Part shown: positions 1-64,000 of the stretch, one piece after another
How the letters are laid out: each line of letters begins with the position of its first letter
Position numbering within the stretch: position 1 is the first letter of the stretch
Source: an uncultured bacterium
GTDB lineage: Bacteria; Bacillota; Clostridia; Oscillospirales; Oscillospiraceae
Direction of reading: 5' to 3'
Length of the DNA: 64,000 nucleotides
Assembly (NCBI GenBank): GCA_948469375.1
Contig: CAOKLO010000009.1
Span: forward strand, 1 to 64,000
Program-made: the position numbers and the translations under genes
The notes under the pieces: model-generated
The model's input: the letters and a program-made list of their open reading frames with translations, nothing else
What the model was told of the DNA's origin: nothing
Database searches by the model: none

Positions 1-317
1 AGTAATTAAGTTGTTGAATTCAGTGGTTCTAAAAGATCCCACTGGCGGCGGTACAGATAGTGAATTTTGTCTGACCGCTGGTAAATCTTTGTAAAACAGC
101 AACACATACAGCGTGTTGGGCAAGCGGTGGAGGCGGGGGACTCTCTATCTCTCCGCACTCAATCAAGGCGAGATGCACATCGCCTCGACCCGTGGCCTTG
201 CGGCTGGATCGCGCCACCGATCCAACTTAACGACAGGGTGCATCATGTAAAGCAACGGACTCGGTACAAAAGTTGAAAAAGGGCTATAGATTGATTATGT
301 CAAGCTATTTACGTCAC
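1..317. other. No gene recognised
   Basis: This stretch lies downstream of the SLH protein gene. A 62-codon open frame on the minus strand (29-217) has no recognisable content and no ribosome site, so it is not called. No clear terminator with a T-run is visible after the SLH gene stop codon. Confidence 0.5.
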
Positions 318-3300
318 TCACTTTCGTTTATGCAGAAAATTGTAAAGCATCTGCGCTGTCTCTGCGCGGGTGGCCTGCCCGGTGGGGTCCAAAATACCGC
401 CGCCCTTTCCATTGAGGATGCCGCGCTCCGTTGTCCAGCGCAGGGCTTCCTCCGCCCAATCGCTGGCCTTGTACGCATCGGCAAAGTGCAGCTCCCGATC
501 CGTAGCGGCGGGGCTTCCGGCGTACCGCCACAGCATGACAGCCAACTGCGCCCTGGTGATGTTATCGTTGGGGCCGAAGGCTCCGTTGCCGTAGCCCCCG
601 ATGATGCCCTGGGCCGCTGCCCAGGACACCCCCTCGGCGTACCACTGGCCGTTGTCCACGTCCGCGAATACGCCCGTAAGGGCTTGGGTGGGGTTGTTCT
701 CCAGGTTGTGGAGCACCACCGCCAGCATCCCTCGGCTCATGGGGGCCTCGGGGCTGAACTGCCCGGGGGCGGTGCCGTTGAACAGCTCGTGGGCGCTGGC
801 AAAGGCCACGGCGTCCGCCGCCCAGCTCGTGGCGGGCACGTCGGCAAAGGTGCCGCTGTTGTCCACGATCTCCAGCTTAGCGGAACCGTCCAGGGGGATG
901 GTCACAGCGCCGTTATCCGCCACGGACTTCCGTACAACTTCCCGTGTGCCGTCCTCCCGTACCAGCACCGCCACGGTGCCGGGGGTGGCGCTGGCCGTGG
1001 GCACAGTGAGGGTCACGCCGCCGGGAACATTCTCCACGGTTTTTCCTCCCGCCGTCACAGTCAGCTCCACCGTGTTCCCCGTCTGCTGGGCGGTGACGGT
1101 GACGGCGCCGCCCGCGCTGGACAGGCTGCCCAGGCCCCCGTTGGGGATGGTCACGTCGGCCACGGGGGTGGATACCGTCAGGCTGGCGTTTGTCTGGCTC
1201 CCGAGCTGCCCCACGGTGGAGGCAGGGATGGACACCTCCGCTTTGGTCACGCTCCCGGTGATCTTGGGGGCGATCACCACATCCTCGCTCTTGTTGGCCA
1301 CGGCCTGTTTTACGATCTCCTGGCCCATGGTGGTGTTGACGGTGGTGGTGGTTGTGCCGCCCTGAGTGCTGGCTGTGGGGGCGGCGGTGGTTGTGGTGGT
1401 CACGTTGGAGCTGCCCTGCCCGGTGGTGGTGACGGGGAGGGTGGAGCTGCCGGGGGTGCTGGGGCCGGAGGGCACATAGGTGCCGCCCCCGCCTGTGCTC
1501 TGTACCCACGGCGTAATTTTGCCCGTCAGGGTGGTGTAGTTGGCCGTGTCGGTGGGGGTAAAGATCCACTCATAGGCGGTGTTGGCCGTCACTTCCGTGG
1601 TGTCGGCCAGGGCCCAGGCCACGGTGCCCGTAGGTTTCAGATTGCTCCCCTCGGTGGTCAGTCTCACATCCGCCAGGGTCTTGCCGCTGGCGGAGATGGC
1701 GGTGTACTTGGGCGCGCCCGTGGGAGTGGCCTTGTTGATGGTCACAACAACGGTGCCCGTGGCCTCGGCGTAGTTGTCCTTGTCGGTGGGCACGAATTTG
1801 ACGGTCTTGGTGCCGCTGTCCGCCACGTTGGTCAACGCCTGATTCTCCGCAAAGCTCCATGTGCCGGGGACGTTTTTCCCGTCAACCGTGGCGGTGCCCT
1901 TAATTGCGGTATCGGGAACGGCCTCGCCGGTGTAGGTGATGGTGATGGGGTTCGCCGCCAGGGTGGGCACGAATTTGTCTGTAACGGTGACGGTGATGGT
2001 CAAGTCAAAAGCGTTGTAATTGGTGGTGCTGGTCACGGGAACGGTGATCGTGCCGGTCTGCCCCTTCTTTTGACCGTCATTCACCAGCTTATAGGTCAGC
2101 ACCGCGCCGTCCACAGAGGGTTCGCCCTCAAAAATGCCGTTATTATCTGTTTTGGTGGGCGTATCCAGCACATAGCCAGCCGGGAGCAGGTTGGATAGAT
2201 CATAGGTTTTCGTCATGCCGAACTTGCCGGAGGTGCTGGCGGTGGTTGTGCCGGAGTAGGCGGCCTTGGCGATGTTCAGCGTTACCTTGGCCGTCAGCGG
2301 ATTATAGTTGCCTGCGCCAGTGGCCGGGGTGAAGGTGGCGGTGTACTCGCCGCTGTCCCCCACGTTGGGAACCGTGTCCCCGGCCAGCTTCCAGGTGCCC
2401 GCCACATCGTTTCCGTTCAGCTTGGCGGTCAGGCCCTCAACGGTCAGGGCGGACAGCTTATCGCCGTAGGTGCCTTTGGCGGTGCCGGTGCCGTCCACGG
2501 TCAGGTCGGCTTTGCCGATGGTGAAGGCGCCCTGGGCGGTGCCGGAGTAGTTGCCTTTGCCTGTGACGGTAATGGTGGCGGTGCCAGCATTGGTGTTGCC
2601 GGCGTAGGCCACGGTGTAGTCGATGTCCTTCACCAGCGTTTGCCCACCCAGGGTCACAACAGGATCGGGTGTGAGGGCGCTCCCGGTGTAGGTGAACGGG
2701 CCGGTGGCACTCACTGACGCCCCGGCGAAGGGCTTGGCAGTGATGGTGAAGGTGGTGGAGCCGCTGACATCGTAGTTGCCCGCCACATTCGCGATGGTGA
2801 CGGTGGCGGTGCCAGCGTTGGTGTTGTTGCTGTACCCCACTGTGTACTCGCTGGCCGGGATTATGGTATTGCCGTCCTTAACAACAACGGCGGGCTTCTT
2901 CTCGGTGCCGTCATAGACAAAGGTATCGGGGGTCAGCGCAATGGCAGGGCTGGTGACAGGTTTGGGGCTGATGGTCACTGTCAGCGGGGTGGTGCTTGCC
3001 GCCGCTGTATTGTCCGTTTCCGGGATGTTGGCGGTGAGGGTGTATGCCCCCGCGTTCATTGGCTCGGCGCTCCAGTCAAAGGTCACATCAGCATAAGTCG
3101 CGCCAGTGATGGTCAGATCGTCCGCCGTGGGGTTAGGGATCGTCTGACCGTCATAGGTTTTGCTTGGGTCATAGCCTTCGGCAAAGGCGATTGTGGGCTG
3201 GGATTTGCTGATGGTCAGCGTCAGCGTGTTCGTACTCTCGGCGGCGGCATAGTTGCCTTTTGCCTCAACGCGGGCCTTGATGGTGTAAATCCCGGCGTCG

Positions 3301-6235
3301 GTGGGCAGACCGCCCTTAAACTCGCTGCCGCCCTGCTTTGCATAGGAAAATTGGCAGGGGCCTGTGTCGTGGGTGATGCCAAGCTGAATACCATTCGGCC
3401 CGGTGGCTTTGGGTGCGGTAATGGCCGCTGGATTGCCGGTATAGGGTAGCTCCTGGATGGTGCTTTCCCATGCAAGGGTAGGCGTGGCCGGACTGATGGT
3501 AAAGGTCGTACTGGCAGAGCCGGAGTAATTGCCGTCCGCTGTCGCGGTGACGGTCACGGTGGCTTCACCCGCGTCAATGTTGCCGGTGGCGCTGATGGTG
3601 TACTGGTCGGAATCAATCGTTGTTCCGTTCAGCTCCACCGTCACTTCCCCTGCTGCCGGGACAATCGCCGTGCCGGTGTAGGTGTAGCTGCCGCTGACGG
3701 TCACAGTTGCGCCGTCGAGCATGGTTTTCTTTGTGGTGATGGACGCACCTGTGCTGTCAGGGGAGGCGTTGTGGTTGTCGTCCTCTTTCAGACGGGAATA
3801 GAAAGTATACGCCTTATTCGGATCAAGCCCGGTGAACGTCGGGCTTTCCTGCCACTCGCCACCGTCCACCTTGTACTCCCCGTTTGTAATGGTATTCAGC
3901 GTGATGCTGTTGTCCGTGACCTCCGCCGCAGAAGGCGCGGCAGGCGTGGCCTGATCCGCCTTGGAGATCGTCCCCGTTGTGGTGACGGTGGTGCTGGACA
4001 ATGTATAGTTGTCCTTGCTGCCACCCTCCAGAGTGATGCCGCTGGCGGTAACGGTCTTGTTCTCTCCCGCATTGGCGTTGTCGTAGGCGTAGCCGGTGGC
4101 CGTGGCGGTCACATCATCGTTGCCCACCTTGCCCTCCAATGTAATGGACAGGCCAGCAGGGACGGCAGTTGTGCCGTCATAGGTCTTGGCGGCGGTGCCG
4201 GTAATGGAGGGCGTCAGCGGGGCGGGGTCAACGGTGAAGGGCAGCACACAATCTGCCAACTTATTATCGTCGTCGCGAATAATAATGATTTCAATTTTCA
4301 TTTTATGTGTTCCGGCACTCAGGAGGGTGCCGTTTGTCAGTTTAGCCATAGTGGGAGGGTCAACAATAACGTCATTAGAAAAAATATTTGTTACTCCAGA
4401 CGGGCTATTCACATTAGCAGCTACCACCACCGTTTCCGTCAGGGTTTCTTCCGCCGTGACCACCCCGGTCAAATCCCCATAGACCAGCTTGGGAATGTGG
4501 ATCGTCACGGTGCCTAAATCCTTTCCATAGCTGCAGGTTTTGCAGGCTTCGCTCACCGCTATGACCGTGCCGCTGGCCTCGGCGGTGCATTTGATTTTAT
4601 GCGCCTCCACATTTTGATACCCGCAGAGCTTACAGATCCGGGTGTGGCTGGTGTCGTTGTGGGTGTATTCGCCGTAGTCGCAGTTTTCCGCCGCCTTGGT
4701 ATAGCCGCAGTAGGGGCAGCTCAGGGTGTGAGTACCGTCGTTATTAGCAGTCGGCGTGACATCCTTGTGCTGGCACTCCTGCACCGTCACAGGGCCAGCC
4801 AACTCTTTTTGCTCTGCCAACTCGGACAGGAGGATAGGGGTGTTGCCTTTGTAATAGGCGCAGTTTTCAGCCAGCAGACTGGCAAGTGTATGGGAAGAAC
4901 CCACCGAAATACTACTGTAAGTTCCGGCGGAGAGCTGGGCGAATCGTGCTGGAGCGACACGCAATCCACCTACGGTACCCTGTATGGACACGCTCTCACC
5001 TGTGACGGATAGAACTGATGTGTTATCATCAACGAGCACACCATACCTTGAGCCGATAAAGGTTCCGCCTTCCAGTGTTAGTGCGCCTCCACGTAAAGTA
5101 ATGGCTTGAGGATAATTACCATCTGTTCCGGTGTAAATGACCTTGCCATTTCCTCTTATGGTCAAATGGCCGCTGCCCGACACGAAAAAAACACAGTATG
5201 TGGGATTGGCGATTGTTTTCCCATTCAGATTCACTGTGAAGTTCCCGGAGGACAGCGCGATGTACGTTTCAAAATTCACGTCTGTCAGCAGCGTCACCGT
5301 TGCTCCTGTGTTTTCCTCGGTGAACGCGCTGGCAAGGTTGCTTTCGCCATAGTAGCCGATCACCGCATTGTCCTTCTCGGCTTTCGCCGCAGCGGTGATG
5401 TTGACCGTTGCCGTCCCCTCGGCCCCGGCCATGTTGCCATTCTCAATAAATTTCGCGGTGAGGGTGATTCCCGTTTTCGGGCCATTCGCGGCAAGCAGCA
5501 CTTCGGAGGCGGGGACGGTCATGGTGTAGGTGCCGTCCACCGCGCTGACAGGCTCGGACACCTGCGTAGTACCCACAAATACCGCCATCTGGCCCGCAGT
5601 GGGCGCGGCAAGGCTGGACGCAAACATGGCGGAGTTGGCCGGGGCCGGAGCGTCCCCGGTGGGCGTGGGCGTGGCCTTGACGGTGATGGTGTCGCTGGCG
5701 GTGAAGCTGGTAGTTTCCTCGCTGCCGTTGAAGGTTTTCACCTTGCCCTCACTCGTTAAATCCGTGCTGGACTTCGCCACGGTAAAGGTCTTGCTGATGG
5801 ACGTATGCCCCTCTTTGGAGAAGGTCACGGTATAGTCCCCAGCCGCTTTTACCTCTGACGGGTCAATGGTGTGTGTCCAGCCCTCCGCGCTGGCTTTGAC
5901 GGTAAAGGTCTGATTGAAATAGGTGCCTGTGCTGGTTTTGGAGGCGTCAATTTTGATGCCGGACACATCCAGCGCCTCGCCGGTATACACCAGCTCCGGC
6001 ACCACGATCATATCCTCGGTGGGGTCGCCGTTAATGGTGTACTTGCCGTTAGGGTCGAGGGTCGTGCTGGAAGCCAGATAGCTTGCGTCCGCCAGCGTCA
6101 GCTCGCACGTCCCGGTGGTGGGGGCTTCTCCGCTGCCTTTGCCAAAACCGTAAGATGTGCTGTTTCCGGCGGTTAGATTCACTATGCCGCCGTTGATGGT
6201 CAGCCTGCCGCCGCAGCCAGCGCTGTCATTAAGAG
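318..6235 (-). CDS. SLH-domain cell-surface protein with Ig-like repeats, 5'-truncated
   Basis: A very large secreted cell-wall protein, about 1,970 codons of open frame. The C-terminal ~180 residues hold three SLH domains (FADVPATSW, FADVDNGQWYAEG, FADAYKASDWAEE), which in this family bind secondary cell-wall polymer. Before them lie a Thr/Ser-rich linker and many MBG/YDG-type Ig-like repeats (recurrent TYTGxA, YDGT and NAGT motifs). The N-terminal part has a beta-helix-like segment and two CxxC pairs (CPYCGY, CKLCGY). No signal peptide is present. A GTG at 6182 is the first start-like codon, but the frame continues upstream with the same repeat-like composition (DSAGCGGRLTINGG) to 6235. There it meets the 66-bp repeat seen beside the IS1182 fragment and stops. 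The N-terminus with its signal peptide therefore appears to have been lost, and the gene is probably not functional as an exported protein. Confidence 0.85.
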
Positions 6236-6301
6236 TTATTCTCTATTTTATCATCTTTACGAGAAAAAGTCTGCCTCCTGGCAGACTTTTTCGACAAGCT
6301 G
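6236..6301 (-). repeat. 66-bp inverted repeat, left copy (IS1182-type end)
   Basis: Read on the minus strand this is identical, as far as I can align by eye, to 24556-24621. It contains an internal hairpin (AAAAAGTCTGCC/GGCAGACTTTTT). In the right copy the same sequence leads directly into an IS1182-family transposase start. Here it leads directly into the interrupted SLH gene, so it is a solo IS end at a deletion or rearrangement breakpoint. Confidence 0.85.
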
Positions 6302-6335
6302 AGTGCGGCAGCCTGGATATCCAGGCTGCCGCACT
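6302..6335. terminator. 34-bp perfect palindrome abutting the IS end
   Basis: A 15-bp stem (AGTGCGGCAGCCTGG and its complement) with an ATAT centre, followed on the plus strand by GTTTT. It could act as a rho-independent terminator. It touches the 66-bp repeat directly, just as a different palindrome touches the right copy, which suggests the element inserts next to hairpins. Confidence 0.6.
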
Positions 6336-6679
6336 GTTTTACGCTTACATATTACTTATAATCTCAGATCCTTTAATAAGACAGTCTCCCTATAGGAGCA
6401 GTGGCCGTTAGAGCCGCACTGTGTTCCTAGTTAGCCTGTTAGCAAGCTGTCATAAACATATGACCAGGATATTCAATCTGCGTATTGACAAAAATTCTGC
6501 ATCTCGCAAAGGAAAAGGAGGGCCACGCTGTATAGTATAGAGCAAAAGATACCAAAGTGCCACTAATTAGCTATAAGAACTATTCTGTCTGTAGTAATAT
6601 GATTATCGCAACAAGTTAACAAGGTGCAAGAAATTGGAAAATATAATTATACCTGTGGTTGTTGCGCTTTTCAGTTTTA
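6336..6679. other. AT-richer intergenic stretch, no gene
   Basis: No credible open frame or RNA gene is seen. The short plus-strand frame at 6624-6866 mostly lies antisense to the GH13 gene. The stretch is the 3' flank of the 6680-7972 gene and shows no strong terminator. Confidence 0.5.
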
Positions 6680-7972
6680 CTATTCAACCCGGGAAGTTTC
6701 AAAAATAATAGGTACCCCATGGCAGCAGATATGGTTAAATTTTACTTCTACGCTGCTTCCATCAGCAAGATTCACATATATTCCATCGGGGGCGGCCACC
6801 GTCACTAAACTACTTGCTCCCTTTAAGCTGAAAATGCCGATTAACTGTTTTTCCTTAGAAGAATAAGTAGCATACAGAATATCATCTATCATAGCTTGGA
6901 CATGGTATGCACCATTGGTAATCAAAGGATTTTGTTTCATAGTGTAGAAGTACCGAAGCTGTTCGGAACGATCTGCTGCAAAATCCCAATTCACTGGGTC
7001 TTTGTCAAAAAGGCTGGGCAAATGCGCACAGCCCACCTCCTGGCCACCATAAAGTAAAACCATCCCTTTTTGAAAATAAAGAAATGCGGTCCAGTTCAAA
7101 AGTGCAGTCTCATCCGGTATGATGAAACTGGCGCGCAAATTATCATGATTTTCCAGATACCGGAGTTTTACATAGTTATCTGGATAAATAGTTTCCTGCT
7201 GATTAACATATTCAGCGTATCGGGCCAAAGGAATTTTGCCCATCAGGTACTCCCTGAAATGGGTGAAAATGTCATATTCATAGCTGACATCAAAGGCCTG
7301 ATAAATCTCGGAGTCTGACAAACTGGGGATTCCCTGCGCCCGCGTTCTGGCAATAAAGGCAGGATCAATTGACTCACTGAGCCAAAAGCACCCAGGCCGG
7401 ACAGATTCCACCTCATCCCTGGCCCGAAGCCAAAATTCAAGAGGCACTAAAGAAGCTACATCACATCGGAACCCGTCCACCATAGACGCCCAGTATTTTA
7501 GCGTCTCAATTTGATAGTCCCACAATTCAGAATGGGAGTAATCAAGATCTACAACATCAGGCCATTCGCCAATGCGGTTACCGGGGCTGCCATCACCCTT
7601 ATGGTAAAACCAATCAGGGTGATTCTGGGCCAGCCAAGAATCTGGTGAGGTATGATTATATACCACATCAATGATACATTTCATATCAAAACGGTGGATA
7701 TCTTCTACCAAACGCTGAAAATCCTCAAGGGATCCATACTCAGGATTGACGGCTCGATAGTCAGAAATTGCGTATGGGCACCCCAATGTACCCTTATGCG
7801 ATTCAGCGCCTATAGGATGGATAGGCATGAGCCATATAATATCTACCCCCAAGGATTTTATCCGCTGCAAATCTTGGCGGACTGCTTCAAACGTACCCTC
7901 GTTACTGTGGTTGCGGACATATATTGAGTACATGACTTGATTGCGGTATTTTTTGATTGTATTTTTTGCCAT
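6680..7972 (-). CDS. GH13 alpha-amylase-family glycosidase
   Basis: A cytoplasmic alpha-glucan-acting enzyme with no signal peptide, about 430 residues. The GH13 signatures appear in order: IDVVYNH (region I), GFRCDVA (region II, nucleophile Asp), WLSESID (region III, acid/base Glu) and LENHD (region IV, third catalytic Asp). It lacks an N-terminal carbohydrate-binding domain and is shorter than typical amylases. The start is taken at the second ATG (MAKNTIKK), because an AAAGGA ribosome site lies 8-9 nt before it and only about 2 nt before the first ATG at 7978. It is the last gene of a minus-strand operon after the GH65 phosphorylase and the iron-sulphur aldo/keto reductase. Its exact bond and subfamily cannot be told from sequence alone. 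Confidence 0.88.
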   Translation of the reverse strand: MAKNTIKKYRNQVMYSIYVRNHSNEGTFEAVRQDLQRIKSLGVDIIWLMPIHPIGAESHKGTLGCPYAISDYRAVNPEYGSLEDFQRLVEDIHRFDMKCIIDVVYNHTSPDSWLAQNHPDWFYHKGDGSPGNRIGEWPDVVDLDYSHSELWDYQIETLKYWASMVDGFRCDVASLVPLEFWLRARDEVESVRPGCFWLSESIDPAFIARTRAQGIPSLSDSEIYQAFDVSYEYDIFTHFREYLMGKIPLARYAEYVNQQETIYPDNYVKLRYLENHDNLRASFIIPDETALLNWTAFLYFQKGMVLLYGGQEVGCAHLPSLFDKDPVNWDFAADRSEQLRYFYTMKQNPLITNGAYHVQAMIDDILYATYSSKEKQLIGIFSLKGASSLVTVAAPDGIYVNLADGSSVEVKFNHICCHGVPIIFETSRVE

Positions 7973-8036
7973 AACCATTATCCTTTCAAATGTCTGGCGA
8001 TCTATTAGGCTGTATTACAGCTTGCCGGGAGAATCT

Positions 8037-9122
8037 TCATATATCAGAAATTTGGTGCAGCAAGTCTCGAATCATCAGGTTCTGTGGACAAGCAAGCTCG
8101 CATTTACCACACCTAATACAATCGGATGCCTTTTTCCAGCCTTGAGTACAGGATGTACATTCCTTTCCTTGCCTTTTTGCGTTGTACATAGCAAAAAGAT
8201 CCGGAATCGGTATAGCCTTTGGACAACAATCCACACAATATCGGCAGGCAGTGCAGGGGATGGCTTTCTCTCCAATCAAGATTGACCGTATATTCTCCAG
8301 TGCTGCCTGTTCCACCTCATTTAACTCGGCAGGAGCAGACATTGTGGCGGTGTTGTCCTCCATCATTTCCATACTGCTCATACCGGACAGGATCATGCGC
8401 ACATTAGGGAACTGGGCACAAAACCGCAGTGCGTAGCTAACGCTGCTCCCGCCACCCCATCCATCCAGTATTTGAGCCGCCTCTGGTGGAAGATCAGCGA
8501 GCTTGCCTCCCCGCACAGGCTCCATAACAATGACGGGTTTATTGTGCCGTTCGCATACCTCATAACAGGCCCTGCTCTGTACTTTGGGATCGTCGAAGTC
8601 CAGATAGTTGAACTGGAGCTGGACTATCTCAATTTCTGGGTGGTCAGTCAAAATGCGATTCAGCACATCCGCTGTGTCATGGAAAGACATCCCCACATGG
8701 CGAATCTTACCCTCCGTTTTCAACTGCTGGACAATTTCAAAGGCATGGCACATAGTATAACGGCGATATAGCGTGCTGTTGAGCGCGTGAAATAGATAGA
8801 AATCGAAATAGTCTACACCGCAGGCCGCCAACTGAGTTTCAAAAATGGGGCGGATATCATCCGCTGTGCGGAAATAACCATCACTGAGCTTATTGGCAAG
8901 GATGTAGGATTCCCTGGAATAGCGTGAAACGAGACTGGCGCGGACAGCGGTTTCACTGTGCCCGCTGATATATCCGTGGGCAGTGTCAAAATAATTGAAT
9001 CCCCGCTCCATAAAGCAGTCTACCATAGCACAGGTTTGGCTCAAATCCACCTGACTGCCATCCATAGGCAGGCGCATACAGCCAAAGCCAAACCGTTTTT
9101 TTATTTCAGGAAAGATTGTCAT
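8037..9122 (-). CDS. Aldo/keto reductase with C-terminal 4Fe-4S ferredoxin domain
   Basis: 361 residues. The N-terminal ~270 residues form an aldo/keto reductase TIM barrel (GFGCMRLP start, FDTAHGYISG with the catalytic Tyr, LANKLSD with the catalytic Lys, FYLFHALN). The C-terminal ~70 residues carry two cysteine clusters, CTACRYCVDCC and CIRCGKCELAC, typical of the ferredoxin-like tail of this subfamily. The ribosome site GAGGTG precedes the ATG. It sits 21 bp after the GH65 gene and 64 bp before the GH13 gene, so it is co-transcribed. The substrate is unknown. Its place in the operon suggests a sugar-derived carbonyl, but that is inference. Confidence 0.88.
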   Translation of the reverse strand: MTIFPEIKKRFGFGCMRLPMDGSQVDLSQTCAMVDCFMERGFNYFDTAHGYISGHSETAVRASLVSRYSRESYILANKLSDGYFRTADDIRPIFETQLAACGVDYFDFYLFHALNSTLYRRYTMCHAFEIVQQLKTEGKIRHVGMSFHDTADVLNRILTDHPEIEIVQLQFNYLDFDDPKVQSRACYEVCERHNKPVIVMEPVRGGKLADLPPEAAQILDGWGGGSSVSYALRFCAQFPNVRMILSGMSSMEMMEDNTATMSAPAELNEVEQAALENIRSILIGEKAIPCTACRYCVDCCPKAIPIPDLFAMYNAKRQGKECTSCTQGWKKASDCIRCGKCELACPQNLMIRDLLHQISDI

Positions 9123-9143
9123 AAAAACACCTCAAATGCAGCG

Positions 9144-11402
9144 TCATTTCAATGCCTGCTGCCAGCGGTCCCGAACAAAGATCAACTCCCCATTTATCGC
9201 AATTTCCAGAGGCTCCCCCTGTAGTAGCTCACAAACAAATTCCTCAGCGTTGAAGCGGATTTCCAGCAGCCTTTCGCGGTAATGCAGCCGCATTTTAACC
9301 TGTTCCCATTTTTCCGGACAGTGAGGCGAAAAGGAGAGCTGTCCCCCTTGGTAAAACATTCCGGCAAACCCGTGCATCAGCGCAATCCACGATCCTGCCA
9401 TGCTGGTGATATGCAGGCCATCCTCTGTGTCGGCGTTGAAGTTATCCAAATCCAGACGCGCGGCCTGCTGGTACAGCCGGTAGGCGTCTGCTTCAAATCC
9501 GCACGCCGACGCTACAGTGCTGTGCATACTGGGGGACAGGGAGGACTCATGGACAGTCAAAGGCTCGTAAAAAAGGAAATTTGCCCTTTTTTGTTCCAGC
9601 GTGAACCTGCGGGGGAAGTAGTAGAATGCTAAGATGACATCTGCTTGCTTGATGAAGCAGGAACGCAGGATGCGATCCCAAGACCAATGTTTGCACAGGG
9701 GAAGCTCATCGGCAGGGATTTCAGCGGCGGGGTAGATTTCCTTATCCATGAATCCGTCCTGCTGGATGAACAGCATAGTTTCTGGATCATAGTTCAAGTA
9801 CATTTTGTCTGCGACTTCCTGCATTTTCTGCATCTGCGCCGTGTCTAACGGGTAGGACAGCTTTTTTACCCAGTCCAGCGTATATTCGATGGACCACTTA
9901 GCCATATAATTGGTGAGAAAATCGTTGTTCACATTATTGTCGTATTCATTTGGGCCGGTGACACCCAAAAGCATATAACAATCTTTGTCTGGCTGATAGC
10001 TGGCGCGGCAAGCCCAGAAACGCGCGATCTCCACCATTACATGGATGCCATAATCCCGGATATAGCTTTCATCGCCGGTATATTCAGTGTAGCAGTAAAT
10101 CGCATATACCATACCAGCATTGCGGTGCAGCTCCTCAAACGTGATTTCCCATTCATTGTGGCACTCCTCGCCGTCAAAAGTCACCATAGGGTAAAGAGCG
10201 CCGGCCATCCCAATTTTTGCTGCGTTCTCTTTTGCCTTTTCCAGTGTATTATAGCGGAATTTCAACAGCTTCCGCGCCGTATCAGGTGTGGATGTAACCA
10301 GATACATGGGGAAACAATACCCTTCTGTATCATAGTAGGCCGCGCCGCCATATTTTTCCCCAGTGAAACCCTTGGGGCCAATGTTTAGCCGCTCATCACT
10401 CCCATCATAAGTGCTCCACAAATGAAACAGGTTGAAGCGGATGCCTTGCTGGGCGGCAATATCACCATCAATTGTTACATCGCATAGCTGCCACCTCTTT
10501 GCCCATGCTGCCGCCTGCCTCTGGCGAAGGGTAACTGTACCTTCATCTGCCGCGTGGGCAAGGATTCCGCCTCCCACTGAGGCCAATTCCTCGCGGGGGA
10601 TGTCCCGGGTGGTGACCACACTGACCAACTTTTCTATGTGGAACGCGTCCCCGGCACTTAACTCGGCCTCAAAACGATGGAATACGCAACGCTCTCCCTG
10701 AATGCAGCTCTGCCGTACACTGTCCTCCATGCAGTGGGCATGGGAGGTAAAGCCCACCGCAAATCGGGGGACATCAAACGAATTTTCCATGGTTTCGCTC
10801 TCCAAATACAGCCTGTCTCCTCCCTCCAGGGCTCGCAACACCCAGAACTGATCTCCATAATTTGCGTCTGAGTTCTTGACGTTGGCATCCAAGCCCGTCT
10901 CTATAGTCACGAAGCCCACATCATCCAAGGCGGTGACAGAGTAGGTCATGCAGGCAATTTGTTTGGTGTCAATCGAGAAAAAACGGGAGGACACAATCTT
11001 CAGCCGGCCGCTTTCTGTGCGCAGCACCATCTCCCTCTCCATGACACCGGTGCGCATATCTATCACCCGGCGGAATGTCTCAATAGGGGTCTGGGCGAGA
11101 TCAATTCTCCTGCCATTTACAGATAGGTGGAACATCAAAAAATCCGGCGCATTGATGACCTTCCCAAAATAGCGGGGGTATCCATTTTTCCACCAGCCTA
11201 CACGGGTTTTATCCGGCATCCAAACGCCGGCAATATATATGCCTTTTAGTGTATCTCCGGTGTAATCTTCCTCGTAATTTCCACGAGCGCCCATATACCC
11301 GTTTCCCAAGCTCATGACGGATTCAGCCGGCCGGTTTTCGCTGTGGTCAATTTCTGTCTGGATTAAGCAGAATGGATCAAGTTCTCGTAAAATACGTTTC
11401 AA
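9144..11402 (-). CDS. GH65 disaccharide phosphorylase (kojibiose/maltose/trehalose type)
   Basis: An intracellular inverting phosphorylase, about 752 residues, the normal length for GH65. It should split an alpha-glucosyl disaccharide with phosphate to give beta-glucose-1-phosphate and a hexose. Visible family motifs are SLGNGYMGARGNYEE near the N-terminus, GVTGPNEYDNNVNND (the catalytic Glu is in GPNEY), the phosphate-site HESSLSPSMHS, and DTEDGLHITSMAGSW. Kojibiose, maltose, nigerose and trehalose phosphorylases share these motifs, so specificity is open. The start is TTG at 11402, 8 nt after GAGAGGAG; a GTG at 11411 lies too close to that site. It is the first gene of the operon and has two copies of the predicted LacI operator just upstream. 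The beta-phosphoglucomutase half of the 19472-20713 fusion is the expected next step. Confidence 0.92.
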   Translation of the reverse strand: MKRILRELDPFCLIQTEIDHSENRPAESVMSLGNGYMGARGNYEEDYTGDTLKGIYIAGVWMPDKTRVGWWKNGYPRYFGKVINAPDFLMFHLSVNGRRIDLAQTPIETFRRVIDMRTGVMEREMVLRTESGRLKIVSSRFFSIDTKQIACMTYSVTALDDVGFVTIETGLDANVKNSDANYGDQFWVLRALEGGDRLYLESETMENSFDVPRFAVGFTSHAHCMEDSVRQSCIQGERCVFHRFEAELSAGDAFHIEKLVSVVTTRDIPREELASVGGGILAHAADEGTVTLRQRQAAAWAKRWQLCDVTIDGDIAAQQGIRFNLFHLWSTYDGSDERLNIGPKGFTGEKYGGAAYYDTEGYCFPMYLVTSTPDTARKLLKFRYNTLEKAKENAAKIGMAGALYPMVTFDGEECHNEWEITFEELHRNAGMVYAIYCYTEYTGDESYIRDYGIHVMVEIARFWACRASYQPDKDCYMLLGVTGPNEYDNNVNNDFLTNYMAKWSIEYTLDWVKKLSYPLDTAQMQKMQEVADKMYLNYDPETMLFIQQDGFMDKEIYPAAEIPADELPLCKHWSWDRILRSCFIKQADVILAFYYFPRRFTLEQKRANFLFYEPLTVHESSLSPSMHSTVASACGFEADAYRLYQQAARLDLDNFNADTEDGLHITSMAGSWIALMHGFAGMFYQGGQLSFSPHCPEKWEQVKMRLHYRERLLEIRFNAEEFVCELLQGEPLEIAINGELIFVRDRWQQALK

Positions 11403-11423
11403 AATAACCACTCCTCTCTTAAG

Positions 11424-11444
11424 TTATCGATAAATTATCGATAA
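11424..11444. promoter_or_regulatory. Tandem LacI-type operators upstream of the GH65 operon
   Basis: Two copies of the perfect palindrome TTATCGATAA (11424-11433 and 11435-11444) lie between the GH65 start and a plausible minus-strand promoter (TTGTGT, 16 bp, TATTAT, reading downward from about 11467). The same palindrome recurs at 12663 and 19401. Confidence 0.75.
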
Positions 11445-11547
11445 TATATTAAACAGTTAATCACACAATCCGTACTTTGTCAATAGAAATTGATCAAAAA
11501 AGCAGCCAGGCTTTTTACAGCCCAGCTGCTTTTGTTTTACAATCTGT

Positions 11548-12543
11548 CTATTGCTGCCTTAAGCGGGGAGGTGCGGTGGATTCTCGTACCATCAGGCGTG
11601 GTGTCTCCACAACTCGTGTCGCATTCTGGTATTTAATCAAGCTTTTCAAGCACATGAAAGCCCGAAACCCTACGTCCTTGATATTGATGCGCACAGTGGT
11701 GAGGGCTGGGGAAATGTAGGTGGAAATACGGATATCGTCAAATCCCGTCACGCTCATATCTTGCGGAACCTGGAGCCCTTGTTTCTTCAGCCACCGGATG
11801 GCGCCAATAGCCATTAAATCGCTGGCACATACCAAGGCGGTAACACCCTTATCCAACAGCGTTTCCGCCCCCTCCTCCCCAGAATGTTCACTGAAGTTTC
11901 CATGATACACCAATTCCGGATCATACGTAAGCCCACCCAAGGTAATGGCACTGAGAAACCCAGCAAAACGCTCCCGGCTACTGAAACTTTGCTGCTCTCC
12001 GTTAATGAAGCCAATCCGCCTGTGGCCCAGTTGGATCAAATGGGCCACTGCCATCCCTATGCCGGAAAGGTTGTCCGATGTCACACAAGAAATTAGCTTC
12101 CCTTCCACATAGTTATCCACTAAAACAATTGGATAGGCAATTCTATCCAATTGGTCAAAAAAGGGGCTACTATCATTAAGGCCAAGCACCATTGCACCAT
12201 CGAAGCGCTCCTGCTCCATAATGTGGTAAAAAGAAGTGCAGTTCTCGTCCTCAAGGCTGCGGATAATCACCTCATAACCGTGGCCTTCAGCCACTTGCTT
12301 GAAGGCCAGCATTACTTCATACAAATAGTACGTCACATGAGGGGCTTCCATGCGCCCCATAAATACGCACACCCGTTTGGAAATCTTCTGCCGTGCCCCC
12401 CCGGTATAACCCATTTCCGCAGCGGTTTCTAATACCGCCGCCCGTGTTTCTGCATTGATGTCATCTGCTCCGTTAAATGCTTTGTAGACCGTGCTGACGC
12501 TGATTCCCATCTGATTGGCAATGTCCTTTGCCTTGACTGCCAT
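11548..12543 (-). CDS. LacI/GalR-family transcriptional regulator
   Basis: 331 residues. The N-terminal helix-turn-helix and hinge (MAVKAKDIANQMGISVSTVYKAFN) are followed by a periplasmic-binding-like effector domain (VALVCASDLMAIGA-type segment, TGFDDI near the C-terminus). The start is ATG 12543, preceded by AGGTGG; the GTG at 12552 lies inside that ribosome site. It lies between the divergent phosphorylase and transporter operons and most likely represses both through TTATCGATAA, with a disaccharide or its breakdown product as inducer. This is inferred from repeated sites, not shown directly. Confidence 0.9.
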   Translation of the reverse strand: MAVKAKDIANQMGISVSTVYKAFNGADDINAETRAAVLETAAEMGYTGGARQKISKRVCVFMGRMEAPHVTYYLYEVMLAFKQVAEGHGYEVIIRSLEDENCTSFYHIMEQERFDGAMVLGLNDSSPFFDQLDRIAYPIVLVDNYVEGKLISCVTSDNLSGIGMAVAHLIQLGHRRIGFINGEQQSFSSRERFAGFLSAITLGGLTYDPELVYHGNFSEHSGEEGAETLLDKGVTALVCASDLMAIGAIRWLKKQGLQVPQDMSVTGFDDIRISTYISPALTTVRINIKDVGFRAFMCLKSLIKYQNATRVVETPRLMVRESTAPPRLRQQ

Positions 12544-12662
12544 TATATCCACCTACCGCTGCTAAATCCCAAGCCGCTGTTTGAGCAGCTTAAGATCATT
12601 ATTATTATTATTATATCATATTTATCCCCAAAACACAACGGCTTTTTTGCTCGTCTTAAAAA

Positions 12663-12707
12663 TTATCGATAAAAATAGTTGACATTATCGATTTCTTCTG
12701 ATAATCT
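12663..12707 (+). promoter_or_regulatory. Promoter and operator of the ABC transporter operon
   Basis: Perfect TTATCGATAA at 12663-12672 is followed by TTGACA at 12679-12684. A second half-match, ATTATCGAT, overlaps the spacer (12684-12692), and GATAAT or TAATCT near 12700-12707 is the likely -10. The operator placement across -35 and spacer fits repression by the adjacent LacI protein. Confidence 0.7.
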
Positions 12708-12828
12708 AAGGAGTGTCAAGCAAAGCGGAATGTTTGTGGAGGCCGATTAAACAACATCTGCGCGCCTTGACACATAGCTGCATCCTGTCATCCTGGAGCA
12801 GCCAATCAACAAGTAAGGAGGAATATCG

Positions 12829-14139
12829 ATGAAAAGAATGTCCATGAAACGCATTGCAGCTTTGCTGGCATCCGCAGCCCTGGTACTTACAACTATGGTT
12901 GGCTGTACGCAGAGTCCCCCCTCCGAGTCTGGCACCGGGGCAAACACCGCCCCCATTTCCGATGCACCTGAACAGACCAATTCTCCCACAGGAGGCGGCA
13001 CCATTTCTGTATGGGCAGAACCGTCCTGCTATGCCTGGGTGCAGGAGATGGCTGCAAAGTGGGAGGAAGAAACCGGAAATCATGTGGAACTCACAGAAAT
13101 GCCTATGGTAGACGGCGACTATAAGCACGCTTTGGACGGCCCTGCCGGACTTGGGCCGGATCTGATGGCCGGCCCCCACAATGACGTGGGAGACAAAAGC
13201 ACTCAAGGAATGTACGCTCCCATCAAGCTCAGCGATGAGGCGCTGTCCTGCATTGTACCCGCTGCAGTAGATGCCTGCACCTTTGAGGATAACCTCTATT
13301 TGGTGCCACTGTACATGAGCACCAACCTGCTGATTTATAACAAAGATCTGGTTCCCACTCCGCCCGACACTTGGGATGAGCTGCTGGCAGTCATCAATGA
13401 TCCCAAGTTTGATAATAACGGCGACGGTTCCTTGGGCTTCCTTTGCAACCTAGGCGATTTCTACAACTCCGCTGGCTTTATCTGGGCCGGGGGCGGCTAT
13501 ATGTATGGCAATAATAACACCGATCCATCCGAGATTGGCCTGAATAACGAGGGTGCCGTGGAAGGCGCCACCCGGGTCAAGGAACTGTTCGGCCTGATGC
13601 CCAAGGGCATGGGTGACCGTACCACCGCCAATGATTTGATGCTGGGCCTGTTTACTGAGGGCAAGGTGGGCATGATGGTGCGCGGCGCCGACGTAATTCC
13701 CTCCTTGGTGGAGGCCAATATCAACTATGGCGTGGCCCGTATGCCCAAGCTTCCCAATGGCAATGTAATTGCAAACTACTCTGGGTTTACCGGCATGGCG
13801 ATGAGCGGCTTTGCCCATGAGCCTGAACTGGCCACAGAGTTCCTCAACTTTATTGTCCAGGATCAGTTTGCGGCCTCCTTTGCGGAAAAGACCGGCCTAA
13901 TCCCTTGCAACCAGAAATACCTGGACGACAACAGCTCCACTAATGAAACCATTAAGGCGTTCAATGAACAGATCTCCTACAGCGTGCCCATGGTGAAAAT
14001 CATTGAGGGCAACCAGACCTGGGATCCTATGCACGCCGCAATGGGTTCCCTGGCCACCGGTGCCGATCCAAAAGAAGCCCTGGACATCGCTGTCAAGCAG
14101 ATTGAGGATAATATCGCCTCGCTACACGCCGGCCAGTAA
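12829..14139 (+). CDS. Sugar ABC transporter substrate-binding lipoprotein (MalE-like)
   Basis: 436 residues. An N-terminal lipoprotein signal ends in the lipobox VLTTMVGC, with the diacylated Cys near residue 26 anchoring the protein to the outer face of the membrane. A family 1 extracellular solute-binding domain follows (ISVWAEPSCYAWVQEMAAKWEEETG; LYLVPLYMSTNLLIYNKDL; PDTWDELLAVI). It binds an oligosaccharide, probably the substrate of the GH65 enzyme. A strong ribosome site (AAGGAGG) precedes the ATG. Two permease genes follow; no ATPase gene is in the locus, so a shared MsmK/MalK-type ATPase elsewhere is expected. Confidence 0.92.
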   Translation: MKRMSMKRIAALLASAALVLTTMVGCTQSPPSESGTGANTAPISDAPEQTNSPTGGGTISVWAEPSCYAWVQEMAAKWEEETGNHVELTEMPMVDGDYKHALDGPAGLGPDLMAGPHNDVGDKSTQGMYAPIKLSDEALSCIVPAAVDACTFEDNLYLVPLYMSTNLLIYNKDLVPTPPDTWDELLAVINDPKFDNNGDGSLGFLCNLGDFYNSAGFIWAGGGYMYGNNNTDPSEIGLNNEGAVEGATRVKELFGLMPKGMGDRTTANDLMLGLFTEGKVGMMVRGADVIPSLVEANINYGVARMPKLPNGNVIANYSGFTGMAMSGFAHEPELATEFLNFIVQDQFAASFAEKTGLIPCNQKYLDDNSSTNETIKAFNEQISYSVPMVKIIEGNQTWDPMHAAMGSLATGADPKEALDIAVKQIEDNIASLHAGQ

Positions 14140-14148
14140 GACACCCCA

Positions 14149-14184
14149 AACGATATGCCGGAACTGCGGTTCCGGCATATCGTT
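14149..14184 (+). other. Intergenic mRNA hairpin after the binding-protein gene
   Basis: A perfect 16-bp stem with a TGCG loop, 10 bp after the stop codon and without a T-run. Such hairpins between malE-like and malF-like genes usually stabilise the upstream message so that more binding protein than permease is made. Confidence 0.65.
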
Positions 14185-14212
14185 ATAGAGAGAGCTGCAG
14201 AGGAGGGACAAT

Positions 14213-15532
14213 ATGAAGGGAAAAAACACAAAGCACCAAACCACTGCCACATTACTGGCGCTGATCCCGGGCTTTGGCCACTTTTATAACGGGCAGTTCT
14301 GGCAAGGCGGCGCAATTTTGATCGTTATGGCCGCCTATGGCTTTCTCACTGCAGAAACCATTTTCTCAGGCGTACAGGGCGGCGGGCTGGCCGGCCTGTT
14401 CACACTGGGCACAGTGCCAGGCCAGGATCATTCCCTGTTCTTTCTGGTGGAAGGGCTGCTTGCCTTGGTATTGGTCGCCGTCGGAATTGCGGTTTACCTG
14501 TTCAGCATTTTTAACGCGAGGAAAAACGGTCGTCTCCGGGATGAGGGAAAGCCGCTATACAGCCTGCGGGAGCAATATAAATCCGTGATGAACCGGGGCT
14601 TTCCATATCTGATTATGGCCCCCGGGCTGGTAGTCATGACCCTGGCCGTGGTGTTCCCCACTGTCACCAATATCATGATCTCCCTGACCAACTATAACGT
14701 CAATCATATGCCGCCCAAAAAGCTGTTTGGCTGGGTGGGGCTGCAAAACTATATTGATATGTTCACCATGGACTCGTGGATGAACGCCTTATTGCACACC
14801 CTGTCTTGGACAGTGATTTGGACGGTGTGTGCCACGTTACTCACCATTGTGCTGGGCATTCTGGTTGCAGTTATAGTCAATCAGAAGGAGATCCGCTGCA
14901 AGCGCTTTTGGCGCACCATCATCATCCTGCCGTGGGCAGTACCCGCTTTTATCTCAATTTTAATGTTTGCCGTTTTTTTCAATGATTCCTTTGGTGCTAT
15001 GAATCAGCAGGTTATCCCCTTCTTCGATAAGCTGCTGCCCTTTTTAAAGCTCTCGGCCCTGCCCTGGAAAACCCAGGTAGGTTTTACCCGCTTGGCGCTG
15101 ATTCTGATCCAGGGCTGGCTGGGCTTTCCCTATATTTTTGTGATGGTAACCGGCGTGCTCCAATCCATCCCCTCCGAGCTGTACGAAGCCGCCCAAATTG
15201 ATGGGGCCAGCCGGTATCAGCAGTTTAGGCGTATCACGCTGCCATGGGTGCTGGCAGCTACCGCACCGGTGCTTATTACTCAGTTTACCTTTAATTTTTC
15301 AAACTTCAATGTCATTTACTTGTTCAACAGCGGGGGGCCCGTCATTGCGGGACAGCTTACTGGTGGGACAGATTTGCTGGTGTCCTGGGTATACAAAATC
15401 ACTACAGAGAGTGTAACACGAGAATTTGGTATGGGCGCAGCTATTACCGTATTCATCTCGCTCATCGTTATGGTCATCGCACTGACCCAGTATATCCGTA
15501 CCGACGCCTTCAAGGGAGGAAATGAACGATGA
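14213..15532 (+). CDS. Sugar ABC transporter permease (MalF-like)
   Basis: 439 residues, inner-membrane subunit. It has an N-terminal extension with extra membrane segments, then the BPD_transp_1 permease domain in the C-terminal ~280 residues. The conserved cytoplasmic EAA loop is visible as LYEAAQIDGASRYQQFRRITLPW, which docks the ATPase. The ribosome site GAGGAGG precedes the ATG. Its stop overlaps the next permease start by ATGA, indicating translational coupling. Confidence 0.92.
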   Translation: MKGKNTKHQTTATLLALIPGFGHFYNGQFWQGGAILIVMAAYGFLTAETIFSGVQGGGLAGLFTLGTVPGQDHSLFFLVEGLLALVLVAVGIAVYLFSIFNARKNGRLRDEGKPLYSLREQYKSVMNRGFPYLIMAPGLVVMTLAVVFPTVTNIMISLTNYNVNHMPPKKLFGWVGLQNYIDMFTMDSWMNALLHTLSWTVIWTVCATLLTIVLGILVAVIVNQKEIRCKRFWRTIIILPWAVPAFISILMFAVFFNDSFGAMNQQVIPFFDKLLPFLKLSALPWKTQVGFTRLALILIQGWLGFPYIFVMVTGVLQSIPSELYEAAQIDGASRYQQFRRITLPWVLAATAPVLITQFTFNFSNFNVIYLFNSGGPVIAGQLTGGTDLLVSWVYKITTESVTREFGMGAAITVFISLIVMVIALTQYIRTDAFKGGNER

Positions 15533-16413
15533 ATGATGTGAGGCAGCGCAACACAGCCTGTAGAGCAAAAAATTTTCTGTGCGCCGCAGGAATGTACCTG
15601 TTCCTAATTGTGGTGTGCATCGTGATCATTTATCCCATTTTATGGATTGTCTTTTCATCCTTCAATCCCTCCCAGTCCATGTTTTCCTCTACGCTGGTGC
15701 CTAAAGAGATGAACCTGGATAACTACATCTGGCTGTTCACCAATCCGGACAGCAATTACCTGTTGTGGTTCAAAAATTCGATGAAAATATCCTTGATCGT
15801 CATGGTGCTACAGCTTATCCTAGTGTCCTTTACTGCTTACGCTTATTCGCGGTTTAATTTTCGGGGGAAAAAGTTCGGTTTGCTTATCTTCATGGTGCTT
15901 CAGATCCTTCCGCTCACCTCCGCTATGATTGCTTTCTATGCGTTGGGAATACTGCTTGGTTTGGTTCAGAACCACGCCCATGCCTACCTCATTGCTATTT
16001 ATGTTGGCAGCGCTATTCCTGGCAATACCTACCTAGTAAAAGGCTATCTGGATAATATCCCCAAGGAACTGGATGAAGCTGCCCACTTGGATGGTGCAGG
16101 AAATTTCACTACCTTTTTCCGCATCGTCATGCCCCTGGCAAAACCGATTTTGGCCGTACAGGCATTGTGGGCCTTTATGACACCACTTCAAGATTTTGTC
16201 ATCGCCAAACTAATTATCCGGGATCCCAACCTGAACACGCTGGCCGTGGGACTCCAATCCTTTGTATCGGGCAGCATGACAGGAGGCTCTCAGATGCAAT
16301 TTACCAAATTTGCCGCAGGATCACTGCTTATCGCCCTTCCCATTGCACTATTGTATGTATTCCTCCAGAAATATTTGATCAGCGGTCTGACTGCCGGAGG
16401 AACAAAGGGATAA
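15529..16413 (+). CDS. Sugar ABC transporter permease (MalG-like)
   Basis: 294 residues with about six membrane segments. The EAA loop is LDEAAHLDGAGNFTTFFRIVMPLAKP. It pairs with the MalF-like subunit to form the importer channel. It starts at an ATG overlapping the previous stop codon, after GGAGG. It is the last gene of the plus-strand transporter operon and is closed by the terminator at 16450. Confidence 0.92.
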   Translation: MNDVRQRNTACRAKNFLCAAGMYLFLIVVCIVIIYPILWIVFSSFNPSQSMFSSTLVPKEMNLDNYIWLFTNPDSNYLLWFKNSMKISLIVMVLQLILVSFTAYAYSRFNFRGKKFGLLIFMVLQILPLTSAMIAFYALGILLGLVQNHAHAYLIAIYVGSAIPGNTYLVKGYLDNIPKELDEAAHLDGAGNFTTFFRIVMPLAKPILAVQALWAFMTPLQDFVIAKLIIRDPNLNTLAVGLQSFVSGSMTGGSQMQFTKFAAGSLLIALPIALLYVFLQKYLISGLTAGGTKG

Positions 16414-16449
16414 TGGCAAAGATATCCTGTATATTAAGATAAGTGATAG

Positions 16450-16486
16450 AAAAAACGTCTTGGGGAAAAGTCCCAAGACGTTTTTT
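16450..16486. terminator. Bidirectional rho-independent terminator
   Basis: A stem of about 15 bp (AAAAAACGTCTTGGG and its complement) has a GAAAAG-type loop, with A- and T-runs on both sides. It lies between the convergent transporter operon (plus) and the epimerase gene (minus), and can serve both. Confidence 0.9.
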
Positions 16487-16503
16487 CTTGAAAAATCAGA
16501 CCA

Positions 16504-17508
16504 TCATCTGTGGAAGCGGGGAAGGGCCCCATAACCCTGCTTTATTGCAGTGATAATATCATCTTCCCACTGCTCCAGGCTACTGTCAGGAATAGTTCCC
16601 TGTTCCTCCATGGCATGGAAAACCCGGCACATTCCCTCTGCCAAGCCAATCTGGGGCTGCCACTCGGGCACGTCCCGGCGCAGCTTGTCATTGGCGGCAT
16701 AGGTATGCTGCCCGAAAATCTCATTGCACAGCGCGAACCGTTCAGGGTCTATCTCCATGAGCTGGGATAGGGGAAGGCCCACCAGCTCTACCTCCTGGCC
16801 CAATACCTGCATGGCCGTCCGGTGATATTCTGCCCAGGTGGTGCACCCAGTCTGGGTTACGTTATAAACCTGACCGATGCAGTGCTGCCGGCCCATAACC
16901 CCCACGAAGCCGCGGGCAGTGTCCTCAGTATGCATATATTGGTGCAGGATGTCGCCGTCCCCGCAGATAAGGATAGGTTTCCCTTTTTTGACCCTATCGA
17001 TCCAGGTGTGCTCAGTAGTAAGGTTGCGCAACATCCCGCTCATTTCACTATACGAGGTACAGGGTTTCATGATGGTGACAGGGAACCCCTCGCGACGGAA
17101 GGCGTCCAGGTACATCAAATCTGCGGCGTGCTTGTTGATACCGTACTGTATACAGGGTTGAAACCAGTCCTCTTCCCGGATGGGAAAGTGGTTGAAGTGC
17201 TTCCCATAGGTACATACAGTAGAGGCGGTAATAAAGTGCTTTACATCCCGGAAGGCTTCAATGCTCACCTGTGCGTCTTGGGCATCAAAGCAAGTCAACT
17301 CAAAAGCGATATCGGGCTTCAGCTCACGCATCACACGGATATATGCCTGCTCGTTGTGCCGATCCCCGGAAATATACCGTACCGCCTCCGGATGAATAGA
17401 ACGCTCCATCCTGTCAAAACAAACAATGTCGTCATATCCTTGCCTAAGCAATTCCCGGATGATGTGCGCCCCAATATTTCCGTTCCCACCAGTCACAACA
17501 ATTCTCAT
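16504..17508 (-). CDS. NAD-dependent epimerase/dehydratase (SDR family)
   Basis: About 334 residues. The N-terminal Rossmann fold is MRIVVTGGNGNIGAHI with GxxGxxG, followed by an extended-SDR active-site region (STVCTYGKHFNHFP, and YGINKHAAD with the catalytic YxxxK). The substrate is not obvious; a nucleotide sugar or sugar is expected of the family. The start ATG at 17508 overlaps the stop of the upstream GH13 gene (ATGA), so the open frame further upstream is not used. It is co-transcribed with the neopullulanase-like gene under the 19401 operator. Confidence 0.82.
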   Translation of the reverse strand: MRIVVTGGNGNIGAHIIRELLRQGYDDIVCFDRMERSIHPEAVRYISGDRHNEQAYIRVMRELKPDIAFELTCFDAQDAQVSIEAFRDVKHFITASTVCTYGKHFNHFPIREEDWFQPCIQYGINKHAADLMYLDAFRREGFPVTIMKPCTSYSEMSGMLRNLTTEHTWIDRVKKGKPILICGDGDILHQYMHTEDTARGFVGVMGRQHCIGQVYNVTQTGCTTWAEYHRTAMQVLGQEVELVGLPLSQLMEIDPERFALCNEIFGQHTYAANDKLRRDVPEWQPQIGLAEGMCRVFHAMEEQGTIPDSSLEQWEDDIITAIKQGYGALPRFHR

Positions 17509-19223
17509 AACATGACCTCCTGTCCATTGGCAAAAATTTTGTACCCCATGGGAGCCAGGGAAAGAATTTGCCCCGCCTGTCCGTCCCACGGCAGCTTACA
17601 TTGTACCGGTTCGTCTCCTGGATTCCAAATCATCACAACTGTATCCCCATCCGTACGCCGGAGAAACGCCAGCGGGGCAGATCCCTGAATGGGTTGGGGA
17701 TCCAGCCAACGGAATACGCCCTCGGATAACGCTGGGTGGGCTTTGCGGAAGGCTACAAGGTTTCGATATAGCTTCAGCAGCGTTTGTCCCGCCATGTTTG
17801 CCGGCGTAAAGCACATACATCGTCTGGCTTTGATAAAATCTTCCCCGACCATCCCGGTTTCGTCCCCATAGTAGATGGCAGGCATTCCCACAAATAAGAA
17901 TTGGAATACCACAGAACAAGCAACGGCTTCTTCCCGTCCTTTGGCAAGGGTCAGCCACCGAGCAGTATCATGGGATCCCAGCAGATTATACATACACTGG
18001 GTCATGGGTTCCGGGTAGTGTGTAAGCAACCGATTTATCTCTTGCCGGAAAGCTGTAGCGCCCAGCGTGCCATCAAGGAAGTGGGAGCGACATATGGTGG
18101 TGAAAGGATAATTCATCACGCTATCAAACATATCTCCCGCGAGGTACGGTTGGGAGTCTCCCCATACCTCGCCGATGATAAGGGCCTCCGGATTGATAGC
18201 CTTTACCTCCCGTCGAAAATCCCGCCAAAAAGATAAATCAATCTCATTGGCCACATCCAGCCGCCAGCCATCGATGCCAAGTTGTGTCCAATACCGCGCC
18301 ACCTCTAACAGATAGCGGCGTACCTCGCGGTTTTCCGTATTCAGCTTTGGCATATGCCGTTCAAAAGAAAATCGCTCATAACGGTATACCTCATCCACTG
18401 CCAGTGGATATTCCTTGATGAAATACCAGTTGACATAGGGAGATTCAGAACCGTTTTCCAATACATCCTGGAAGCGTGGGAAGGTATCGCAGGTGTGGTT
18501 GAAAACCGCATCTAACACGACGCGAATACCCCGGCGGTGACAATCCATTAGCAGGGATTTGAAGTCTTCCAAGGTTCCCAGCCGGGAGTCCACTTTAAAA
18601 TAATCATAGGTATTATATCGGTGGCAGCTATTAGACTGGAAGATTGGGCACAGGTATAAAGCGTTGATCCCCAGTCCGGAGAGATAGTCCAATCTGTCCC
18701 GCAGACCTCCCAAATTGCCGCCAAGGTGAGCAACGACATCTGGTTCACTGCCCCAGGATGGAAAGTCCTCCCCGGTAGGGGTGGGCTCCTTACGGGCGAA
18801 GGAATCTGGGAAGATTTGATAAAACACCGCTTCCTTGGCCCACCCAGGTACAGTAATGGCATCTGTCCGGTTCAAATAAGGCATCTGGAAACAGCTCTCC
18901 GTACAGCCGTCTGCCGTCTGATGGCAGCCTATTTCATCCAAGTACCACACTGCGCCCGATCGATCCATCAATTCAAAATAATATTGGAGCCGACGGTATT
19001 TAGGTGTAATACTGATGCGAAAATAAGAAAACAGGCTGTCGCTGAGGATAGATTCCATTTCCACCGCCGCTATACTTTCATCTATACAGTATTTATCAAA
19101 CCAGAACAACCTTGCTCTAAGGATATCGTTGCTGCCTACCCGCAAAAGAATTGTGGCCGTACCATTTGTGTCATAATATGCGAATTCGTTTCTTGGTCGA
19201 TGGTAAACTGCTTCAACCTTCAT
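17505..19223 (-). CDS. GH13 neopullulanase/cyclomaltodextrinase-like enzyme
   Basis: 572 residues, cytoplasmic. The N-terminal ~120 residues resemble the CBM34-type domain of GH13 subfamily 20. The catalytic barrel follows with VLDAVFNHTC (region I), GWRLDVANEI (nucleophile Asp), IIGEVWG (Glu) and LLGSHDT (third Asp), then a beta-sandwich C-domain. Such enzymes cut alpha-1,4 and some alpha-1,6 bonds in short maltooligosaccharides or cyclodextrins. The start is ATG 19223 after GAGGAGG; the 25 codons upstream in frame lack a ribosome site. It is the first gene of a minus-strand pair controlled from the divergent promoter region at 19391-19442. Confidence 0.9.
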   Translation of the reverse strand: MKVEAVYHRPRNEFAYYDTNGTATILLRVGSNDILRARLFWFDKYCIDESIAAVEMESILSDSLFSYFRISITPKYRRLQYYFELMDRSGAVWYLDEIGCHQTADGCTESCFQMPYLNRTDAITVPGWAKEAVFYQIFPDSFARKEPTPTGEDFPSWGSEPDVVAHLGGNLGGLRDRLDYLSGLGINALYLCPIFQSNSCHRYNTYDYFKVDSRLGTLEDFKSLLMDCHRRGIRVVLDAVFNHTCDTFPRFQDVLENGSESPYVNWYFIKEYPLAVDEVYRYERFSFERHMPKLNTENREVRRYLLEVARYWTQLGIDGWRLDVANEIDLSFWRDFRREVKAINPEALIIGEVWGDSQPYLAGDMFDSVMNYPFTTICRSHFLDGTLGATAFRQEINRLLTHYPEPMTQCMYNLLGSHDTARWLTLAKGREEAVACSVVFQFLFVGMPAIYYGDETGMVGEDFIKARRCMCFTPANMAGQTLLKLYRNLVAFRKAHPALSEGVFRWLDPQPIQGSAPLAFLRRTDGDTVVMIWNPGDEPVQCKLPWDGQAGQILSLAPMGYKIFANGQEVML

Positions 19224-19390
19224 ATGCTTTCCTCCTCGTTGGTAATCGAACAATCTCCCTGTTCTTTTATGCACAGGAAAAAGATAGGACAGCAACACTC
19301 TGTAAAACAGTCTTATACGGCTGCCCCTTTTTATATCATACTGGTTTTTTCAAAACAAGTCAATCTTAAATCGAAGAAAATAAAAAATTT

Positions 19391-19442
19391 TATCGAAAAT
19401 TTATCGATAAATATTGATTGTGGGCTGAGGTGCTGGTATAAT
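19391..19442. promoter_or_regulatory. Divergent promoter region with LacI-type operator
   Basis: Perfect TTATCGATAA at 19401-19410, preceded by the half-match TTTATCGAAAA. For the plus-strand gene, TTGATT (19414-19419), a 17-bp spacer and TATAAT (19437-19442, extended -10 TGG) form a near-consensus promoter just downstream of the operator. Confidence 0.78.
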
Positions 19443-19471
19443 GAATGTCAAACTGAAAGGGAGTGATTGCC

Positions 19472-20713
19472 ATGGAAGTTCGCCTTGTTATATTTGATCT
19501 AGATGGCGTTGTGGTTAACACCGATGAATTTCATTTTATGGCGTGGGAACAGGTATTGCTGAACAAATGGGGCATCTGTCACACACGCGGGGCAGAGGAT
19601 CTTACTAAAGGCATCCCTCGGTATACCTGCATGGAGCTACTGGCAAAACACTATCATATTGCGGCTACTCCACAAGAACTGCACCGCACGGCAGACGAAA
19701 AAAACACAGTCTATCAAGAATTGTTGCGAACCATACTTTCCCAGCAACAAATTATGCCTGGGATCATGGAAACCCTCCAACTTCTTCAGGAGCACAATAT
19801 ACCTATAGCACTGGCATCTTCTAGCCATAGTGCAGCCTTTATCTTGGAAAAACTGGGACTAAATTTCGACTTTTGTGTAGATCCGGACTCGGTAACCCAT
19901 GGAAAACCTGCCCCTGATATTTATTTAGCTGCCGCATCTCATTTTGGACTGCCACCGGAGGCTTGTGTCGGTGTGGAGGATGCTGCCAGCGGCATAGCCT
20001 CTATACGCGCGGCAGGGATGTTCTGTGTAGGAATTGGTATGCCAGCCCTGGAAGGCGGAGCAGATGCGACTGTCAGTTCCACAGACCAACTCCCGGGAGT
20101 ATTTGCGTCCCTTTTGGGATTGCCACCATTCCTGAACTGGTTCACGGGCTTTTCTGTAGCGCTGACTTTCCCTTCCTCCTTGACAACGCAGACAACAACA
20201 CGCCGTCTTAGCCATATGGCAGGATTTTTTAGGGATCAAGCTACAGTCAAGGAACTGTTAGAACAGGGAATCGATCCAATAATCTATGAATTTCATGAAC
20301 TGGCCGCGCCAAAGCATCCGGGAGACGTTTCCTTTGGCCTTACAACCCTCTATCCTGGAAATATTGGCGAGGAATGCTTTATGACCAAAGGACATTTTCA
20401 TCAAATCCTGGAAACCGGGGAGGTTTACTATACTTTACAGGGCTCCGGGTTACTGCTGACTGAACACACCGACGGCACGGTGCGCTGGTTTCCACTGGTG
20501 CCCGGCAGCGCAACCTATGCGGCAAAGGGATTTGCTCACCGAATGGTGAACACAGGGGATAAACCGCTGATATGCTTTTTTGCATACAGGGCCGACGCAG
20601 GCCATGATTACAATACAATTGGCTTATCTGGCCTCCAAAAGCGGGTATTCCGCAGGGGAAATAGAATTGAGATTGAGTCCGCAAATGTGCGGGCGAAGGG
20701 GGAAATACAATGA
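19472..20713 (+). CDS. Fusion of beta-phosphoglucomutase and cupin-type glucose-6-phosphate isomerase
   Basis: 413 residues with two enzymes in one chain. Residues 1-~210 are a HAD-family beta-phosphoglucomutase: FDLDGVVVNTDEFHF (nucleophile Asp, general acid/base Asp, His of the substrate lid), ALASSSHSA, GKPAPDIYLAA (catalytic Lys) and GVEDAASGI. This half turns beta-glucose-1-phosphate into glucose-6-phosphate. Residues ~220-400 match the cupin phosphoglucose isomerase first known from archaea: RRLSHMAGFF, MTKGHFHQ with two metal-binding His, TGEVYYT with the Glu ligand, FAHRMVN with the third His, and ADAGHDYNTIG. This half makes fructose-6-phosphate. ATG 19472 is chosen because AAGGGAG lies 8 nt upstream; the GTG at 19463 falls inside that site. 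It is first in an operon with deoC and an aldo/keto reductase. Confidence 0.9.
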   Translation: MEVRLVIFDLDGVVVNTDEFHFMAWEQVLLNKWGICHTRGAEDLTKGIPRYTCMELLAKHYHIAATPQELHRTADEKNTVYQELLRTILSQQQIMPGIMETLQLLQEHNIPIALASSSHSAAFILEKLGLNFDFCVDPDSVTHGKPAPDIYLAAASHFGLPPEACVGVEDAASGIASIRAAGMFCVGIGMPALEGGADATVSSTDQLPGVFASLLGLPPFLNWFTGFSVALTFPSSLTTQTTTRRLSHMAGFFRDQATVKELLEQGIDPIIYEFHELAAPKHPGDVSFGLTTLYPGNIGEECFMTKGHFHQILETGEVYYTLQGSGLLLTEHTDGTVRWFPLVPGSATYAAKGFAHRMVNTGDKPLICFFAYRADAGHDYNTIGLSGLQKRVFRRGNRIEIESANVRAKGEIQ

Positions 20714-21405
20714 TCGACATAAACACACTGACAACGCAAACCCTTGCAGCATTATTTGACCACACGCTACTTCGGCCTAACGCAACGCATGAGCAACTTG
20801 CTCAACTTTGTACCCAAGCCATTCAGTATGGCTTTAAAATGGTAGCAATCAACTCTGCTCCCGTGGCCTTTTGCCGGGAATGTTTGAATGGGAGCCCTGT
20901 TCATGTAGGCGCAGCTATCAGTTTTCCACTGGGACAGACTACTACTGCGATCAAACTGGCTGAGACGGAACGTGCTATCCATGACGGTGCAGATGAAATT
21001 GATTATGTGATCAACCTTACCCAGGTAAAACAACACAACTGGAAGGCTGTGGAATTAGAAATGTCACAGCTCACACAGCTCTGTCGATTAAATGGTGTTG
21101 TCCTTAAGGCGATTTTTGAAAACTGTTATCTATCGAAGGACGAAATCTGCACACTTTCAGAAATTTCTAAAATGGTGTGTCCGAATTTTATCAAAACTTC
21201 CACTGGGTTTGGGCCTTCTGGGGCAGACGCGGAGGATGTCCGGCTGATGAAAACAATCGTGGGAGATTCAGTTTCAGTCAAGGCAGCGGGGGGAATCCGC
21301 AGTTGGGCGGAATGCCAGACAATGCTGGAGGCCGGTGCTGAGCGTATCGGAACTTCTAATAGTATAAAAATATTGGAAGAATTTTGCACATGGAGGAAAG
21401 AATGA
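20710..21405 (+). CDS. deoC: Deoxyribose-phosphate aldolase
   Basis: 231 residues. A class I aldolase that splits 2-deoxyribose-5-phosphate into glyceraldehyde-3-phosphate and acetaldehyde. Family marks are LFDHTLLRPNAT, DEIDYVINL and KTSTGFG, which holds the Schiff-base Lys, followed by VSVKAAGGIRSW. The ATG overlaps the stop of the fusion gene (ATGA), and its own stop overlaps the next ATG, so the three are coupled. A deoC in a disaccharide operon is unusual; the enzyme may supply acetaldehyde or act on another aldehyde here, which I cannot decide. Confidence 0.92.
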   Translation: MIDINTLTTQTLAALFDHTLLRPNATHEQLAQLCTQAIQYGFKMVAINSAPVAFCRECLNGSPVHVGAAISFPLGQTTTAIKLAETERAIHDGADEIDYVINLTQVKQHNWKAVELEMSQLTQLCRLNGVVLKAIFENCYLSKDEICTLSEISKMVCPNFIKTSTGFGPSGADAEDVRLMKTIVGDSVSVKAAGGIRSWAECQTMLEAGAERIGTSNSIKILEEFCTWRKE

Positions 21406-22238
21406 TGACGTTTGAAACCATGATTACGTTAAACAATGGGGTTCAAATCCCACAGCTTGGTTATGGCACTGCCCTCATCAGCGAAAACCAGAAGGAAACA
21501 GTACAATCTGTGCTAAATGCCTTGGAACTTGGATATCGGCATCTGGATACAGCTTCTGTATATTATAATGAAACAGCTGTGGGAGAAGCCATCCGTCAGT
21601 CCGGAATACCGCGCGATAAGCTGTTTGTCACTACCAAATTGTGGACAACAGATATGCGTATGGGGCGTGAATATGACGCATTCCAGGAAAGTCTGTCCCG
21701 GCTGGGACTGGACTATGTGGATCTTTATCTCATCCATTGGCCAGTCCGGGGTCGGTATCAGCAGAGTTGGGAGGTTTTGGAGCGCATCCGCGAGGAGGGA
21801 CTGGCCAGATCTATTGGCGTAAGCAATTTCAATCCACACCACATAGACGACATTATTTCCATGGGGGGGACGGTACCAGCTATTAACCAGTATCAAATGC
21901 ATCCACAGATGTCCTGCCCAGAGCTGAGAGCATATTGCCAGTCGCGTGGCACAGTTCTGGAGGCTTGCCAGCCACTGGGGCAAGGGCTGTATGTCTATGA
22001 TCCGATATTAAGCAGGATTGGACGGAAATATGGGAAAAGCGCTGTGCAAGTGGTGCTGCGCTGGGAATTGCAACACGGTGTGGTGACGATTCCAAAAGGT
22101 ACGCAGGTTGGGCATATAAGAGAGAATTGCAATCTGTTTGACTTTGAGCTAAACGCAGAGGATATGTCCGAAATTGATAGCATGAATATCAACCGTAGCA
22201 TCACCCCTGACGCTGATCCAGAGACTTTCACATTTTAA
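21402..22238 (+). CDS. Aldo/keto reductase
   Basis: 278 residues, NADPH-dependent carbonyl reductase of the short AKR type. Catalytic residues are visible: Asp and Tyr in HLDTASVYYNE, Lys in LFVTTKLW, His in YLIHWP. NADPH contacts are VTIPKGTQ and the C-terminal region. The ATG is the one overlapping the deoC stop, after GGAGGAAAG. Being coupled to deoC it could reduce the aldehyde product, or a sugar; that is inference. Confidence 0.9.
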   Translation: MMTFETMITLNNGVQIPQLGYGTALISENQKETVQSVLNALELGYRHLDTASVYYNETAVGEAIRQSGIPRDKLFVTTKLWTTDMRMGREYDAFQESLSRLGLDYVDLYLIHWPVRGRYQQSWEVLERIREEGLARSIGVSNFNPHHIDDIISMGGTVPAINQYQMHPQMSCPELRAYCQSRGTVLEACQPLGQGLYVYDPILSRIGRKYGKSAVQVVLRWELQHGVVTIPKGTQVGHIRENCNLFDFELNAEDMSEIDSMNINRSITPDADPETFTF

Positions 22239-22239
22239 G

Positions 22240-22428
22240 CAGATTGAACTCCAAAGCTCTGTGGAATCAGCTGGCCACTTAGAAGGCATTGCGAAAAACA
22301 TCGTGGGTGCATTTCCGTTTTATGTGTTGGGGTTTCTGCTACTAGCTGTAGTAAACACCGTTGTCAACTTTGGAACAATTTCACTGGGCGGCATGAATTT
22401 TACCAGTATTATAATAGGGTGTGAATAG
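22240..22428 (+). pseudogene. Remnant of a membrane protein C-terminus (YeiH/PSE-like)
   Basis: An open 63-codon stretch without a start codon directly follows the aldo/keto reductase stop. It reads like the last transmembrane segment of a YeiH-type putative anion exporter (NIVGAFPFYVLGFLLLAVVNTV) with a short tail. The rest of the gene is absent. The family assignment is weak; that it is a gene fragment is more likely than not. Confidence 0.4.
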
Positions 22429-22575
22429 CAGCAATTAAGTAAACGGCTTGGTATAGTCGTGCAGAGTTTATCCGTAAATTAGCGAAAGCGGAAAAAGAAC
22501 TGCCGTTTGCGCACATGGACAATTTTCAAAGAAGCCCTAATATTCAAAGCAGTAAAAATGATGGCTTGACCAAAC

Positions 22576-23319
22576 TTGACCGTTTTATTGAAAGTAGGGA
22601 GGATACCCAAAATAAATCGAAACATTTTGCTTATATTGTCTCCTAAAGAACAGCCAGTTGTTCTATGTACAGCTCTGAAAAAACATGGATTTTTTACCAG
22701 TATTGCCACAAGCGTGTATACTGCTTTTGAATACTTGTTATCACACTCATACGCTTTTCTTCTATTGGATTTTGACTTGAATAGGGCGTTTCCTTTTCTG
22801 GAGAAAACAATGGCTGCTTTTTTGGATCCTCCTCCTTACATTTTGGCGGCAGATCGCTACTCGTGTAGCTTGGCACGAACTGAGATATTAGACCTTGGCG
22901 TTGATATTTGCATCGAAAAACCCCTTGACGCTGAGGAAGTTTGCGCCGTAATCAGCGCGGTTTTGCGCAGAGCAAACCGATTAGCTCACCCAAGGCCACT
23001 CCATTCCGCTAAACAAATTGAGCGCGGAACATTGAATATCGACTCGATGCGTCGAAGCGTCAGCATAGATGGCCAGCCCGTGACACTAACAGCAAAAGAA
23101 TTTGACATTCTTCACTTGTTGTCCAGCCATCCAGATATCGTGTTCAGCAAGGCTCAGATCTATGAGCGGGTGTGGAATGAGGAATACTTATATGCTTCAC
23201 CGACAAGCGTCTCTGATTTGATTTCTTCCATCCGCAAAAAGCTGGGGCTCACTCCAAAGGATGGACGATACATTCAAACCGTGTTCGGCACAGGCTACCG
23301 TTTTGTCAGTCCTGAGTAA
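22576..23319 (+). CDS. OmpR-family response regulator, receiver domain degenerate, start anomalous
   Basis: About 235-247 residues. The receiver-like N-terminal half has YAFLLLDFDLN at the phospho-acceptor position and IEKPLDAEEV with the conserved Lys, but the acidic pocket at the start (normally DD/ED) is missing: it reads LLILSPKEQ. The C-terminal winged helix is well kept (LTAKEFDILHLLSSHPDIVFSKAQIYERVW, YIQTVFGTGYRF). The only standard start codons in frame are TTGs at 22576 and 22588, neither with a ribosome site. A good site, GGGAGG at 22597-22602, instead points to ATA at 22612, where alignment to relatives would place the first Met (NRNILLILS). The gene may be weakly translated or decayed. 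Confidence 0.75.
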   Translation: MTVLLKVGRIPKINRNILLILSPKEQPVVLCTALKKHGFFTSIATSVYTAFEYLLSHSYAFLLLDFDLNRAFPFLEKTMAAFLDPPPYILAADRYSCSLARTEILDLGVDICIEKPLDAEEVCAVISAVLRRANRLAHPRPLHSAKQIERGTLNIDSMRRSVSIDGQPVTLTAKEFDILHLLSSHPDIVFSKAQIYERVWNEEYLYASPTSVSDLISSIRKKLGLTPKDGRYIQTVFGTGYRFVSPE

Positions 23320-23349
23320 CCGGGTTCTCTATTCCCCTAAAAGAATACT

Positions 23350-23394
23350 AAAAGCACAGGATAGTGGAGATAGTTTTCACTATCCTGTGCTTTT
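23350..23394 (+). terminator. Rho-independent terminator after the response regulator
   Basis: A perfect 17-bp stem (AAAAGCACAGGATAGTG and its complement) with an 11-nt loop, ending in TTTT. It also carries an A-run on the other side, so it may work both ways. Confidence 0.88.
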
Positions 23395-23678
23395 CCTTGT
23401 TTTTATGTCGATTTATGTCGAGCTATCCTTTGAATGTACTTATATAATCCCTATAGAATCCTTAAACTGTTTGGTATGGTAACAACAGGAAGACCCTTTA
23501 GTTTGGTGTGTCATTGGAAGGGGGTATTTCTATGCACCAAATTACGATCATCAGGGTTCAAACGGCGTATACGTGTAAAGGGCGGCCTCCCCCATACGCA
23601 GACAGTGAACCAAGCAGACCCACTTTAACTGTTCTGCAAATTCAGGTTTTAAATCAGACTGTACGGAGGCTCTATATC

Positions 23679-24182
23679 ATGTTCGCTACGCGGGAAGATG
23701 TTGAAAACCTGCTGAAAAATTATCCGGAGTGGAAAAAGAAAATCACGCTGTTGGAATTTGAGCGCAGCAACCCTTCACAGGCAACGGAGTATGAGGTGCT
23801 GGGCGGATTGGCGCTGGCCCGCCCGTTGATCGCGGGAGGCGGAATGCCCGGTCACATTTCAGACAAAACGATGCAGATCGCGCTGAATTTCCGGGAAAAG
23901 ACGGAGCGCATGAACCGTGACACCATGCTGGACATCGACCAGGAGCTGGAGATATTGCAGACCCGCATTGAGAAACTGGATTTCTATGTCTCCCAGTTGG
24001 AGGACAGGCAGGCGGAGGTCATCCGGGGGCACTATTTCGAGGGAAAGTCCTGGTCCGATCTGCAACAAGAGCTTCATATCTCATCCAGAACCCTTTCCAA
24101 CCGCCGGAATGCCGGCCTTGACGCCTTGATTGTCATGGGCAAGTATCTGGAGAAAGTGATAAGGGGCCCTGTTCTTATTTGA
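23679..24182 (+). CDS. Small sigma-70 region-4-like DNA-binding protein
   Basis: 167 residues. The N-terminal half is helical and charged (REDVENLLKNYPEWKKKITLLEFE), with a DQELEILQTRIEKLDFYVSQL coiled segment. The C-terminal half has a sigma region-4-like helix-turn-helix (GKSWSDLQQELHISSRTLSNRRNAGLDAL). Proteins of this plan occur in phages and mobile elements as late-gene or transfer activators. The start is ATG 23679, with GGAGG 9 nt before it. The frame is open further upstream to another ATG at 23532, which also has a ribosome site (GAAGGGGG), so a 49-residue longer form is possible. Confidence 0.75.
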   Translation: MFATREDVENLLKNYPEWKKKITLLEFERSNPSQATEYEVLGGLALARPLIAGGGMPGHISDKTMQIALNFREKTERMNRDTMLDIDQELEILQTRIEKLDFYVSQLEDRQAEVIRGHYFEGKSWSDLQQELHISSRTLSNRRNAGLDALIVMGKYLEKVIRGPVLI

Positions 24183-24236
24183 CATCTGCGGACGGCACAA
24201 AAAACCGCAGTCTGGCACTGAACCCCGCACCAATCA

Positions 24237-24498
24237 AAACCACCCGTTGAACGGGTGGTTTGAACAGGCCCTGTAAGGGTCTAACTCTTGTGGTCGCCCC
24301 CTAAAGGGGGCACTGAAAAAGGACTTCAATCACACTTTTTGCACCGCAAGTCCCCTATTCGGGGACTAAATGCCCTGCAGCCCCAGCTTCTTACCGTACT
24401 CTTTGTTTTTCATTTTTCAGGGAGCCGCCATGTTTTAGGCATGGCGGCTCCCTGGCTTATGCTAAAGCTTTTTTACCCACCCCCAGTTGAACTGGGGG
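24237..24498. repeat. Cluster of perfect hairpins, possible IS200/IS605-type remnant
   Basis: Five strong palindromes lie in 260 bp: 24237-24261 (12-bp stem, one-base loop), 24295-24311, 24349-24367, 24420-24452 (13-bp stem) and 24480-24498. No gene is present. The first and last have the tight GTTGAAC-type tip seen at IS200/IS605-family ends, so a non-coding, MITE-like derivative is the best guess. Alternatively this is a structured RNA or a terminator array. Confidence 0.45.
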
Positions 24499-24525
24499 TT
24501 TTGTTTAGCTAAAGCACCAATATAA

Positions 24526-24555
24526 AAAGGGCGTGGCAAAAAAGCCACGCCCTTT
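24526..24555. terminator. Palindrome abutting the right IS1182-type end
   Basis: A perfect 12-bp stem (AAAGGGCGTGGC and its complement) with an A6 loop. It touches the 66-bp repeat at 24556. A different palindrome occupies the same place beside the left copy. Confidence 0.65.
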
Positions 24556-24812
24556 CAGCTTGTCGAAAAAGTCTGCCAGGAGGCAGACTTTTTCTCGTAA
24601 AGATGATAAAATAGAGAATAAGGGGTGAGGGAAATGTTGGAGCGAGGAAAGAACGAGCGTGGGGTCATAGAAATGGTGGATACAGAAAGTCTGGTGCCGG
24701 CGGAGCATCTACTGCGGCAGGTGGATGCGGCGGTGGATTTTGAGCGGCTGTATGAAATTGTGGAGCCGCTGTACAGCGAGGATGAAGGGCGGCGGAGCAT
24801 CGATCCAGTGGT
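24556..24812 (+). mobile_element. Truncated IS1182-family element
   Basis: Begins with the 66-bp sequence shared with 6236-6301 (including an internal hairpin that may block read-through), followed by the first ~60 codons of the transposase. The element then breaks off near 24812. Only the left end is present, so it cannot move by itself. Confidence 0.8.
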
Positions 24813-24825
24813 GCAACTGTGTTGA
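24634..24825 (+). pseudogene. IS1182-family transposase, N-terminal fragment
   Basis: Residues MLERGKNERG, MVDTESLVPAEHLLRQVDAAVD and RRSIDPVV match the start of IS1182-family DDE transposases. The expected continuation (a hydrophobic LFKMxxIQ stretch) is replaced by QLC and a stop. The catalytic domain is wholly missing. ATG 24634 follows a GGGGTGAGGG ribosome site. Confidence 0.85.
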
Positions 24826-24869
24826 TTGTTATGGAAAATAATCTTTTTCGATACTATAGGTAGAAAAGG

Positions 24870-24906
24870 AAATCGACCCCACAAAAAATGTGTGGGGTCG
24901 ATTTTT
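24870..24906. terminator. Rho-independent terminator
   Basis: A 14-bp stem (AAATCGACCCCACA and its complement) with T- and A-runs on both flanks. It lies just after the stop of the minus-strand XRE gene and also faces the IS remnant. Confidence 0.9.
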
Positions 24907-24917
24907 ACGTCTGCGGT

Positions 24918-25160
24918 TTAACTGATCTCCTGCTCCAGTGCGTCAAACTCTGGCGTAGAGAAGAACTCTCCCAGCGTGATTTCAAAGCCATCGCATAATT
25001 TCTTGATCGTAACGGTTCCGGGATTCTGACTCTCGCCGTTCAAAATACTTTTGATCGTTGCTTGGGGCACCGCAGAGATATTGCTCAGGCCATTAGGCGT
25101 GATGCCGCGCTCCTTGCACAGCGCCAGAATGCGGGCGGCTATCGCCTCACGAGTATTCAT
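24918..25160 (-). CDS. XRE-family repressor
   Basis: 80 residues, essentially one Cro/C1-type helix-turn-helix (ILALCKERGITPNGLSNISAVPQATIKSILNGESQNPGTVTIKKLCDGF) with a short acidic tail. The start is ATG 25160, 8 nt after AGGAGG; the TTG at 25166 lies inside the spacer. It is divergent from the 25286 gene, with three copies of a palindrome between them, so it probably represses both itself and that gene. Confidence 0.88.
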   Translation of the reverse strand: MNTREAIAARILALCKERGITPNGLSNISAVPQATIKSILNGESQNPGTVTIKKLCDGFEITLGEFFSTPEFDALEQEIS

Positions 25161-25177
25161 AGGCAAACCCTCCTAAA

Positions 25178-25270
25178 AGTGATTTGTCACTATGATAAAA
25201 TATTTGGGCTTTCCGTATTAGTGAACCTTCACTAACATTTAGATATATGGTATAGTGATTTATCACTATA
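25178..25270. promoter_or_regulatory. Three palindromic operators in a divergent promoter
   Basis: AGTGA-N4-TCACT occurs at 25178-25191, 25220-25233 and 25254-25267; the last extends to a 20-bp palindrome. For the plus-strand gene, TTCACT (25228-25233), a 17-bp spacer and TATAGT (25251-25256) form a promoter whose -35 and -10 are covered by the second and third sites. The first site lies just upstream of the XRE start. Confidence 0.8.
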
Positions 25271-25285
25271 CCTGGAGGGAAGCAA

Positions 25286-26128
25286 ATGAATAAAGAGACG
25301 CTTGACCTGCTGGCTCACGAACTGGGTGAGATATACCACTGGGAGGAGGAATGCCCCGGCGTGTATTACTTGAGCATCCTAACCACCATTGAGGAGGGAG
25401 GGGAGTATTATGCCGTATTGGAGGGCGCGCCCATTACCCAGGAGGCCCGCGCCATAGGCCGCAGGCTGAAGGATGTCCCAGTTCTGCTCTACCCCTTGGA
25501 AGCGGAGGATGGTGCCTGGACGGTGGTGGAGTACGAGATCCTGCGATATCAAACGGCACGCGGCCTCCCTATGCCCGAGGGCAAATCCCTGCGCGAGGCC
25601 GCGCTGTATGGGGCGGAGCTGCGCCCGGACTATTTTGGGGCATACCCTGTACCATTCCTCACCCCTTGGGGACATACCCTCCGCCACCGTCCGCTGGATA
25701 ACGGGATCTACTGGATAGAGACAGAGCAGTGCGTGGAGGTGCTGGCGGTGTGCTATCCAATCTGGGATGGGGATCTGTCGGAAGGGCTGTGGGAGGTAGG
25801 CCGAAAATTGGATGCCGAAGGCGAGATGGGGTACAGATACTTTTTGAAGGAAACTGCCTGCGTAGCCATCTGGGAGCTTCTGAGACTCCGCCCGGCCTTA
25901 CTTACCACCGGCCTGATCCGGAAGACCGAGCTGATGAACGCAATTTGGGAGCACCAGCCGGGGTACGCTCTGGGCTATAATGCCCAAGAGCAGGCCGGAT
26001 TGAACGACGCCCTTGGCCTGCTCCTGTATGCGCTGGGGGTGGAGGACAGGGAGCTGGAAAGCTCTCCGGAGCATATGATCACGCTGACAGAAGAGGCGGG
26101 GACAGAATTTATCGGCTTCTGGAGGTGA
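25286..26128 (+). CDS. Hypothetical protein, 280 aa
   Basis: I do not recognise this family. The protein is soluble, acidic and without a signal peptide. Notable stretches are HELGEIYHWEEECPGVYYLSI, AVCYPIWDGDLSE and a C-terminal AGLNDALGLLLYALGVEDRE. The ribosome site CTGGAGGG precedes the ATG. It is divergent from the XRE repressor and appears to be its target, an arrangement common for accessory or phage-derived genes. Confidence 0.7.
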   Translation: MNKETLDLLAHELGEIYHWEEECPGVYYLSILTTIEEGGEYYAVLEGAPITQEARAIGRRLKDVPVLLYPLEAEDGAWTVVEYEILRYQTARGLPMPEGKSLREAALYGAELRPDYFGAYPVPFLTPWGHTLRHRPLDNGIYWIETEQCVEVLAVCYPIWDGDLSEGLWEVGRKLDAEGEMGYRYFLKETACVAIWELLRLRPALLTTGLIRKTELMNAIWEHQPGYALGYNAQEQAGLNDALGLLLYALGVEDRELESSPEHMITLTEEAGTEFIGFWR

Positions 26129-26134
26129 CCGGGG

Positions 26135-26433
26135 ATGGAAGTAAAGGATATCGTTTCCCATGGTGTGCCTGTGAGCCAGTACCATATCCGCTCCAAAGAC
26201 ATTGCTGCGGCTCTGGACCGCCATGCGGTCAGTACATCACTTTGGAAACGGGGCCATTGAATCAGATGGTCAATTTTGAGGAGGTGTGCGCCTGCCTGAC
26301 CAACCAGATTCAGCCTTTTTTGAAGCCGTATTTTGGGAAGACCTTGTGTGTCTGTGGTCTTGGGAATCGTGACATTGCGGCGGATCGTTTGGGGCCGGAA
26401 ACTGCCAGGAGGTTTCGACCCCAGTTTCATTAG
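26135..26433 (+). pseudogene. gpr: Frameshifted fragment of germination protease gene (gpr)
   Basis: Two frames together match the N-terminal half of the spore germination protease GPR. The first frame (26135-~26215) gives VSHGVPVSQYHIRSKDIAAAL. The next frame (~26215-26433) gives PCGQYITLETGPL, then KTLCVCGLGNRDIAADRLGPET, the conserved GPR core. A frameshift separates them, and the rest of the ~300-residue protein is missing. The host is thus a spore former; whether an intact copy exists elsewhere cannot be seen. Confidence 0.72.
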
Positions 26434-26499
26434 CTTGAAATGATGAGCAGGGAAACCTTCAAAGCAATTCCCTAGGTCCACTATGGCTGAGCTTCGCAT

Positions 26500-26757
26500 T
26501 TATTTGACCCGGTAGAGATTTGAAGACAGGCTTCCGTTTTCCCGCCAGCGGTGCGTTTTCTCTACCAGCCCCAGCTTCACCAACCCATCCAGTGCCCGCT
26601 TTACCGTCGAGCGGGACAGGCTCACCCCGGCGGCGATGGTGTTGATCCCCGGCCAGCAGGTACCATCCTTATTGGCGTGGTCTTTGAGGAAACGGTACAC
26701 CGCCTTTTCCCGGCCGTTCAGATCCCGATTGTCGTAGATATCATCGTAATAGGTCAA
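26500..26757 (-). CDS. Winged-helix protein at the element edge
   Basis: 85 residues. A helix-turn-helix of the HTH_36 kind: LNGREKAVYRFLKDHANKDGTCWPGINTIAAGVSLSRSTVKRALDGLVKLGLV, ending WRENGSLSSNLYRVK. Relatives start MTYYDD; here that is TTG 26757, preceded by GGGGGGTG overlapping the end of the traG gene. The ATG at 26793 would add 12 residues encoded inside traG. It is the last gene of the transfer operon and may regulate replication or transfer. Confidence 0.78.
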   Translation of the reverse strand: MTYYDDIYDNRDLNGREKAVYRFLKDHANKDGTCWPGINTIAAGVSLSRSTVKRALDGLVKLGLVEKTHRWRENGSLSSNLYRVK

Positions 26758-26761
26758 GGCA

Positions 26762-28618
26762 TCACCCCCCGGATGGGTCTGGCGGCGGCCCATCCTGCTT
26801 TTTCATAGAATCAGGGATGATTGCCAGCGGCTGGCCCTCCTGTTTCTCCTGCCAGTGGCATCTGTCATCCTTCTGCCCAGTCCGTCCCTCCCGCGGGGGA
26901 CGGACTTTTTCTTCCTCCGGGGGCGCTAATAAAAACCTGTTTTGGATTTCCTGCTCCAGTTCCTGCCGTCCAGCGTAATACACCTTCCGCTGGCCATGCT
27001 CCGGCGTCTGATAGGGTTCCCCGAAGGTGATGCCCCAGTCCAGGAACAGCCGCAGCCTGGTCCGCATGGGGTGGGACCCGGTTTTCATCACCACAAACTC
27101 CCCCTTGGGGATGGACTTCAGCTCATCCGGTGTCATCAGCGCCCGCTCCGCCATCTGGAGGGACTGGCTGTTCTCCCCTTTGCTCCGGCTGATGGAGCCG
27201 GACTGTACCGTGTAACTGCCCAAGGCCCGGGAGAGCACGTCGGCGGTCTGGCTGTTGGGGGCAAAGCCGCCAAAGATGGTCGTTTGGCAGTTGTCCTGAA
27301 TGATCTCCGAGCCCTCCTTGCCATAATTCTTCTCCAACTGTGCCAAGGACTGGATAATGGGCAGCATGGTGAGCTTCCGGGAACGCCCCGCGCTGAACAG
27401 GGACAGCACATCGAAGGGCGGCATGGTGCCGAACTCGTCGCAGAACAGCACCACCCGGTTCTTCAGCTTACCCCCGTTCTCATCCGCCACGGAGAATAGC
27501 TCCCGGCTCAGGTTCTGGATCATCAATCCCGCCATAAAGTTCTTGGTCTGGTCCTCCTCGGGCAGCACCAGGAAGATGGCGGACTTTTTGCTGGCAAAGC
27601 TCTCTGCGTCCAGAGGACTGTCAAAGCAGATGGTCTGCTCCAACTCCGTGTCGAGGAAGGCGTTCAGCCGGGACAGCACGGTGGACAGCACCGAGGCCAT
27701 GGCCTGCTCCGAGGTGTTCAGCGCCGCCCCGGCGAACCATCGGGCCTTGTGCTCGGGCGGGAGGCGGCTCATCAGCACCTGGAAACAGCTTTTCCCCTTG
27801 GTGCCGGAGGGCTCCAAGAGGTCCTGCACCAGCTTGAACACCGACACGATATGGCGGCGCTCCTGGAGCTGACCATCAATTTCTTTGGGCGGCAGGAACT
27901 CCGCCAGCAGGAGGATCACAGCGGTGAGCAAGCCCTCGGCGGAATCGTAAAAAAATGCGTTCTGGCCGTAGCTGCCGCTGTCCCCGTCCGGGTTGATGAT
28001 GGTCTTGGACAGGATCTTGGCATACTTCTCCGCCTTGGCCCGCGCCGCCAGATCATCGGGATGCTCCACCGCCTGGTCCATGTAGGCGTTGGCCAGGGTC
28101 AGGAAATTGAACCCGTCAGACCTGGTTGGGTTTCGCAAATCGATGATGGAGATCTGATAACCGTAGTATTTTTCTGCGATGGCTCCGTAGTTCCGGGCCA
28201 GATCCCCCTTGGTATCCAGGGCCAGAAAGCTCATCCCGCAGGCGCAGGCGTACTCCAGGTTGGGGTACAGAAAAAATGCCGTTTTGCCTACGCCCGCCGC
28301 GCCGATCATCAGGCAGTGGATGTCGTCGCTGTCAACCAGGGCGGTGATCTTGCCCTTCTTCCCCTGGGAGCCCAGCACCAGCCCCTGGACTTTAGGAAGG
28401 TCTTTGCCCTGCCGCCACTGGGCGGGGTGGAAGGGGACGCGGGCGAAGGTCTTGGCGATCTCCTTGGGTTCGGCCCAGCGGGCGGTGCCGTGCTGGCCGT
28501 CGCCCACGGGCTTGGACTTGATGCTGTCCAGCGACCCGTGGTTGGAGGCATAGGCGATGCCACCGATGAGCGCGAAACCCACGACGGCAAAAATAATGAG
28601 GATGAATTCTTGAGACAT
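26762..28618 (-). CDS. VirD4/TraG type IV coupling protein
   Basis: 618 residues. A membrane ATPase that brings the relaxase-DNA complex to the type IV secretion channel. One N-terminal membrane segment (residues ~5-25) is visible, then the TraG/VirD4 P-loop domain with Walker A GAAGVGKTAFF (~residue 108) and Walker B VVLFCDEFGTM (~395). Conserved DLRNP and GGFAPNSQTADVLSRALG follow. The C-terminal ~70 residues are polar and low in complexity. The ribosome site GAGAGG precedes the ATG. Confidence 0.93.
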   Translation of the reverse strand: MSQEFILIIFAVVGFALIGGIAYASNHGSLDSIKSKPVGDGQHGTARWAEPKEIAKTFARVPFHPAQWRQGKDLPKVQGLVLGSQGKKGKITALVDSDDIHCLMIGAAGVGKTAFFLYPNLEYACACGMSFLALDTKGDLARNYGAIAEKYYGYQISIIDLRNPTRSDGFNFLTLANAYMDQAVEHPDDLAARAKAEKYAKILSKTIINPDGDSGSYGQNAFFYDSAEGLLTAVILLLAEFLPPKEIDGQLQERRHIVSVFKLVQDLLEPSGTKGKSCFQVLMSRLPPEHKARWFAGAALNTSEQAMASVLSTVLSRLNAFLDTELEQTICFDSPLDAESFASKKSAIFLVLPEEDQTKNFMAGLMIQNLSRELFSVADENGGKLKNRVVLFCDEFGTMPPFDVLSLFSAGRSRKLTMLPIIQSLAQLEKNYGKEGSEIIQDNCQTTIFGGFAPNSQTADVLSRALGSYTVQSGSISRSKGENSQSLQMAERALMTPDELKSIPKGEFVVMKTGSHPMRTRLRLFLDWGITFGEPYQTPEHGQRKVYYAGRQELEQEIQNRFLLAPPEEEKVRPPREGRTGQKDDRCHWQEKQEGQPLAIIPDSMKKQDGPPPDPSGG

Positions 28619-28629
28619 GGCGGCACCTC

Positions 28630-28887
28630 TCAGTACGACTGTACCATGCCGCCACAGCGGATTTCGTGATCTTCATCCAGCGTCTGCCCCGGTAGGGCCT
28701 GCTCATCCTGGAACCGCTCCGGGAACAGCTCGGCGGCGGTCTGCCGCAGGATGTCCAGGTCGTTGGTCTGGGCGGTCTGGTAGACGCTGACCAGCTCGGC
28801 ATCGTCCAAAACGGATCGGGGGAAGTAGGGCCGCAGGAACATGACCTCGCTCACCTGTCTGCAATAGCTACGATAATACCTGTTCAT
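28630..28887 (-). CDS. Small conserved ICE protein, unknown function
   Basis: 85 residues, soluble, with an Arg/Tyr-rich start (MNRYYRSYCRQVSEVMFLRP) and an acidic middle. It starts within the end of the Toprim gene after GGAGG (20-nt overlap) and lies 11 bp before traG, so it is translated as part of the transfer operon. I do not recognise a domain. Confidence 0.75.
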   Translation of the reverse strand: MNRYYRSYCRQVSEVMFLRPYFPRSVLDDAELVSVYQTAQTNDLDILRQTAAELFPERFQDEQALPGQTLDEDHEIRCGGMVQSY

Positions 28888-29794
28888 TCTGTTGTTCCTC
28901 CATCGTCTGTTGAAAATTTGCGCACAGGTCCTCGTTCCAATCCTTGAGGACGGGCACCAGCGCGTTCACCGTCAGCCCCTTCTCCCGGGCCAGCGCCGCC
29001 AGCCGCCGCATGGCCAACTGCCCCGCCTGGTCGTTGTCCAGCGCGAAGTGGACGGTGTCGATCTGCGGATACCGTTCCAGCATCCCCAGCATGGGCTGGG
29101 ATGAGGTGCCGCACAGGGCCACATAGCTGTGCCTGGCCCAGGCGCTGTCGTGGAACTTGGAGATAAAAGACAGCATATCGATGGGGGCCTCAAACACCAT
29201 GAGCTGGTTGCTGGAGCCGGGCCAGTTGAAGGCGTACCGAAAGTCGCTGCCCTCCACGGTCATGCGGAAGGACTTGCCCTGGCTGTTGGTACTGCGCTTG
29301 TGGGCGTGACGGGGTGTGCCGTCCTTGTCCATGCCCACAAATACCGCGTTGTGGTACTTTTGATCCTCGTAGACCAGCCCCAGCTTGACGAAGGTGGTGA
29401 GTACGTCCCGGTCCAGGTGGCGGTGCTTGAGGAGATAGGCGAACACCCGCCGGTTGTCCTTATTGGCGGGCGGCAGCTCGAAGGGCTTCTTCACTTTTTC
29501 TTTGGGCTTGTTCACCCGGGGGCAGAGCTGGCTGACGTCCTCGTTCAGCAGGGCCAGCACCGCCTCCTGATAATTCATGCCGTAGAACTCCTTGAGAAAT
29601 GTCACAGGCCCGCCGCCCTTCTCGGCGGCATGGTCGTACCACTCATTGCCCTGGACGGTGACGCTGTGGTTGCTGGCCATGCGGAACTCCAGCCCGGAGC
29701 GGACGAGGGGCTCCCCCTTGAAGCGGAGGAACTCCACCAGGTCTACCGCGTTGGCCTGGAGCTTCTGTTCTTCTGTGAAATGGATGTAGGGCAT
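28868..29794 (-). CDS. DUF3991/Toprim-domain protein (primase-like)
   Basis: 308 residues. The N-terminal ~110 residues resemble the primase-associated zinc-finger-like fold without the Cys residues (VDLVEFLRFKGEPL, GGGPVTFLKEFYGMNYQEAV). The C-terminal Toprim domain shows MVFEAPIDMLSF (acidic Glu) and HFALDNDQAG (DxD-like). Such proteins accompany relaxases in Firmicutes ICEs and may prime the complementary strand after transfer. AGGAGG precedes the ATG. Confidence 0.88.
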   Translation of the reverse strand: MPYIHFTEEQKLQANAVDLVEFLRFKGEPLVRSGLEFRMASNHSVTVQGNEWYDHAAEKGGGPVTFLKEFYGMNYQEAVLALLNEDVSQLCPRVNKPKEKVKKPFELPPANKDNRRVFAYLLKHRHLDRDVLTTFVKLGLVYEDQKYHNAVFVGMDKDGTPRHAHKRSTNSQGKSFRMTVEGSDFRYAFNWPGSSNQLMVFEAPIDMLSFISKFHDSAWARHSYVALCGTSSQPMLGMLERYPQIDTVHFALDNDQAGQLAMRRLAALAREKGLTVNALVPVLKDWNEDLCANFQQTMEEQQNEQVLS

Positions 29795-29812
29795 TTCAAA
29801 CCTCCTCTGAAC

Positions 29813-29852
29813 GCAAAAAGGCCAGGATACCGTGTAGACGGTACCCTGGCCT
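29813..29852 (-). terminator. Rho-independent terminator between the small ORF and the Toprim gene
   Basis: Read on the minus strand, a 13-bp stem with one mismatch (GGCCAGGGTACCG side first) is followed by TTTTTGCG. It should attenuate transcription coming from the relaxase, separating it from the Toprim-traG unit. Confidence 0.7.
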
Positions 29853-29866
29853 CAGTGACTGATGTA

Positions 29867-30172
29867 CTATTCGGTTGTGATCTCCTGTTTTGGCACTGGC
29901 TGGAAGGGGGTGTTGGCTTCGGATTTCTTTCGCACGATGTCCCAAAGCATTTCCTGGTAAGCGTGTGCCGTACCATAGACCTTACTGGAAAATTCAAAGC
30001 GGTAATATTTCGCCGTTTGGTTTTCCGTCAATAGGGATAGGTGAAAATAAAAAGGGCTTCTGTTCCGGATGTTGGGCAAGATGTGCCAGCAGCCTGGACG
30101 GTCCGATGTTCCCACAATGGACATTGATGCGTCCGTCCTGGTAGCAAATGTAGTCCTCACATGCGGAATCAC
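29867..30172 (-). CDS. Small hypothetical protein downstream of the relaxase
   Basis: 101 codons from a GTG that overlaps the relaxase stop; an internal ATG at 30124 is an alternative. The C-terminal part (AKYYRFEFSSKVYGTAHAYQEMLWDIVRKK) looks like a real protein. Over the first ~55 codons another frame (30169 down to 29994) also looks protein-like (CEDYICYQDGRINVHCGN, LAQHPEQKPFLFSP) but has no start codon. An ancestral gene disrupted by a frameshift would explain both. Confidence 0.45.
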   Translation of the reverse strand: MIPHVRTTFATRTDASMSIVGTSDRPGCWHILPNIRNRSPFYFHLSLLTENQTAKYYRFEFSSKVYGTAHAYQEMLWDIVRKKSEANTPFQPVPKQEITTE

Positions 30173-32538
30173 ATTTGCTGCTCCTGGTCCTCATGGTCAT
30201 CCGGCTTGTGGCCCATGGCGATCTTCTTCTCCCGGATCTTCCGCCTGAGCTTGCTATCCACTGCGATCCGCATCCCGGCCACGGGATGTGGGTGCTGCTC
30301 CTGGAAGATGCGGCCCATGTGGTAGAGGAGCGAGACGGTGGAGGAGAAGAGAGCGCCATAGACACGGTCCAGAAAAAATTTGGCGTATTGGTTGCCCTGC
30401 TCGGCGGATGATTTCAACCAGCAGACAGCCTGCTCCTGGTCTTGGGGGATGTCCCGGCCCAGCAGATACGCCTTTCCCAAGGTGTACTGGGCGTACTGAT
30501 CCCCGGCTTCGGCGCACTGGGTGAGCAGGTCCATCGCCCGGTCCGTGTCCCGGGGCACCCCGCCCGCCCCGGTGAGCAGGAGCTTTCCCAGCTGGTATTT
30601 TGCCCTCTGGTTCCCGCCCGCGGCGGCCTTCTCCAGCCAGGCCAGCGCCGCCGCCTCATCCTGCTCCGTGCCCACCCCGTGGAGGAGCATCCAGCCGATC
30701 CGGTACTGGAGCTTGTCGTCTGGGGACCTGTCGGCCAGAAACTGAAAGCCCAGGAACGCTTGCCGGAAGTACCGGGTTGCGCGGTCCTCGTCCGCCTCAC
30801 CGCCCATACCGTCCCGGTACAGCTTCCCCAGCTCGTAGGCGGCATAGGGGAAGGTGACCGCCTTGGCGTAGAGCTCCCGTGCGGCGGCGTAGTCCTGCTC
30901 CAGCCCTTTGCCATCCCGGTACAGCCCGGCCAAGGTGTACTGAGCGTACTTGTACCCGGCGTCGGCGGACTTCTCCAGCCACCGGGCGGCCTCCTCATAG
31001 TCCTGCTCCGTACCCAGACCGTTGGCGTACAGCCTGCCGATGCGGTACTGGATGACACTGTCCGGCGCTTCTTTCTCTGCCTGGAGGAATGCGTCCAGCG
31101 CCTTGGCGTACCACTCCTGTGCCAGCTCAGGGTCAGGCTCCCGGCCCAGGCCGTCCGCGTACATCCGGCCCAGGTCGGCCATGGCCAGAGCGTTGCTGGC
31201 GTCGGCCTCCCTGGTGAGCAGATCGAAGGCGGCAGCAAAATCAGGCGGGCTGCCCGCGTCGCCAGCCATGAGTTGACGGGCGGCGCGGTAGCGGCGGGTC
31301 CACCATGTTCGGGAGGAAGCCCTGCCCGCATCGCTGGGCTCGTCTGTCAAACTGCTGTCAGGGGGCCCATCGGCTGGCTCCCCCTCGGCCTGGTCTGCAA
31401 AATCGGACGGGATCAGGTCCCCCAGCTGCGCCGCATCCTGAACGATGATGTTCTTGATTCGCTTGAACTCCTTCTGGCGGACCAGCGGGTCACGCTGAGG
31501 CAGATTGTCCTTGTACGTCCGCAGCACTTCTTCCCGCTCCTGATACCACAGGCCGTAAGCGGCGGCGATGCGGGGATCCTTCTCCAGCTCATTCACGATC
31601 TCATCCACCAGGGACTTCAGCGCGGGCGGCAGGTAGCCGTACTGCTTTTTGCCGGGGCGGTCCCGGAGGCGCTGGGCCAGCTCCACCATGAGCTGCCCAA
31701 TGCGCTGGTTCTCCATGGCCCCGGACCGCATCTCGGTGACGAGCTGGCCCATGATCTCCCCGACGCTCTGTGTGAGATCGTCCCGCCGCTGGGTCTGCCG
31801 CTGGTAGATGGCGGCCAGGTCCTGCTGGAAAATCTCCTTTGCCAGCATGGACTTGATGTCGGCAATGCCCTGCTTGGTAAGGAAGCCGGACTTGCCATCG
31901 GCGCTGTAGCACACCATGTGGATGTGCGGGTGGTGGCCCTCATCGTGGAAGGCGGCGTACCAATGAAATTGGTCCCATGGGATATCCATGGCTTTTGCCA
32001 TCGCGGGAGCGGTCTTTGTGAGCAGTGCGCGCCAGCTCTGGGCACTGTCATAGCCCAGCCGAGCCGCATCCTCCCGCCGCAGGGAGATGATGGGCAGCCA
32101 CACCACGCCAGGATGGTGCGCCACCTCGTCGGCCACTTGGGACAGCACCAGCGGACTGTCATCGGCAGTGAACAGACCGTGGCCCCCCAGCTTCTGGACG
32201 CGGGGGCGGCTGGCGATGTAGTCCATGTAGTTTTCTTTTTTTGCCACCTGCTCATAGTTGTCCTCGATGGTGCGGGTGATGAATTCAGAGGCATTCCCTC
32301 GAGTGGGCGCGGCCTGGTAATCCCCGTACTCGAACAGGTCACGGCTGGACGGGAACTCCCGGAGGAGCTGTGCTACCAGCTTGGCCTGCTTGTCTGTGGC
32401 GGGAAGTGTGGCTTTGCCAGGATAGACACGCTCCACACCGTCACGGGTAGCGGCGTACTTGACGTAGTTGCCCAGGTGGGCGGCGGCTTCCTCACCGCCG
32501 CCCTTGATGTGCGGGCACTTGAAGATTACGCGCGGCGT
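30169..32538 (-). CDS. MobL/MobP-type relaxase with C-terminal Sel1 repeats, ACG start
   Basis: 789 residues if read from ACG. The enzyme nicks oriT and leads the strand into the recipient. The N-terminus PRVIFKCPHIKGGGEE...HLGNYVKYAATRDG is the family's motif I with the probable catalytic Tyr (residue ~25). HDEGHHPHIHMVCYS (~residue 205) is the metal-binding HxH motif. Residues ~450-740 are about seven Sel1-type repeats (LGRMYADGLG, IGRLYANGLG, LAGLYRDGKG, LGKLYRDGMG), a protein-protein scaffold. The family's first Met aligns with ACG at 32536-32538, 9 nt after GGGAGG. The first standard start, GTG 32436, lies after motif I and would remove the catalytic Tyr. Confidence 0.9.
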   Translation of the reverse strand, partial: TPRVIFKCPHIKGGGEEAAAHLGNYVKYAATRDGVERVYPGKATLPATDKQAKLVAQLLREFPSSRDLFEYGDYQAAPTRGNASEFITRTIEDNYEQVAKKENYMDYIASRPRVQKLGGHGLFTADDSPLVLSQVADEVAHHPGVVWLPIISLRREDAARLGYDSAQSWRALLTKTAPAMAKAMDIPWDQFHWYAAFHDEGHHPHIHMVCYSADGKSGFLTKQGIADIKSMLAKEIFQQDLAAIYQRQTQRRDDLTQSVGEIMGQLVTEMRSGAMENQRIGQLMVELAQRLRDRPGKKQYGYLPPALKSLVDEIVNELEKDPRIAAAYGLWYQEREEVLRTYKDNLPQRDPLVRQKEFKRIKNIIVQDAAQLGDLIPSDFADQAEGEPADGPPDSSLTDEPSDAGRASSRTWWTRRYRAARQLMAGDAGSPPDFAAAFDLLTREADASNALAMADLGRMYADGLGREPDPELAQEWYAKALDAFLQAEKEAPDSVIQYRIGRLYANGLGTEQDYEEAARWLEKSADAGYKYAQYTLAGLYRDGKGLEQDYAAARELYAKAVTFPYAAYELGKLYRDGMGGEADEDRATRYFRQAFLGFQFLADRSPDDKLQYRIGWMLLHGVGTEQDEAAALAWLEKAAAGGNQRAKYQLGKLLLTGAGGVPRDTDRAMDLLTQCAEAGDQYAQYTLGKAYLLGRDIPQDQEQAVCWLKSSAEQGNQYAKFFLDRVYGALFSSTVSLLYHMGRIFQEQHPHPVAGMRIAVDSKLRRKIREKKIAMGHKPDDHEDQEQQM

Positions 32539-32678
32539 TGTGCGACACCTCCCAGATGTTTTTTCTCTGTATTAAAAATCTTAGAGAGACTAAGTTCAGG
32601 ACGGTCCGCAGTGAACCAGGGCTAGGTCCAGCGGATGGACGCAGTGTCCCCTTGGCGGGCGCTCAAAATTTTTGCGGC

Positions 32679-33086
32679 CTACTCCTCGCCCTGATTTTTT
32701 GTCAGCGTGTCCTTGAACGTGACGGAGCCGTTGGTCTTTTTCACCTCCTGGACACACCGCCAGCGCAGGTCGTCTAGCTGGCTGGTGTCGATCTCCAGCC
32801 CTGCCGCCAGCACGTGCATCATCATGCTGATCTCCACCGTCAGCTTGAACAGCAGACGGGCGATGCGGTTTTCGCTGCACTGCACTGCAGCACTCAGAGC
32901 GTCCACCAGCGCGGACGGCATGAACCGTGTGCTGCTCTGGGCGGCGAGATGCTCTGCGTAAAAATGGACAGCCTTCTCGATGAACTCGTTCTGGCTCCGG
33001 CAGTTGTCCTGACGATACCACTGGCGGACCAGCTCCTGGGTCTCAGGTCTGATCCGCATAGCGAATTTGACTTTTTCTCTGGGCAT
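32679..33086 (-). CDS. Relaxosome accessory protein (MobC-like, ribbon-helix-helix)
   Basis: 135 residues. The N-terminal ribbon-helix-helix-like region MPREKVKFAMRIRPETQELVRQWYRQDNCRSQNEFIEKAVHFYAEHL is followed by a helical domain with a Met-rich ISMMMHVLAAG. It lies just upstream of the relaxase gene and beside the oriT candidate, as expected for a protein that bends oriT and recruits the relaxase. The start is ATG 33086 after GAGGAGG; the much longer open frame upstream is GC-rich read-through. Confidence 0.82.
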   Translation of the reverse strand: MPREKVKFAMRIRPETQELVRQWYRQDNCRSQNEFIEKAVHFYAEHLAAQSSTRFMPSALVDALSAAVQCSENRIARLLFKLTVEISMMMHVLAAGLEIDTSQLDDLRWRCVQEVKKTNGSVTFKDTLTKNQGEE

Positions 33087-33596
33087 GGTTTTCCTCCTCG
33101 GTGCCCCGAAAGCGGAGCATTGTATGATTTCTGGGCTGTATCCCCGCCGTGAACCCCGCATAAACGGGCCTGTGGCGGGGCCTCCCGCATATAGTGACCC
33201 CCGATGTGAGCCCAGGGGCCCTGATGTGACCCCCGCGAACGGAGCGGCCCGAAAGCCCGGAAGCCCTTGAACCGACCCGCGTTGCGGGGCGGTGTGATTT
33301 GGCCGGGGGTGTCCTTGACCCCCGGCCTTTATCCCGCACAAAAATCGAACGTCTGGATTACTCTCCAATCCCTGTCTGCATTGCCCTTCCGGGCGGGCGG
33401 AAAGCGGCCCCAGCAGAGGGGCCAAAACCGCCGACCGCCACAACCGGGCCACAGGGGCGCGACACCGCATTTCATCGCCCCGGTGGGCTGGGACGCTGCC
33501 CACTCCCCAGAAGGGCCGCAAACGCCCTCAAACGGGCCCACACAGGGAAAACGGCGGGAGGGCCGCCCCGCAGGTGCGGAACGGCCCCGCCATGGG
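33087..33596. other. 510-bp non-coding stretch, oriT candidate
   Basis: A non-coding, GC-rich stretch between the accessory-protein gene and the next operon gene. It contains a direct repeat GTGACCCCCG at 33194-33203 and 33226-33235, with GATGTGA also repeated (33203 and 33223). It also holds a perfect 10-bp inverted repeat GGCCGGGGGT at 33301-33310/33318-33327. Position next to the mob genes plus repeats fit an origin of transfer. The nick site is not identified. Confidence 0.5.
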
Positions 33597-34304
33597 TCAC
33601 ATGGTCTGCTCAAAAGGGGCGGCTTCCGGCTGCTCCTGGAACTCGAATTTTTCGTTGGAGAGACGCTCCGGCGGGGCAATTCCAAGATGCTCCAGCCGCC
33701 CGGCGAAAATCTCTAACCGCTGCGCCCAGTCCAAGCTGTCATTGTGGTTGGCGTGCCACGCCGCGGAGCAGACATCCCGGATGGTGTACGTTTCCCAGCC
33801 GTCCGCTGTATCCAGGGCGGAGAACTCGCCCCGGTCCAGGTCGATGTCCAGCGCGGCGGTCACCCGCCCGGTGCGCTGGAGGAACTCGTCAGCGTAATCC
33901 TGGAACACCTCCGGGGCGATGTCCGTCACACTGTGCAGGCTTTCCGCAAACCGCTGGGTGCTGTTCCCCTTTGCCAGCAGGTAGGAGCGCAGCGCCATGG
34001 CGGCATGGAGCACATCTATCGGCATACGGCACTCCGTTACCAGGTGGTCGGCTCGCCCGTTCTGGGTAACGCGGAATACAGAGAGATGGCGGGACGCTTC
34101 CGCCTCCGCGCGCCGCTGCTGATCCTCCTCCCAGATCTCCCCGCTGATCCGCTCCCGCACCCGTTCCGGGAACTGGTCAATCAGCGTGTCCAGGTACTCG
34201 TCCAGCTTCTCCTCCACGGTTGTGCCCCCTTTTTTCAACTGGCGGGACAGCGCGTCATACCAACGTTTGTCCAGGTGCAGGACGATACCACGTTTACCCC
34301 TGAT
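33597..34304 (-). CDS. Conserved ICE protein of unknown function, start unclear
   Basis: About 235 residues. The N-terminal part GKRGIVLHLDKRWYDALSRQLKKGGTTVEEKLDEYLDTLIDQFPERVRERI resembles the preceding small protein (KLGALEFSLKKGGSSVQARLEQTL), suggesting a shared DNA-binding-like unit. The C-terminal half is helical. Relatives begin a few residues before GKRG, but the frame there reads ATC AGG GGT AAA with no ATG, GTG or TTG. The nearest standard start (34427) would add 41 Pro/Arg-rich residues read from the overlapping gene. The true initiation codon is therefore uncertain. Confidence 0.7.
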   Translation of the reverse strand: MRGKRGIVLHLDKRWYDALSRQLKKGGTTVEEKLDEYLDTLIDQFPERVRERISGEIWEEDQQRRAEAEASRHLSVFRVTQNGRADHLVTECRMPIDVLHAAMALRSYLLAKGNSTQRFAESLHSVTDIAPEVFQDYADEFLQRTGRVTAALDIDLDRGEFSALDTADGWETYTIRDVCSAAWHANHNDSLDWAQRLEIFAGRLEHLGIAPPERLSNEKFEFQEQPEAAPFEQTM

Positions 34305-34548
34305 CCGCCTCCGTTTCCGCCTGCACGGGCCGCTCCTTGGGCGCGGGCCGGGGACGCTTGGGCCGGGGCGCGGGGGCGGCGCGGCTGTCCAGGTACTCCC
34401 GCACCGGCGCGGGCACGGCGCGCTCATAAAGCTGTCCCAGCGTCTGCTCCAGCCGCGCCTGCACAGAGGAGCCCCCCTTCTTCAGTGAGAACTCCAGCGC
34501 GCCCAGCTTCTCCTCATCGAACGCCACCGTGATGTTTGCTTTTTTCAT
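34294..34548 (-). CDS. Small conserved ICE protein (DUF6103-like)
   Basis: 84 residues: a short beta strand and helices (MKKANITVAFDEEKLGALEFSLKKGGSSVQARLEQTLGQLYERAVPAPVREYLDSR) with a Pro/Lys-rich tail. It could be a ribbon-helix-helix-like DNA binder. The start is ATG 34548 after GGAGG. Its stop overlaps the next gene. Confidence 0.75.
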   Translation of the reverse strand: MKKANITVAFDEEKLGALEFSLKKGGSSVQARLEQTLGQLYERAVPAPVREYLDSRAAPAPRPKRPRPAPKERPVQAETEADQG

Positions 34549-34668
34549 TTTCGATTCCTCCTTCTTCACAGAACATGAAATTCCCATTGCGTAGGTTCGT
34601 CCGGGCTACCGCAGACGTTAAGTTCCTCTGCCGCGAGGTGAAGATCAGATCTGCTCATCATGCACCTC

Positions 34669-35520
34669 CTACGGTGTCATATCGCCCATGGCCCACTCCG
34701 CGGCCTGGTGATCCTCGTATGCCTGGTTGAACCGAGCCAGCTCTTGCGGATCCACATCGATGAGCACCACCTCCACCCCCTCCGGGCCGGGGCTGATCTC
34801 GGACACCCGGGCGTTGAACAGGGCGGCGTAATCCTCCCGGCCCACGCCGGTGAGCTCCCGCAGATTTTCCGCCAGCACGGAGGTGCCCGCCTCCTCGTGG
34901 GTGAGGAAGGCAAGGCCGCTGCCGTTCAGCAGGGGCAAGATGTCACGCACACGGATGTCCGGCGCTTTCTCCGCCTCGGCGGTCTGGTGCTGGGCGCAGA
35001 ACTCCAGGCGGAAAGTGGTTTCGATGTGCTGGAGGGAAATGTCCACTTGGGCCACCTCCGGGCGGCGTTCCAGCGTTTTTATCAGCATGGCGTCCAGGCC
35101 GCTGCCCTCCCGGATGGTCACGCCGAACTTCTCCTCCAGCTCCTCGCAGTAGACGCACCAGCTCCCGCTGGCGGTGCGCTGGGCGCCTTGGCTGACGATG
35201 AAGTCCGCCACCCGGTCCAGCCTGGCCTGCACGACGTCCCGCGCTCCCGCCACATAGGCGGCGTACATGGCGCGGCCATCGTCGCCGCACTGTACCAGCG
35301 CGCCGTCCGTGCGGTCGTCACCGAGGAGCAGCAGGCAGTGGTTCAGGCCGGTGCCCTGGTGGGGCTCCACCCGATTGTCCCGGATAAAGTCATAGCTGTC
35401 CAAGGGCTGGATCATGAAGCTGGCGAAGGCAACGTTGGGCAGCTCCACCACCTTGTCCACCTGGTACTCGTGGGGCCAGAGGGGCGCGTGTCGACGGCCC
35501 ATCTCTGCTCTGATTTTCAT
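34669..35520 (-). CDS. Conserved ICE protein (DUF6329-like)
   Basis: 283 residues, cytoplasmic. A domain of unknown function recurrent in Clostridia ICEs, with YDFIRDNRVEPHQGTGLNHCLLLLGDD and SGSWCVYCEELEEKFG. No catalytic motif is recognised. The start is ATG 35520 (MKIRAEMG) after GAGGAGG; the 40 codons upstream in frame belong to the peptidase gene's end region. Confidence 0.75.
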   Translation of the reverse strand: MKIRAEMGRRHAPLWPHEYQVDKVVELPNVAFASFMIQPLDSYDFIRDNRVEPHQGTGLNHCLLLLGDDRTDGALVQCGDDGRAMYAAYVAGARDVVQARLDRVADFIVSQGAQRTASGSWCVYCEELEEKFGVTIREGSGLDAMLIKTLERRPEVAQVDISLQHIETTFRLEFCAQHQTAEAEKAPDIRVRDILPLLNGSGLAFLTHEEAGTSVLAENLRELTGVGREDYAALFNARVSEISPGPEGVEVVLIDVDPQELARFNQAYEDHQAAEWAMGDMTP

Positions 35521-35533
35521 GTTGGTTTCCTCC

Positions 35534-36595
35534 TCATGGCAGATAATATCGCGGGTTCGTCCTCTGCCCATTGAGCCGCACCTCAAAGTGGAGGTGCGGC
35601 CCGGTAGACCGCCCAGTGGATCCGGACAGGGAGACCACATCCCCGGCCTGCACCTGCTGGCCTGGGCGCACCAGCAGCCGGGAGTTGTGGCCGTACAGCG
35701 TCAGCAGGCCGCCCTCGTGCCCGATGGTCACATAGTAGCCGTAGCTGGAATCGTACTGCGCCACCCGGATGGTACCCGGCAGCGCCGCCCGGACAGGGGT
35801 GCCGGTGGGCACCGCCAGATCCATCCCGGTGTGGCCGTCCCGCTGCCCGGTGATGGGGTCGATGCGCCCGCCGAATTCAGAGGTGACAATGTTCCGCCAG
35901 CCCGCCCCCACCGGGGAGCAGAACCCGTCCGCGCCCACATAGGGCACATCCGCCCCCTCAAACGCCGCGCCGCCCTCCCCTGTGACGGGGTAGCCGTATT
36001 TGACCAGGCTGTACACGTTGTCCGCGTTGGACTGCTGCTCCCCGGTGGCGGTGACGCCCAGGGATGCGGCGATGTGGGAGTACACTGTGCCCATATCCTC
36101 AATGGGCACGAACACGTTGTAAATGCGCTCCACCTCCACATCGTTGCCGTCCTCATCCTTCTCGGTGACTGTTTCGGTGCGGGTCTCGCTGGCGGCAAAG
36201 CAGTGGGCGAACTGGCTGACGGGCGGGGCCTCGGCACCGAAGTACAGGGAGAAAAACACAGCCTTGACCCGGATGGGGTCGAGGCTGTTGCCCTCGTCCA
36301 TATTCGATTGGATGTCGGCGATGACCGTGTCCAGCTCGGTAAAATTTGCCCGGGTTTGCTCAATGCAAATTCGGTATTCCGCAGGGATGTCGGCGGGGAT
36401 TGGGCCGGTCTGGAAGCAGAGCTGGGCGGCGGAAATGTTGTGGTCTGCCGCCCCGGACCCCAGGGAGCACAGCAGGGCCACCAGCACGATGATGGGGGAG
36501 AGGATGGCGACAAGCACCCAGCCCACGCCCTTCCGGGCCTTCTCATTGGTGAGCAGGGTGGCGGCGGCTTTCGCCACCAGGACGGGATCAACCAA
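35534..36595 (-). CDS. M23 metallopeptidase, transfer-associated cell-wall hydrolase
   Basis: 353 residues. One N-terminal membrane segment (VGWVLVAILSPIIVLVALLCSLG, ~25-47) is followed by a lysozyme-like helical region with YNVFVPIEDMG. The C-terminal LytM/M23 domain has SEFGGRIDPITGQRDGHTGMDLAVPTG (first zinc His and Asp) and GPHLHFEVRLNG (HxH). It plays the VirB1-like role of opening peptidoglycan for the channel. The probable start is TTG 36595, overlapping the previous stop. Confidence 0.9.
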   Translation of the reverse strand: MVDPVLVAKAAATLLTNEKARKGVGWVLVAILSPIIVLVALLCSLGSGAADHNISAAQLCFQTGPIPADIPAEYRICIEQTRANFTELDTVIADIQSNMDEGNSLDPIRVKAVFFSLYFGAEAPPVSQFAHCFAASETRTETVTEKDEDGNDVEVERIYNVFVPIEDMGTVYSHIAASLGVTATGEQQSNADNVYSLVKYGYPVTGEGGAAFEGADVPYVGADGFCSPVGAGWRNIVTSEFGGRIDPITGQRDGHTGMDLAVPTGTPVRAALPGTIRVAQYDSSYGYYVTIGHEGGLLTLYGHNSRLLVRPGQQVQAGDVVSLSGSTGRSTGPHLHFEVRLNGQRTNPRYYLP

Positions 36596-38036
36596 GGGTC
36601 ATACCCCCCATCGTAGCCCCACCGGCAACGGAGTCCGGCCCCTCGCCCTGATCCTGGCCCTGCTCCTGCGCCTGGGTCTGAAGCCCCGCCCAGTGTTCCT
36701 CCAGCGACGCCAGGGTATCATCGCACCGCAGCCCATGGCTTTGACGCTTTGCCCATTCTTTGTACTGATCCAAGTCCATCCCCTGGTCCAGCAGCAGCTT
36801 GGCCACGTCCACCGCACCGTTCTCCATGCAGGCGTGGAGAGCGTGATAGTCGTTAACGCCCACCCACATCCGCTTTTGCAGGAGTTCCTCCGCCATCCAG
36901 CTGTCCCGGCCCTCATAGGTCAGCATATGGAGCGTCCGCTCCGCACTGGAACCGCCAGAAATGCCCTTTTCCACCAGCATGGACATCGTGCGCCAGTCCT
37001 TGTCCATGGCGAACTGTTCCAACAGGTGGGGCGGCGCGGCGGCGATCTGCTCATCGCTGCACTGCTTGATGATCTCCCGGGCGATGTGGCGGTGATCCGC
37101 CCAGGCATAGCAGGCCATCTCGCCGTGGAAGGACGGGGACAGATCCGCCACCCGGTCTGCCGCGTTTGCCAGCAAGGCGGACACCTTTTGCGGATCGTTG
37201 ATGTCAATAGCTTTCTGGCAGGCGGCGGAATAGGCCGCCTCCGGAAATTGCTCCACATCATCCAACAGGGAGCGGGTCATGCTCCGGCCCACCGCGCCGG
37301 GGCGGCCAGCCGCTTCCACCAGCAGGTCGCCCGCGTGGGCTTCCAGCACCTTGGGGTACAGCTCCAAAAAGGCGGGCAGCTCCCCGTCCCGGATCGCCAG
37401 CACTGCTTTGTCGTAGCCGCTGATATGCAGGGGCCGCTGGCCCACCGTGTCCATATAGGCGGTGATGCTGCCGGTCATGCGCCGCAGGAGCTGTTCCGTC
37501 TGGGACATGGCTTCCTCCTGCCGCTCCCGCTGTTCCACCAGCGCCGCGATGACCACTTTCTCCTCTTGCTGGCTGAGATGGACCACCCTGCCGCCAACAT
37601 CATCCTCCACGCCGCCGATTTTCATGTACCGGGTGTGGGTGGCGTGATCTCCATGGACGGCCTTGGTGATGGCGGAGGCGGTGAGGAACATCCTGTCCAG
37701 GTCGTTGCCGTTCTCCCCAAGGGTCTTGCCCACGATGAAGCTTTCGGTGACACTTTTTTCCTGGGTTTTGTCGTACCACTTCAGGTATACGTCCACGTAC
37801 ACGCCCTCGCTGGCGCCGTAGTCCACGGTACAGAACAGGCCGGCATCCCGGGGGATCTCCTGGCCATTCTCCCACTCATCGCGCAGCAGAAAATACTCGT
37901 CCGGCAGATAGCCCGTGCCCTCCAGCCGGTGCTTCAGCTCCTGGAACACCTCCTCAGCGGTGCGCTGGCCCGCGTACTCCAGCTTCCGTGGATCATCCGC
38001 GGAGGGTCTCCAACGGTCAAATTCAATAATTTCCAT
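36588..38036 (-). CDS. ICE protein with ankyrin-like C-terminus
   Basis: 482 residues, cytoplasmic. The N-terminal ~130 residues are mixed alpha/beta of unknown family (YFLLRDEWENGQEIPRDAGLFCTVDYG). The middle is helical. Residues ~400-440 look like ankyrin-type units (DYHALHACMENGAVDVAKLLLDQGMDLDQYKEW). The C-terminus is Gln/Gly-rich. ATG 38036 follows GAGGAG. Function unknown; it leads the mob-side operon and is divergent from the XRE gene. Confidence 0.75.
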   Translation of the reverse strand: MEIIEFDRWRPSADDPRKLEYAGQRTAEEVFQELKHRLEGTGYLPDEYFLLRDEWENGQEIPRDAGLFCTVDYGASEGVYVDVYLKWYDKTQEKSVTESFIVGKTLGENGNDLDRMFLTASAITKAVHGDHATHTRYMKIGGVEDDVGGRVVHLSQQEEKVVIAALVEQRERQEEAMSQTEQLLRRMTGSITAYMDTVGQRPLHISGYDKAVLAIRDGELPAFLELYPKVLEAHAGDLLVEAAGRPGAVGRSMTRSLLDDVEQFPEAAYSAACQKAIDINDPQKVSALLANAADRVADLSPSFHGEMACYAWADHRHIAREIIKQCSDEQIAAAPPHLLEQFAMDKDWRTMSMLVEKGISGGSSAERTLHMLTYEGRDSWMAEELLQKRMWVGVNDYHALHACMENGAVDVAKLLLDQGMDLDQYKEWAKRQSHGLRCDDTLASLEEHWAGLQTQAQEQGQDQGEGPDSVAGGATMGGMTLG

Positions 38037-38052
38037 ATTGATCAGCTCCTCT

Positions 38053-38103
38053 CTACGTTTCGTAGGTTGTAAATCCTGCCGTTTTCAGCTATCCTGATAT
38101 CAG
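38053..38103. promoter_or_regulatory. Palindromes in the divergent intergenic region
   Basis: CTACG-TTT-CGTAG (38053-38065) and CTGATATCAG (38094-38103) lie between the minus-strand 38036 start and the plus-strand XRE start at 38120. Either could be the XRE operator; no clear -10/-35 pair was picked out. Confidence 0.35.
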
Positions 38104-38119
38104 AAAGGCGTGAGATATC

Positions 38120-38704
38120 ATGGATCATTATGTTACTGGCGGAACAATCAAAAGGCTCCGCGAGGGTATGCGCATGACACAGGCTCAGTTAGCAGAACAG
38201 CTCAACGTCAGCGACAAGACAATTTCCAAATGGGAGACATGCAAGGGCCTTCCGGACATTTCACTTTTGGAGCCGCTGGCGAAAACGCTGCGCGTTTCTG
38301 TGCCAGAGCTGCTCTCTGGAGAACAGATTGTCAATCGGAATCAGGGTGCGAACTTCAAACGTGCGTCCCTGTATGTCTGCCCAGTCTGTGGGAATATCCT
38401 CTGCTCATCCGGGAATGCCCTGATCTCCTGCTGTGGGATTGTTCTGCCGCCAGTGGAGGCCGAAGGACCTGATCCGGCGCATACATTGCGGTGCGATCCA
38501 GTGGAGGACGAGTTTTTCCTGTCGATCCCCCATGAAATGACCAAGCAACACTATATTTCGTTTATGGCATTCGCCTCCTCTGGACGTTTTGAGCTGGTCA
38601 AGCTATATCCGGAAGGGAATGCCGAAACCCGTATGCCGTTGCGTGGCGGTGGAATATTATACTGGTACTGCAACCGTCACGGGCTGTTCTGCCAAAGAGT
38701 ATAG
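38120..38704 (+). CDS. XRE-family regulator with cysteine-rich C-terminal domain
   Basis: 194 residues. The N-terminal Cro/C1-type helix-turn-helix is GGTIKRLREGMRMTQAQLAEQLNVSDKTISKWETCKGLPDISLLEPLAKTL. A metal-binding-like segment follows (CPVCGNILCSSGNALISCCG), then a domain with IPHEMTKQHYISFMAF. The XRE plus desulfoferrodoxin-like arrangement occurs in many Clostridia as a presumed metal- or redox-sensing regulator. It lies on the opposite strand to the transfer genes, so it may control them. Confidence 0.85.
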   Translation: MDHYVTGGTIKRLREGMRMTQAQLAEQLNVSDKTISKWETCKGLPDISLLEPLAKTLRVSVPELLSGEQIVNRNQGANFKRASLYVCPVCGNILCSSGNALISCCGIVLPPVEAEGPDPAHTLRCDPVEDEFFLSIPHEMTKQHYISFMAFASSGRFELVKLYPEGNAETRMPLRGGGILYWYCNRHGLFCQRV

Positions 38705-38711
38705 AGGCGGT

Positions 38712-40547
38712 TCATCGTCCCCCCGCTTTCCCGAACAGCTTTTCTTTGTACTCCGGCGCGTGTACCTCCAGCAGATACCGCTCATTGCCGCACTTGTACA
38801 GGCACACGCCCCGCTGGGGATAGCGGATCAGCTCGTACTCCGAACCCTCCAGCTGGAGGTTGTCCATGTAGAACTTCCTGTCCACGCTGCCCGCGTTGAA
38901 CAGAAATTGGTGGGTGGGGATGGCGAACAGGGGCCGGGTCAGCTCCCGGATTCCGTCCACGTCAAAGTCCTCCAGATTCTGGGAGGCCAGGATCAGCGCG
39001 GACTCCTTCTTCCGCACCCGCTTCAGGGTGTTGCGGATGTACTCGATGGTGGTGATATTGGACAGCCAGATATACAGCTCGTCCAGGGTGGCCACGGTGT
39101 TACCAGCGGTGAGGAGCCTATCACTGAGGAAGGACAGCACGTTGAACAGCATGGCGTCCTTCACATTTTTGCTTGCCTGCAATAAGCCCTTCACACCGAA
39201 CACCAGGAACCGGCTGGACGTGATGTTGGTGTGGCCGTTGAAAAACTTGCTTTCCGCGCCCCGGCACAGGGAGTGGAGGCCCAGCAGGATCTCCTGCAGC
39301 AGCTCCCGGGGGTAGAGGGGGCTGGCCTCGTCCCCGTAGTTCTCATACGCCCCCTCGATCACGTCATAGAGGTCGGAGAGGATGGGGAACTGGCCGGGGG
39401 ACAGGGCGGCGAAGTCGGTGGAATCGTCCATCCCCCACTTGGCATACAGCCGCCCCAGCATCAGCTCAATGGTGTCGATCTGGGCGTCAGAGAAATCCTT
39501 GTAGGAGCGGAAAAAATCCTTGAGGAAGCTGATGTGCTGGCTTAGGAGCGTCCGCTGGCGGAAGGTTTCCGGCGCTTCCTCATCCTGTTCGCCGTCCACG
39601 CTCCACGCCTTGGGCTCCAGCGGGTTGATGCGGTACCGCCCGTCCATCAGATCCACGAAACATCCGCCCAGGTTGGCGCACAGGTCGATCAGCTCATGTT
39701 CCGGGTCCAGGCAGATGGCGGATTTCCCGCTCTCCAGGATGTTGCAGAGCAGGAGCTTCAGCAGGTAGCTTTTGCCCTGGCCGGAGTTCCCCAGGATCAG
39801 CACACTGGCGGTGGTCTTGTCCTCCGCCCTCCGGTCCAGATCCACGATGACGTTGGAGCCGTAGCGGTCCCGGCCCACGTAGAAGCCCAGGGGGTCGGTC
39901 TTGCCGGAGTAGTTGAAAAAGTAAAGGTTCGCCACCGACCCGGCGGGCAGCACCCGCTCAAACTGGGAACCAAAGGCGTTGAACCCCGCGGGGTTGGCGG
40001 ACTGGAACCCCTCCCGCTGGCGCAGCAGCAGGGGGTCTGGGGTGATTTTGGAACGGGCCAGCTCGGCGGTGACAAAATCCTTCAGGGTGGACAGCTTCGC
40101 CATGTCCGGGGCGCTGATGTCGATAAACACCGCGCAGTGGATCAGCGGCTCCCGGCTGCGGTGCATCTGGGTGACCAGGGCGGCCACGTCCTGGAGGTCA
40201 CTCTCCGCCGCCACGGACTGCTGGAGGTCGTTGGTGTTGGAGCGGGTCAGGCGGTTTTTGTTGCTGGCGTTCTGGATGATCTGCTTCTCCTCGGCGGCGG
40301 TGACCTGCCGGGCGTAGAGGGAAATATTTACCCCGTCCTTGGCCCCCAGGCGGCTGAGCAGGGCCAGCTCCTCGGTAGAGGCGGCATACCCCCGCAGGGA
40401 CAGGAAGGCGTGGTACGCCCCGCCGATGATGGCGCAGTCCGTGTTGAACTTCACCGCCGAGGGGGCGATCATATCCAGAAAGTCCTTGGGTCTGGGCGGG
40501 GCGGCGGGTTTGGGCGCGGGTTTCTTCTTCTGTATTTTCTTAGCCAT
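38712..40547 (-). CDS. VirB4/TraC-like secretion ATPase
   Basis: 611 residues. The motor ATPase of the type IV channel. It has a Lys/Pro-rich N-terminus (MAKKIQKKKPAPKPA), the VirB4 N-domain, and a P-loop domain with Walker A ILGNSGQGKSYLLK and Walker B TVATLDELYIWLS, then LILASQNLEDF. The start is ATG 40547, which overlaps the previous gene's end. The 76 extra codons in frame upstream are the reverse-read preceding gene and are discarded. Confidence 0.93.
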   Translation of the reverse strand: MAKKIQKKKPAPKPAAPPRPKDFLDMIAPSAVKFNTDCAIIGGAYHAFLSLRGYAASTEELALLSRLGAKDGVNISLYARQVTAAEEKQIIQNASNKNRLTRSNTNDLQQSVAAESDLQDVAALVTQMHRSREPLIHCAVFIDISAPDMAKLSTLKDFVTAELARSKITPDPLLLRQREGFQSANPAGFNAFGSQFERVLPAGSVANLYFFNYSGKTDPLGFYVGRDRYGSNVIVDLDRRAEDKTTASVLILGNSGQGKSYLLKLLLCNILESGKSAICLDPEHELIDLCANLGGCFVDLMDGRYRINPLEPKAWSVDGEQDEEAPETFRQRTLLSQHISFLKDFFRSYKDFSDAQIDTIELMLGRLYAKWGMDDSTDFAALSPGQFPILSDLYDVIEGAYENYGDEASPLYPRELLQEILLGLHSLCRGAESKFFNGHTNITSSRFLVFGVKGLLQASKNVKDAMLFNVLSFLSDRLLTAGNTVATLDELYIWLSNITTIEYIRNTLKRVRKKESALILASQNLEDFDVDGIRELTRPLFAIPTHQFLFNAGSVDRKFYMDNLQLEGSEYELIRYPQRGVCLYKCGNERYLLEVHAPEYKEKLFGKAGGR

Positions 40548-41130
40548 GGCACACCGCCTCCTCGCCGTCATGATCGGGGAACGTCTCGGAGGCCATGTCC
40601 CGCTGGTAGTACACCGCCAGGATCCGCTTGATATCCTGGGTATCCGCCAGCCGGACGTGGAAGCCCCCATCCCGGAGGCTTTTCTCCGTCTGCCGGGGGT
40701 CGGCGGCGCTGTCCTTGTCCACCGGGTACACCAGGGCGAACTCCCGGGCGGAGGCGGTGGACGCCTGGATGTCATCCAGGTGGGCGGCGTCCTGCCGCAG
40801 CAGTTCCCGGACAGCCGGGAGCTGCTCCTCCTCCAGACGGCGGCGGTAGAAGTCCTGGTTGGCCTGGAAGGACTCCCGGGAGTCCAGGGCCAACAGCCGC
40901 ACCGCGGGGGTGGCCCTGAGCAGGTTGGTCAGGGCGGTGACCCGGCCCCGCACCCCTTCCGGGGACAGCACGGACAGGTTGTCCGGCCTGAGCATGAAAA
41001 AGACCAGCTCCCCTTTGGCGGTTTTCACGCCGTGGTCGGTGAGCTGGCTAATGCCCATGAGCTGGCGGGTTGACTGGCGCTCCCGCAGCTCCTTTTTCTG
41101 TTTTCGGTTCAAGTCTCGTTTTCCCTCCAT
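40540..41130 (-). CDS. Conserved transfer protein next to VirB4
   Basis: 196 residues, soluble, with a basic N-terminus (MEGKRDLNRKQKKELRERQSTRQLMGI). It contains GELVFFMLRPDNLSVLSPEGVRGRVTALTNLLRATPAVRLLALDSRESFQANQDFY, which resembles the N-terminal region of VirB4-like proteins. It is probably a separated VirB4 N-domain or partner. It overlaps PrgI and VirB4 genes at both ends. Confidence 0.75.
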   Translation of the reverse strand: MEGKRDLNRKQKKELRERQSTRQLMGISQLTDHGVKTAKGELVFFMLRPDNLSVLSPEGVRGRVTALTNLLRATPAVRLLALDSRESFQANQDFYRRRLEEEQLPAVRELLRQDAAHLDDIQASTASAREFALVYPVDKDSAADPRQTEKSLRDGGFHVRLADTQDIKRILAVYYQRDMASETFPDHDGEEAVCHG

Positions 41131-41405
41131 TCAAAATACTGCTGCTTCAAAAACAGGAAGCACATGGCGTACCGCAGGAAGTCCAGGATACTGGCGTCCT
41201 CCAGCCGGATGCTGAGAAAGGCGTAGAGCACCGTGGCGATGAGGGGCGGGACGAGGCCCAGCTGGGCCAGGGCCAGCACAGACAGAACGAAGCCCACGCC
41301 GATGACCGCCACGTCCCGCAGGGCCCACAGCCACAGGGTGGGCTTGGCTTTCAGGTTGTTGGGATAGATATAAATTTGGAACACCTCCAAGGTTTGATTT
41401 TTCAT
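41109..41405 (-). CDS. PrgI/VirB3-like membrane protein
   Basis: 98 residues with two membrane segments (LWALRDVAVIGVGFVLSVLALAQLGLVPPLIATVLYAFLSI). Size and place directly before VirB4 are those of the VirB3-like PrgI family. MKNQTLEVFQIYIYPNN is the chosen start (ATG 41405); the open frame upstream to 41477 would run into the divergent gene. Confidence 0.82.
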   Translation of the reverse strand: MKNQTLEVFQIYIYPNNLKAKPTLWLWALRDVAVIGVGFVLSVLALAQLGLVPPLIATVLYAFLSIRLEDASILDFLRYAMCFLFLKQQYFEWRENET

Positions 41406-41422
41406 CTGGGGTTTGTTACAAT
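41394..41422 (+). promoter_or_regulatory. Plus-strand promoter inside the start of the prgI-like gene
   Basis: TTGATT (41394-41399), a 17-bp spacer and TACAAT (41417-41422) lie 26 bp before the AAGGAGGT-led ATG at 41448. Confidence 0.65.
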
Positions 41423-41447
41423 AGAGCCGCACAAGGAGGTACGCCCC

Positions 41448-41984
41448 ATGGAACAGCATGACCAATCCCGCCATCAAAGCCGTAAAGCCGCCCTGTGCGG
41501 CATGATGGCCGCGCTCACGGTGGTGATCCTGTGCCTGGGCGGGATGATCCCGCTGGCTACCTTTGCCTGTGCCATGTTGGCCATGCTGTGCCTGATCCCC
41601 GCGGTCTGCGAGTATGGGGCGGGAACGGCGGCACTCCTCTACGCCGCAGCGTCCATCCTGGCCCTGCTGCTGGGGCCGGACAAGGAGCTCGCACTCCTCT
41701 ACGCGTTTTTGGGCTGGTATCCCGCCCTCCGGCCCAGGCTGGGCGGTATTCCCCGGCCCGTGCGCTGGCTGGTGAAATGCGGACTGTTCAGCGCGGCCAT
41801 GGCGGTGATGTACGCCCTCATCCTGCGCCTGTTCCGCCTGGGGGCGGTGGTGGAGGAATTCGCAGGGTATTCCACCGCCATGATCCTCGGCCTGCTGGTG
41901 CTGGGCAATGTTACCTTCCTGGCCTTCGACCAGGCGCTGGCGCGGCTCACCGCCCTATATCAAAAAAGGAGGAAAACAGGATAA
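41448..41984 (+). CDS. Small integral membrane protein (ECF S-component-like)
   Basis: 178 residues with about five hydrophobic segments (MMAALTVVILCLGGMIPLATFACAMLAMLCLIPAVC..., FSAAMAVMYALILRL..., STAMILGLLVLGNVTFLAF). The start MEQHDQSRHQSRKAALCGMMAALTVV resembles ECF transporter substrate-binding components, but family and substrate are not certain. A strong AAGGAGGT site and its own promoter make this an independent plus-strand unit within the minus-strand transfer operon. Confidence 0.72.
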   Translation: MEQHDQSRHQSRKAALCGMMAALTVVILCLGGMIPLATFACAMLAMLCLIPAVCEYGAGTAALLYAAASILALLLGPDKELALLYAFLGWYPALRPRLGGIPRPVRWLVKCGLFSAAMAVMYALILRLFRLGAVVEEFAGYSTAMILGLLVLGNVTFLAFDQALARLTALYQKRRKTG

Positions 41985-42036
41985 ATGGCCGCAGCCTTTA
42001 GGCCGTGGCCATTTCCGCTTGACTCTTGTCCAGCCG

Positions 42037-42330
42037 CTATCCCTCCGCGCCCCCGATGGCGGCCATGGCGTCCAGGCACCACACCGCGTGTTCCCTCAGC
42101 GTCCGCAGCAGCACCATCTCCGCAGGGTTCAGCGCGTCCATCGACTCCACCCGGCCCAGGGGGTGCATCTCGATCCCCAGGGCGTGGCACTCCAGGAACA
42201 CCTCGCCGGGGTGGTGGATGTGGGTATGGACGCTGGCCTCGCCCCAGTGGGGGACTTCGGCCTGGTAGCTCTCGCTGGCTGCCTGCCCGGACTGGGCCCT
42301 GCGGGTGCGGTCATTCCAGGTCAGCGCCAT
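42037..42330 (-). CDS. Hypothetical protein, 97 aa
   Basis: Soluble and His-rich (VPHWGEASVHTHIHHPGEVFLECHALGIEMHP), with a helical C-terminus (LLRTLREHAVWCLDAMAAIG). Its start overlaps the end of the preceding small gene by 20 nt, supporting a shared transcript. No known domain is recognised. Confidence 0.6.
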   Translation of the reverse strand: MALTWNDRTRRAQSGQAASESYQAEVPHWGEASVHTHIHHPGEVFLECHALGIEMHPLGRVESMDALNPAEMVLLRTLREHAVWCLDAMAAIGGAEG

Positions 42331-42655
42331 GGCCCGCCGCCCCCTCCCGCTCCGCCTCGTCCAGCGCCCGCTGGATCAGCCCCAGCACGAACTCCTTCTG
42401 GGTCAGCTTTTTGCCGGTGCGGCGGCTCTCCTGTTCCAGCAGTTTCTTCAGCCGAATGAACATTTCCTCCGGCATTTGGAAGGCCATGGTTCGCATCCCT
42501 TTTTCCATCTTCTCTGTCCCTCCTTCATAATAGTTGGTCAGCAGTTCGGTGATGTACGCGCTCAAGGTCATCCCGGCCTGCTCCTGCGCCGTCCGGACCC
42601 GGCTGTGGAGCTCTGCCGGGATCATGGCGCACAGATTTTTTTGGTTCTCTGCCAT
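42311..42655 (-). CDS. Ribbon-helix-helix-like small protein
   Basis: 114 residues with two similar short segments: KNLCAMIPAELHSRVRTAQEQAGMTLSAYITELLTNYYE and RTMAFQMPEEMFIRLKKLLEQE...LTQKEFVLGLIQRALDEA. Each has the strand-helix-helix pattern of Arc/CopG repressors, so it may bind DNA as a tandem unit. The start is ATG 42655 after GGAGG. Possible transfer or partition regulator. Confidence 0.68.
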   Translation of the reverse strand: MAENQKNLCAMIPAELHSRVRTAQEQAGMTLSAYITELLTNYYEGGTEKMEKGMRTMAFQMPEEMFIRLKKLLEQESRRTGKKLTQKEFVLGLIQRALDEAEREGAAGHGADLE

Positions 42656-42766
42656 TGTGTGTCCTCCTTCCGCGCTTTGGTAAGGGCAAGTATACCGATA
42701 ACCGGGCAGCAATGCTATTCACCATAAGCAACGAAGATTTGATTAAAAACGAAGCAAAACCAACAG

Positions 42767-44566
42767 TTACCCGGCGCGCAAAACTAACGCCATCCCGTGC
42801 ATCAGGTACTCCACACACGGGATGGCGACCGAGTTGCCCAGCGCCCGGTATCTGGGCGAGTCCGCCGCGCCGGGCAGGGCGGTCCAATCATCGGGATAGC
42901 CCTGTAAACGCTCGCATTCCCGTGGGGTGAGGCGCCGGATCAAAAGGGGTGCTTCCACGATCAGCTTATCCTGCGAGACGTACTGGGCGTTGGGGCCTTT
43001 GCTGTCGCTGCTGGTGAAGGTACCGACAGTTTCCTGATAAATCAGGTCGGTGGCCTCCTTCTGCTGGCGGGAACTCTGGGTGGAGGCCACGCCGCCCTCT
43101 TGGAATTTGTCGCACCGCTGGCGGGCAAAGACGGCGTGGTGGTCGGTGGCGGTCAGGGTGTAGGCGATGTCCTCCTGTACCCCAAGGCCGTTCCCGCCGT
43201 TCTCCGGCTGGCGGTCGATGGCGTTCCCGGTGATGCAGAACACCTGCGGTTCCTCCTGGGCCACTAACGGGAGGTTGTTCCCGCCTGTGCCAGCCCTGGC
43301 AGACAGGGTGAGCGCCACTTTATGGGGGCCGGTGTAACGGACCCCAATCCCATGGTTTTCAAAAACTAACGGTTGGTGCCCATGCTCTTGCGCCCGGAGC
43401 GTCCCCGCAATATTTTCCGAGCAGGACATGACACCGCCACCCTGGTCGTTCAGGCAGATCAAGGGCAGATGGGCGCCCATCTGTGCCCGGAGGGTGGGCG
43501 TCATATTTTGGGTGAGATCCATGCGCTGCCCGCCATGGTCGGTCAGGCACAACACTGAGGGCATCATGTTACCGCTGGGCGCGGCCTTCAGGGTGGGGGC
43601 CAGCTCCTCATGGTATCCGATCCCTCCGGCAGACGGCCCCGCCCCCGCACAGAAGCCAGCGGCAAAGACCCGCCCGCCCGGTTTGGCCTCGCCGCTGTTG
43701 ATGGTGGGGGACACGCCCTCCGGTGCGGTGATCCGGGCCTGCTGGGTGTCCCAGGGGGTGAGGCACGTTCTTGGCTCCGCCTCATCGGCATCAAACACCA
43801 ACCCTCCCGGATTCCGGCCACCACAGCCGTCTGCCCCTGCCAGCGTTGGCGCGGTGCCCTCCGGTGTGAAAACGCGGGTCTGCTGGGTATCCCAGGGATT
43901 GAGGCAGCCAGCCACATAAGTTTGTTGTTTTACCCCAGGCTGCGCCGAAAGCGCCCCTGCCACGTCATGCAGGTCACGGACTTCATCCCTCTGATTTGTT
44001 GCAAAGGCTGTGACGAATGTCTGCATCTGCATATTGTTAGTTGCCATCAGCGCCCCGGCGGTCTCCCCCAGGTCGATGGCCTCGTCCCTCTGATTCATAT
44101 GGAATGCCAGCGGCGGCTCCAGCGGCGTGAGGTACACCGTCAGCCCCGCCTGTGCTTTCAGCGCGGCCTCCAGCTGGGGCGGCAGGGGCTTGCCCCGCTC
44201 ACGGGCCCGGCGCAGGATACCCAGGCAGGCTTTCCGGGATAAATAATATTTGCGGGGCGGTGAGTCCTCCAAAATCTGCGATAAGGAAGATACGCGCCCT
44301 TCTCTGGGCGAGACCCCAGTGTTGAGCGTCCATGACCCGCCAAGCCAGGGAGAAAGAAGTTCCCAGTATGATTCGCCCAGCAAATTGCCATGGCCAGGGG
44401 TAAGGTCGAGGGATAGAAACGGTATCGCAATTAATTTTGCAGATTTCTTCGAGGACGATCCGGAAGTCCTCCCCCTTCGGGGTTCCCGAGCTGAAAGCGC
44501 CGGGCACGTTTTCCCAAGCGAGGAACCGAGGTCGAATAAAACGAGCTGTTCTCCCTCTTTGCACAT
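42767..44566 (-). CDS. C5 methyltransferase second ORF: repeat region plus motifs IX-X
   Basis: 599 residues. The N-terminal ~130 residues (LVLFDLGSSLGKTCPALSA..., YYLSRKACLGILRRARERGK) match a leader often found beside phage and ICE cytosine methylases. Residues ~150-480 are tandem repeats of ~30-45 residues: NQRDE...AGALMA, NQRDE...AGALSAQPG, NPWDTQQ, TPWDTQQ, and DLTQNMTPTLRAQMG-like units. The last ~70 residues hold C5 motifs IX-X (RRLTPRECERLQGYPDDWT; RYRALGNSVAIPCVEYL). It has no motifs I-VIII; those are in the overlapping upstream ORF, so the two products probably act together. Confidence 0.8.
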   Translation of the reverse strand: MCKEGEQLVLFDLGSSLGKTCPALSAREPRRGRTSGSSSKKSAKLIAIPFLSLDLTPGHGNLLGESYWELLSPWLGGSWTLNTGVSPREGRVSSLSQILEDSPPRKYYLSRKACLGILRRARERGKPLPPQLEAALKAQAGLTVYLTPLEPPLAFHMNQRDEAIDLGETAGALMATNNMQMQTFVTAFATNQRDEVRDLHDVAGALSAQPGVKQQTYVAGCLNPWDTQQTRVFTPEGTAPTLAGADGCGGRNPGGLVFDADEAEPRTCLTPWDTQQARITAPEGVSPTINSGEAKPGGRVFAAGFCAGAGPSAGGIGYHEELAPTLKAAPSGNMMPSVLCLTDHGGQRMDLTQNMTPTLRAQMGAHLPLICLNDQGGGVMSCSENIAGTLRAQEHGHQPLVFENHGIGVRYTGPHKVALTLSARAGTGGNNLPLVAQEEPQVFCITGNAIDRQPENGGNGLGVQEDIAYTLTATDHHAVFARQRCDKFQEGGVASTQSSRQQKEATDLIYQETVGTFTSSDSKGPNAQYVSQDKLIVEAPLLIRRLTPRECERLQGYPDDWTALPGAADSPRYRALGNSVAIPCVEYLMHGMALVLRAG

Positions 44567-44882
44567 CTGCCGCTCTCATCTCCTTTACAATACGGATTTG
44601 TTCCATAAAAAGCCCGGAACGGGCCCCTGCGAGGCCGGAACGGGTACCGGCAACGCTAAGATCCTGGCATGGGCTGCCACCGCAGATGATGTCCACCGGG
44701 GGCAGGTTGGCCCCGTCCAGTTTGGTGATATCCCCCACATGGATCATGCCGGGGAAGTGCTTTTTGGTCACCTGGATGGGGAACGGCTCGATCTCGCTGG
44801 CCCAGACGGGGGTGATCCCGTTGCGCACCGCCGCCAGCGGGAAGCCGCCGATCCCATCGAATAGGGAGCCCATGGTTAACAT
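44199..44882 (-). CDS. DNA cytosine-5 methyltransferase, catalytic half
   Basis: 227 residues. It carries the catalytic motifs: I (MGSLFDGIGGFPLAA, cofactor site), IV (CGGSPCQDLSVAG, catalytic Cys), VI (LAWENVPGA) and VIII (AQRRARIFLIADF). It stops soon after motif VIII and lacks the target-recognition domain and motifs IX-X, found in the next ORF in another frame. The last 368 nt overlap that ORF, and both readings look family-like. Start is ATG 44882 or ATG 44873; neither has a strong ribosome site. Confidence 0.85.
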   Translation of the reverse strand: MLTMGSLFDGIGGFPLAAVRNGITPVWASEIEPFPIQVTKKHFPGMIHVGDITKLDGANLPPVDIICGGSPCQDLSVAGTRSGLAGARSGLFMEQIRIVKEMRAADVQRGRTARFIRPRFLAWENVPGAFSSGTPKGEDFRIVLEEICKINCDTVSIPRPYPWPWQFAGRIILGTSFSLAWRVMDAQHWGLAQRRARIFLIADFGGLTAPQILFIPESLPGYPAPGP

Positions 44883-45244
44883 GGCGCATCCATTGTAGGA
44901 CCGTGGGGCTGGCGCTGCTCCTCCACATGGGAGTCCTCTTTGGCATCCAACTCTCTATTTTGAATTTCCCAGATCATATGCCCAATTTCGCCGCTGTGGT
45001 CATAGCCTGTGATTTCAGCCTCCCAGTAGCCGAGCATCACTTCCAGCGGATCGTCGAACTGGATAAGAAAGGCAGCAGTCTCATCTGTACAGGCTTCTAC
45101 CAATTCCTCTTTGAGCTGCTGGGCAGCGGTAATTTCCGGTGCCAGTATAATCAGCTCATCGGCAGTCTTGGTCCGGAGCTGGATCAGATAGCTGTTGTAA
45201 TTCTGATCCAGCCGCTCCTGCAAAGTTTTAAGCTGATCTATCAT
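44876..45244 (-). CDS. DUF3848-like ICE protein
   Basis: 122 residues, acidic, helical (MIDQLKTLQERLDQNYNSYLIQLRTKTADELIILAPEITAAQQLKEEL, LDDPLEVMLGYWEAE-type segment). DUF3848-type proteins are typical of Clostridia conjugative elements; the role is unknown. ATG 45244 is preferred, 11 nt after AAGGAG; a GTG at 45256 sits within that site. Confidence 0.75.
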   Translation of the reverse strand: MIDQLKTLQERLDQNYNSYLIQLRTKTADELIILAPEITAAQQLKEELVEACTDETAAFLIQFDDPLEVMLGYWEAEITGYDHSGEIGHMIWEIQNRELDAKEDSHVEEQRQPHGPTMDAPC

Positions 45245-45266
45245 TTTCTGTATCACTCCTTCCGGA

Positions 45267-46169
45267 TTATTTGCTCACCACCGAGGCAATGACCTTGGTG
45301 GTATTCACCGCCATTTGGGCGGTGTGGACGGCGGAGGTCAGGCTGGCGCGGGTGGAGGTGTCCAGCCCGAAGGCCCCGGCGATCCGGGGGACTTCCCCCG
45401 CGGACAGCATCAGCCCCAGCCCCAGCAGGGCGTGGTCGTTGAACACCATCAGCCCCGCCACCAGGATGGTGGCCTGCAAAAAAGCGGTGAGGCACAACGC
45501 GATTACCTGCTTGCACCACTGGGTGAAGCCGTCACTGTAGCCCCTGGGGACGCTGAACATATACAGCGCCCCCACCGCAATCTGGATGAGCAGGATACCG
45601 CCCCGCTTCAGGTTGGCGAAAAACACCTTGATCACGGCGTAGGCCATCAGGATCACGCAGAACAGCATCATGATGGGGTTGAAGGACGGCCCATTAAAAA
45701 TGAAATCCACCCCGGAGGCGATGAGCCCATCCGGGGTGGTGAGCTTGGCGATCAGGTTCTGCCCCAGCGCCCCGATGTCGCCCAGCCCGGTGATGCCAGC
45801 GGTGAAGCTGGCCTGCAGCGATACGGACAGGGCGTAGAGCCGGACGGGGACGGTGGAGAACAGGCTCACCGCCATGAACCCCTTGAGGCAGTTGATGGCG
45901 GTGTGGCGGAGATTGCCCCGGCCCGAGGAATACTCAATGCCGAACTCGAAGCCGGACACCACCAGGCTCACCCCGAACAGGGCCCAGCCCAGTTGGTTGA
46001 AAAACGTGACCATGGCCTGCACCCAGGGCAGGTCAAACAGCTCCACCCCCATGTTGCCCATGAGGGCGAAAAACGCGCCCAGGAAGCCCACCGCCTGGCT
46101 GTACGCCCAATCCAGCAGCTCGTCCAGGATGGTGGACGCGACAAAATCCCAAATAAAAATGACATTCAC
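45267..46169 (-). CDS. TrbL/VirB6-like polytopic transfer protein
   Basis: 300 residues with about six hydrophobic segments (AVGFLGAFFALMG, LFGVSLVVSGFEFGIEY, NPIMMLFCVILMAYAVIKVFFAN, GGILLIQIAVGALYMFSV, ALCLTAFLQATILVAGLMVF). It is the inner-membrane channel component of the type IV system. The start is GTG 46169; the open frame continues upstream to 46502 but there it is antisense to the helicase gene. It is divergent from the helicase promoter. Confidence 0.85.
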   Translation of the reverse strand: MNVIFIWDFVASTILDELLDWAYSQAVGFLGAFFALMGNMGVELFDLPWVQAMVTFFNQLGWALFGVSLVVSGFEFGIEYSSGRGNLRHTAINCLKGFMAVSLFSTVPVRLYALSVSLQASFTAGITGLGDIGALGQNLIAKLTTPDGLIASGVDFIFNGPSFNPIMMLFCVILMAYAVIKVFFANLKRGGILLIQIAVGALYMFSVPRGYSDGFTQWCKQVIALCLTAFLQATILVAGLMVFNDHALLGLGLMLSAGEVPRIAGAFGLDTSTRASLTSAVHTAQMAVNTTKVIASVVSK

Positions 46170-46187
46170 CTCTCTCTGTGATATAAT
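46159..46187 (+). promoter_or_regulatory. Promoter of the UvrD-type helicase gene
   Basis: ATGACA (46159-46164), a 17-bp spacer and extended -10 TGATATAAT (TATAAT at 46182-46187). It overlaps the start of the divergent trbL-like gene. Confidence 0.72.
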
Positions 46188-46244
46188 GATGCCCCCGGCA
46201 TTCGGTGCTGGGGGCATTTGCGCCAATGGAGCGGGGGCGAGCCT

Positions 46245-48386
46245 ATGACCTACAGCGAGTTCAAGACCCAATACCACATCCGCCTGAACCCCCAGCAGGA
46301 GGCGGCGGTGCGGCAGGTGGACGGCCCGGTGCTGCTCCTGGCGGTGCCTGGGAGCGGCAAGACCACCGTGCTGGTCACCCGCCTGGGTTACATGATCTGC
46401 TGCAAGAGCATCCGCCCGGAGAACATCCTCACCGTCACCTATACCGTCGCCGCCACAAAGGACATGAAGGCCCGGTTCGTCCGCTTTTTCGGGGAAGAAC
46501 ACGCGGACAAGCTCACCTTCCGCACCATCAACGGCCTGTGCGCGGTGGCCATCCGCTATTACGCGGGCAAAAAGGGCGCCCAGCCCTTCGCCCTGGCGGA
46601 CGATGAGGCCCGGCTCAACGCTGTGGTCCGGGAGCTGCTGTCCAAGGGCGGGGGCGGGTACCCTTCAGACCAGCAGGTGAAGGAGGCCCGCACCCACATC
46701 ACCTTCTGCAAGAACATGATGCTTTCTGACGCCGAGGTGGAGGCCCAAAGGGTAGACGGCATGGATTTTCCCGCCGTCTACAAGGGTTACCAGGCGTTCC
46801 TGCTGAAAAACCATCTCATGGATTTTGACGATCAGATGGTGTTCACCTACCGCATTTTCCGGCAATATCCGGATATTTTGGCCCACTTTCAGCACCGCTG
46901 GCCCTTTCTCTGTGTGGACGAGGCCCAGGACACGTCCAAAATTCAGCACGCCATCCTGCGCCTGCTGGCCTCCAAATCCCGCAACATCTTCATGGTGGGG
47001 GACGAGGACCAGAGCATCTACGGCTTCCGGGCGGCCTGGCCCCAGGCCCTGCTGGAGTTTGAGAATACCTATCCAGGGGCCAAGGTGCTGATGATGGAGA
47101 CCAACTACCGCTCCACCAAGTCCATCGTGGAGGCGGCGGACGCCTTCATCCAGCGCAACGAGAGCCGCCATCCCAAGCATATGCGCACGGACAACCCCCA
47201 GGGGGCGCCCATCAGGAAGGTGGCGCTGGCGGACTACAACCGGCAGTACCGCTATCTGCTGAAGGTGGCGCGGAACTGCAAGGAGCAGACCGCCGTCCTC
47301 TACCGCAACAATGACAGCGCCCTGCCCCTTATCGACCTGCTGGAGCAGGAGGGTATTCCCTACGCCTGCCGCCAGCGGGAGGGCTTCTTCTTCACCAGCC
47401 CCGTCGTCCGGGACATCACCGATATGCTGGAGTTCGCCTTCAACGATTCCGACTGGGAAAAGTTCCTTCGGTTCTACTATAAGCTCGACTTCAAGGTGAA
47501 AAAGCCTGTGCTGGCGGGGATGCTCCGTGGCATGGCCGAGGATGAGTCGGTGTTCGACCGCCTGCTGGCCAATGAGGGACTGGAGCCCTGGCAGTACGGG
47601 AAACTCCGGGCGCTCCAGACCTACTACTCCAAATTTCCCCAGCTCGCCAGCTTCGCCGCCATCCAGCGGCTGGTGAAGTTCATGGGCTACGGGGACTATC
47701 TGCGAGAGCAGAAGATGGACACCACCCGGCTGGACGTGCTGCTGTCCCTGGCCAACCAGACCCCGGTGACGGGGGAGTTTCTCCTGCGTCTGCGGGAACT
47801 GAAGGACACCATCGAGGGCATGGAGCCCGACCCCGCCTGCCCCTTTGTGCTGTCCACCATCCACGCCAGCAAGGGGCTGGAATACGACCGGGTGATCCTG
47901 ATCGACGCGGTGGACGGCACCTTCCCCTCAGACCCGTTCCCCTACGATGACGAGGGAAGGTCCGCGCTGGAGGAGGAGCGGCGGCTGTTCTATGTGGGGG
48001 CCACCCGGTCCAAGCGGGAGCTGGATCTGCTGTGCTATGAGGGCAAGTTTGGGGAGCCCGCTGGTGCTGGACATACCTTCATTGACCAGCTTCTGGGCGA
48101 GGAGCGGCCCGCCGCCGAGCCCCAGTTTATCCCCCAGCCCAAGCCGAAAAAGGCCAAGGCAAAGCGCCAGGATTATGACAGCGGCCCCACCCCGGCCCAA
48201 CTGGCGAAGCAGCAGGAGGACTTTATGGCTGGGTCCGAGGTGGTGCATACGCAGTTTGGAAAGGGCGAGATTTTGGGCCGTCTGGGCAGTATCGTCCTCA
48301 TTGCCTTTGAGGATATTGATGATGTGAAACGGGTGGACCTGACTACCTGTCTCAAAAAAGGGCTGATGAAGCTGGCGGGGCACTGA
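46245..48386 (+). CDS. UvrD/PcrA-family superfamily 1 DNA helicase
   Basis: 713 residues. SF1A motifs in order: Q-motif LNPQQEAAV, Walker A VPGSGKTTVLVTR, Walker B CVDEAQDTSK, motif III GDEDQSIYGFR, motif IV region METNYRSTKSIV, motif V STIHASKGLEYDRVILIDA, and motif VI RRLFYVGATRSKRELD. The C-terminus EVVHTQFGKGEILGRLGSIVLIAF resembles the PcrA Tudor-like RNA-polymerase-binding domain. A 3'-5' helicase of this kind could unwind the nicked element for rolling-circle replication. ATG 46245 is chosen (MTYSEFKTQY) over ATG 46218. Plus-strand gene with its own promoter. Confidence 0.9.
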   Translation: MTYSEFKTQYHIRLNPQQEAAVRQVDGPVLLLAVPGSGKTTVLVTRLGYMICCKSIRPENILTVTYTVAATKDMKARFVRFFGEEHADKLTFRTINGLCAVAIRYYAGKKGAQPFALADDEARLNAVVRELLSKGGGGYPSDQQVKEARTHITFCKNMMLSDAEVEAQRVDGMDFPAVYKGYQAFLLKNHLMDFDDQMVFTYRIFRQYPDILAHFQHRWPFLCVDEAQDTSKIQHAILRLLASKSRNIFMVGDEDQSIYGFRAAWPQALLEFENTYPGAKVLMMETNYRSTKSIVEAADAFIQRNESRHPKHMRTDNPQGAPIRKVALADYNRQYRYLLKVARNCKEQTAVLYRNNDSALPLIDLLEQEGIPYACRQREGFFFTSPVVRDITDMLEFAFNDSDWEKFLRFYYKLDFKVKKPVLAGMLRGMAEDESVFDRLLANEGLEPWQYGKLRALQTYYSKFPQLASFAAIQRLVKFMGYGDYLREQKMDTTRLDVLLSLANQTPVTGEFLLRLRELKDTIEGMEPDPACPFVLSTIHASKGLEYDRVILIDAVDGTFPSDPFPYDDEGRSALEEERRLFYVGATRSKRELDLLCYEGKFGEPAGAGHTFIDQLLGEERPAAEPQFIPQPKPKKAKAKRQDYDSGPTPAQLAKQQEDFMAGSEVVHTQFGKGEILGRLGSIVLIAFEDIDDVKRVDLTTCLKKGLMKLAGH

Positions 48387-48390
48387 GCGG

Positions 48391-48738
48391 TCAGATGCCG
48401 ATGATGGTCCAGATATAGGTGGGAGCCAGGAGGACAAAGACCAGACAGGCAAACAGGATGGCGGGACCGGCCCACTCGAACTGGCCATGCTTGCGGTAAT
48501 CGAAGTAGGCCATCCCCAGCTTGCCGAAGAAAGCGATGGCCAGGATCATGTCCAGGGCGGGGAAGACCACGTTGTCCACCACGGTCTTGATCTGGCCCGC
48601 GGCGTCCTTCCAGGTGCTTTCCACCACGTCGGCCACGCCGGAGCCGCCGCTGGAGGCAGCGAACGCCGGGGCGCAGCACAGGGCGCACAGCAGCAGGGCC
48701 AGGAGCATAGGATAGATACGGATACGGGACTTTTTCAT
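48391..48738 (-). CDS. VirB2/TrbC-like pilin (DUF3852-like)
   Basis: 115 residues. A signal peptide (IYPMLLALLLCALCCAPAFA) is followed by a short polar part and two membrane segments (NVVFPALDMILAIAFFGKLGMAYF, GPAILFACLVFVLLAPTYIWTIIG), the plan of conjugative pilins. Convergent with the helicase gene (4-bp gap). GGAGGAAAACA precedes the ATG. Confidence 0.8.
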   Translation of the reverse strand: MKKSRIRIYPMLLALLLCALCCAPAFAASSGGSGVADVVESTWKDAAGQIKTVVDNVVFPALDMILAIAFFGKLGMAYFDYRKHGQFEWAGPAILFACLVFVLLAPTYIWTIIGI

Positions 48739-48762
48739 ATTGTTTTCCTCCTATCAGGTGTG

Positions 48763-48790
48763 GGAGGGCCACCCGAATGGGTGGCCCTCC
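48763..48790. other. Perfect hairpin between pilin and adhesin genes
   Basis: A 12-bp stem (GGAGGGCCACCC and its complement) with a 4-nt loop lies 12 bp after the adhesin stop. There is no T-run on the minus strand. It may be a processing or stabilising hairpin, or a weak terminator. Confidence 0.6.
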
Positions 48791-48801
48791 ATTTCTTTGG
48801 C

Positions 48802-51800
48802 TTAATAGCCAGTTTTGGGGAGCGAGGGAATGATGGGCTTGCCGTAGACCTTGGTGGTCCAGCGGGTCACCGCCTGGATCCACTGGCCGTTGTACACGCC
48901 GCCCACATCGGCGGCGTTGGTGAAGCTGCTGCCGCCCTTCACCGTGGACAGCACCTTGCAGTCCACCTTGGGGGCCTCCACCTGGCGGAAGTTGGCGGGC
49001 ACCACGCCGAACACCAGCATAAACTCGGTGACATACTCGTTGGAGGCCAGGCCCAGGGCGGTGGGGGAGGCGTCCAGCGTGTAATTCTTCGCCGTGGACA
49101 GGTTGTCGTACATGGTGCGGTACTCGCCATTGCTCAGGTTGGTCTTGTACACCACCTTATAATTGCCGGGGGCGTTGTAGGTTCCGGTAAAGATCTTGTA
49201 CAGCCGCACCGCCTGTACCGGCAGCGTGTCCCTCCAGTAGAAGGAGGTGAGCGCGGTGGTGGAGTTGTTGCCAATGTCGCTGAAGGTGTACCGGATGCCC
49301 TGGCCCGGCATGACCTCGGCGTAGCCGGTCTTTTTGATGCTGACGTTGGTGGACAGGGCCTTGTTGGTCATGGCCACCTTGACGATCTGCCCGGCGTGCT
49401 CGATCTCCGCCTCGATGGGGGTCTTGTCCAGGCCGTAATGGTCCGCGGCCTTGGACTCCACGATCTTGTACCGGCCCAGAGGCAGGGGCTTGGACACGGC
49501 CACGCCGTTTTTGTCCGTGCGGACGGTGTCCACCAGATTCCCGGTGCGGTAGTGATAGATCTCGAACTCGGTGCCGGGGATGGGGGTGCCCGCGGGCCAG
49601 CCGTTCATGGAGTTGTAGTCCTCGGAGGTCTTTTTGATCTGGATCTGGCCTGTAATCGGAGTGTTCTGCCACTCAATGAGGGTGACCTCGCCCGCCTTGA
49701 CGTAGACCGTCTTGCGCTGGGTGTCGGGGATATAGCCCTCATTCTCCAATTCGCGCAGGTAGTAGCGGCCACCATCCGTCAGGTCCTCGATATATACATA
49801 GCCCTGATCGTCCGAAGTGTATTGACCCACAGGCCGGTTCGCGCTATCATAGAGGAGGAAATCCACCCCATAAAGGCCCTCGCCGGTGACAGAATCGGTT
49901 TTGTGAATCAAAATCCCTGAAAAAGCCTTGTTTTCCACCGTCAAAGTGGTGTTTTTGCCGTCCTTCATGTTGAAGGTGTGGCGGGTGGAGTCCAGCCGGT
50001 ACTCCTTGGGGCACTCGGTTTCCACGGCGTAATAATTGCCCGCCTCCAACTGGAGCGTAGCGCGGCCCTCGCTGTCCGTAGTAATGGTGTCGATGAGGGC
50101 ATCGTCATCGGCGCGGCGAATCTCGAAGGTCACGTTGGGGATGCGCTTTTCCTTGTTCCCCTCCACCACCTTGATGAGCTCGAAGTTGCCAGCCGGGGCG
50201 TTATAAAATACCAGATATTGCGTGTCATTGGGGTTCACTTGGACCGTCTGGGTCTGGGTAGCGGGATCGATAGAGTACCCAGGCAAGCTCTTGACCTCTT
50301 TTGCGATAATGGTGCCGGTGATGCCAGAGATCCGGATCTCCCCGTTGGCGTCCGTCTGATACAGTCCCTTGGAGGACAGGTGGCCGTTGTCGTAGTCCAC
50401 GTAGGAGCCGTCCGCGTAGGTCAGATGGAACTGCACATTTGCCAGGGGTTTCCCGCTGACCTTGTCCTTTTTCTGGATCACGAGGGTCCCGGCGCGCTCG
50501 TTCCAGAAGATCAGCTCAGGGGCCCTTTCCCCCGCCTTGATCTTGATGGTCTTGGGCTCGCCGTCCAAGACAAAGCCCTCCACCGTGGCGATCTCACGGG
50601 CGGTGACGGTAGTACCGGGCTCCAGCCCCTCAATCACGATCTCGCCCGCGGAGTTGGTGTAGAAGGTGCCGTCGCCGGAACCCACGGGCGTGCCGCTGCC
50701 CTCGGTCACCTTGAAGCACACCCCAGCCAGCGGCTCCCGGTTGGTCCCTTTGATGTACTTCCGGATCGTGAGGGTCATCTTGGGATCGTTCTCGAAATCC
50801 AGGCCGTTGCCGCCGCCCGTGCCGGGGGTGACAGCGCCCGTGCCGCCGCTGGTGACGGTGTTGGCCCCGCTTTTCAGCGTGATCGTCTGGGGCGTGGTGT
50901 TGAGGACGTGGGTGTCCGGCACCTTGTACTCCGTTACCACCACGGTGGAGCCGGGCAGGAGGCCGCTGACGGTGACCGTCCCGTCCCGCCCGGTGGTATA
51001 CCGCCCGACCAGCTCGCCGCTGGCGTACTTCACGGTGAAGGTGGTGTTGGGGAGGGGCTTCCCCGTGACGGAATCCACCTTGGACAGCGTCAGGGAGCAC
51101 AGGGGCGTGTTGTAAAAATAAAGGCTCTGCGTGTCACCGTCCGGGTTCACCACCACCGTCTGGCTGCGGGTGTTGGGGTCGATGGCATAGCCGGGGGCGC
51201 TGGACACCTCAGTGCAGATGATGGTGCCGGTGATCCCGGACAGGACGATCTGGCCCTCCTTATTCGAGGTATACAGGCCGTTGGAGGAGAGCTGGCCGCC
51301 CGCCGCGTCCACCACCTTGCCGTCCGCGTAGGTCAATTTGAACTGGGCCCCCTCAATGGGGGATTTGTCGGCGCTGGACAGCTTGTGGATCACCAAATTC
51401 CCCAGCTTTTTGTTCCTGAATTCCAGCTTTACCGTCTCCCCGGGCTTTGTTTTGATGGTCTGGGGTGCATCGTCCAGCAGGTAGCCCTCCTTCTGGCGGG
51501 TTTCCTTCACCACCAGCGTCAGGTTGGGGTCCAGGTTCTCAATCAGGATGGTGCCCGCGCGGTCCGTCACGTACTTCCCGTTGGCGTTGCCCAGAAGGGC
51601 GCCATCGCTGGTGGTGACCAAAAATTCCACGTCACTGAGCGGGGTGCCGTCCCGGGCGTCCACCTTGGAGATCAGGAGGGAGGACTTGGGGGAATTCCCG
51701 AAATAGAGCTGCACCACGTCCTGCTGCTTGCCGGAAATGTAGGCCGTCTGGGGCGCGGCGTCCACGATGTGGCCGCTGTCACTGGCAAGTTCTTCAACGA

Positions 51801-54567
51801 TATAGGCCCCTGCCTGGAGGCCGGTGACGGTAAAGGATCCGTTTTTCATCGTCCGGTAGGTGCCGATGACGGTGCCGCCCGTGCCGGAAGTCCCGGACAG
51901 GTACTTCACCTGGAAAATGGCGCCCTCAACCGGCTCCCCGGTGATCCGGTCATATTTATACACCACCAATGCGGACAGGGGGATATTCTCCACCTGGACG
52001 GTCTTGGTCTCGCCAGCGGCCAGATAAAACTCGTGATCCGCCTGCTTGATGGAGTACCCGGAGGGGGCTTCCAATTCGGAAATTTTGAACCAGCCGGGGT
52101 CGGTGTGCTCCAGCACGATCTCGCCGTTTTCATTGGAATAGAACGTGCCCAGGTCATGATAGTCCCCGGTTTTGGTCTCGCCGGAGGCCCGCCAGATCTG
52201 GAACTTGGCGTGGGCCACGGGGTTCTTCGTGATGGAATCCACCTTCAGAATTTTGAGGGTGGGCTTGACCAGGTTGGTCAGCTCGATGGTGGTGGTGCGG
52301 TTTTCTTCCAGCTGGACCACGTGGACGGTATCGTCCAGCACGTAGTTCGGGGCCGCCGCCACCTCAGAAATTTTATAGGCGCCGGGCCGGACGCCGTCCT
52401 TGCCCTCCAGCACGATGAGCCCGTCCTTGTCGGTCTGGCGGCGGTCCGAGAAGCCGCCGTTGACCTCCTCGATCAAAAAAGTGGCCCCGCTGACCGGCTT
52501 CCCCGTCTGCCCATCCAGCTTCAGGAGCCGGATGCCGGGCCGGGTACTGTTGACGAAATCCACCACGATGTCCTTGTCCTTCCCGCTGTCGATCCAGACG
52601 GTCTTGCGGTTGTTGGTGTCCAGGATCCACGGGGAGGGGACAGCGGTTTCCTCAATCTCATAGCACCCGCTGGGCATGGACTCCAGCACCGCTTTGCCGT
52701 CCGCCCCGGTGACCACATCGTTCTCATAGCCCAGGTTCACGCCCCGGATGTGGAAGCTGGTGTTGGGGATGGGCTCACCGCTCTCCGCGTCCCGCTTCGA
52801 GATCGTCAGCGACCGCTTGTGATGGTTGACCTTGGTGACCACAATGGTCTGCTCCCCCTGGAGATCCTCAGCGTCCACATGGACGCCAACGGGGGATTTG
52901 TCGCAGTCCATGCCAGCCGGGGCGGACACCTCCACAAACTCATAGTGGCCCTCGGTGACGTTGCTGACGGTGATGGTGCCATCCGCCTGGGTCTCCTCGG
53001 TGGAGATAATCTGGCCGTCCCGCAGCACCAAAAAAATGGCCCCGGCCAAGGGCTGGCCACCCTCGTCCACCTTCTTCAGCACGACCTTGACCTTGGCCGA
53101 ATTTTCAAAAACCAGGCTGACATCGGTTTTGCCGTCCCACACGAAGGGCTGCTTGACCTTGGACACGTCAGAGCTGAGGATGAAGCCCTCCGGTGGGGTG
53201 ATCTCCTCCGCCAAAAACGCCCCGGTGGGTAGTTTGGAGAAGTCCAGATCCTCTTTCAGAATATAGCCGCCGTCCTTGGTGACGTACTCCCCGAAAAAGC
53301 TGCCGCCATCGTCCAGCTTGACGGAGGTAATGCGGATGACCGCGCCGGGGATGCCCACGGTGGGGTTGTCCGCGTCAACTTTTCTAATGGAGCCGGTACC
53401 GGGGGTAGTGGTTGTCGTGGTTGGCTCGTTGTAGAAGGTGAAGGTGTTGCTGACAGAATTGTTGGGCATCACCGTCACGGTCTGGGACGCGGTCTGGGCC
53501 ACGTAACCCTCCGGCACGTCCTCCTCCGTAATGGTGTACTGCCCCGCGGTGAGGTTGTCCGCCTCGGAGGTCAGGGTGATGGTGCCGTCCGCGCCGGTCT
53601 GCCGGGTAACGGAAAAGTCGCCGGAGCCGTCCGCGCTCTCCACGGTAAAGGTCACGCCGGACAGGGGCTTGTTGGTGCCCGCTTCCAGTTTCTTCACCGT
53701 CATCTGGAGGGGGTCGCTGTCATCGTCCGGGCCGGGGACAGCCACCAGCAGGTGCTGCATGGGGGTGCCGGACTGGCCCGCCAGTTTCCAGGGCTGGGAC
53801 TTGTCCCACTCATAGATCCACAGGTGGTAGTCGTGGAAATACTCGGGGTGTTCCAGCACCATGTTGACCCCGGTGGCGATGTAGTCGTAGGCGGAATAGC
53901 CGGTTTTGCCGCCGTCGCTGCTGTCGATGATGCTGTGGGTGCCGATTTTGCTCCAATCCTTGATCCAGGAGGACTGGCCGTAGGTCTCATGGTACAGTTT
54001 CATCGCCGCCACAAATTCCTCGGCGGCCTGCTCGATGAACCCCTCCCGGTTGGAGTTGACGTCGATGATGATGCCGTGTTCGTAGTACCAGCTCATTGCC
54101 TGGGCCACGAGGAACCAAATATCGGACCAATACTGGGTCCAGGTTTCCAGCCCCCGGGCATTGCCCGCGGCGGTGAAATCGCCGTAGGTACAGGAGTAGA
54201 TGTAGGTGAGCAGAACCTTCAGCGAGGCGCTGTCCGCCTCGTTCTTGAAGTTCCACTTCTGCCCGTTGGCGGCGGGGCCCAGGGTGCCCTTCTGATAGGC
54301 GCACAGGGCGCGGGTGGCGCCGAAGCCGGGCACATCAACCTGCTCGTTGAACACATAGGGCAGGCCCACGTTGTTGATGGTGCTGCTGGCCGCCTTGTAA
54401 CGCACGGATTTCCCACCGATGGTCATGTAGGCGGAGGACTTCTGGGTGATGGAGCCGGGGGCGCTGTCCAGCCCTTCAGCGGCGAAGGCGGACAGGGGCA
54501 GGACGCCCAGGATGCACACCAGTGCCAACAGAAGGGACAGGGCGCGGTTGATGATCTTGTTTTTCAA
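48802..54567 (-). CDS. Giant SpaA/CnaB-repeat adhesin with thioester domain
   Basis: 1,921 residues. A signal peptide (RALSLLLALVCILGVLPLSAFA) is followed by a TQXA/thioester-type domain with the likely Cys in RALCAYQ and the Gln in LVAQAMSWY (~residues 60-300). Next come 15 CnaB/SpaA-type domains of ~85-105 residues, each opening with a K(V/K)D-like strand and closing with E..AP.GY and a VxFxN-type end; such domains usually form Lys-Asn isopeptide bonds. A unique C-domain of ~190 residues ends in SLPKTGY and the stop, with no membrane anchor after the sortase motif. The start is TTG 54567, placed by GGAGGAATCGCT; the longer frame upstream reads the neighbouring gene in reverse. A class D sortase is encoded close by. 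Confidence 0.9.
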   Translation of the reverse strand: MKNKIINRALSLLLALVCILGVLPLSAFAAEGLDSAPGSITQKSSAYMTIGGKSVRYKAASSTINNVGLPYVFNEQVDVPGFGATRALCAYQKGTLGPAANGQKWNFKNEADSASLKVLLTYIYSCTYGDFTAAGNARGLETWTQYWSDIWFLVAQAMSWYYEHGIIIDVNSNREGFIEQAAEEFVAAMKLYHETYGQSSWIKDWSKIGTHSIIDSSDGGKTGYSAYDYIATGVNMVLEHPEYFHDYHLWIYEWDKSQPWKLAGQSGTPMQHLLVAVPGPDDDSDPLQMTVKKLEAGTNKPLSGVTFTVESADGSGDFSVTRQTGADGTITLTSEADNLTAGQYTITEEDVPEGYVAQTASQTVTVMPNNSVSNTFTFYNEPTTTTTTPGTGSIRKVDADNPTVGIPGAVIRITSVKLDDGGSFFGEYVTKDGGYILKEDLDFSKLPTGAFLAEEITPPEGFILSSDVSKVKQPFVWDGKTDVSLVFENSAKVKVVLKKVDEGGQPLAGAIFLVLRDGQIISTEETQADGTITVSNVTEGHYEFVEVSAPAGMDCDKSPVGVHVDAEDLQGEQTIVVTKVNHHKRSLTISKRDAESGEPIPNTSFHIRGVNLGYENDVVTGADGKAVLESMPSGCYEIEETAVPSPWILDTNNRKTVWIDSGKDKDIVVDFVNSTRPGIRLLKLDGQTGKPVSGATFLIEEVNGGFSDRRQTDKDGLIVLEGKDGVRPGAYKISEVAAAPNYVLDDTVHVVQLEENRTTTIELTNLVKPTLKILKVDSITKNPVAHAKFQIWRASGETKTGDYHDLGTFYSNENGEIVLEHTDPGWFKISELEAPSGYSIKQADHEFYLAAGETKTVQVENIPLSALVVYKYDRITGEPVEGAIFQVKYLSGTSGTGGTVIGTYRTMKNGSFTVTGLQAGAYIVEELASDSGHIVDAAPQTAYISGKQQDVVQLYFGNSPKSSLLISKVDARDGTPLSDVEFLVTTSDGALLGNANGKYVTDRAGTILIENLDPNLTLVVKETRQKEGYLLDDAPQTIKTKPGETVKLEFRNKKLGNLVIHKLSSADKSPIEGAQFKLTYADGKVVDAAGGQLSSNGLYTSNKEGQIVLSGITGTIICTEVSSAPGYAIDPNTRSQTVVVNPDGDTQSLYFYNTPLCSLTLSKVDSVTGKPLPNTTFTVKYASGELVGRYTTGRDGTVTVSGLLPGSTVVVTEYKVPDTHVLNTTPQTITLKSGANTVTSGGTGAVTPGTGGGNGLDFENDPKMTLTIRKYIKGTNREPLAGVCFKVTEGSGTPVGSGDGTFYTNSAGEIVIEGLEPGTTVTAREIATVEGFVLDGEPKTIKIKAGERAPELIFWNERAGTLVIQKKDKVSGKPLANVQFHLTYADGSYVDYDNGHLSSKGLYQTDANGEIRISGITGTIIAKEVKSLPGYSIDPATQTQTVQVNPNDTQYLVFYNAPAGNFELIKVVEGNKEKRIPNVTFEIRRADDDALIDTITTDSEGRATLQLEAGNYYAVETECPKEYRLDSTRHTFNMKDGKNTTLTVENKAFSGILIHKTDSVTGEGLYGVDFLLYDSANRPVGQYTSDDQGYVYIEDLTDGGRYYLRELENEGYIPDTQRKTVYVKAGEVTLIEWQNTPITGQIQIKKTSEDYNSMNGWPAGTPIPGTEFEIYHYRTGNLVDTVRTDKNGVAVSKPLPLGRYKIVESKAADHYGLDKTPIEAEIEHAGQIVKVAMTNKALSTNVSIKKTGYAEVMPGQGIRYTFSDIGNNSTTALTSFYWRDTLPVQAVRLYKIFTGTYNAPGNYKVVYKTNLSNGEYRTMYDNLSTAKNYTLDASPTALGLASNEYVTEFMLVFGVVPANFRQVEAPKVDCKVLSTVKGGSSFTNAADVGGVYNGQWIQAVTRWTTKVYGKPIIPSLPKTGY

Positions 54568-54590
54568 AGCGATTCCTCCTTGAAATGACG

Positions 54591-54620
54591 GGGGCCGGGC
54601 CGCGTAAGCAGCCCGGCCCC
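54591..54620. other. Hairpin in the adhesin leader
   Basis: A perfect 10-bp GC stem (GGGGCCGGGC and its complement) with a 10-nt loop, between the NlpC-like gene and the adhesin ribosome site. No T-run. It could stabilise or attenuate the adhesin message. Confidence 0.55.
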
Positions 54621-54674
54621 GCCTTTCGGGAGGAGGACTGCTTCCACAGTCCGGCCAGTTTTTTGATGATGTAT

Positions 54675-55403
54675 TCAGTTGGGGTAGCGGGTGTAGAGGG
54701 TATAACCAGGCTGCTCCTCCAGCCACCAGCGGAAGTATTGCCCGCCCCAGCGGGTCTTGTTGTTCGTCCCGCTCTCGGTGACTTTGATGTACTCGCCAGT
54801 CTTGTCCAGAACCACCACCACATGGCCGGAGGTCTCGGTGTCGTACCGCACCAGGTCGCCGGGGCGGATCTGATCCCAGGCTGGCTGTTCCACCCGCCGC
54901 CAGGGCAGGTCCCCGAAGGCGGCGTCGGAACACAGGGTAGCCCAGCCGGAGCAGTGGATGCCCCGGCCATATGGCCCGCCGCTGGTGGAGCGGTAGGGCG
55001 TAGGGTAGACGGAGCCGGTGGGGTAAATATCCCGGAGTCCTTTGATTACAGCCTGTACGCTTTCCTCCGTGATGGCTTGGGGGGCGGGCGTGGATGGTAA
55101 GGGCTGGACAGGGGCGGTCACCTCCTCGGTGTAGGGGGCGTCCGGGTCGATATGGACGGTGTTGGTGTCGGCGTCATAGGTCACGCCGAAGTCCGCCGCC
55201 CTGCCAATGTCCCGGAGCTTGACGAAGTTGTTGCCATGGATCTGATATGCCTCGAACTCCACCCGCTGCCCGCTGACATAGAAGGTTTGGGTGGTGGGGC
55301 GGGCGGTGAGGGCCTCCGCCGCCGCCTGGGCGGCGGGGCCGCTGAGGGCGAGGCCCGCCAGGATGCCGATCCCCATAAAAACCGCTTCTTTTGTCCTGCC
55401 CAT
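54675..55403 (-). CDS. Secreted protein: stalk domain plus NlpC/CHAP-like amidase domain
   Basis: 242 residues. A signal peptide (VFMGIGILAGLALSGPAAQA) is followed by a copper-amine-oxidase-N-like stalk domain (FYVSGQRVEFEAYQIHGNNFVKLRDIGRAADFGVTYD). The C-terminal papain-like peptidase/amidase domain shows HCSGWATLCSD (nucleophile Cys), RPGDLVRYDTETSGHVVVVLD (His) and GGQYFRWWLEE. It probably trims peptidoglycan to let the adhesin or mating channel through. GGAGGAACAGTT precedes the ATG. Directly upstream of the adhesin. Confidence 0.85.
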   Translation of the reverse strand: MGRTKEAVFMGIGILAGLALSGPAAQAAAEALTARPTTQTFYVSGQRVEFEAYQIHGNNFVKLRDIGRAADFGVTYDADTNTVHIDPDAPYTEEVTAPVQPLPSTPAPQAITEESVQAVIKGLRDIYPTGSVYPTPYRSTSGGPYGRGIHCSGWATLCSDAAFGDLPWRRVEQPAWDQIRPGDLVRYDTETSGHVVVVLDKTGEYIKVTESGTNNKTRWGGQYFRWWLEEQPGYTLYTRYPN

Positions 55404-55524
55404 AACTGTTCCTCCTTAAAAATTTGTGTGCTTGTGTCAAGCAACACAATACCGAAGAAACAGGAAGAAAGCTACAACTTTTGAAGCGAACTATGGAGAA
55501 AAAGCGGGGCCAAAACGAAGCATA

Positions 55525-56358
55525 TTACACAGTTTCCACGGCGGTGACCTGCCAGCGGTAGGCGGGCTGGTCGTTGACGCACGTATACAGCGTTACCATG
55601 TTGGCGGCGGTGGGTTCCAGGCCGCTGACGTCATTGACGGACACCTTGGACACGCCGGTGACAGCATAGGCGCGTGTGCCCAGCTTGGTGGTGAAGGTGA
55701 TGGTATCGCCTACCTTCAGGGTATGGATCTTGCCAAAATCGTTGCGTACCCCCCGGTTGTGGCCCGCGACAGGCACGTTTCCTGCCCAGATGCTGGTGCC
55801 CTCGAAGTGGCCCGCGCCCTTGAGGAGCGGGGCGCTTCCCGTACCTTCGAACACCTTGACGATAAGGCCGATGGAGGGGATCTTCAGGGTGCCCAGGCTG
55901 CCATCGCTGTAATAGAGATCGCTGGTGACCTCGGTAAAGCCCGGCGTGGTGGAGGGGGAGGTGCTGGTATCGGTGATGGGATAGACGCCCGTGGTGCCGG
56001 GGACAGTGGTAGTGCTGCCGGAAGCAGGGGGCGTGACCACAGCCACGTTGCCGTTCACCTGCCCAGCCCCCGCCATCTGGGAGGGGACCAGGTTGGGGGT
56101 CAGGTACTCCCCGGTGTTCAGCATATAGCTGGAGGGCGTTCCGAAGCCAGGCGGGATCAGGGCGGCGTTCTTGGACACGTCCTCGTTCTTCATGGCCCCG
56201 CCATCGGCGGTGACCACCGGCTCAAAGGAGGTAGGTTTCCCATACTCGGGATTGTCGGGGGCGTTGATGTTATACTCCAAAGCATGGGCCGGGAGCGCCA
56301 GCGCGCACATGGTACACAGGCACAGCATGGTGGAAAGCAGGGTTTTCAGTTTCTTCAT
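55525..56358 (-). CDS. Class D-type sortase
   Basis: 277 residues. N-terminal signal or anchor segment (LLSTMLCLCTMCALALPAHA), a Ser/Thr/Pro linker, then a sortase fold from ~residue 150: LKIPSIGLIVKVFEGT, catalytic His in PVAGHNRGVRNDFG, catalytic Cys in MVTLYTCVNDQPAYRW with the Arg two residues after the Tyr. The linker and order fit class D. The obvious substrate is the LPKTG-ended adhesin two genes downstream. The ATG overlaps the previous stop (ATGA). Confidence 0.88.
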   Translation of the reverse strand: MKKLKTLLSTMLCLCTMCALALPAHALEYNINAPDNPEYGKPTSFEPVVTADGGAMKNEDVSKNAALIPPGFGTPSSYMLNTGEYLTPNLVPSQMAGAGQVNGNVAVVTPPASGSTTTVPGTTGVYPITDTSTSPSTTPGFTEVTSDLYYSDGSLGTLKIPSIGLIVKVFEGTGSAPLLKGAGHFEGTSIWAGNVPVAGHNRGVRNDFGKIHTLKVGDTITFTTKLGTRAYAVTGVSKVSVNDVSGLEPTAANMVTLYTCVNDQPAYRWQVTAVETV

Positions 56359-57287
56359 TGGCTGTCCTCCTCGGTTTCATAGCCGCCCTCGCGGCGCTTC
56401 TTGATGAACAGGGCCACGCCGGTGCCGCCGCCGATGGCCGCGACCACGCCCAAGGGCACCAGCACATAGCCCCAGTGGAACCGGACGGGCGCGGCGGGCT
56501 CCTGCACGTCGGCGCTGGGCTCGGGCGTGGGGTTGGGCTCTGCGGGCACCAGCGGCGTGCCCTCGAAAATGGCCACATACCGCACCTTGTTCAGGGCGAT
56601 GCGGCTGACCGTGCCGCTGTACTCGGCGGTGACCACGTAGCCCTTCACGTAGGAGCTGGTTGCGCTGCCGGTGTAGGTGGCGATGGCGGTGAAGCGGTCG
56701 CCCACGGCATAACCGTCCTCGTTGGCGGTGTTGTCGGTCTGCCAGTCGATTGAAGCCAGCTCCAGGGTGCGCCCGTTGTCCGTGATCTCTTTGGGGATGT
56801 AGGAGGTGTCCTGCCCAGCCAGGCTGGGATAGGAACGGGTGGCGGACACCTGCCGGGTGGAGCTGCCGTAGCCCGCCACATCCACCTGGACGGTGTCCAG
56901 CTTCAGCGACAGGGTGCCCGTCAGCCCGTCCTCGGTGGTGAACTCCCGCTGGGCGGGCAGCAGGGCCAGCACGGACTCCATGTCCTTGGACTTGCTGTCC
57001 AGGGTGACGGTCTCGGTGTGGAACCGCTCCTCCCGCTCCGGGAACTCCTGCTTCAGCAGGTCGGTGAGGGTGTAATGGAAGCCCTCCTGCTGGAAGTCGG
57101 AGCGGGAAATGCCCGCGGGGTCGTCCTGGGGGCCCAGGTCGTACACCTTGCGGATCTGGGCGCCGTCCTCGCTCCGGGAGACGGACGTGGGGTAGCAGGG
57201 GGTGGGCGGCACAGCCGCCAGTACAGTGGGGGCCAGCGAGGCGGTGAGGGCCAGCGCCAGCAGGGTGGGGATGATTTTACGCTTCAT
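56355..57287 (-). CDS. Secreted, membrane-anchored protein of the surface module
   Basis: 310 residues. A signal peptide (IIPTLLALALTASLAPTVLA), a ~230-residue extracellular domain of unknown fold, a C-terminal membrane helix (WGYVLVPLGVVAAIGGGTGVALFI) and a short charged tail (KKRREGGYETEEDSQ). Topology is type I, outside-facing, without LPxTG. Coupled to the sortase by a 4-bp overlap. It may be an assembly partner of the adhesin. ATG 57287 is preferred over 57320 since MKRK starts the signal peptide. Confidence 0.78.
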   Translation of the reverse strand: MKRKIIPTLLALALTASLAPTVLAAVPPTPCYPTSVSRSEDGAQIRKVYDLGPQDDPAGISRSDFQQEGFHYTLTDLLKQEFPEREERFHTETVTLDSKSKDMESVLALLPAQREFTTEDGLTGTLSLKLDTVQVDVAGYGSSTRQVSATRSYPSLAGQDTSYIPKEITDNGRTLELASIDWQTDNTANEDGYAVGDRFTAIATYTGSATSSYVKGYVVTAEYSGTVSRIALNKVRYVAIFEGTPLVPAEPNPTPEPSADVQEPAAPVRFHWGYVLVPLGVVAAIGGGTGVALFIKKRREGGYETEEDSQ

Positions 57288-57930
57288 GATTCTTCCTCTT
57301 TTCATTCTTATTTTGGTCAAGCCGCTCCTGGGAGCGGCGCGCCAACAGGTGAAATTCCCACGGATTCACTTGCAGGGACTTGTAATTGCCCCGCCCATCC
57401 ATGCCGTGGGCGCTGATGTGGGTGACCAGGGGATATTGGGCGGCATCCTGACTGGCGCGGAAGCGCCGCTTAAATTCTGCGGCGGACAGCCTGCCCGCCC
57501 CTGCCACATAAAGCCACTGTGCGGCGGTGTTGAGGTCGCCGGGCTCATCGGGCCACAGGTACCGATCCCGCAGGGCGCGGGGAAGCTTGTCCCGGTCCGG
57601 GGCGGGGATGATGCAGCGCCGGTACTGGCAGTAGCGGATGTGCAGCCGGGAGGCCAGCTCCTGGGCCGCCTCCATGATCTGGGGGTCGGACTTCCACAGC
57701 GGGAACTCCAGGAACCGCAGCGCCATCACGTCCTCGCCCTCCCGGTCATTGGGGAACAGCGGCAGACACTGCACCAGGTCGATGGAGTCTGTGCCCCTCT
57801 GGAGGCCCAGGGCCTTTTGGTTGGCGGCGGGCAGGGTTCTGTAAGCCCGGATGGCATCGGGCAGGGACCGAAAATGATGGATGTCCAGCGTTCCCTTCCA
57901 CAGATTATCCACCACGTAGAATTGCAACAT
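57277..57930 (-). CDS. Conserved ICE protein of unknown function
   Basis: 217 residues, soluble, basic C-terminus (ERLDQNKNEKRKNHEA). Segments FYVVDNLWKGTLDIHHFRSLPDAIRAYRTLP and VTHISAHGMDGRGNYKSLQVNPWEF are recurrent in Clostridia ICEs, without a named role that I can support. ATG 57930 follows AGGTGA. Its stop overlaps the next gene's start. Confidence 0.72.
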   Translation of the reverse strand: MLQFYVVDNLWKGTLDIHHFRSLPDAIRAYRTLPAANQKALGLQRGTDSIDLVQCLPLFPNDREGEDVMALRFLEFPLWKSDPQIMEAAQELASRLHIRYCQYRRCIIPAPDRDKLPRALRDRYLWPDEPGDLNTAAQWLYVAGAGRLSAAEFKRRFRASQDAAQYPLVTHISAHGMDGRGNYKSLQVNPWEFHLLARRSQERLDQNKNEKRKNHEA

Positions 57931-57935
57931 GGCCA

Positions 57936-58679
57936 TCACCTCAGTTCCATGCCGTCCTGGGCGGGGCTGTCCGTCCGTTCCTGGCTGTGATCAGCCTGTT
58001 TCTGGGTGGTGCCGCGCAGCTCCGCCAGCTTCTCCGCCGCCCAGTCCGGCAGATGCTGTTCATCCAGCACACCCAGGAAATCGGCTCGATTCCAGCGGGT
58101 TTTCTCTCCATCGCCCAGGCAGGTGGCGTACACCGCCCGTCCGCTGGCGGTGGGGGAGCAGCCAAAGCCCATTTCACCAAGCCACAACTGGTTTTGGGCA
58201 GACCAGCACTCGTCCTTCATCCTGTCCGGGCGCAGGACCAGCACCTTCCCGGTGAAATCCTGATCCGCGCCGCCGCAGTGTTCCGGGCCGAACATCCCCA
58301 GTTCCTGGTACTCGGCGTGGACCTGCTGGACAAACTGGGCCAGCAGGGTGCTGTCCGCCCGGATTTTGAACTCGCCGTTGGTTTTATCGGGCGGGACACA
58401 GGCCGTCCGCGCCCAGTGGAGGGCGTCCGGGTCGAACTCCTGGGTGCTGGCGCCGCACAGGGTATTGGACAGCACGAACTGCACCCGGAGGACCCCCCAC
58501 TGCTTTAGGGCAAATTGGGCGGTGTCCGGCTCCAGCTGGCCCTGCCGCGCGTGGGTGTCGATGAGGCCGCTGAGGTTTCTGGCGCAGGAAATATTGGCCC
58601 GGTGGCTTTCCCTCCATCGCTCCAGCTCGCCCTCCCGCTTGGCTTCCTCCCGGGAATAGGGGTACAGCGCCTCAGCCAT
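57936..58679 (-). CDS. DUF3849-like ICE protein
   Basis: 247 residues, soluble. The N-terminal YPYSREEAKREGELERWRESHRANISCARNLSGLID is the recognisable DUF3849-type signature. The rest contains HCGGADQDFTGKVLVLRPDRMKDE. Function unknown. The ATG overlaps the upstream stop by 8 nt, after GGGGTGG. Confidence 0.78.
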   Translation of the reverse strand: MAEALYPYSREEAKREGELERWRESHRANISCARNLSGLIDTHARQGQLEPDTAQFALKQWGVLRVQFVLSNTLCGASTQEFDPDALHWARTACVPPDKTNGEFKIRADSTLLAQFVQQVHAEYQELGMFGPEHCGGADQDFTGKVLVLRPDRMKDECWSAQNQLWLGEMGFGCSPTASGRAVYATCLGDGEKTRWNRADFLGVLDEQHLPDWAAEKLAELRGTTQKQADHSQERTDSPAQDGMELR

Positions 58680-59166
58680 GATGGACCACCCCGCTGTCCA
58701 GCATCATCAGCTCATCCAGGCCGCCCGCGCACGCCCCCATCCCCTCCAGCATCCGCCGCACCGCCGGGGGGACGTCGGTGATGTCGTGCCGCTGCCCGCC
58801 GTCAGTGATGTGGGCCACGCCGTCGCGCACCTCCACATGGAGCTTGTTTCCCTCCGGGATACCCATCTCCGCCCGGATCTCCTCGGACAGCTCCGCTTCC
58901 GGCCCATACATCCCCTCATAGGGGCACCCGTCCGGGCAGCCCTCGCAGGGGCCGCAGGCGTCCTTCAGCTTGCCCAGGAACTCCCCCGCCAGACAGGCCA
59001 GGGCGTCGATGGCGCGGACCGTTTGCAGCGCAGTCATGCTCGCGGGCACCGCCACCAGCAAGTCCTTCTCCACCCGGAAACCCAGGACCTCGCCGGGGTC
59101 GAAGCCGCAGATATCCACGACCTCGCCGGGGAGCGTAAGCTCCTTCTGCCGATTATGATTCTTCAT
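58672..59166 (-). CDS. Hypothetical protein with cysteine cluster
   Basis: 164 residues. The N-terminal part (QKELTLPGEVVDICGFDPGEVLGFRVEKDLLVAVPASM) resembles an AbrB-like swapped-hairpin DNA-binding fold. The middle has CGPCEGCPDGCPYEG, a likely metal-binding cluster. The start is ATG 59166 after GGAGG, overlapping the methylase stop. A transcriptional role is plausible but unproven. Confidence 0.7.
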   Translation of the reverse strand: MKNHNRQKELTLPGEVVDICGFDPGEVLGFRVEKDLLVAVPASMTALQTVRAIDALACLAGEFLGKLKDACGPCEGCPDGCPYEGMYGPEAELSEEIRAEMGIPEGNKLHVEVRDGVAHITDGGQRHDITDVPPAVRRMLEGMGACAGGLDELMMLDSGVVHHG

Positions 59167-60142
59167 GTTCGTGTTCCTCCTCGATTTTCGTTGGTTCATG
59201 GATCAGCTGATACGTTCCTCCGCCGCCTCTGTCCTCGCCGCGCTGGAACAGGTCGAGCTGCCAGCCCCGGTCCGAGCCCAGGGCGCGGGGGTCGTAGTTG
59301 GTCATCACCACCTCCTCGTACTCGCTGCCCGCCGTCTGGGACATGCTGTTGGGCCGCGTGGTGTGGAAGATGTAAAAATCCCGGTACAGATCGCAGATGA
59401 AGGGGCAGTAGTTGTAGGACACCATCACCAGCCCCTTGCACCGTGTCAGCGTGTCGTGGAGCCGGATATGGTCGGTCTTGGGGAAGGCCACCTCGTAGCA
59501 CTCGGCGTTGAAGTACGGCGGGTCGCAATAGAAAAAGGTGTCCGCCCGGTCGTACTGGGCGATGAGCTCCCCGAAATCCTTGTTCTCCACCACCACATCC
59601 TTCAGTCTGCGGGAGCACTCCCAGACCAGGTAAAAGAAGCGGCGCAGGTCGCAGGGACGGCCCGCGAAGGCGCTGGCCCCGCCGCTGAAGCTGTACCGAA
59701 CCAGCTTGAAGTAGCCCGCCGCCCGGCGCACATCGCCCCGGGGTGTGCGCTCCAGCATCAGGCGGTGGATCATTTCCTCCTGGGGCGGTTCCAAAAAGAC
59801 CTGGGTCAGCTCCAGCTCCTCTGCCAGATAGTCCTCTGTGAACTCCTGCCGGGAGAAGAACCTGTAAAGCACGTTGAAATCGTCCCGGGCGTTCAGGGGC
59901 AGGAAGCCCAGCTCCCGGAGCAGGGCCATGGGGCGCTCCTTCACACAGCAGAACAGGTTGGTGAGGCTGCTGTTGAAGTCGTTGTAGACCTCAGCGCAGC
60001 CCCGGCGCAGGGGTCGGCCCAGGGTGACGGTGCCGCTGCCGCCGAACACGTCCACGAAGCGGGCATAGCTGGCGGGGGCCAGACGGTCGATCAGCCACAG
60101 CAGCTTCCCCTTGCCGCCCACCCAGGGGATGAAGCTTTTCAG
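59153..60142 (-). CDS. D12-class DNA adenine methyltransferase, CTG start likely
   Basis: About 329 residues. N6-adenine methylase of the Dam/D12 class: the GGKGKLL cofactor lead-in, FVDVFGGSGTVTLG (motif I) and TFFYCDPPYF (motif IV DPPY). Family members begin MKSFIPWxGGK; here that reads CTG AAA AGC TTC ATC CCC TGG, with CTG 60140-60142 overlapping the previous stop (CTGA) and a GGGGGTGG site just upstream. The first standard start, GTG 60121, would cut the conserved first seven residues. A solitary methylase on an ICE often protects it from host restriction. Confidence 0.88.
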   Translation of the reverse strand: MKSFIPWVGGKGKLLWLIDRLAPASYARFVDVFGGSGTVTLGRPLRRGCAEVYNDFNSSLTNLFCCVKERPMALLRELGFLPLNARDDFNVLYRFFSRQEFTEDYLAEELELTQVFLEPPQEEMIHRLMLERTPRGDVRRAAGYFKLVRYSFSGGASAFAGRPCDLRRFFYLVWECSRRLKDVVVENKDFGELIAQYDRADTFFYCDPPYFNAECYEVAFPKTDHIRLHDTLTRCKGLVMVSYNYCPFICDLYRDFYIFHTTRPNSMSQTAGSEYEEVVMTNYDPRALGSDRGWQLDLFQRGEDRGGGGTYQLIHEPTKIEEEHEHEES

Positions 60143-60447
60143 GGATCACCACCCCCAGGGCCAAACTTGTCCAGCGAGCCCTCCAGTCCGGCGATGGCTT
60201 TTTCCAGCCCACAGGCCATCTGCCTGAGCTGCCGGATGGTGGTGTAGACCTCTCCCGCAGTCACGGCGTAGAAATAGCCGTCCCGGCTGCTGGCAATGGG
60301 GACGCCCCGTTTCCGCAGCCGGTGGACCAGGCGGCGCAGCTCGTTGCCGCTGATCTGGAGCGCCCGCTCCATCTGGGCACTTTTCTGGATGCGGCCCCGC
60401 CCGAGGCACACGGTCTTGAGGTATTCGAGCAGCAGTTCTTCTTTCAT
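60139..60447 (-). CDS. Small winged-helix protein
   Basis: 102 residues. The N-terminal helix-turn-helix is KSAQMERALQISGNELRRLVHRLRKRGVPIASSRDGYFYA, followed by a helical tail (IRQLRQMACGLEKAIAGLEGSLDKF). Probably a DNA-binding regulator. The start is ATG 60447 (MKEELLLEYL) after AAAGGAGG. Coupled to the downstream methylase. Confidence 0.78.
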   Translation of the reverse strand: MKEELLLEYLKTVCLGRGRIQKSAQMERALQISGNELRRLVHRLRKRGVPIASSRDGYFYAVTAGEVYTTIRQLRQMACGLEKAIAGLEGSLDKFGPGGGDP

Positions 60448-60498
60448 GGTGTCCTCCTTTTTCGGGGGACATTTTCCCGAAAAGGGGGCACGAAGGCG

Positions 60499-60540
60499 CA
60501 AAAAAGAAGGGGCCATTGTCCCCATCGGGAGAACGGCCCC
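60499..60540 (-). terminator. Rho-independent terminator
   Basis: On the minus strand, a GGGGCC...GGCCCC stem-loop with inner pairing is followed by TTCTTTTTT. It separates the 60551-63675 genes from the methylase unit. Confidence 0.72.
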
Positions 60541-60550
60541 TTGTCAAATG

Positions 60551-61582
60551 TTATTGCATCGCCATCCCAGGCTCCTCCTGGAGCTGGGCGGGGGTGCTGA
60601 ATTGATAGCCGAACTCGTTGGCGTTGCGCCGGATGTAGCCCCAGCCGTCCGCCGTAGCTGTGTAGCCCTCCTGCTCCAACAGGTGGGCCCGGTAGCCCGC
60701 CAGGTTGATACCGCTGGCACGGATATGCTCCTCCGTCACGCCCATGTCCAACAGCTTTCGCCTGCCGGACTCCTCCAGGTCGGCGCGCTGCATCCAGTCG
60801 TAGCAGTTGAGGTTTTGACTGACGTCCAGCGCCAGTCTCAGGTCATGGCAGCCCTCCAGCGCCAGCGCGGCGGTGTACCGTTCCTGAAAGGAGGGCGAAC
60901 CCTGGCCTTTCTGCTCCAGCACGAATCCCAGCTGGACACCATCGTAGATCAAATCCGCGACGTTATTGCCGTACTGGGCCACCAAATCGCCTGCTTCAGG
61001 CAGGACGCACTGGGCGTCCACCAGGGCGCACTCGTCCCAGCGCCGGACCCGCAGCTCCCGCAGGGCCAGCGCCTCCTCTGTGGAGCTCTCATCGCCGTAC
61101 TCATCCAACCCCGGCAGCCGCAGCCACACCCCCTCGGGCACAGCGGGGGAGGCCAGCTTCACCTTGACGCTCCAGCCCTCATCAGCGGGCAGGGCCATGC
61201 CGGACCGGTAGACCTGCTCAGGGAACGCATCCGGGTACTGAACGTAATAGCTCCCGATGAACAAGCCGGGATGTTTGTCCTCATACTGCCGCCCCACCGC
61301 TTCCAAGTCCGCGAAGGCCAGGGCGTCCACCGGCATCCTGGTGTCGTTGAGCAGATACCGCCTGCCCAGCGCCTCGTAGCTGCCCGCGTCTATGCACACC
61401 ATGTACTCATCCAAAGACTGGAGCCGGTTGATGGCCTGGACAGCGTTTTCGGGCGGGCTGCCCGTCACTGCGGCGATCAGCGCATAGCCCTCCCGCACAC
61501 TCAGCGTCCCCAGCCGCTTCCTGATCCAGTCCTGTTCCCGCTCCTCGCCGGGGAGCTGGGCCAGGTAGTCAAAATCATTCAA
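60551..61582 (-). CDS. Conserved ICE protein, antirestriction-like
   Basis: 343 residues, acidic, soluble. It contains LAQLPGEEREQDWIRKRLGTLSVREGYALIAAV and NCYDWMQRADLEESGRRKLLDMG, similar in style to ArdA-region proteins of Clostridia ICEs (acidic, DNA-mimic-like). The assignment is tentative. TTG 61582 follows GAGGATGA and lies just after the upstream stop. Confidence 0.65.
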   Translation of the reverse strand: MNDFDYLAQLPGEEREQDWIRKRLGTLSVREGYALIAAVTGSPPENAVQAINRLQSLDEYMVCIDAGSYEALGRRYLLNDTRMPVDALAFADLEAVGRQYEDKHPGLFIGSYYVQYPDAFPEQVYRSGMALPADEGWSVKVKLASPAVPEGVWLRLPGLDEYGDESSTEEALALRELRVRRWDECALVDAQCVLPEAGDLVAQYGNNVADLIYDGVQLGFVLEQKGQGSPSFQERYTAALALEGCHDLRLALDVSQNLNCYDWMQRADLEESGRRKLLDMGVTEEHIRASGINLAGYRAHLLEQEGYTATADGWGYIRRNANEFGYQFSTPAQLQEEPGMAMQ

Positions 61583-61583
61583 T

Positions 61584-62687
61584 TTACATCATCCTCATTT
61601 CATCGGATTCCTGTCCCTGCTCCATATTCTGGCTGGGGCCGATGGAGGGCTGGACATAACCATACCCGGTGAGCTTCCCGCCGCCCTGCTCCATCACCGC
61701 CTGCCCATATCGGTACAGGCTCACGTTGGGCAGCAGCGCCGCCAGCTCCTCCTCCGGCAGCCGTCCTTTCAGATGGCCGGCAGCCACCTCGTCCGGCTCG
61801 CGCGGTTCCGGGTCGAAGCGGTAACGGTCCAGTTCGTCCGCCAGTGCCAGGGCCTGGGGAATATCCTCGCAGCCGGTGGCAGCCAGCACAGCCTTGTACT
61901 TGGTCAGTTCACCGTCCAGCTCCAGCTCCGTCAGGCGGCGAGCCAGCATATCCAGGGTGGACACCATGGCGGTCTGACCAATGAGCCCGGGAGCGGCACT
62001 GTCTACACATTGGACAGGCCCGTCCGCCAGGGTCTCGCCCAGCGGGGCGGGCAGCTTCACTTGGGTACCATCGGCCAGCTCCGCCAGGATGGCATAGTCC
62101 GGCTTTTTCAGCGTCAGATCCAGGGTTTTGTACACCTGCTTTAGCTCCTCCCGCCGCTGGACATAGCCAACCCGGGTGAACACGCCGCCCTCGGCTTCGC
62201 AGAACTCCCGACCGATCTTTGCGAAATCCAGCAGCTCGAATGCTTTATCCGAAAGGCCCTCCGCCTCCGGAACAAACCCGTTTCCCGTACAGAACCGGCC
62301 CAGCTGGGCATCGGTGACCACGCCCTCCACAAGGTGGCAGCAGTCTGTGCTGTACGCCAAGTCGATCAGCCGGGACAGGGCAATGGGCCGTTCCCCCTGC
62401 TCATGAGCGAGCTTTGCCAATCCCTCCACGACAGCGTGTTCCCTCTCATTGAGCTGGGCCAGCCGCTGGGTCAGCGCGTTCAGTTCGGACAGGGTGCCGC
62501 CAGCGGGATCCAGATAGGGGTAAATATTGTGGCAGGCAGGGGTTTGAAGGATCTCCCAGTCGGGCCGTTCCCCCTCCCTCAGTTCCAGCTTCTCCACTGC
62601 GTCCAGTAGGGCGTAGCGGGTGGCGGGCAGGGCCAGTTCTGTGCAACCATTTTTGGAAGACAGCTCTACCTCAAAAACCTTACGCAA
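61584..62687 (-). CDS. Conserved ICE protein, ArdA-like antirestriction candidate
   Basis: 367 residues, strongly acidic. Segments GGTLSELNALTQRLAQLNEREHAVVEGLAKL, IALSRLIDLAYSTDCCHLVEGVVTDAQLGRF and ELLDFAKIGREFCEAEGGVFTRVGYV recall the LNELN...LINL...NCY/CCH pattern of ArdA-related proteins. The start is TTG 62687 (LRKVFEVEL), after GGGGGGATGG and overlapping the DUF4314 stop. The ~140 Arg/Ala-rich codons upstream in frame are read-through of that gene. Confidence 0.68.
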   Translation of the reverse strand: MRKVFEVELSSKNGCTELALPATRYALLDAVEKLELREGERPDWEILQTPACHNIYPYLDPAGGTLSELNALTQRLAQLNEREHAVVEGLAKLAHEQGERPIALSRLIDLAYSTDCCHLVEGVVTDAQLGRFCTGNGFVPEAEGLSDKAFELLDFAKIGREFCEAEGGVFTRVGYVQRREELKQVYKTLDLTLKKPDYAILAELADGTQVKLPAPLGETLADGPVQCVDSAAPGLIGQTAMVSTLDMLARRLTELELDGELTKYKAVLAATGCEDIPQALALADELDRYRFDPEPREPDEVAAGHLKGRLPEEELAALLPNVSLYRYGQAVMEQGGGKLTGYGYVQPSIGPSQNMEQGQESDEMRMM

Positions 62688-63675
62688 AATCCATCCCCCC
62701 AATCTGGGGCTGGGCCTGGGTTTGCCCATAGGCCCTGGGGTCAGCGGCGGGGGAATCCCAGCCGTGTTGGCAGCCGCCCTCCATCGCCCGCACCTGGGCC
62801 TCGCTGATGCCCCACTCCCTGTTGTAGCAGTCTGCCAGATGGCGGTTGACCTCGGGCTTATCGCTGCTGTCCTCAGACCGCCGCAGCCCATCGCCCTTGA
62901 TAATATAGGCCAGCGCGCCGTCCTCCGGCAGAACGGTGAAGCACATATCCGGCAGCCGCTCAGAAAAATGGGGGTCGAAGCGATCCCGCTCCGGCACGAT
63001 GCTCCAGCCCTTGCTCTGCCAGAGGTGGGCGTAGATTTCCAACCCATCGCCCACCCGGATCTCACGCTGCTCGAAGCTCTCGCCCACGCCATCGCTGGCC
63101 TGTCCGCCAATCTCATCGGTCAGGCACTTCAGCTCCAGCGGCGTCAGCTCGCCCCGCACCTTGCACTTGGCCACGCCCCAGAGCTGGCCGTCCCGCACCT
63201 CGGCGGTGAAGAAACAGGACTGCACCTTCTGATCCACGCTGTCCGGCCCGTCAAAGTAAGCCATCAGGCCGCGCTCCGCCTCCTCCGGGCCCTCGTTCTC
63301 CAGCCACCGCCGTTCGCTTCGCAGAGCGTTGATGATCTGGGGGGCGTACTGCGCGGCCTCCCGGGAGTCCATCGTGATGTCCTGCTCCGGATCGTCCTCA
63401 TCGTAGTAGGTCGCCGTCATGGGCATATACAGCTTGAGGGTCTGGAGGGGCGGAGGGGACACCGAGAAGGAGTCCTGCCCGATCACCAGGCCCAGTCCGC
63501 ACCCGTCATCCCAGGCCACGTGGAAGGTACCCAGGTCATCGATGTACTGGAGCGAACCCATGGAACCCGGCTTGATGGGGCACGGGTCATCCGAGCCCAT
63601 TTCCCGCAGCTTGATCCGGCTGCCCACGGGATACTGATCCCGCAGGAATTTCAGCCATTCCTGATGGATACTCAT
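62680..63675 (-). CDS. DUF4314-domain ICE protein
   Basis: 331 residues. The N-terminal ~70 residues are a DUF4314-type beta domain (VGSRIKLREMGSDDPCPIKPGSMGSLQYIDDLGTFHVAWDDGCGLGLVIGQDSF). The C-terminal part is of unknown fold. The start is ATG 63675 (MSIHQEWL), with GAGG a little upstream; the frame further up is crossed by a terminator. Function unknown; common at the accessory end of Clostridia ICEs. Confidence 0.8.
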   Translation of the reverse strand: MSIHQEWLKFLRDQYPVGSRIKLREMGSDDPCPIKPGSMGSLQYIDDLGTFHVAWDDGCGLGLVIGQDSFSVSPPPLQTLKLYMPMTATYYDEDDPEQDITMDSREAAQYAPQIINALRSERRWLENEGPEEAERGLMAYFDGPDSVDQKVQSCFFTAEVRDGQLWGVAKCKVRGELTPLELKCLTDEIGGQASDGVGESFEQREIRVGDGLEIYAHLWQSKGWSIVPERDRFDPHFSERLPDMCFTVLPEDGALAYIIKGDGLRRSEDSSDKPEVNRHLADCYNREWGISEAQVRAMEGGCQHGWDSPAADPRAYGQTQAQPQIGGMDFA

Positions 63676-63730
63676 GATCTCGTCACTTCCTCTTTCTGAA
63701 TTTTGAACCGGGGATCTCCCGGCAGGGCAC

Positions 63731-63763
63731 AAAAATGCCCCGCTTCATCGGACGAAGCGGGGC
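63731..63763 (-). terminator. Rho-independent terminator
   Basis: A 10-bp stem (GCCCCGCTTC and its complement, 7-nt loop) followed on the minus strand by ATTTTTG. It isolates the DUF4314 gene from the gene at the window edge. Confidence 0.8.
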
Positions 63764-63879
63764 CAAACGCTGTTTGCGCCGGAACCTATTCACTTGGTAT
63801 TTTGAACCTGTCCTGTCCATGGACTCACCCCCCCTTCACGGATATTGACAGCAACATTACCACAACCTGCCACCGAAAG

Positions 63880-64000
63880 CTACCCGGCACAACCAACAGA
63901 TTTGTCCCGCGCCATGATCCGGGCGACCTCGGTTCGGATGCAGATATCTTTGCCCACGCCCCAGCAGACAAAGCCGTGGCCAGGATAGGGGCAGCCCGCG
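63880..64000 (-). CDS. Partial gene: Cys-rich C-terminus, continues beyond the window
   Basis: The last ~39 codons of a minus-strand protein whose start lies past the right edge. The visible part CPYPGHGFVCWGVGKDICIRTEVARIMARDKSVGCAG and stop has a Cys/His pattern like small metal-binding ICE proteins. No further identification is possible. Confidence 0.6.
   Translation of the reverse strand, partial: AGCPYPGHGFVCWGVGKDICIRTEVARIMARDKSVGCAG

Follow-up and report, generated by a model that had tools for sequence, protein, structure and literature searches.

The systems closest to the protein described here are the beta-phosphoglucomutases (TIGR01990; structures 3nas and 1lvh) and the cupin phosphoglucose isomerase (PGI) of P. 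furiosus (4lta, 1j3p), together with two proteins in which a beta-phosphoglucomutase-like HAD domain is already part of a fusion. The bifunctional MtlD (NF046057; 7oct) carries such a domain joined to an adjacent sugar-metabolic step, and OtsB1 of M. tuberculosis, which we take to be composed of HAD and GH65 parts, is presumably a further precedent for a fused domain of this type; a cupin PGI is absent from both. GH65 phosphorylases yield beta-glucose 1-phosphate. In the P. furiosus PGI the metal ligands are His88, His90, Glu97 and His136, and Tyr152 and His158 are tied to proton transfer (PMC6627849).

In the window, i.e., the whole stretch of 64,000 nucleotides analysed, a fusion of these two known enzymes lies within a maltose phosphorylase cluster (Table 1) and is confirmed, conserved and apparently rare. 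Its N-terminal half resembles the beta-phosphoglucomutases in having the core and cap from end to end, the key residues and a GH65 partner, but differs from them in being fused C-terminally to an isomerase and in scoring slightly below the equivalog cut-off. The C-terminal half shares with the P. furiosus PGI the three His and one Glu and the equivalents of Thr71, Tyr152 and His158, but it is bacterial, follows an N-terminal mutase and groups with bacterial cupins that often sit in another cluster.

Table 1. Genes and sequence elements at the fusion locus (window coordinates)
Feature	Position	Strand	Basis or remark
GH65 phosphorylase	9144..11411	-	closest solved relative maltose phosphorylase 1h54
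Two operator-like palindromes before GH65	11423..11445		1 and 2 mismatches
LacI-family regulator	11548..12552	-	
Operator-like palindrome, LacI/SBP gap	12662..12673		1 mismatch
ABC solute-binding protein (SBP)	12829..14139	+	
ABC sugar permease 1	14213..15532	+	
ABC sugar permease 2	15529..16413	+	
NAD-dependent epimerase/dehydratase family gene	16504..17589	-	conserved cluster
Cyclomaltodextrinase/neopullulanase-type GH13 (CDase)	17505..19298	-	1ea9, 473 bits
Operator-like sequences, CDase/fusion gap	19389..19411		TTTATCGAAAAT with 2 mismatches, TTTATCGATAAA exact
Sigma-70-like promoter before fusion	19414..19442	+	TTGATT-17-TATAAT, consensus match only
Fusion gene, beta-phosphoglucomutase + cupin glucose-6-phosphate isomerase	19472..20713	+	413 aa; open frame, Pfam, orthologues L102/L103
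Beta-phosphoglucomutase half, residues 1-215	19472..20116	+	Pfam Hydrolase, TIGR01990, PDB 3nas/1lvh alignments
Cupin PGI half, residues 216-413	20117..20713	+	PF06560, solved cupin PGIs
deoC-type aldolase	20710..21405	+	TIGR00126, 217 bits; start overlaps fusion stop
DkgA-like aldo-keto reductase	21384..22238	+	below DkgA equivalog cut-off

The fusion frame opens with ATG at 19472 and contains no internal stop; an alternative in-frame GTG start at 19463 would give a protein of 416 aa. Pfam Hydrolase matches the mutase half at residues 3-182 (92 bits), and GPI (PF06560) matches the isomerase half at residues 244-385 (79 bits, above the gathering cut-off of 20.7). Among solved structures the mutase half is closest to the beta-phosphoglucomutases 3nas, 4g9b, 4gib and 1lvh, and the isomerase half to the cupin PGIs 4lta (P. 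furiosus) and 1j3p (about 150 bits), so that the initial annotation of a HAD beta-phosphoglucomutase followed by a cupin PGI is borne out. The NCBI beta-phosphoglucomutase equivalog TIGR01990 (cut-off 189.4 bits) was nevertheless missed by all three fused proteins now known, at 183.9 bits for that of the window and 182.8 and 183.5 bits for its two orthologues, and the subfamily TIGR02009 was passed by the fusions of the window and L102, with that of L103 falling below it (147 against 153.35).

The active sites of both halves appear intact. In alignment with 1lvh, presumably the L. lactis enzyme, positions D8, D10, T16, H20, K45 and R49 correspond to D9, D11, T17, H21, K46 and R50 of the window protein, and K76, S114, S116, K145, E169 and D170 to K77, S116, S118, K145, E169 and D170. 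We take the compared positions to be catalytic or binding residues, among them the nucleophile and acid/base Asp, Lys145, Glu169/Asp170 and the cap residues Arg49 and Lys76. Among the 18 positions of 1lvh tabulated the window differs at L44, S52, A115, K117 and N118, the last being Ser120 in the window and Asn in both orthologues. In each of the three fused proteins the PGI ligands His88, His90, Glu97 and His136 fall on H308, H310, E317 and H356, and Tyr152 and His158 on Y372 and H378; all three keep the key residues of both sites. The earlier claim of a mutase with catalytic Asp, Lys and lid His and of a metal site of three His and one Glu is thereby placed on alignments to 1lvh and the P. 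furiosus PGI.

Whether the fusion is real was decided by its orthologues. An alignment-based scan with one genome per GTDB species confirmed at least 540 loci, of which the best 80 were kept, and two of these 80 carry the whole fusion, namely L102 (76% identity) and L103 (57%; recorded as Candidatus Fournierella merdavium). The search for the domain pair across genomes that had been proposed as a check thus yielded two further fused proteins. The source assembly is fragmented (143 contigs, 91.6% complete, 6.24% contaminated), which could favour an assembly or sequencing error that joined two adjacent genes, but the same fusion with the same junction length recurs in these two other assemblies, the three proteins aligning without gaps up to residue 394. 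With two orthologues fused over their full length, a sequencing error becomes very unlikely, an artefactual fusion was ruled out on their account, and we give the error explanation next to no chance; the stop or frameshift between the domains that would have undone the initial annotation is absent. Between the window and L102, dN is 0.12 for the mutase and 0.16 for the isomerase, with dS of 2.4 and 1.4 respectively, so both halves are under purifying selection, the joint (residues 206-240) being more variable (dN 0.34); in the comparison with L103, dS has reached saturation. The GC content of the gene (19472-20710 compared) is 49% in the window and 65.5-65.7% in the two orthologues.

The fusion seems rare. 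It was found in two of 42 genomes of the genus, the second of which (G1200) shares the coordinates of the L102 record; in one of 400 sampled genomes of the family (E to 1e-45), a sample that did not list G1200 and in which nine others have a separate cupin gene; in one of 295 genomes of the order; and in one of five in the genus of L103. The other 78 of the best 80 scanned loci have the cupin as a protein of its own. The fused three form one branch in the tree (support 100/99), which fits a single origin. A single-protein scan of genome contigs gave no match, both orthologues having been found by the alignment-based scan; none of 439 matching plasmid records covers 80% of the fusion, and no fusion was found in the viral contigs searched. 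The suspicion that no such fusion had been characterised agrees with the open-access literature, where the titles and abstract openings of the papers listed pointed to none on such a fusion.

The neighbourhood is conserved along with the gene. The order LacI, SBP, two permeases, epimerase, CDase, fusion, deoC and aldo-keto reductase is found in all three fusion genomes, and GH65 adjoins LacI in each; in the L103 cluster the SBP was matched in part and an extra GH13 gene lies between permease and epimerase. Against solved structures the GH65 protein scores 758 bits with 1h54 and 399 bits with the next, a kojibiose phosphorylase. The stretches fetched from the L102 and L103 genomes gave no match to the gene for an iron-sulfur aldo-keto reductase (8037-9122), and the second GH13 gene either lies at another place (L103, 45%) or likewise gave no match; since neither is kept alongside, they do not belong to the core cluster. 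Shortly downstream of the sugar cluster lie conjugative-element genes (26762-29794; a T4SS coupling protein and a Toprim/DUF3991 protein), and at 318-6182 the window encodes a protein of 1954 aa in which three S-layer homology stretches occur together with a YDG domain.

A common regulation with GH65, as first proposed, is supported by a candidate operator-like motif before GH65, between LacI and SBP, and before the fusion. The palindrome TTTATCGATAAA, allowing up to two mismatches, has six matches in the window against 0.66 expected, a number reached in none of 100 shuffles. Five of the six are intergenic and lie in these three gaps, the sixth being at 22467, beyond the aldo-keto reductase. 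The palindrome is present in the same three intergenic stretches of the other two fusion genomes, but one of its four matches in L102 (7757) lies where the CDase gene begins, and the L288 stretch has three, which one of 200 shuffles reached. Sigma-70-like promoter sites numbered 10 in the stretch against 5.3 expected.

From the residues and the setting, we consider that the fusion probably serves a maltose/maltodextrin operon as a bifunctional enzyme converting beta-glucose 1-phosphate to fructose 6-phosphate. The GH65 enzyme would split maltose with Pi into glucose and beta-glucose 1-phosphate, which the N-terminal half would convert to glucose 6-phosphate via an aspartyl-phosphate/glucose 1,6-bisphosphate cycle, as its conserved residues suggest. 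The C-terminal metal-dependent cupin, judging from its metal ligands and the Tyr/His pair, would then isomerise glucose 6-phosphate to fructose 6-phosphate. Provided that both halves fold, the proximity of the two active halves is certain, and the fusion would fix their production at 1:1 and hold both steps together, apart from the ordinary PGI; whether through channelling or not, it might also keep glucose 6-phosphate out of the bulk, as first proposed. The genome also has a match to the PGI family PF00342 (46 bits, partial, in an open frame of 426 aa) and two other beta-phosphoglucomutase-like matches, one ending 43 bases from a second GH65 gene and the other crossing a TGA. In view of these separate PGI and mutase matches the fusion looks dedicated to its operon and not to housekeeping, and it probably serves its own operon; by the same token, a PGI of another family in the genome makes the need for the isomerase half not obvious.

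Also against the maltose-pathway reading are the overlapping deoC, which plain glycolysis does not explain, and the shortfall of all three fused proteins at the beta-phosphoglucomutase equivalog. Stop and start overlap (ATGA) in the window, L102 and L103 alike, and both observations would fit a mutase half acting on another sugar 1-phosphate, e.g., a deoxysugar or pentose 1-phosphate passed to the coupled DeoC. We regard this as improbable, as the closest solved relatives of the mutase half are named beta-phosphoglucomutases with identical key residues where compared, the product of GH65 phosphorylases is established, and the window DeoC departs from ordinary DERAs in its pocket motifs. Both of its Lys motifs (KTSTGF and KAAGG) and the Asp of EID are retained, but Ala replaces the cysteine of VCV and EID is followed by Tyr, against Met, Leu or Ile in the ordinary DERAs compared (the roles of these residues being our assumption), and a second, more ordinary deoC copy (38%) is present in the genome. 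The overlap in three genomes, the aldo-keto reductase, the DeoC motifs and the gene order at L304 leave room for a further possibility, to which we attach a still smaller chance, namely an ATP-sparing route in which fructose 6-phosphate from the fusion would be cleaved by DeoC to glyceraldehyde 3-phosphate and dihydroxyacetone, the latter being reduced to glycerol by the aldo-keto reductase. At L304:6025-10125 (G1368, in the genus of L103) a deoC that is a 53% relative of the window gene, a kinase read as ROK from its sequence, a separate cupin gene and ABC permeases stand in a row, and by motif reading this cupin has Tyr at the Tyr152 position. Against the ATP-sparing route, a cupin gene was found in none of the five fetched stretches with this deoC subfamily (L335-L339, L337 being 6.3 kb); in one of these genomes a different contig gave a weak match to the cupin. 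Were the route true, maltose carbon would reach triose phosphate with no kinase step for that half.

The maltose-pathway reading also requires that the cupin half be a PGI, which is likely, not certain. The fused three sit inside a clade of bacterial cupins with mostly Phe at position 152 (supports above them 97/84 and 95/88), and among 59 neighbour proteins of that clade that were scanned, hand-chosen from 96 listed, there were 12 PTE, 10 KDPG/KHG aldolase and seven 2-hydroxyacid dehydrogenase proteins. In most of 24 separate cupin loci examined, the gene immediately upstream codes for about 312 aa; a gene of this kind is annotated as shikimate dehydrogenase in Shinella (one such product gave no Pfam match at 1e-8), and the PTE gene is weakly phospho-furanose-lactonase-like, so the separate cupin cluster probably belongs to another pathway than glycolysis. 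Clustered separate cupins of this kind are often seen among L104-L181 (e.g., L105:5937-10542 and L114:7040-10201) and L291. The cupin half might accordingly keep the clade's own isomerase activity and act on something else that the mutase or the operon produces; this strikes us as unlikely, if somewhat less so than a different mutase substrate. At position 152 the fused three carry the Tyr of the archaeal PGI, against Phe in 74 of the 78 separate cupins among the best 80 loci, which would agree with PGI chemistry having been either regained or retained; no AroE-like/PTE/KDPG-aldolase cluster was seen among the scanned neighbours of L113 and L154, the rows nearest to them; and the fusion's own cluster is of the maltose phosphorolysis type, in which the expected mutase product is glucose 6-phosphate. 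Thr71 was dropped as a discriminating residue, Ser and Thr both occurring in either group. The fused three lie on a long branch (1.24) in a tree midpoint-rooted for drawing only, which leaves their placement unsure, and the grouping with L113 and L154 has support of 80/89 in the later tree and 96/95 in the first, whose bootstrap had not settled. The initial annotation placed the cupin PGI in archaea and a few bacteria, and of this it is "few bacteria" that did not hold: among 398 genomes sampled from the phylum, 95 score above the PF06560 cut-off, though some of these matches do so barely and are perhaps other cupins. As many bacterial cupin matches named glucose-6-phosphate isomerase sit in the uncharacterised cluster, their annotation needs checking.

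If it works as proposed, the fusion would be a naturally occurring enzyme that takes beta-glucose 1-phosphate through two steps, useful for in vitro maltose phosphorylase cascades, and a clean test case of whether joining consecutive enzymes changes flux in a cell that also has a separate PGI. Adjacent but still unfused genes for mutase and isomerase were considered as its precursor and set aside: no mutase match adjoins the separate cupin gene in 18 stretches from the order, family and class (tblastn to 1e-8) or at the 78 separate-cupin loci of the best 80 (to 1e-10), the latter set sharing some records with the former and including stretches as short as 3-4 kb. The nearest mutase matches are at least 2.7 kb off (L116, L091/L111, L093). 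One of the 59 scanned neighbours is a HAD_2 protein (L158:9290-9916, Lysinibacillus macroides) with a weak likeness to the mutase half (E 0.14). Other long PF06560 frames were also rejected as fusions of this kind, those at L007, L008 and L120 running out of frame through the upstream AroE-like gene, those of G371 and G518 being the other GPI type of about 250 aa read with the overlap of an upstream gene, and that of G573 being this type by itself. At L047:1327-2796 (G459) a GH31 C-terminal region is in frame with a PF06560 domain of the 250-aa type, and this frame is possibly a different GPI fusion or a lost stop.
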